Virus record (IMG/VR): IMGVR_UViG_3300032265_001399 | Location: 1-25,603 of that record | Length of the DNA: 25,603 bases | Origin: a virus | Strand: one strand, 5' to 3' | Part shown: positions 1-25,603 of the stretch, piece by piece | How positions within the stretch are numbered: position 1 is the stretch's first letter | Layout: each line of letters begins with the position of its first letter | Notes under the pieces: generated by a model | Seen by the model: only the letters and a program-made list of their open reading frames with translations | What the model was told of the DNA's origin: nothing | Databases searched by the model: none | Made by a program: the position numbers and the translations under genes

Positions 1-3000
1 AGCAATGATGCCAACAACTGGAGTCGATACAATCGTTGGTTCCACAAAGATGTTATTGCTGCCAGCTCATTGTATAACGGCAATCCTGTTAATTTAAATC
101 AAACTGCTAGAGCCATTCGACCTATTATAGAATTTAACTCGGATTTAAAACTTGCAAATTTTGGTACAACCGCAGTAGCTGATGTTGATATTCTTGACGA
201 TTATACAACAGATGCATTTAGTATTGTTGAAGGATCTTTTGCATATAGTGTGGACGGGGTAGCCTTGGCAGAAGGACAACGAATTATTTTTACAGCAGAT
301 CCAGATGTACTGGTCAAAAACAAAATATTTCAAGTTACATTTGTTAATGTATTACACCTTAACAATGGCAGTAGACAAATACATTTAGTAGAAATTTCTT
401 CACCCGAATTGAATCAAGTGGCATTAGTTAAATTTGGATCCAAATACCAAGGTAAAGCATTTTGGTATAACGGTACATCTTGGATACAAGGCCAGGTAAA
501 AACTAAAGTAAACCAACCACCGTTATTTGATGTTGTGGACGAGAACGGAATAAGTTATAGCGATACTGGTGTTTATAACGGATCAACATTTGTAGGAACA
601 ACTTTATTTTCTTATAAACTTGGATCGGGCACTACCGATAATGCTTTGGGATTTCCGTTAAGCTATAGAAATATTAGCAATATTGGCGATATTGTTTTTA
701 ATTTTACACTAGCAACAGATACATTCCAATACAAAAACGGAACAGCTTTATTAACACAAGCAATTAATACAGGTTATCTTGTAAGTCAAACATTTGCTGG
801 AAAATTAATCTATAAAAATGGTTGGCAACTTTGCACTGCTCCGCATACACAAGCCGCTATTAGAATTTATAAAAATTCTGGAATTACAAATTATTTTAAT
901 CTAGACATTTTTGATGACATTACAAATCTAGATGATCTAGTAGTTAGAGTTTATATCAACGGCCATAGATTAGATCCCACTGCGTGGACATTGATTGATG
1001 CACCAACTTATAAACAAGTACAGTTAAAAACTGATATTGTACTCAGTGATGTATTAACCATTAGAGCATTTGCGGCACAACCAATCAATGATACTGGATA
1101 TTACGAGATTCCTGTTAATTTACAAAATAATCCATTGAATAATATTATGGGAGACTTTACATTAGGTGAAGTTATAGATCATGTAAATTCAATAGTTGAT
1201 AATTTAGATAATACTTTTATAGGAACATTTCCAGGAAGCGGTAACTTACGAGATCTAGGCAATGTAACACAGTACGGTACAAAATTTGTACAGCATAGCG
1301 GTCCAATGAGTCTTGCAATTTATCATATTACTAGCGAAGCTAATAATGTTATTCGCAGTGTAGAGCAGGCTAGAGACGATTATAATAGTTTTAAACGAAA
1401 TTTCATTAAGATTGCTAGTAATCTAGGCGTTGACGGTGATGCAGTTACAATTACAAATCTAGTACTACAAAAAATTAATAAAGACAAACCAAAAACAAGT
1501 CCTTATTATTTTAGTGATATGATTCCTTATGGTGCTTGTACAATAACGGATCTTAATGTTGTTGATTATAGAATTAAACAATATCCATTGAGCAATCCTT
1601 TTAATTTAACTGAATTAAGTAACAAAGCTGTTGGCATTTATTTAAACGGTAAACAATTAGTTTACGGACAAGATTACACGCTCCTTGATACAGGATTTGT
1701 TGTAATTGATAATTCTGTTAATATGGCTACCGGTGACGTTATTACCACAAGAGAATACGATAGCACCGATGGATGTTTTGTACCAGCAACACCAACAAAG
1801 ATTGGAATGTGGCCAAAATTTGTTCCAAAAATTTATACAGATACATCTTTGGTAACACCACGAGTTATGATACAAGGTCACGACGGCAGTCAAGTACTGG
1901 CCTATGGTGATCATAGAGACGATTTAATTTTAGAATTAGAAAAACGAATCTTTAATAATATTAAAGTTCAATACGACACTTCAATTTTTGATATTACTGA
2001 TATAGTTCCGGGTTATAACAGATCAACTGATTATAGTTTGTCAGAGTTTAATGAAGTATTGGCTCCAAATTTCTATAAGTGGACTAGCCTAGCAGGTAGA
2101 GATTTTACTAAACCACTAAGCTATAACATTACAAATCCGTTTACGTACAACTATTCCAACTCTGTCGGCCCTGATGGCAAATCAGTTCCAGGTTACTGGA
2201 GAGGTATTTATCGCTGGTTGTTGGACACTGACCGTCCTAATTTGTGTCCTTGGGAAATGTTGGGTTTTAGTATAGAACCTAGTTGGTGGTCTACAGTATA
2301 CGGAGTTGGCCCATATACCGGAGACAATTTGCCAATGTGGCAAGATATCAGTGATGGCATGGTTCGGGAACCAGGAGTTCCCGCAGTCAAACTAAGCAAG
2401 TATGTCAAACCGTTTTTAATGAATCACATTCCAGTCAACAGTGATGGTACATTGTTGAGCCCAATCGATTCTGGGCTAGTATCCGGGCCAATAACACCTA
2501 GCGTTGATGGTAATTTTGTGTTCGGAGATGTAAGTCCAGTTGAAGCCGCTTGGAGACGTAGCAGTCATTATTCGTTTAGTGTAATTATATCTGCGGCACT
2601 TTTAACTCCTGCAAAAGTTTTTGGTCTTTTGTTAGATAGATCTAACATCAAGCGAAATCTTGCTGGCCAACTAATTTACGCAAAAACCAATTTACGAGTC
2701 CGCCCGGCAGATATAGTATTACCTAGCATTTATTCAAGTACAACTCGAGTACAAACCGCAGGTCTGATTAATTACATGGTTGATCATATTCTAAATTTTG
2801 TGTTTAGTAATAACATTAGAGATTACAATCAGTATGCCACTGACTTGGCCACATTGACAAGTCAAATTAGCTATCGTGTTGGAGCATTTACAAGTAAAGA
2901 GCAATTTAATCTTTTATTAGATAGTAAAACTCCTTTAAGTACAGGTAGTGTTTTTATTCCTCAAGAAAATTATCATGTTAATATTAACACTTCCAGTCCT

Positions 3001-6000
3001 ATTAAAAAAATAACTTATAGCGGAGTTATTATTACCAAGTTACAAACAGGATTTGAAGTTAAAGGGTACAGTATCACTCAGCCTTATTTTAAATATTATC
3101 CTTATTTGCAAACGGGACAAAAACTTAATGTAGGTGGCATTAGTGAAAGTTATTCAACTTGGACTCCAGGTCAACAATATATTGCCAACTCGGTGGTATT
3201 ATACAGCGGCCGCTATTATAGAGTTCTTTCAACTACAACTGCTGGTTCGTCATTTGACCCATCGGCATTTGCTTCGTTAGGCGAGTTACCAGTGACTGGC
3301 GGCGCCAATGCTGTTTTAAGAAAATTATGGGACAGAAGTAATCCTGTAGTAGTTCCTTATGGTACTGAATTTACAAAAATACAAGATGTTGTAGATTTCT
3401 TGCAAGGCTATGGCGAATGGTTAAAAGACCAAGGTTTTGTATTTGACGATTTTAACAGTAATTTAAATGCTGTTGCTAACTGGGAAAACAGTGCTCGAGA
3501 ATTTTTATTCTGGACTACACAAAATTGGAGTTCAGGGTCAGACAAATGGTCGGACTGGAGTCCCAACGAGCCTGTTGGGTATGGCACAGTTGTTAGGTAC
3601 AACGGAGATTATTACAGCGCATTGTATAACTTGGCCGCAACTGATATATTTGATCCAATCAAATATACTAAATTAGACGGATTAAGCAATATTGGCAGTA
3701 GTGTTATTAGTCTAAGTCCAAGTGCTAACAAATTAACATTTAATACTACTTTGGCTGTTGTGGATAATATTAGTAATCAGTTTTATGAATATGAAATATT
3801 CAAAGTAGACGGCACACCATTGGCTCCTCTGTTCTTAGATAGCTACAGAGAAAACAATATTGTAAGTTATAGTCCTCGAACAACTGATGGCATATATGGT
3901 GCAAGTTTTTATTTGATACAAAACGAACATGTTGTTACAATAGATAATACTACAATTTTTAATGATGTTGTTTACAACCCAGAAAGCGGTTATAGACAAG
4001 AGCGTGTGAAAGTATCAGGCCATGTCAGCGTTGACTGGTACGGCGGATTAGATGTTCCAGGCTTTATATTTGACCAAGCTAACATCAAACAATGGCAAAT
4101 ATGGCAAGACTATTCTTTGGGAGATATTGTAAACTATCAAGGATTTTATTACAGTGCATTATCTGCGTTGCCTGGAACAGAAACATTCAATGCAAACAGC
4201 TGGACTCAATTAGCAACAAAACCAACACCGCAACTAATTCCCAACTGGACATATAAAGCAAGTCAGTTTACTGATTTTTATAATCTTGATAGCGACAATT
4301 TTGACCTTGCCCAGCAAACCATGGCACATCATTTAATTGGTTATCAAAAGAGACAATACCTTAACAATATTATTCAAGATAATGTAAGCGAATTTAAATT
4401 TTTCCAAGGAATGATTCGTGAGAAAGGCACACAAAATAGTCTCAACAAACTATTTGATGTTTTAAGTTCTGATAATAAAGAAAGTCTTAAGTTTTACGAG
4501 GAGTGGGCAGTACGTGCAGGTCAGTACGGTGCTAGTAGAGCTTTTGAAAATATTGAATTTTTATTGGATGAAGGGTTATTTAGATTGAATCCTCAAGGAT
4601 TCCAACTGGTATCTACACCGGATACTAGTCTCAACAATACTTTTATTATACAACAAAAATCTACAGATGTATATTTAAAACCATTGGGTTATAATTCAAC
4701 TCCTTGGCCTGTGTTGTCAAATTATAAACCATTTTTGCGTAGCGCAGGTTATGTTAATTCAAAAGAAGTGGCAGTGAGTCTTGGCTATTTGCCAGAAATT
4801 GCATCTTTAAATATTGATACAATCAACGAAGGCGATTATATTTGGGTAGCTTTTGAAGGCCCAAGTTGGAACTTGTACAGATACACAGATATCCATATGT
4901 CTGTGACCAATGTTACTTATAATACAACTGCAAAAACTTTATCAATTACAGCAGAAAATTTAACAGGATTTGTAGTAGGATCATGGATAGGGCTTGCTCA
5001 AGTAGAAAAATTAAAAGGCTTCTATCAAATAACTAGTGTTTCTTTAAACACGTTTACAGTTGCGGCAACTATTTCTGGATTTCCAAGTCCCTTCACACAA
5101 AGCAATCAACTAGTAGTCTATGCATTGATTAGTCAACGAACTAGTAGTATAGACACATTAGATTCTATTCTTACATCAAAAATTACTTCAGGTGAACTGA
5201 TATGGACAGATGATAGCGGTAATGGCAAATGGGCTAGCTGGAAGTTCAATCCTGTTTATACAATATCAGATGTGAATAATTCTGCACCGCAATCACAGTT
5301 AAGATTTGGCAACACTATTGCTGTAAATAACAAAGGCACACTAGCCGCAGTTGGTTCAAGTTTTGGTGAATTAATAACTTACGACAAGGTAGGAACAGTA
5401 ACACCTTGGGTTCAACGACAAGTAGTATCGCCTCCATTCATTGCAACAAACGTGGTATCATTAACTATTGGTAATACTACAATCAATAGCACTACGGTAG
5501 TAATGTCAAGTGCAAACTCTTCCATGATTGGCGGATTCATTGAAGGTCCAGGCGTTCCTTATGAAACTCTAGTAGTATCGGCAATCAATGGAGTCAGTAT
5601 CACAATTAGCCAAAAAGCAAATGCAACAACTACAGCTTCAACATACACGATTACAAATAATCCAAATCCTGCCACAGTACTAGCAACTTCAATCGCATTT
5701 TCGGCAGACGGAACATGGATGGCCAGTGGAAGCCCATTGGCTGGCTATGCAGTAACAGACTATTTAGGTGTATATGATTCTACAAAAATTTATGGCCCAG
5801 GATTAATTGTTTCAACTGGAACTGGAACTGGTACAAAGTATTGGCAAGCATTAAGTAATGTACCAGTAAATACTCAGCCGGCCAGCAACTTAGCATATTG
5901 GGATCCAATTTATTATATACCAGTTGATTCTTATGGTACTTGGAATATAAATGATTCGTATGTTGCGAATACTTTAGTAGTATACAAATCAAAAGTTTAC

Positions 6001-9000
6001 AAATCTACAGTTAGTTTGTACGGTCAAGTAACAGTTAACGTATTAAGTACAAACGGTTCTAACTATATTTTAACTGCTGATACAACTGCTGGTCTTGCTC
6101 CTAATTACGAAATTATTTTTACAGGAAATGTATTTGGTGGAATATTATCTGGCGGAATATATTTTGTCTCTACAATTCTAAGTAGCACTACATTTACAAT
6201 TACAGCACTACAATATAGCACATTGTTGGCACCGGTAACGACTGCCTACGGATCAATGCAAGCTACACAGCAACCACAACCAACTCCAGATTCTGGCAAT
6301 GGCCAGTGGACATTACAAAATATTCAAGCTGGCCCAGCCGGGCAAGGTGTAATTAGTTTATACCAAAAAGATCCTAATAATATATACGGATTAGTTGACA
6401 CTATTATTAGTCCGTTCCCAGCTGCCAACGAAAACTTTGGTAGTAAAATTGTATTTGGAAACAACACAATGTACGTGTCTGCATCTGGGTATGGATCGAT
6501 CAATGTGATGTCTAATGCTACAATTAATAAATTAGGCCAGTTGACTATTAGTGGAACAATCACAGGCACAATTACAGTTGGACAAGTATTGAGCGGCGGT
6601 GGCCTACCAGAGAATACTTACTATATTACTGGCGGTAGTGGAACTATTTGGCAGACTAGTTACCAAGGTAACGATATTGCAAGTACAACAATTACTGCAT
6701 ACGGTCAATATGGCCGCGTTTACAAATTAAAATATGCAACTACTATTCAAGCCCAAAGCGCATACAATCCAGTCGGCAGTACTAATTCTACAATAGTAGT
6801 TACTAGTACAGCTGGCGTTCGTCCAGGAATGTATATAATCAATCCGGCATTTACCAGCAATCAATCTGTGGTACAGGTAATAGATTCTCGAACAGTATTG
6901 CTAAGTGGTAGTCCAAATTCTGTGCCAAGCGGCATTATAAAATTTGCAATCATTGGCTGGGGATATGACTTTACAGAAATTTATACAGGCACACAAATTG
7001 GTGCCAGCTTTGGAAACACCATTAGTTTAAGTCAAGACAATCTTACTCTTACAATTGGTGCAGATACTGGCACAATAAATGGTATCGTTAACATTTATAA
7101 AAATAATGGATCTGGTTTTAGTTTAATACAATCTTTACCGGGTACTACTAAAAACTTTGGTATCAGTACTAGTATATCAGATGATGGCACGTATATTGCA
7201 ATAGCCGATGACAGTGCCACAGTCAGTGGAGTAATACAACGAGGTGGTGTAACTGTTTATAACTTTAATGGTAGTAGATATACACCTTACCAGTCATTGA
7301 TTCCCCACGTTCCTGAAATTAATGGACACTTTGGTAATAAAATATCGTTCATGAACGATTATGAAACCATAGTAGTTTATAGTCAGTACGGAGACACAGT
7401 TATTACAACCACATTTGACGATAACACAACTACATTTGATAAAAACAGTACAGATTTTGTGTTCACACAAACCAATAGTGGACGTGTTGATGTTTACGAT
7501 ATGTATGCTACCAAATGGGTTTTCAGCGAAAGTTTAACTAAGTCTGCTTCAATTAAAGTTGCCGGTGAATTTATTAGAAACAACGTTTATCAGATTTTAA
7601 CTCTTGGCACCACTGACTTTACACAAATCGGTGCAAGTTCAAATACAATTGGTATAACTTTTACAGCTACTAGAGACGGATACGGAAACGGTACTGCGTC
7701 TTTGGTTACTAGTGAAACTTTGATTGACGATGGCTACGGAGTAGGATTTGCCGTAGGTTCCAATCATATTCTAGTAGGAGCACCCGAAGCAATTGACCAA
7801 GGAGTTAACTCGGGCAAAGTTTATGATTACGGTAAACCAAATAATAAATTTGCTTGGACTATTGATCACTCTGAAGTGGATAAGCCCGATGTTACAAAGA
7901 TTAAAAAAGCATTTTTGTATGATAGAATAACAGGAGAACTGGTTACTCATTTGGATGTTGTCGATATTGCTCAAGGAAAAATACCAGGGCCTGCCGACGA
8001 AGAAATAATGTATAAATCATTTTACGATCCGGCAAATTACAGCACAATTGATGGAGTTACAACAACTTCTTCTAGTGCCGCATGGACTACAAAACAAGTT
8101 GGACAATTATGGTGGGACTTGCGCACTGCAAAAATTATTGATGCATATGAAAACGATCCAGTTTATAGAAATACAAATTGGAACACATTAGCCACTGGCG
8201 CAAGTATTGATGTATACGAATGGGTTAGTACTAAATTAAAACCAAGCTCATGGGATGCACAAGCAGACACTCCGGCGGGGTTGGCCAACAATATTAGCGG
8301 CAAAAGTCTATACGGTGATGCAAAATACAGTATCAAGACAACATACAATACTGTAACATTATCCACAGTTACCACTTATTATTTCTGGGTTAAAAATAAA
8401 AAATTTATTCCAAATGTTCCTGGTCGAAATATGGCAGCGCAGGATGTGGCAAGTCTAATTGCTAATCCACGCGGCCAAGGATACGCTTACCTTGCATTGA
8501 CTGGACTTGATAGTTTTAGTCTAATCAATGTTAAGCCTTATTTGAAATCAAACGAAGTGGTATTAAGTGTTGAGTATTGGACAGGAACTAAAACTGATCA
8601 AAATGTACACAGTCATTGGAATATCATCAGCGACGATCCAACTACCTATATTCCGTTAGTAATTGAACAAAAATGGATTGACAGCCTATGCGGTAAAGAC
8701 ATCGCAGGTAGAGAAGTTCCTGATTTAAGTTTACCCGTTAAATTACGTTACGGAATTGAAAATCGACCACGTCAGAGCATGTTTGTTAATCGATTTGAGG
8801 CATTAAAACAGTTTGTTGAAACAGCAAATCAAATATTGTTAGCAAATCAAATTACCGAAGAAGCCAGCGTTGCCGCATTAAACGGATATGATCCTCAACC
8901 AACAATAATATCTGGACTGTATGATGTTACCTTCCCAACGGATACAGAACTAGCCTATGCCAGTACTGGTAGTTTTACTCGAGCAGTTATTTCACCAGTA

Positions 9001-12000
9001 GTTGCAGATGGCAGAGTTACTGGTGTAACAGTAATTTCATCTGGCAAGGGATATCTAGTAGCTCCATATCTTACAATAGTGGGTTCTGGCGTGGGTGCTA
9101 CAGTTAGAGCTACTATCAATACCAAAGGGCAAATCACAGGAGCTACCATAGTATCAAGCGGAGAAGGGTACAGCGACATCAATACCACTATCAAAGTGAG
9201 AGATTATTGTGCATTAGTACAAAGTGACAGTCAAGCTAACGGCAACTGGAGCATTTATAGTTATGATCCAGTACAAAAATCTTGGTCGAGAATTTTAACA
9301 CAAAGCTATGATGTAAGAGAATATTGGAATTATGCTGATTGGTATGGTTCTTATACTGATAGCACTGGTAGAGTAGTGTTTACTGCTTCTCAATTTACTG
9401 TTGCAACATTTTCGGTAGCCACATTCTTAGAGCTAAATGGTATCCAAACTGCAATTGGTGATACAGTTAAAGTTAGAACTACTAACGCTGGAGGCTGGGA
9501 ATTACTTTACAAATATTCTAATTCTACCAGTATAGATTGGACACAATCTTATGCCACAGTTGGCATACAAAACGGTACAATACAATTAAGTAGCAGTTTG
9601 TATAATCTATCTAATACAGATTTAGGATTTGATAATACTATTTTTGATAGCAACAGTTACGATAAAGTTGCTGCCATTGAATTGAGAATTATTTTAGATA
9701 CACTTAAAAATAAGATTTTTACTCAGCATACAAATCTTAATGGTGCTTATTCAGATTTATTCTTTGCTAGTGTACGATATGCACTAAGCGAACAGCCTTA
9801 TGTTGATTGGATTTTTAAAACTAGTTTTGTTAAGGCCCAACATAATGTTGGACAATTAAACCAACCAGTTACATATCAACCTGATAATTTATCTAACTTT
9901 GAAGACTACGTTAACGAAGTTAAACCTTACAAGACCAAAGTGAGAGAATATGTCAGTAACTATGACAGTTTAGATCCAGCAGAATTACCTATTACTGACT
10001 TTGATCTACAACCAATTTATCAAAACAATGCATTAACTGTTATTGATACTTTTGTAGACAGCGGAAAATTAGCAACAACCAATGCTATTGTACAACAGTA
10101 TCCATGGAAATTCTGGTTGGACAATGGTGGGTTTGAAGTAACTGAACTAACATTAACTGATAGTGGTGCTGATTATATAACTGAACCACAAGTAATTATT
10201 ACTAGTGATAGCGGTAATGGTGCAACAGCAAGAGCATTTATTTCTAACGGAAAAGTCAATAGAATTGTACTGTTGACTCCAGGAAGTGGATACCTATCTG
10301 CACCCAATGTAGAAATTCGCGGTGGCACATTGCTAGGCGGAACTAGCGCAAAGGCAAGTGCTATAATTGGCAATAGTGTTGTTCGTGGAACATTGGTTGG
10401 AATTAAATTTGATCGAGTGGATTCTACATATTTTATTACACAACAATCCAAGACCGAAACATTTACAGGTACTGGAAGTAGACAACAATTTCCATTGATT
10501 TGGGGTCCTGATATTAAAATAGGACAGAGTACTGTATACATTGATAATATCTTGGCATTACGAGATAGTTATATCATGTATATTGTTAAATCAACAAGTT
10601 TAGGATATACAACTTATTCGGGAATTATACAATTCAATACAGCTCCGGCTAAGGGTAGTTCTATCAGTGTAACTTATGTGATTGATCCATCGTTGATGCG
10701 AGCAACTGATAGAATACAGTATTTGTACAATTCATCTACGGGAGAATTAGGAAAAGATTTATCGCAATTAATGACAGGCATTGATTATGGAGGTGTAATT
10801 GTTGATGGTACAGGATTCCAAATATCTAACGGTTGGGACAGTTTACCTTATTATTCAGATCAATGGGATTCGTTTGACGAAACATTTACAGATTATAGTG
10901 TAGTCGTTGGTGCAGATACTCATGCATTTACATTACCCTATACGCCAGCCAACGGTGTACAATTAACACTGTATAGAAAACAAAGCCATACAGATACATA
11001 TCAATCTGATGGTGTAACAAAAATCTATACATATTCAACAGCCGATATTGCTCCTTATGTTACAGTTACAAATAATCTGGCAACAACGGGAGTGTCTGCC
11101 ACTTTTGCAAGCATTAATCGTATAGGAAGCCTATTTGGAACCATAGTGGTTGTTTCAAGTACCACTGGAATTGTTGCAGGTATGGGAGTTGTTGGTACAG
11201 GTTTTGCCAACGGTCAAACTGTTAGTTCTGTAACAAATGCAACCACATTGGTATTAAGTATTCCAGCAGACAGCCAGCCCAGTGGAACAATACAATTTAT
11301 TCGCAATGTTGTAGGTAGTGCAACTATAAATGTAACAAGCACTGCGGCTTTGAGACCTGGTGATGTTGTTACATTAAATAATTTGACTGCGTTTAGTTAC
11401 AACACTACAGTATTATCTATTCCAAATAGTACAACAGTCACTTTGAGCAACATCATTTATCAAACTATTCCTCCAGGAACGTTTATAACATTTACTCGTA
11501 AATTGATTCAGCCAACAGACGTTACTGTTAAAACTGATGGTACTATTGTATTAACCAATTTAGCTAACTCTAAAATATTTGCTGGAACACTGATTAATAT
11601 TATTGGACAAATTAATCCAGTACGTCTTGACGATCCAAATTACAACATCAAGCCTTATTTCCAACAATTGATAAATGCATTTGCATACGATACTGCTTTT
11701 ACCACTGGTGTGATAAGCAATGTACAAAGTATTTTTGTAGGGCTTGATATTCTGACACAAGTTACAACTTACGGATACGATGCCGTCACAACTGCGGCAA
11801 GTGTCACAGCACTAGCAAATAAAATATTAGCTATTCCATCAGTGGCCGCAAACAGCACAGCAGTTGCAACAATTAATACTAACCTTGCTAATATTGTAGG
11901 ACTAATTGATCAAGCTAACAGCGGAATTATTCCGACACCTGAGTTTCCGGCATATAACGGACTTGATCAGGGTTATACAAGTGCAGGCACACTGTTATTT

Positions 12001-15000
12001 GATAATATAACATTTATACAATTTGAGATGATTGCTTATATTACAGCAAACTATCCTAGTGCAAGCTATGATCAGAACGTATATCAGCAAGATGTACAAA
12101 ATACAGTGTGGAGTTTAATTTACGATTTAACATACGGTGGAAACAGTCAATCTGTTCAAACAGGATTGAGATATTGGTCTTCTAATAACAGTTTAAGAAC
12201 GGCTCTTGGCACAGCATGGACTGGAATTTACACTCGATTTGCCAGTATAGCACAAAGCATTATTACCAAATCAACAGTGACTAGATTACAAACAGTAGTC
12301 GCACAATATAAACCAACTGGTATTTTAACTGGAGGATCCATTGCAAGTACTAGAGTTTCAAATAATCTTGCTACAATTCAATCTATAGTTACGGCATTAG
12401 GTAGACCATCTCCAACAATAGTTGCACCAACACTAACTGCGGCACCAGTGGCATTACAAACAGTGGCAACTGGTATACTTAACGCATCGTTGACTCCAAA
12501 ATTTAATCCAAATGCAATTGTGAATACATTCCTATCTAATGGTTTGCCAGATGGAAATGGTGTAGTATCTAAAACATTTACTATTCCTACACCTTACACA
12601 TTGATTGACGGCGGAGCATCATACACTACACTTGATAATGAAATTGATGATGGTGGCAATGCAAGTTCATCACCATCCGTGATAGATGATGGTGGTAGTG
12701 CAATATCTACTGGATTTGTTGTATCTAATCTTGATGAGTTTACTATTAGACAAATTACCAGTGATGGCAGTATTAAACCTAAAGAATCTGATTATGATAC
12801 AGCATTAAATGGCGGAGATACTTCCACCACATTGAATGGTGTGTATGCTACTGCTACTGGATTAAGTGCTGATGATATTATCGTTGACGGCGATGATTTA
12901 ATCAGTACAACAACCAGTCCTGCACCAGAAGAAGTTGTTCCTGGACAAGTTGTTGATACTGTTGCAATTAAAGTGTTTGACAAACCATACAACGGTAGTG
13001 CAGTCATGCGAGTAGATAATTTTGTTGCTAATGGAACACAAAAGAGTTTTACATTGAGTCAAACACCTAACGGTAAAGGAGCGGTAATTGTAAAATTAAA
13101 CAATGCAATTAAAACACTAACTACCAATTATACTATAGACTATAGAAATAATTTAGTAGTGTTTACAACAGCCCCAGCAATTAATACACAAATTAGTTTA
13201 TTCAGTGTTGGATTTAACGGAGCAAATATTTTAGATATTGACCATTTTGTCTCTAACGGTTATAGTACTGAATTTGTCACAAATGCATCGTGGCAAACAG
13301 CTATTAGTGCGTTGATATATGTTGATGGTGTTGTTGTTAATCCTGAAATATTTAAAACTGATTCAAGTTATGATTTATCTAACGCAATTGCATTTAGATT
13401 TGCAGTTGCACCAGCCGAAGGCGCATTAATTAATTTTGTAATAGTTGCAGGCACTCAACAGACATTTGCTATTACCAAAGTAGAAACAGTTGCTACTAAC
13501 GGACAATTAACATACACATTGCAAAATAAAATAGGTACCAGTTTGCCAGCAGAGTCCAATATGATTGTGCGTGTAGATCAACAAATATTATCAGCACCGA
13601 ACAACAGTTACTTTACGATTGGTGGCAATAGATTAAATTATTCTATTGATTCTACTAAATTTGTTCCGTATTCAGTGGATATTAGTGCGCTTGTGGTACT
13701 AGTTGGTGGTGTTACTTTACGTCCAGGGCCAGATTATATTGCTGACCTTGGAGGAATTACAATTAAAATTACCAAGAAAATTTATAATTTGTATAAAGGT
13801 CAAACACTAGTTGTAAGTGTGTTAACTGGTGCTGGTTATTCTTATAATTCTACTACAGGGCAGATTACATTTGCTCAAGCATACGATAACACTCATGTGG
13901 TACAAGTTATCAGTAGTTACCAACATGATATTTTAGATATTCAACGTACTACAATTAACGTGATAGGAACATCTGAACTAGTACCTAATAGTGCAAGCTA
14001 TTTTTATTATCAAGATACTGCTGGCGGATTAATAACATTGGACCGTACTGTGATAAGCGATTATTATATTTGGGTAATTAAAAATTCATTATTGCTTACA
14101 CCCACAGTTGACTACAAATTAAATGATGATCATCAAAGTCTTACATTGGCCACACCTTTAAATACCAACGATCAAATCACATTAATGACATTTGGTTCTA
14201 ATATATTGACTTCTGGTGTTGCATATATGCAATTTAAAGATATGTTAAATCGTGTAAGCTATAAACGTTTAAGTACACCTAAACAAACAACATTGGCAAA
14301 CGATTTAAAATGGAACGATACAGTCATTGTTCTAGTGGATGGAAGTAATTTTGAATTACCAAGTCCAACTAATAACAAACCAGGAGTTGTTGAAATTCGT
14401 GGCGAACGCATTGAATATTTTGCTAAAAGCGGTAACACTCTAAGTCAATTGCGCCGTGGTACATTGGGCACCGGTGTATTTTTTAATAATTTTGCAGGCA
14501 CTCCAGTACAAGATATTGGTGCAAGCGAAACAATTCCTTATAAAGATACACAAGTGATAACACAAGTCATCAGTGACGGAACAAATGTAATAGCATTAGA
14601 CTTTATCCCAGCAGATGCAAATTCAATCGAAGTGTTTGTTGGCGGGTATAATACTGATAATGAATGGACCAGCGGTATTGATTACATAGTAGGAGCCATT
14701 GTAAAACAAGGACCATATACTTATAGATGTATAACTGCTCATACCAGCACAGCATTCTTTGATGATGCTGCCAAGTGGACATTCTTTATAGGTAACATTA
14801 GATTGAAGAAATCTCCATACAAGGTATTCAATGTTAATAATGCACCAAACAGTCCAGCTGGAGACGTAACATTCCCAGCAGACTTTACTGTTGACGGAAT
14901 AACCAAGCAAATAACACTAACTAATTTGTTAGACTTTGGAATACAAGTAACCGTGGTACAAAATACTGGTACAGCATGGGATAACACAACTAGTGTTCTG

Positions 15001-15153
15001 TACGATTCTGGAAAAATCAGTGAATTTTTAAGAGCCGAGCCCGGCATCTGGTACAGTCCATACAAGCAGATAAGTACTACATCAACTGGAACATTTGACA
15101 GTGCTGGGGATACAGTGGACAGTAATAATATAACATTCGATCAAGGAACGTAA
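1..15153 (+). CDS. Giant modular virion structural / adhesin-like protein (5' partial)
   Basis: The frame is open from base 1 to the TAA at 15151, giving 5,050 residues in the window. The codons before the TTG at base 70 also read as protein (NNWSRYNRWFHKD), so the true start lies upstream. The protein is a mosaic. It has strand-turn modules of the form 'YxNGxxLxxxxDY' (about 940-1075, 1636-1760, 13085-14200) and a Trp-rich block (2191-2385). Aromatic carbohydrate-binding-like modules lie at 3150-3285, 3526-3680, 4085-4225 and 14660-14790, and an FG-GAP/propeller-like region at 5291-7830. GxGY beta repeats lie at 8968-9198 and 10138-10389. Helical stretches occur near 1330-1500, 8770-8860 and 11640-12300, and an Asp/Gly-rich linker near 12600-12960. 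No signal peptide or enzyme motif was recognised. Giant mosaic proteins of this kind occur in large aquatic myoviruses as virion structural proteins. A tail-fibre or baseplate adhesin role is inferred from composition and neighbours. It is followed after one base by the next gene, with AAGGA upstream of that ATG. Confidence 0.85.
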   Translation, partial: SNDANNWSRYNRWFHKDVIAASSLYNGNPVNLNQTARAIRPIIEFNSDLKLANFGTTAVADVDILDDYTTDAFSIVEGSFAYSVDGVALAEGQRIIFTADPDVLVKNKIFQVTFVNVLHLNNGSRQIHLVEISSPELNQVALVKFGSKYQGKAFWYNGTSWIQGQVKTKVNQPPLFDVVDENGISYSDTGVYNGSTFVGTTLFSYKLGSGTTDNALGFPLSYRNISNIGDIVFNFTLATDTFQYKNGTALLTQAINTGYLVSQTFAGKLIYKNGWQLCTAPHTQAAIRIYKNSGITNYFNLDIFDDITNLDDLVVRVYINGHRLDPTAWTLIDAPTYKQVQLKTDIVLSDVLTIRAFAAQPINDTGYYEIPVNLQNNPLNNIMGDFTLGEVIDHVNSIVDNLDNTFIGTFPGSGNLRDLGNVTQYGTKFVQHSGPMSLAIYHITSEANNVIRSVEQARDDYNSFKRNFIKIASNLGVDGDAVTITNLVLQKINKDKPKTSPYYFSDMIPYGACTITDLNVVDYRIKQYPLSNPFNLTELSNKAVGIYLNGKQLVYGQDYTLLDTGFVVIDNSVNMATGDVITTREYDSTDGCFVPATPTKIGMWPKFVPKIYTDTSLVTPRVMIQGHDGSQVLAYGDHRDDLILELEKRIFNNIKVQYDTSIFDITDIVPGYNRSTDYSLSEFNEVLAPNFYKWTSLAGRDFTKPLSYNITNPFTYNYSNSVGPDGKSVPGYWRGIYRWLLDTDRPNLCPWEMLGFSIEPSWWSTVYGVGPYTGDNLPMWQDISDGMVREPGVPAVKLSKYVKPFLMNHIPVNSDGTLLSPIDSGLVSGPITPSVDGNFVFGDVSPVEAAWRRSSHYSFSVIISAALLTPAKVFGLLLDRSNIKRNLAGQLIYAKTNLRVRPADIVLPSIYSSTTRVQTAGLINYMVDHILNFVFSNNIRDYNQYATDLATLTSQISYRVGAFTSKEQFNLLLDSKTPLSTGSVFIPQENYHVNINTSSPIKKITYSGVIITKLQTGFEVKGYSITQPYFKYYPYLQTGQKLNVGGISESYSTWTPGQQYIANSVVLYSGRYYRVLSTTTAGSSFDPSAFASLGELPVTGGANAVLRKLWDRSNPVVVPYGTEFTKIQDVVDFLQGYGEWLKDQGFVFDDFNSNLNAVANWENSAREFLFWTTQNWSSGSDKWSDWSPNEPVGYGTVVRYNGDYYSALYNLAATDIFDPIKYTKLDGLSNIGSSVISLSPSANKLTFNTTLAVVDNISNQFYEYEIFKVDGTPLAPLFLDSYRENNIVSYSPRTTDGIYGASFYLIQNEHVVTIDNTTIFNDVVYNPESGYRQERVKVSGHVSVDWYGGLDVPGFIFDQANIKQWQIWQDYSLGDIVNYQGFYYSALSALPGTETFNANSWTQLATKPTPQLIPNWTYKASQFTDFYNLDSDNFDLAQQTMAHHLIGYQKRQYLNNIIQDNVSEFKFFQGMIREKGTQNSLNKLFDVLSSDNKESLKFYEEWAVRAGQYGASRAFENIEFLLDEGLFRLNPQGFQLVSTPDTSLNNTFIIQQKSTDVYLKPLGYNSTPWPVLSNYKPFLRSAGYVNSKEVAVSLGYLPEIASLNIDTINEGDYIWVAFEGPSWNLYRYTDIHMSVTNVTYNTTAKTLSITAENLTGFVVGSWIGLAQVEKLKGFYQITSVSLNTFTVAATISGFPSPFTQSNQLVVYALISQRTSSIDTLDSILTSKITSGELIWTDDSGNGKWASWKFNPVYTISDVNNSAPQSQLRFGNTIAVNNKGTLAAVGSSFGELITYDKVGTVTPWVQRQVVSPPFIATNVVSLTIGNTTINSTTVVMSSANSSMIGGFIEGPGVPYETLVVSAINGVSITISQKANATTTASTYTITNNPNPATVLATSIAFSADGTWMASGSPLAGYAVTDYLGVYDSTKIYGPGLIVSTGTGTGTKYWQALSNVPVNTQPASNLAYWDPIYYIPVDSYGTWNINDSYVANTLVVYKSKVYKSTVSLYGQVTVNVLSTNGSNYILTADTTAGLAPNYEIIFTGNVFGGILSGGIYFVSTILSSTTFTITALQYSTLLAPVTTAYGSMQATQQPQPTPDSGNGQWTLQNIQAGPAGQGVISLYQKDPNNIYGLVDTIISPFPAANENFGSKIVFGNNTMYVSASGYGSINVMSNATINKLGQLTISGTITGTITVGQVLSGGGLPENTYYITGGSGTIWQTSYQGNDIASTTITAYGQYGRVYKLKYATTIQAQSAYNPVGSTNSTIVVTSTAGVRPGMYIINPAFTSNQSVVQVIDSRTVLLSGSPNSVPSGIIKFAIIGWGYDFTEIYTGTQIGASFGNTISLSQDNLTLTIGADTGTINGIVNIYKNNGSGFSLIQSLPGTTKNFGISTSISDDGTYIAIADDSATVSGVIQRGGVTVYNFNGSRYTPYQSLIPHVPEINGHFGNKISFMNDYETIVVYSQYGDTVITTTFDDNTTTFDKNSTDFVFTQTNSGRVDVYDMYATKWVFSESLTKSASIKVAGEFIRNNVYQILTLGTTDFTQIGASSNTIGITFTATRDGYGNGTASLVTSETLIDDGYGVGFAVGSNHILVGAPEAIDQGVNSGKVYDYGKPNNKFAWTIDHSEVDKPDVTKIKKAFLYDRITGELVTHLDVVDIAQGKIPGPADEEIMYKSFYDPANYSTIDGVTTTSSSAAWTTKQVGQLWWDLRTAKIIDAYENDPVYRNTNWNTLATGASIDVYEWVSTKLKPSSWDAQADTPAGLANNISGKSLYGDAKYSIKTTYNTVTLSTVTTYYFWVKNKKFIPNVPGRNMAAQDVASLIANPRGQGYAYLALTGLDSFSLINVKPYLKSNEVVLSVEYWTGTKTDQNVHSHWNIISDDPTTYIPLVIEQKWIDSLCGKDIAGREVPDLSLPVKLRYGIENRPRQSMFVNRFEALKQFVETANQILLANQITEEASVAALNGYDPQPTIISGLYDVTFPTDTELAYASTGSFTRAVISPVVADGRVTGVTVISSGKGYLVAPYLTIVGSGVGATVRATINTKGQITGATIVSSGEGYSDINTTIKVRDYCALVQSDSQANGNWSIYSYDPVQKSWSRILTQSYDVREYWNYADWYGSYTDSTGRVVFTASQFTVATFSVATFLELNGIQTAIGDTVKVRTTNAGGWELLYKYSNSTSIDWTQSYATVGIQNGTIQLSSSLYNLSNTDLGFDNTIFDSNSYDKVAAIELRIILDTLKNKIFTQHTNLNGAYSDLFFASVRYALSEQPYVDWIFKTSFVKAQHNVGQLNQPVTYQPDNLSNFEDYVNEVKPYKTKVREYVSNYDSLDPAELPITDFDLQPIYQNNALTVIDTFVDSGKLATTNAIVQQYPWKFWLDNGGFEVTELTLTDSGADYITEPQVIITSDSGNGATARAFISNGKVNRIVLLTPGSGYLSAPNVEIRGGTLLGGTSAKASAIIGNSVVRGTLVGIKFDRVDSTYFITQQSKTETFTGTGSRQQFPLIWGPDIKIGQSTVYIDNILALRDSYIMYIVKSTSLGYTTYSGIIQFNTAPAKGSSISVTYVIDPSLMRATDRIQYLYNSSTGELGKDLSQLMTGIDYGGVIVDGTGFQISNGWDSLPYYSDQWDSFDETFTDYSVVVGADTHAFTLPYTPANGVQLTLYRKQSHTDTYQSDGVTKIYTYSTADIAPYVTVTNNLATTGVSATFASINRIGSLFGTIVVVSSTTGIVAGMGVVGTGFANGQTVSSVTNATTLVLSIPADSQPSGTIQFIRNVVGSATINVTSTAALRPGDVVTLNNLTAFSYNTTVLSIPNSTTVTLSNIIYQTIPPGTFITFTRKLIQPTDVTVKTDGTIVLTNLANSKIFAGTLINIIGQINPVRLDDPNYNIKPYFQQLINAFAYDTAFTTGVISNVQSIFVGLDILTQVTTYGYDAVTTAASVTALANKILAIPSVAANSTAVATINTNLANIVGLIDQANSGIIPTPEFPAYNGLDQGYTSAGTLLFDNITFIQFEMIAYITANYPSASYDQNVYQQDVQNTVWSLIYDLTYGGNSQSVQTGLRYWSSNNSLRTALGTAWTGIYTRFASIAQSIITKSTVTRLQTVVAQYKPTGILTGGSIASTRVSNNLATIQSIVTALGRPSPTIVAPTLTAAPVALQTVATGILNASLTPKFNPNAIVNTFLSNGLPDGNGVVSKTFTIPTPYTLIDGGASYTTLDNEIDDGGNASSSPSVIDDGGSAISTGFVVSNLDEFTIRQITSDGSIKPKESDYDTALNGGDTSTTLNGVYATATGLSADDIIVDGDDLISTTTSPAPEEVVPGQVVDTVAIKVFDKPYNGSAVMRVDNFVANGTQKSFTLSQTPNGKGAVIVKLNNAIKTLTTNYTIDYRNNLVVFTTAPAINTQISLFSVGFNGANILDIDHFVSNGYSTEFVTNASWQTAISALIYVDGVVVNPEIFKTDSSYDLSNAIAFRFAVAPAEGALINFVIVAGTQQTFAITKVETVATNGQLTYTLQNKIGTSLPAESNMIVRVDQQILSAPNNSYFTIGGNRLNYSIDSTKFVPYSVDISALVVLVGGVTLRPGPDYIADLGGITIKITKKIYNLYKGQTLVVSVLTGAGYSYNSTTGQITFAQAYDNTHVVQVISSYQHDILDIQRTTINVIGTSELVPNSASYFYYQDTAGGLITLDRTVISDYYIWVIKNSLLLTPTVDYKLNDDHQSLTLATPLNTNDQITLMTFGSNILTSGVAYMQFKDMLNRVSYKRLSTPKQTTLANDLKWNDTVIVLVDGSNFELPSPTNNKPGVVEIRGERIEYFAKSGNTLSQLRRGTLGTGVFFNNFAGTPVQDIGASETIPYKDTQVITQVISDGTNVIALDFIPADANSIEVFVGGYNTDNEWTSGIDYIVGAIVKQGPYTYRCITAHTSTAFFDDAAKWTFFIGNIRLKKSPYKVFNVNNAPNSPAGDVTFPADFTVDGITKQITLTNLLDFGIQVTVVQNTGTAWDNTTSVLYDSGKISEFLRAEPGIWYSPYKQISTTSTGTFDSAGDTVDSNNITFDQGT
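5291..7830 (+). other. FG-GAP / beta-propeller-like region inside the giant protein
   Basis: Within the giant protein there are recurrent segments of the form 'FGxxIxxxxDxxxxxIGxxxG', each followed by a short strand such as 'VxxYxxxG'. Examples start near 5297 (FGNTIAVNNKGTLAAVGS), 6436 (FGSKIVFGNN), 7009 (FGNTISLSQDN), 7150 (FGISTSISDDGTYIAIAD) and 7327 (FGNKISFMND). The series ends near 7745 with GFAVGSNHILVGAP. This spacing and the Phe-Gly/Asp-Gly pattern are those of FG-GAP or integrin-alpha-like propeller blades. Copies are interrupted by inserted modules, including aromatic ones at 5760-6010 and a 'TTDFTQIGASSNTIG' module at about 7557-7700. Whether a closed propeller forms cannot be decided by eye. 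Confidence 0.55.
8968..9198 (+). repeat. GxGY beta-repeat pair, first copy (within giant protein)
   Basis: The protein here contains two consecutive half-repeats: VTGVTVISSGKGYLVAPYLTI, then an alternating Gly/Ala segment (GSGVGATVRATI), then ITGATIVSSGEGY. The pattern 'V-x-x-V-x-V-x-x-x-G-x-G-Y-x-x-x-P-x-V-x-I-x-G-x-G-x-G-A' recurs at 10138-10389. It is a common beta-strand repeat in phage fibre and adhesin proteins. Its function is not known to me. Confidence 0.6.
10138..10389 (+). repeat. GxGY beta-repeat pair, second copy (within giant protein)
   Basis: This is a second instance of the same pattern: DSGADYITEPQVII, then a Gly/Ala strand (SGNGATARAFI), then VNRIVLLTPGSGY and LSAPNVEIRGG. 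It lies about 940 bases after the first copy. The two are alike in pattern but clearly diverged in sequence, which suggests old duplication or independent acquisition of a mobile structural module. Confidence 0.6.
12600..12720 (+). repeat. Asp-Gly-Gly (IDDGG) repeat and acidic linker within the giant protein
   Basis: The protein carries three closely spaced DGG motifs: LIDGGASY, EIDDGGNASS and VIDDGGSAIS. The two IDDGG copies share the exact 11-base stretch GATGATGGTGG at 12646-12656 and 12685-12695. An Asp/Thr/Ser-rich, probably flexible stretch continues to about 12960 (LSADDIIVDGDDLIST). It separates an alpha-helical segment upstream (about 11640-12300) from the C-terminal run of strand-turn modules. 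It may be a linker or a calcium-binding turn series, and neither is proven. Confidence 0.55.
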
Positions 15154-15154
15154 G

Positions 15155-16888
15155 ATGTCGCAAAATATAATTAACATAGGTACAGTAGCAGGAGATCACA
15201 CAGGTGATAGTTTGCGTACAGCCGGGCAAAAAATAAATGCAAACTTTACAGAACTGTATGGTACACTAGCATCTACAGCGTTACCTACGAGAACTGGCAA
15301 TAACGGTAAAGCATTGTTCACTGACGGCACAGCAGTTTATTGGGCACCAGTGGTTGCTACCAATGGAGTTGTAACTACTGGTAGTTATCCTGATCCTAGT
15401 TGGATTACAAGTTTAAGCTATGGAAAAATTACAAACGTACCCACAGCAACTACAAGTATAGCAGGTGTAGTACAAGTTGATGGCACCACAATTAGAATTA
15501 ATAACGGTGTGATTTCTGCAACCCCTACAACAAGCACTCTAACCAACGGTTCGGCTACAGTTGTTCTCAGTTCAGGCGGTGGGTTAACATTTCCTAATCT
15601 ATCTTCTTTTACTGGCACAGATTTACACTCGGCACCTAATACATATATTGAACTTTCTAGTAACGATGGCAATAATGTTGTAGGCGCTCAAAACAATTCT
15701 GTATTCGTACAAACAGCCTTTAGTACTTACAACTATACTTGGACTTTTGGAATTGACGGTAATTTAACCATTCCTAAAAACTTAGCATTCAAAGGAAGTG
15801 CCAGCGGCTCAGTTTCATTTAATGCGGGCACAACACCAGCAGTACAAACATACACATTGCCCAGTGCATATCCTGGTGTTAACAATTATGTGTTGGCAAG
15901 TTCAACTACCGGAACTTTAAGTTGGATATTGCCAACTGGTGCTGGTACAGTTACCAGTGTTACTCTAGCTTTACCTAGTCAATTTAATGTAACCATACCC
16001 ACAGTGACCACATCTGGTAATTTAACAGCCGCTTGGAATACACAAACTGCCAATTATGTACTAGCAGGTCCAACAACCGGAAGTGCAGCCGCACCCGTAT
16101 TCCGTGCGCTAGTTGCCGCAGACATTCCATCACTATCATATCAAGCACCTATCGGAACAATTAGCGGACTTGCTAAAGGTAACGGAGCAAATACTCTTAC
16201 AGCCGCAGTAGCCGGAGTTGATTATCAAACAGCGCAAAGTGTTACCGGTATAGTAAAATCAAGCGGAACAACACGTTCGGCAGCAACTAGCGGAACTGAT
16301 TATGCTCCAGGAACAAGCGCATTGGCAACCGGTATTGTAAAAAGTACAACTACAACTGGCGCATTAACCATTGCCACTGCCACTGATCTTAACGCAACAT
16401 TTGGAAGCCAAACACAAAATTATGTGTATGCCGCACCAAGCTCGGGATCCGGCACTCCTACTTTCCGGCTATTAACAGTTACTGATATGCCAATATCAGG
16501 TCTGCAAAGTCGATCAACAGCATCGGCAACCACTGGAAGTTTGGCATATCAAACAAGTTCAACTGTTACAATTCCAGTTGCTAAGGGCTATGCTTTATAT
16601 AATGTACAGACTAGTGTAGGAGCCTGGGTAACCGTTTACACAAACAGTACTGCAATGTCTAATGATAGCGGAAGAAGTATTACAACTGATCCAACTCCTG
16701 GTAGTGGCGTAGTTGCTGAATCTATAACAACTGGAAATTCTACCACTAATACATCTTTTTCACCAGCAGTGATTGGATATAATATAGATAGTCCAGTAAC
16801 TACTAATTTATATTTAAAAGTTTATAACAATAGCGGATCTACTAATGCTATTACAGTTACTTTAACATATTTAAAATTGGAAGTATAA
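15155..16888 (+). CDS. Tail-fibre / adhesin-like structural protein (577 aa)
   Basis: The ATG lies one base after the stop of the giant gene, with AAGGA 7 bases upstream, so translation is probably coupled. Residues 5-36 (INIGTVAGDHTGDSLRTAG..KINANFTELY) match a recurrent N-terminal motif of phage fibre proteins. Residues about 295-325 and 418-449 are two copies of 'QTxNYVxAxPxxGSxxxPxFRxLxxxDxP'. They are separated by a segment ending in 'GIVKSSGTTRSAATSGTDYAPGTS'-type repeats, which are known from fibre-like proteins. The C-terminal domain (about 449-577; KGYALYNVQTSVGAWVTVYT, later DPTPGSGVVAE) is a beta domain often found at the tip end of fibres in aquatic phages. I see no enzyme motif, signal peptide or cysteine. 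A role in host attachment is inferred. The next gene, the S53 peptidase, starts one base after this stop. Confidence 0.8.
   Translation: MSQNIINIGTVAGDHTGDSLRTAGQKINANFTELYGTLASTALPTRTGNNGKALFTDGTAVYWAPVVATNGVVTTGSYPDPSWITSLSYGKITNVPTATTSIAGVVQVDGTTIRINNGVISATPTTSTLTNGSATVVLSSGGGLTFPNLSSFTGTDLHSAPNTYIELSSNDGNNVVGAQNNSVFVQTAFSTYNYTWTFGIDGNLTIPKNLAFKGSASGSVSFNAGTTPAVQTYTLPSAYPGVNNYVLASSTTGTLSWILPTGAGTVTSVTLALPSQFNVTIPTVTTSGNLTAAWNTQTANYVLAGPTTGSAAAPVFRALVAADIPSLSYQAPIGTISGLAKGNGANTLTAAVAGVDYQTAQSVTGIVKSSGTTRSAATSGTDYAPGTSALATGIVKSTTTTGALTIATATDLNATFGSQTQNYVYAAPSSGSGTPTFRLLTVTDMPISGLQSRSTASATTGSLAYQTSSTVTIPVAKGYALYNVQTSVGAWVTVYTNSTAMSNDSGRSITTDPTPGSGVVAESITTGNSTTNTSFSPAVIGYNIDSPVTTNLYLKVYNNSGSTNAITVTLTYLKLEV
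16037..16500 (+). repeat. Two copies of the NYV-A-P-GS-FR-L-D-P fibre repeat
   Basis: Within the 577-aa fibre gene, the segments encoding NYVLAGPTTGSAAAPVFRAL (from about 16049) and NYVYAAPSSGSGTPTFRLL (from about 16418) are diverged copies of one motif. Between them lie the GTDYAPGTSALATGIVKS-type repeats. Such modules are shared among many phage and bacterial surface fibres and are prone to recombination. Confidence 0.65.
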
Positions 16889-16889
16889 C

Positions 16890-18548
16890 ATGAATTTATC
16901 TAACACCATCGCGTTAGTTGGAAGTACAGCATCTACAATACCAGATGGTGCCACAATAACACTATTAGATTCTTCAACAAACTTGTCAGTTACTATATTA
17001 GTTTGTCGACAAACTAATAACGGAACTTTAAAAGAATATGCTGATGGAATTATCAATGGTACTAATCCAATAATATCACATGATGAATTAAAAAGTATGT
17101 TTGGTGCAACAGATGAAAATTTAAATCTAGTAGAAGATTTTGTCCAAGCATATAATTTAACAGTAGTTAGATCTTATAATAGAGGCGCAAATGTAGTAGT
17201 ATCTGGGCCAGCAAGTGCCTTTAATCGAGCATTTGATATATCTTTAAAATCTGTAAGTGTAGAAGGTAGGAATTATGTTAACTACATTGGTAATCTATCT
17301 ATTCCTGCTGAATTAGAAAATATCATTACTCATGTTATTGGTTTAGATGATACATTAGTGCTTAAAAAATCGCAAACAAATGTATCCAATGGGATTACTT
17401 CAAATACTGTCACTCCTCTTACTCCTCAGCAAGTTGCTTCTGCTTATCAATGGCCAGCTGGTGACGGGTATGGTCAGTGTGTGGGCATCATTGAACTTGG
17501 TGGCGGATTTACCAATCAAAATTTAACTAGTACGTTTACACAAATGGGTATTGCCACACCAACTGTGAATTTTGTATCAGTTGATAGTGCTACAAATAAT
17601 CCCAGCGATGCTGGTAGTAGCGGAGAAGTTATGCTGGATATTGCAGTAGTTGGTGGAGCTGTACCAAGAGCTACCCAAGCAATTTATATTGGACCAAACT
17701 CAGCACAAGGATTTGTTGATGTATTTTTAGCCGCAGTAAATGATACCACAAATTTGCCATGTGTTATTTCTTGTAGTTGGGGCGGCAATGAATCAGGATT
17801 TGGCACTTATGCCACAGCAATGGATACAGCGTTTCAATCAGCAGCCGCAATTGGAATACCAGTATTTGTAGCTACTGGAGATTACGGATCAGAGTATTAT
17901 TATGGTGCTGGATATGTGTCAGTTCAGTATCCTGCGGCAAGTCCTTATGTGACTGGCTGTGGTGGAACCACTTTAGATACAACCAACGGAACATTGAACA
18001 GCGAAGTTGTATGGAATCAAGGAAATGCCGGTAGTGCCGGAGGAGTCAGCACAATATATTCTGTGCCGGCTTACCAAACAGGATTCACAGTGAAAGCATA
18101 CCCGTCGGGAACTGTAACAACACTTACAGGTCGAGGAATTCCTGATATAGGAGGAAATGCAAGCCCATCATCTGGGTATCAATATTACTATGGATCGGGT
18201 AATTCTTATGTGGGAACAGGCGGCGGTACTAGCGCAACTGCACCCTTGTATGCTGGACTAGTTGCTAGATTAACTGCATTGACTGGTAAAAGATTGGGAT
18301 TTTTAAACACACTATTTTACAACAATATTAATATATTTAGAGATGTAACGTCTGGAAATAATGCTTGTCCGTTGTCTACTGGATACAGTGCAAGGGCAGG
18401 ATGGGATGCTTGCACGGGTTGGGGCAGTATTGTAGGCACATCGCTTTACCAATTATTACATGTAGGAACTACATATCCTAAGCAAAATTACGGATTCAGA
18501 CCCTCAACTGGCTTGGCATATCCTAGAAAAACAACCGGCGCTCGTTAA
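16890..18548 (+). CDS. Phage-encoded pro-kumamolisin-type peptidase (sedolisin, family S53)
   Basis: This is a serine-carboxyl endopeptidase zymogen of 552 aa. Residues about 30-170 fit the S53 activation prodomain (VTILVCRQ near 33; NVVVSGPASAFNRAF near 107). The mature domain should begin near TPLTPQQVASAYQWP (175-189). Catalytic Glu246 and Asp250 lie in GEVMLDIAVVGG, the oxyanion Asp331 in ATGDYGSEYY, and the nucleophile Ser448 in GGGTSATAP. Glu202 (IIELGGG) corresponds to the accessory Glu of kumamolisins. Spacings 4, 81 and 117 are close to kumamolisin's 4, 82 and 114. The calcium site is represented by Asp485-Val486, Gly504 and Asp506 (AGWDACTGWG). All key residues are present, so it should be active. 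I see no signal peptide or membrane segment. Residues 524-552 form a basic, Tyr/Pro-containing tail beyond the fold. The ATG is one base after the fibre stop, with GGAAG 6 bases upstream. Family members are typically acid-active and calcium-dependent. The substrate is unknown; adhesin processing or host-surface degradation are inferences. Confidence 0.93.
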   Translation: MNLSNTIALVGSTASTIPDGATITLLDSSTNLSVTILVCRQTNNGTLKEYADGIINGTNPIISHDELKSMFGATDENLNLVEDFVQAYNLTVVRSYNRGANVVVSGPASAFNRAFDISLKSVSVEGRNYVNYIGNLSIPAELENIITHVIGLDDTLVLKKSQTNVSNGITSNTVTPLTPQQVASAYQWPAGDGYGQCVGIIELGGGFTNQNLTSTFTQMGIATPTVNFVSVDSATNNPSDAGSSGEVMLDIAVVGGAVPRATQAIYIGPNSAQGFVDVFLAAVNDTTNLPCVISCSWGGNESGFGTYATAMDTAFQSAAAIGIPVFVATGDYGSEYYYGAGYVSVQYPAASPYVTGCGGTTLDTTNGTLNSEVVWNQGNAGSAGGVSTIYSVPAYQTGFTVKAYPSGTVTTLTGRGIPDIGGNASPSSGYQYYYGSGNSYVGTGGGTSATAPLYAGLVARLTALTGKRLGFLNTLFYNNINIFRDVTSGNNACPLSTGYSARAGWDACTGWGSIVGTSLYQLLHVGTTYPKQNYGFRPSTGLAYPRKTTGAR

Positions 18549-18572
18549 TAAAAGTAGCACATTTTAAACATT

Positions 18573-18580
18573 GATAAATA
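18573..18580 (+). promoter_or_regulatory. Putative T4-type late promoter box (GATAAATA)
   Basis: The octamer GATAAATA lies in the 52-base gap after the peptidase gene, 20 bases before the ATG at 18601. It is one base from the T4 late consensus TATAAATA, and T4-like aquatic phages use a relaxed NATAAATA form. The same TGATAAATA occurs in the comparable gap before 22797, and I noticed no other copy by eye. No sigma-70-like -35 element is apparent. AGAG (18591-18594) is a plausible ribosome site. Confidence 0.55.
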
Positions 18581-18600
18581 TTAGATAAAGAGAGTTAACT

Positions 18601-19209
18601 ATGCAGACCAAAGATCAGACAGGAATACATATTGAGGGTCATATCAAGATCCATGACCCAGTTTCTAAGGAAGTTTTCATTGATAAACGCAATGCAATTC
18701 ACTACGAAAATATCAGTTTGGCTCTGGCTCAAAGTTTAGCTGATAGTGGTAGTGGGTTTGTTTATCAAATGGCATTTGGCAACGGCGGAACCAGTATAGA
18801 TCCAACTGGAATTGTTACATATCTGACTCCAAACACTAGCGGAACTAATGCAAGTTTGTACAATCAAACCTATGCCAAAGTAGTTAATCAGAATTCCAGT
18901 AATAACACGGACCCTAGTAGAAATTTTATTGAAACACGCCATACAACTGGCACTAATTATACAGATTTATTAGTAACTTGTTTGCTAGATTACGGTGAGC
19001 CAAGTACACAAAGCGCATTTGATACAGTGACTAACAGTAATAGTCAATATGTGTTTGATGAGTTAGGATTAAAAAGTTACAACACAGATGGCACCAGCTT
19101 GTTATTAACCCACGTTGTTTTCCACCCAGTACTTAAAAGTCTAAATCGTCTAATACAGATTGATTATACTGTGCGTATTCAAAGTTTAACCGGATTGGTA
19201 GGAGTATAA
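18601..19209 (+). CDS. Conserved phage virion protein of unknown function (202 aa)
   Basis: The gene follows a late-promoter-like box and begins a three-gene cluster; the next ATG is 3 bases after its stop. The N-terminal half has IEGHIKIHDP, then NAIHYENISLALAQSLAD (about residues 32-49). These are followed by FVYQMAFGNGGTSIDPTGIV (54-73). The C-terminal part has FDELGLKSYN and LLLTHVVFHPVLKSLNRLIQIDYTVRI. I recognise this pattern as a family seen beside tail-fibre genes in T4-like aquatic phages, but I know of no assigned function. There is no signal peptide, membrane segment or catalytic motif. A tail or baseplate-associated structural role is inferred from position only. AGAG upstream at 18591-18594 supports this start. 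Confidence 0.75.
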   Translation: MQTKDQTGIHIEGHIKIHDPVSKEVFIDKRNAIHYENISLALAQSLADSGSGFVYQMAFGNGGTSIDPTGIVTYLTPNTSGTNASLYNQTYAKVVNQNSSNNTDPSRNFIETRHTTGTNYTDLLVTCLLDYGEPSTQSAFDTVTNSNSQYVFDELGLKSYNTDGTSLLLTHVVFHPVLKSLNRLIQIDYTVRIQSLTGLVGV

Positions 19210-19212
19210 TAG

Positions 19213-21618
19213 ATGACTTATCAAGTTACATTTACACAAACTAATAATCCTGACAAACCACCTATCACTGTGGCTGACGGTGTTGTAGATAACAGCACCA
19301 GTTTAGAATTTCCAGGAAAGAATTATTCAGGCTACGGCGCTATTATTGCCAAAGATTTTTTACATTTGTTAGAAAATTTTGCCAACGATACTGCACCAAG
19401 CAATCCGGTACAGGGTCAGTTATGGTTTGATACAGCTAGCGGGATCAACTTATTAAAAGTATACGATGGAACAGCATGGGAACCAGCTGGCAGTTTAAAG
19501 AAAGCAAGTAATGCTCCTGCCGCGGCAACTGCTGGAGACTTATGGGTCAATACAAATACCAGTCAGTTATATTTGTATTCAGGTAGCACATGGACATTGA
19601 TAGGTCCACAATTTAGTGCTGGACTTGCAACAGGACCAGTAGTTGAATCTATTGTAGATACTGCTAACGTTAGCCATAATGTTGTTGTTATCTATTCTTC
19701 AAGTGCCACAAACACCACTACTAGCTATCGTGTAGCTATTATAAGCCAAGATTCTTTTACACCCAAGTCTGCAATTTCAGGATTTCCCACAATCAATACA
19801 GGCATAAATGTAGCAAGTTCTAAATCAACGGTGGATGTTGGTAGTAAATATACTGGAATCTGGGGAACAGCTAGTTCTGCGGACGGATTACTGATCAATG
19901 GATCTGCAATTGACGGCGCAAACTTTTTGCGTAGCGATACTCCTACAATTGCCAATAACACAATTAGTATTCGCAATGATGGCGGTCTAGTTATTGGATC
20001 CAACTTGGGATTTAACATTGGTATTAACGGTAACAGCACATTGTTTTATTCAAAAAACAGCGGCAATCCCATTGACTTTGCATTGAACAATAATGGTACT
20101 GTCAATACTGTACTACACATGACTGCTGATAGTAAGATTGGTATTGGAACAAACAATACAAGTCCGCAAAGTACACTAGATGTTATTGGTGGAACAACAA
20201 TTAAAGATGATCCTAGTACACAGGGAACAGCTTGGACCAGTCAAACCATAGTTACCGCTGGACAATATCTCACTAGCAATACAAATTATTATCTAGTAGT
20301 AGTTAGTGGTACCACTGGTAGTGTACCGCCTACTGATACAACTGGATCAAATATAACAGACGGCACTGCCACTATCAAATGGATTGGTGTAGTACCTAAT
20401 TATCCAGTACCTGGACGTTTAATTGTTAAAGGCACTAGCGATATTGATGCTACTAGCGGTAGTCCGTTTGATCCAGGTGGTCCAAGTATACAAACACTGG
20501 GCGGATTAAGTGTTGCCAAAAAGTCATCTTTTGGAGATGATGTTACAACATATGGACAAAACTATATCAATTACTTGGACACCAATGGTCAACCAGTTGC
20601 CGCAAGTGTATTATTACCTGGTTCAGATGCCGCAGCCAATATTTACGATATCGGATCAGTAACAAGACCTTTTAGAAACATTTTTGCACAACAGTTTCAA
20701 GGCAATTTTAGCGGAACACTAGTTGGTGGAAGTATCACAGGTAGTACTGGTATTGCTCAAAGCGCGGCAAAATTACAATCTCCTACAGTGTTGCAACTTA
20801 TCGGTGATGTAACCAGCGATGGTGTTGAATTCAACGGACAATCACAAACAGGTGTACAATCTTTTACAACCAGTATCAATCAGGGTATTATTACTAACAA
20901 AGTAGCAGCCAAAGATTCTAGTTTAACTGATACATTATTAGTTTATCGTCCAGGTACTGGATTATTAAGCATGACCAAGACTGTGTTGTTTAATCACGTT
21001 GCAACAGTACCGGTAGGTTGTGTATTTCCATATGCTGGTTTAGCAACTAATTTGCCAACAGGTTATTTACTATGTGATGGTAGTGAAGTTAAAATTGGTA
21101 GCTATCCGTCTTTATATGCTGTTATTGGTTATTCATACAAAGCGGCTTCTTTATTGCAAGGGTTGAGTACTTTTGCACTGCCTGATTTGCGAGGTAGATT
21201 TCCATTAGGCCCAGATAACATGAATAACGGGCTTACTGTTCCAGCCAAAGACGGTTCGGGAACACAGGTATCGGCTGGTGGAGGTATGGCCAATAGAGTA
21301 AACAATGTAAACGCAGATACAGTTGGATCATCTAGCGGCAGTGAAAATATTACATTATCAACAAGCAACTTGCCAGATCATAAACACAATTTAAATGATG
21401 GTGTACAGCAGTTTTATGCAGTTGGTTCTCCTAATCCAGGAACTGATCCTAACACAAATATTAACATTGGCAAAGGCTTAACAGCCCAAGCACAAAGTGG
21501 TCAGGGTTACGGCTTAACAGATAGCGGTAGTGTAATTTCTAATACATACGCCACGCCAATCACAGTTATGAACCCATACACAACAATGAATTATATAATC
21601 TTTACTGGTGTGATCTAA
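19213..21618 (+). CDS. Tail fibre with C-terminal phage tail-collar domain (801 aa)
   Basis: AGGAG at 19200-19204 lies 8 bases before the ATG. Residues about 1-145 are the N-terminal domain shared with the next two fibre genes (GKNYSGYG, LLENFAN, GQLWFD, GDLWVN, LIGPQ). The middle is beta-rich, with fibre-type motifs such as STLDVIGG and a GTTGSVPPTDTTG module (about 339-395). Next come a LGS-type pre-terminal segment (IYDIGSVTRPFRNIFAQQFQGNFSG near 476-500) and a phage tail-collar domain from residue 599 (VPVGCVFPYAG; LLCDGSE; LPDLRGRF at 656-663). LPDHKH at 720-725 supplies an HxH pair like the metal-binding histidines of some fibre tips. The protein ends in the typical MNPYTTMNYIIFTGVI. 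It probably forms a trimeric fibre for host contact. Its stop overlaps the next ATG by one base (TAATG). Confidence 0.88.
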   Translation: MTYQVTFTQTNNPDKPPITVADGVVDNSTSLEFPGKNYSGYGAIIAKDFLHLLENFANDTAPSNPVQGQLWFDTASGINLLKVYDGTAWEPAGSLKKASNAPAAATAGDLWVNTNTSQLYLYSGSTWTLIGPQFSAGLATGPVVESIVDTANVSHNVVVIYSSSATNTTTSYRVAIISQDSFTPKSAISGFPTINTGINVASSKSTVDVGSKYTGIWGTASSADGLLINGSAIDGANFLRSDTPTIANNTISIRNDGGLVIGSNLGFNIGINGNSTLFYSKNSGNPIDFALNNNGTVNTVLHMTADSKIGIGTNNTSPQSTLDVIGGTTIKDDPSTQGTAWTSQTIVTAGQYLTSNTNYYLVVVSGTTGSVPPTDTTGSNITDGTATIKWIGVVPNYPVPGRLIVKGTSDIDATSGSPFDPGGPSIQTLGGLSVAKKSSFGDDVTTYGQNYINYLDTNGQPVAASVLLPGSDAAANIYDIGSVTRPFRNIFAQQFQGNFSGTLVGGSITGSTGIAQSAAKLQSPTVLQLIGDVTSDGVEFNGQSQTGVQSFTTSINQGIITNKVAAKDSSLTDTLLVYRPGTGLLSMTKTVLFNHVATVPVGCVFPYAGLATNLPTGYLLCDGSEVKIGSYPSLYAVIGYSYKAASLLQGLSTFALPDLRGRFPLGPDNMNNGLTVPAKDGSGTQVSAGGGMANRVNNVNADTVGSSSGSENITLSTSNLPDHKHNLNDGVQQFYAVGSPNPGTDPNTNINIGKGLTAQAQSGQGYGLTDSGSVISNTYATPITVMNPYTTMNYIIFTGVI

Positions 21619-22748
21619 TGAGCTATACGATAAAATTAACAAATAACAACACGTTAACTGAGATAATTGACGGTACAATTAATCAGACAAGTACAGATCT
21701 AACACTTGTAGGAAAAAATTCTACAGGATACGGAATCTATTTCAACGATAATTTTGTACATTTACTAGAAAACTTTGCAAATACAAGTCAGCCAAACAAT
21801 CCAATTACTGGGCAAGTTTGGTTTGACACTACACAAAATAGGCTAAAAGTTTATGATGGTGCTCAGTTTAAAGTAACAGGCGGAACACTGGTAAGTGCTA
21901 CAGTTCCTAGTAGCTTGACAACTGGCGATATTTGGATCAACAGTGCTACAGCACAGCTTTATTTTAATGATGGTATTAGTAATGTGCTAGCTGGCCCACT
22001 ATACACTAGCAGTCAAGGACAGAGCGGATTTATTGTAGATACTATTCTTGATATTAACAAAGTTCCCCATACAATTGTATATTTGTATTGTGCCAGTAAT
22101 TTATTAGGAGTGTTTGCTTCCGAAGCATTTACACCTGCAACTCCAATTAGCGGATATGCAGGTAGTATTAGTGTTGGTTTTAATGTGAGTAGTTATAGTG
22201 GAGTTCAGTTTAATGTTCCTGTATTAACAGCGGCCAATTTATTGGGCGCCGACGGGCATACACTGTATTCTGCAGACAGTTTTGTATCAACTAACGGAAA
22301 TTCTACAATTTCTAGCGGTACACTGACTATTCAAAATACATCACTTACACCAGCACTAGTATTAGGAGCAGGCAGCAACAACGAAATTAACTCATCCACT
22401 AGCACATTTCAAATTAAATCAAATACCGCAAATCAGAATTTTGAGGTAGCCACACTAAGTAGCACTGGATTAACTTCAGCTATCTATATCAGCTCTCAAA
22501 ACAAATTTATGGGTATCTTTAAAGGTACTCCAACAGCCGCATTAGATGTAAACGGAGCAATTAAATCAACTTCGACTATTACAGCTACTGGAGCAATTTC
22601 TGCTTCTGCCCTGACTGTAACTAGCAGTTATACACCTTCTAGTGCTACAAGTACAGGTACTACTGGGCAGATTGCTTGGGATGCAAACTACATTTATGTT
22701 TGTACAGCTACGAATACATGGCGAAGAGCGCCGCTGAGTACGTGGTAA
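21618..22748 (+). CDS. Short tail-fibre paralogue with CTATNTW C-terminus (376 aa)
   Basis: The ATG overlaps the previous TAA as TAATG, so it is probably translated by termination-reinitiation; I see no strong ribosome site of its own. Residues about 1-130 match the shared fibre N-domain (GKNSTGYG, LLENFAN, GQVWFD, LKVYDG, LTTGDIW). The middle holds AALDVNGAIKST, a fibre-shaft motif. The C-terminus (GQIAWDANYIYVCTATNTWRRAPLSTW) is a recurrent terminal motif in phage structural proteins. It lacks the collar domain of the preceding gene and the G2-like domain of the following one. It may be a fibre or a fibre-associated subunit with a different tip. Function is inferred from paralogy. Confidence 0.8.
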   Translation: MSYTIKLTNNNTLTEIIDGTINQTSTDLTLVGKNSTGYGIYFNDNFVHLLENFANTSQPNNPITGQVWFDTTQNRLKVYDGAQFKVTGGTLVSATVPSSLTTGDIWINSATAQLYFNDGISNVLAGPLYTSSQGQSGFIVDTILDINKVPHTIVYLYCASNLLGVFASEAFTPATPISGYAGSISVGFNVSSYSGVQFNVPVLTAANLLGADGHTLYSADSFVSTNGNSTISSGTLTIQNTSLTPALVLGAGSNNEINSSTSTFQIKSNTANQNFEVATLSSTGLTSAIYISSQNKFMGIFKGTPTAALDVNGAIKSTSTITATGAISASALTVTSSYTPSSATSTGTTGQIAWDANYIYVCTATNTWRRAPLSTW

Positions 22749-22764
22749 TAAGAGCTAAAATAAT

Positions 22765-22772
22765 GATAAATA
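22765..22772 (+). promoter_or_regulatory. Putative T4-type late promoter box (GATAAATA)
   Basis: GATAAATA lies in the 48-base gap between the 376-aa and 498-aa fibre genes, 24 bases before the ATG at 22797. It is the same TGATAAATA found before 18601. Ribosome-site candidates downstream are AAGGA (22782-22786) and GGAG (22791-22794). The repeat of the box in the only two gene gaps of about 50 bases inside the module supports a promoter role. Confidence 0.55.
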
Positions 22773-22796
22773 CTCAAGAATAAGGAAACAGGAGCA

Positions 22797-24293
22797 ATGG
22801 CATATACAATTAACAAATACAACGGGACGCTACTTGTAACAGTCGCGGACGGTACTGTTGATGCAACTACTGATTTAAAATTAGTGGGCAAAAATTACGC
22901 AGGCTATGGAGCAATCCAGAACGAAAATTTCGTTTACTTACTAGAAAATTTTGCAAATTCAACATCTCCTGCCAATCCTTTAACAGGTCAAATTTGGTTT
23001 GATAGTTCATCGAGTAAATTAAAATTCTGGGACGGTAGTAAATTCCGTACAACTGGTGGTGCAGAAATTGGACCAACAGCTCCAAGTGGACTAACAACTG
23101 GCGATTTTTGGTTCGATACAGTCACTAGTCAGCTATTTGCATGGAACGGAACAACATTTACATTGATTGGACCACAGGCGGTTGCCGGATCTGCTACAAC
23201 GCAGATGTTGAGTACAAGTTTAAAAGACAACTTTGGTACTAGTCATACAGTAATTGAAGCTATTGACAACGGACAAGTTATCTTTATTATCAGCCCAGAT
23301 AGTGCATTTACACTAGATGGACAAGTAAACCCAATCACAGGATTTACACAAATTCAACAAGGTGTTACGCTATGTTATACAAACAATACCGGTGCACCTG
23401 GTGTTACAACTAGTAACCACAGATTCTGGGGAACAGCAACTAACGCAGATCGTTTAGGCGGTCTAAGTGCATCAAGCTATGTTCAAGCTGGCTCAGCGGC
23501 ATTTAGCACAGTAGTTAACTTTGCAGACGTAGGTTATACAGTTGGTAATCCTGTTGCACGTTTGCGTGTGTTTAATAATAACAGTAGCACTCCTACAATT
23601 CAAAATACCAGTAACAATACCATTGTTTTCCAAACGACAGTAAGCTCTAGTACAGTTACTCCATTGCAACTAGTAGGTGCAGATGTACTTCCAGGTACTA
23701 CAACAACTAGCAATTTAGGTAATCAAAATTATCAGTGGGCCAGTGTATGGGCAACTACATTTAATGGTAATGCTACCAGTGCCAATAATTTAGTTATTGG
23801 CGGTGTTAATTTTGCAGGTAGTGTATCAACAAGCCCAGGAACAGTTGTAGCTCGAGATGGTAGCGGTAATGTTAATGCCAATACATTTAACGGTGCAAGT
23901 ACAACTAGTTACTACGCTGACTTGGCAGAAAAATATCTACCAGATCCTGCACATACGTATACTCCGGGTACAGTTGTAAAAGTTGGCGGACCTGCAGAAA
24001 TTTGTGCTGCCGGTATGGGCGATAAAGCAATTGGTGCAATAAGTACAGCTCCGGGTTATATGATGAATTCAGAGTTGGAAGGCGGGCAGTATGTTGCACT
24101 TAAAGGACGCATCCCAGTTAGAGTATTTGGCGGATGCACCAAAGGAGACCAAATGGCTCCATACGGTGACGGCCTTGCCGCAAGTATTCCAGGATTTTTA
24201 GGAGGCGATACTGTTAATAACAGTTGTTTTGCAATAGCTTTAGAAGATTGCTCTAACACCGATGAAACACTTGTTGAATGTGTAATACTTTAA
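22797..24293 (+). CDS. Tail fibre paralogue with C-terminal G2/chaperone-like domain (498 aa)
   Basis: The shared N-domain covers about residues 1-132 (GKNYAGYG, LLENFAN, GQIWFD, LTTGDFWFD, LIGPQ). HRFWGTATNADRLGG (near 203-217) and an 'LGNQNYQWASVWATTFNGNATSA' shaft segment follow. The C-terminal domain, from YYADLAEKYLPD (about 373) to the end, contains GTVVKVGG, GAISTAPGYMMNSE, VALKGRIPVRVFG and CTKGD. It resembles the terminal domains of phage fibres related to Peptidase_G2/intramolecular chaperones, where an autocleaved domain aids trimer folding. Whether this one cleaves is unknown, because I cannot identify the cleavage residues by eye. It is preceded by a late-promoter-like box. The next gene begins 17 bases after its stop. 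Confidence 0.82.
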   Translation: MAYTINKYNGTLLVTVADGTVDATTDLKLVGKNYAGYGAIQNENFVYLLENFANSTSPANPLTGQIWFDSSSSKLKFWDGSKFRTTGGAEIGPTAPSGLTTGDFWFDTVTSQLFAWNGTTFTLIGPQAVAGSATTQMLSTSLKDNFGTSHTVIEAIDNGQVIFIISPDSAFTLDGQVNPITGFTQIQQGVTLCYTNNTGAPGVTTSNHRFWGTATNADRLGGLSASSYVQAGSAAFSTVVNFADVGYTVGNPVARLRVFNNNSSTPTIQNTSNNTIVFQTTVSSSTVTPLQLVGADVLPGTTTTSNLGNQNYQWASVWATTFNGNATSANNLVIGGVNFAGSVSTSPGTVVARDGSGNVNANTFNGASTTSYYADLAEKYLPDPAHTYTPGTVVKVGGPAEICAAGMGDKAIGAISTAPGYMMNSELEGGQYVALKGRIPVRVFGGCTKGDQMAPYGDGLAASIPGFLGGDTVNNSCFAIALEDCSNTDETLVECVIL

Positions 24294-24310
24294 GAAGCAA
24301 AGGATAAAAA

Positions 24311-25207
24311 ATGGCTGGACAAGGCACAAGAATACTTGCTAGTGACTATAATGCAATTCAATCAGTAGTTGCTACTGTATTGGGTCCCGGCTCGGGTTCA
24401 CTTGGTTACGGCCAAACAGTTACTAGCAATCAAACATCAGTTGGCGCAAAGATTACAGCATCAATGTGGCAAACACTACGAAATGATCTATTAGCGGCAC
24501 GCCAACATCAAACTGGTGCAAACGAAAGTGGAAATTTAACAGCACCCAGTACAGGAATACTTGTTAGAGAATATGATCGTGCGGCATACTATGCATACGC
24601 ACAACTAATACAAACAAACGCATTAACTACACCCCCAGCTGGACAAGCGTCATTGGTTACTTTGGCCAATGGTACTAGAACCGCCGCTTGGAACGGAACT
24701 CTTAATCATGTAGTGAGTCTCAATTTTGGTAGTTATGCCGGAGCAAGATTCTTTTTTAATGCAGGTAGTAATATTCAAATAAGCGGTAGTAACACAAATG
24801 TCCCAGCAGACGGAAGTCAAGCAAAAAGCAACGACTGGGCAACCATTCTAGCTAACATGGGTACTATTACCATGAACTATAATAGTACAAGTACAACAGG
24901 ATCAGGAAGCACTGCTGGTAATATTGGTTTTTACCAACTGACCACTAGTCCACAAACTATATTCACAAAATCTACAGCTAGTCCTACTTATAGTCCAAAC
25001 CAGTATGATATACTAGCTCAAGTTGATGGAACTGGCGCCATTGTTACTTTTACAATTCAATTCCAAGATTTATCTGGACAACCAAATCCTCCTTGGGGTA
25101 CTGATGAGTATGTGGAAGGCACATTGAGTAGTCTAGTACAGACTTACTACGCAACTGGTTCCAATGTGTCAGTGGCACTGCCAATCATTACGCAGTCAGG
25201 ACCTTAA
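24311..25207 (+). CDS. Putative virion structural protein (298 aa)
   Basis: AAAGGA (24299-24304) lies 6 bases before the ATG. The N-terminus (TRILASDYNAIQSVVATVLG, then GSGSLGYGQ) and SMWQTLRNDLLAARQHQTG (about 57-75) form a probably helical segment. I recognise it as similar to proteins beside fibre genes in T4-like aquatic phages. The rest is Thr/Ser/Asn/Gly-rich and beta-like, including FGSYAGARFFFNAGSNIQISG (near 144-164), and ends in VALPIITQSGP. There is no signal peptide, membrane segment or enzyme motif. It appears to share a transcript with the preceding fibre gene and closes the late structural block. Function is not assigned; a tail-associated role is inferred. Confidence 0.7.
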   Translation: MAGQGTRILASDYNAIQSVVATVLGPGSGSLGYGQTVTSNQTSVGAKITASMWQTLRNDLLAARQHQTGANESGNLTAPSTGILVREYDRAAYYAYAQLIQTNALTTPPAGQASLVTLANGTRTAAWNGTLNHVVSLNFGSYAGARFFFNAGSNIQISGSNTNVPADGSQAKSNDWATILANMGTITMNYNSTSTTGSGSTAGNIGFYQLTTSPQTIFTKSTASPTYSPNQYDILAQVDGTGAIVTFTIQFQDLSGQPNPPWGTDEYVEGTLSSLVQTYYATGSNVSVALPIITQSGP

Positions 25208-25219
25208 TCCTCTAATCCG

Positions 25220-25248
25220 TTGACAAGATAATTACTGTAGTGTATTAT
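25220..25248 (+). promoter_or_regulatory. Putative sigma-70 promoter (TTGACA-17-TATTAT)
   Basis: TTGACA at 25220-25225 matches the -35 consensus exactly. TATTAT at 25243-25248 matches five of six -10 positions, and the spacer is 17 bases. It lies in the 60-base gap before the last gene, with GGAG (25258-25261) 6 bases before the ATG at 25268. Unlike the GATAAATA boxes, this looks like a host-type promoter for early or middle expression. Confidence 0.65.
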
Positions 25249-25267
25249 ATACATTACGGAGTTATCT

Positions 25268-25603
25268 ATGGACGAAAGAATTGAAAAAGCATTTGCTGTT
25301 GCCAATTATATGGCAACATTGTCAAACCAGCGAAGAATAATATTAGAAGAATACAATCAAAAGTTGATATACTACATCAACGGTGCCACATTTAAGATCA
25401 GTCCTGAATTAATTAATTTTACCAAAACCATGCTGGATCTTGAACACACAGAAGATGTGGCATTTCTCGACTTTAATAATTTGCCAGTTATTATCAAAGA
25501 TGTTCAAAAGTTTTTTGATGACATCACTCTAATTTATTTTGAATCTACAAATAGCTATGCGGCCAACTATGCAGAGTTAAGAACCAAAAGAAAAATTTCA
25601 GAT
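25268..25603 (+). CDS. Small helical protein of unknown function (3' partial)
   Basis: The frame is open from the ATG at 25268 to the right edge: 112 codons without a stop, starting MDERIEKAFAVANYMATLSN. GGAG lies 6 bases upstream, and a consensus-like sigma-70 promoter precedes it. The visible part is charged and probably mostly helical (QRRIILEEYNQKLIYYINGA; FTKTMLDLEHTEDVAFLDFN; IIKDVQKFFDDITLIYFES). It differs from the Thr/Ser/Gly-rich fibre proteins to its left. I see no membrane segment or known motif. It may be a non-structural or assembly-related protein, but I do not recognise the family. The C-terminus is outside the window. Confidence 0.8.
   Translation, partial: MDERIEKAFAVANYMATLSNQRRIILEEYNQKLIYYINGATFKISPELINFTKTMLDLEHTEDVAFLDFNNLPVIIKDVQKFFDDITLIYFESTNSYAANYAELRTKRKISD

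Follow-up and report, generated by a model that had tools for sequence, protein, structure and literature searches.

A phage sedolisin as one option of an exchangeable protease cassette in the baseplate gene cluster

The window, the whole 25,603-nucleotide stretch of viral DNA analysed here, which forms one IMG/VR record, belongs to a giant water-borne phage and encodes an S53 peptidase (sedolisin) that is one option of an exchangeable cassette made up of the distal part of a pin protein, the C-terminal domain of that protein (C-dom) and a protease; the alternative option is an S8 subtilase carrying the same C-terminal tag. Dozens of related phages have either S53 or the unrelated S8 peptidase in the same place and with the same tag, which suggests interchangeable tail proteases. 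We consider it likely that the sedolisin is a virion-borne, exchangeable enzyme that docks through its tag on the baseplate pin and acts on host surface proteins, with the docking, the substrate and the activity all being inferred.

The sedolisin gene and its neighbourhood

The features of the window, all on the plus strand, are the following.

1..15153, +, giant virion structural protein (phrog_10938; baseplate cluster), 5050 aa, 5' end open
15067..15150, +, C-terminal tail of the giant protein (..TFDSAGDTVDSNNITFDQGT), TFD..TFDQG type; proposed pin docking site
15155..16888, +, gp10-like pin/fibre protein, 577 aa, with a T4 gp9/10-type N-terminal domain (PF07880)
16472..16885, +, C-dom, beta-sandwich, last 138 aa of the pin protein; proposed tag docking site
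16890..18548, +, S53 (pro-kumamolisin type) peptidase, 552 aa, ATG start, from ORF, Pfam and alignment; prodomain about residues 25-154, catalytic domain about residues 175-524
18465..18545, +, C-terminal tag of the S53 peptidase, residues 526-552, GTTYPKQNYGFRPSTGLAYPRKTTGAR
18601..19209, +, phrog_11259 virion protein, synteny anchor
19213-21618, 21618-22748 and 22797-24293, +, three fibre/collar-type tail proteins in the same direction

The initial annotation had read the gene at 16890 as a full pro-kumamolisin of family S53, and this reading is borne out by database searches. Pfam Pro-kuma_activ (PF09286) matches residues 25-154 with an E value of 6.7e-17, exceeding the gathering score, and phmmer against PDB sequences retrieved kumamolisin (1t1e, residues 31-523, E 2e-98) and kumamolisin-As (1sio, E 3e-82); the absence of an S53 or pro-kumamolisin profile match, which would have refuted the assignment, can thus be discounted. 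No family covering the S53 protein was found in PHROGs or NCBIfam. The residues E202, E246, D250, D331, S448, D485 and D506, to which functions had been assigned from the sequence, are every one at the position given for them. E246 and D250 align with the acid pair of kumamolisin, D331 with its oxyanion Asp and S448 with its nucleophile, and this catalytic Glu-Asp-Ser set with the oxyanion Asp, which marks membership of the family, is conserved throughout the clade of the window: E246, D250 and D331 are invariant among 47 viral S53 sequences, S448 is kept in all 46 that are long enough to include it, and the calcium-site residues D485 and D506 are conserved as well. Since the first 13 S53 sequences aligned share merely 40-47% identity with that of the window, the retention of the catalytic residues is the pattern expected from purifying selection on catalysis. 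The gene thus encodes, as far as sequence can tell, a complete and apparently active S53 zymogen, its activity being inferred without assay data. The AlphaFold model of the protein (pLDDT 42, alignment depth of just 13 sequences) is too poor to judge the fold, and a putative subtilisin-like fold with converging residues is supported only by the alignment to solved homologues. The N-terminus has no strong signal-peptide-like segment.

The position of the gene among virion genes, as claimed at first, was confirmed: it lies in a baseplate cluster, directly behind the gene for a T4 gp10-like pin. Single-base gaps had been described on both sides; the upstream one is real (the pin gene ends at 16888 and its C-dom at 16885, placing the S53 gene, which begins at 16890, directly behind the C-dom gene), but 52 bases separate the S53 gene from the ORF at 18601. 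The label 'giant adhesin' for the 5050-aa protein did not hold up, as its phrog_10938 match denotes a virion structural protein of the baseplate cluster and an adhesin function is not proven. Within 1-15153 there are two weak CBM_5_12 carbohydrate-binding matches, at about residues 1053-1083 and 4888-4918 of the giant protein. The N-terminal parts of the tail proteins at 19213-24293 are weakly related (phrog_15511, phrog_14394, phrog_8309); a collar domain is present in the first of the three, and the third matches Peptidase_G2, a self-cleaving chaperone, weakly and below threshold.

The phrog_11259 protein of the window shows 53% identity to its counterpart in Sinorhizobium phage Phosso and 49% to that in Agrobacterium phage Atu_ph07, and also matches the CBB, GAP32 and PBECO4 group. 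In Phosso the baseplate wedge genes are followed by the giant structural protein and the phrog_11259 protein, without a protease, and Atu_ph07 likewise has none at this slot. Judged from these identities and gene orders, the window is a fragment of a T4-type jumbo phage that is Rak2/Atu_ph07-like. Three large contigs all gave a match to the T4-type head protease, and none of them to the sheath family. CBB_230, a homologue of the phrog_11259 neighbour, was represented by two peptides in CBB virions by mass spectrometry (PMC5259590).

Distribution and phylogeny of viral S53 peptidases

Eighty viral loci were gathered through the phrog_11259 neighbour and were therefore selected independently of the protease. 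Full-length S53 occupies the same slot at 13 of them, with 37-45% identity to the window protein, and additional scans of viral contigs brought the distinct viral S53 ORFs to dozens; the gene is thus no peculiarity of one contig. The phylogeny against bacterial S53 and other viral contigs that the initial annotation had proposed, built from 125 catalytic domains by a quick search with SH-aLRT support only, places the window protein in a viral-only clade (34/34 rows, SH-aLRT 100), apart from 57 bacterial sequences, and a second viral group is nested among bacterial S53. Identity of the window protein reaches 54% to viral S53 and amounts to 35-42% to the nearest bacterial S53 retrieved. By tblastn against 50,697 phage records no S53 was detected in any cultured phage, and we found no phage sedolisins in the open-licence literature; judged from that literature, this phage-specific sedolisin branch has apparently not been described in phages before.

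Several variants were observed among the viral S53 genes (loci are designated by L numbers). The second group (L157-L198, e.g. L162 8001-9140 and L194 7950-9107) is tagless and consists mostly of the mature domain only; in L162 and L194 the gene adjoins endolysin genes (Amidase_2 with an r1t-type holin, and NLPC_P60 with GH25). In L106 (7971-10553), L149 (4429-7827) and L152 (7959-12467) a prodomain S53 is fused to cadherin-like or Ig-like domains, suggesting surface display, and comes with neither a tag nor a partner C-dom; of these, L149 and L152 belong to the window clade, and L106 was left out of the tree. The S53 proteins of L126-L132 (e.g. L131 7911-9146), 407-411 aa long, no longer have a prodomain but retain both the YPR tag and a neighbouring C-dom. 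The prodomain-less S53 of a 345 kb record lies far from the phrog_11259 slot.

The C-terminal tag and its partner domain

Tagged phage S53 proteins all end close to GTTFPKxNYGFRPxTGxxYPRxTTGxR, an ending that plasmid and chromosomal bacterial S53 do not have. The core of this tag, P......RPxTGxxYPR, is common to phage S53 and phage S8 subtilases, the S8 C-termini showing the tag residues at identical spacing. A profile trained solely on 32 S53 tags recognises 80 of 103 distinct phage S8 C-termini (best E 7e-11), none of 87 bacterial S53 and only four of 8140 other ORFs, at least three of which are small tag proteins. Scanning IMG/VR with a DNA pattern of the tag matched at least 108 ORFs; the matches listed include at least 83 S8, at least 14 S53, at least five small proteins of about 100 aa and at least six cases of apparent out-of-frame noise. 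In the contexts examined, the tag is borne by both kinds of peptidase and by small stand-alone proteins, with C-dom nearby. In L140 (1-1686) the S53 protein has a collagen-like GPTGPQ repeat followed by two tandem copies of the tag.

C-dom comprises the last 126-138 residues of the upstream pin. It forms the very end of the gene product encoded ahead of 145 of 146 S8 genes and of 72 of 77 S53 genes (the largely prodomain-less group left out). The phrog_11259 loci divide into 18 with protease and C-dom, two with protease only, three with C-dom only and 51 with neither, so that C-dom lies upstream at 18/20 loci with a protease versus 3/54 without one; the Fisher p value of 3e-12 overstates the strength of this co-occurrence because the loci are related and do not count as independent cases. 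In one of the genomes scored as C-dom only, a second C-dom lies next to an S53 gene elsewhere. When tag and upstream C-dom are scored over all S53 ORFs, 70 have both, 52 neither, four the tag only and three C-dom only; two of the last three have a degenerate tag and one is truncated, and the four tag-only ORFs all come from one lineage (L054, L055, L098, L100). In these four the tagged S53 gene stands directly behind the giant gene, with neither pin nor C-dom in the records, those of L054 and L055 being 24.7 and 37.5 kb.

AlphaFold predicts C-dom with high confidence as an all-beta sandwich (pLDDT 94, pTM 0.86), that is, on the model, a jelly-roll-like domain. A fold search of the PDB returned only generic jelly rolls (best Z 8.1), and a viral library returned cyanophage fibre proteins. 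Kinship with the extra domain of subtilisin Tk-SP (3afg) was considered and set aside, its Z score of 7.4 being too weak to claim. In L309 a single C-dom gene is followed by two tandem S8 genes.

Exchange of the protease cassette

Sister phages have S8 subtilases in the same slot, with Asp, His, Asn and Ser all intact. L018 (S53) and L411 (S8) match at 80% across the giant gene and into the pin gene as far as about codon 40, and an 88% match resumes 8 bases past the protease stop; nothing is alignable between these flanks, indicating block exchange of the distal pin together with C-dom and the protease. Comparison of the window with L013, which lacks pin and S53, shows an insertion, the flanks aligning up to 15053 and from 18545. 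On the phrog_11259 gene tree, many branches of which are poorly supported, the state of the slot changes at least 24 times. The TFD..TFDQG tail of the giant protein was present at 25 loci, each with a pin gene behind it, and at none of 37 pin-less loci, suggesting that this tail is what holds the pin; nine pin-bearing loci do not have the strict TFDQG pattern, most of them showing visible variants. That S53 might belong to acid waters (bog lakes) and S8 to neutral or marine water is only a lead, there being no sample-origin data.

Cultured phages and virion evidence

In the Synechococcus phages S-H38, S-CREM1, ACG-2014h, S-WAM2 and S-RSM4 an S8 gene directly follows the C-dom gene, and in S-H38 and S-CREM1 the order pin, then S8, is kept. 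S-SCSM1_228, annotated as 'baseplate wedge subunit (virion protein)', holds an S8 match. Other cultured phages have a third kind of cargo, a protein of 500-900 aa followed by a 77-113 aa protein whose C-terminus is the tag in S-SCSM1 and Sf-CH1b and a variant of it in S-BM3 and ACG-2014i. A similar order was seen in L336 (5427-7243) and L323 (1767-4822), where the C-dom gene is followed by a 504- or 913-aa protein with no assigned function and by a separate tag-ending protein of ~100 aa.

The cyanophage P-SS2, a siphovirus, provides the most direct evidence for tag and C-dom as virion parts, there being no proteomics for S53: mass spectrometry of its purified particles detected both ORF087, which contains C-dom, with an average of 11 peptides, and the tagged ORF090, a non-protease, with 4 peptides (PMC2784084).

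Proposed mechanism and alternative explanations

We propose that the giant wedge protein would hold the pin through its TFDQG-type tail, and that C-dom at the C-terminus of the pin would in turn hold the protease through the YPR tag; the latter step is inferred from co-occurrence and block exchange, with no binding data. Once the prodomain had been removed, the tail-borne protease would cut host surface proteins during attachment, the candidate targets being envelope, S-layer or sheath proteins, or decoy receptors. Some observations count against this host-surface model: the L054, L055, L098 and L100 lineage has a tagged S53 without upstream C-dom, and S53 enzymes are usually acid-active while we know of no acid step in such a phage. 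Viewed more broadly, we lean, with reserve, towards a plug-in system of lake and ocean tailed phages in which the C-terminal beta-sandwich of a pin or fibre binds the tag of any enzyme as a replaceable tail-tip tool, the cargo being a sedolisin (the window S53 would be one such tool), a subtilisin, another cargo or a small separate tag protein.

The initial annotation had offered two functions, a virion-borne protease that opens the host surface and a processor of the giant protein or fibres. A maturation protease that cuts the giant protein, the pin or the fibres as the virion is assembled, with no action on the host, would accord with an S53 gene that lies within the baseplate cluster and immediately follows that of a possible substrate, and the zymogen form would fit a timed assembly; the head proteases of T4-like phages are a precedent for assembly proteases. 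Yet most close relatives keep the giant protein and fibre genes with neither protease nor pin, an S8 peptidase with a different active site substitutes in a near-identical setting, and the genomes checked have a separate S77 head protease. Because close relatives do without any protease and an unrelated peptidase family can replace S53, the virion-borne host-surface protease fits better than processing, which we consider improbable; a protease that only part of the relatives have, that turns over fast and that can give way to another peptidase family is better suited to an accessory role in attachment than to an obligatory maturation cut. More doubtful again is an enzyme not attached to the particle but freed at lysis or active inside the host, as a lysis aid or in the degradation of host proteins. 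Free bacterial S53 enzymes are secreted, which supports this idea, and the separate second viral S53 group adjoins endolysin genes in some contigs; the window clade has a conserved tag and a partner domain instead, the tagged proteins of P-SS2 are virion components and the S53 N-terminus is not strongly signal-peptide-like.

Of more weight, though still unlikely in our view, is the possibility that tag and C-dom merely travel together in a recombination cassette and that the tag, which is short and rich in proline and arginine, serves in folding or trimerisation and plays no part in docking. Exchange alone would produce their co-occurrence, but two peptidase families and small separate proteins bear the tag with C-dom near in the contexts examined, and the tag is absent from 52 of the 56 S53 ORFs without upstream C-dom. 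A chimeric contig or recent bacterial contamination can hardly be maintained, nothing beyond the rarity of viral S53 speaking for it. A chimera joined at 16890 or 18548 is ruled out since S53 occupies the same slot in 13/80 independent contigs; synteny across many contigs, the S53 genes of the 345 kb and 355 kb records (one in each, together with a T4-type head protease), the viral-only clade and the phage-only tag all stand against such an origin.

Comparison with known systems

Most virion-borne enzymes described in tailed phages degrade polysaccharides (depolymerases) or the cell wall (lysins), and tail proteases have been little explored. An S53 branch that shares its slot, tag and partner domain with subtilisins makes the use of surface proteolysis by phages testable. 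With the tag and C-dom as markers, tail-borne enzymes could be predicted on the basis of sequence, without other data, and a natural short tag with its proposed docking domain is a possible route to attaching enzymes to phage tails.

Like kumamolisin and kumamolisin-As (MEROPS S53; 1t1e, 1sio), the window protein has a prodomain and a catalytic domain, the Glu/Asp/Asp/Ser residues and the calcium-site aspartates; unlike them, it has a phage-specific C-terminal tag of ~27 residues, a location in a baseplate cluster and no strong signal-peptide-like N-terminus. The S8 enzymes of T4-like cyanophages (phrog_9158; S-H38, S-CREM1, S-RSM4) are also clan SB peptidases encoded directly behind a C-dom pin or fibre gene, with a tag that is clear in S-H38 and degenerate in S-RSM4, but they belong to a different peptidase family with a different active site. 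These genes are annotated in the phage records, and no study of their function was found in the open-licence literature. Modular tailspike depolymerases of the G7C and CBA120 type are virion-borne, exchangeable enzymes docked via adaptor domains and resemble the arrangement proposed here in having a conserved attachment site; unlike the window S53, they cut polysaccharide and attach by N-terminal domains rather than by a short C-terminal tag. As in the gp7-gp10 wedge and pin of T4, the gene for a giant wedge protein is followed by that for a gp10-like pin with a PF07880 N-terminal domain. To our knowledge the T4 pin carries no protease, and C-dom at the C-terminus of the pin is, in contrast to T4, specific to the group of the window.
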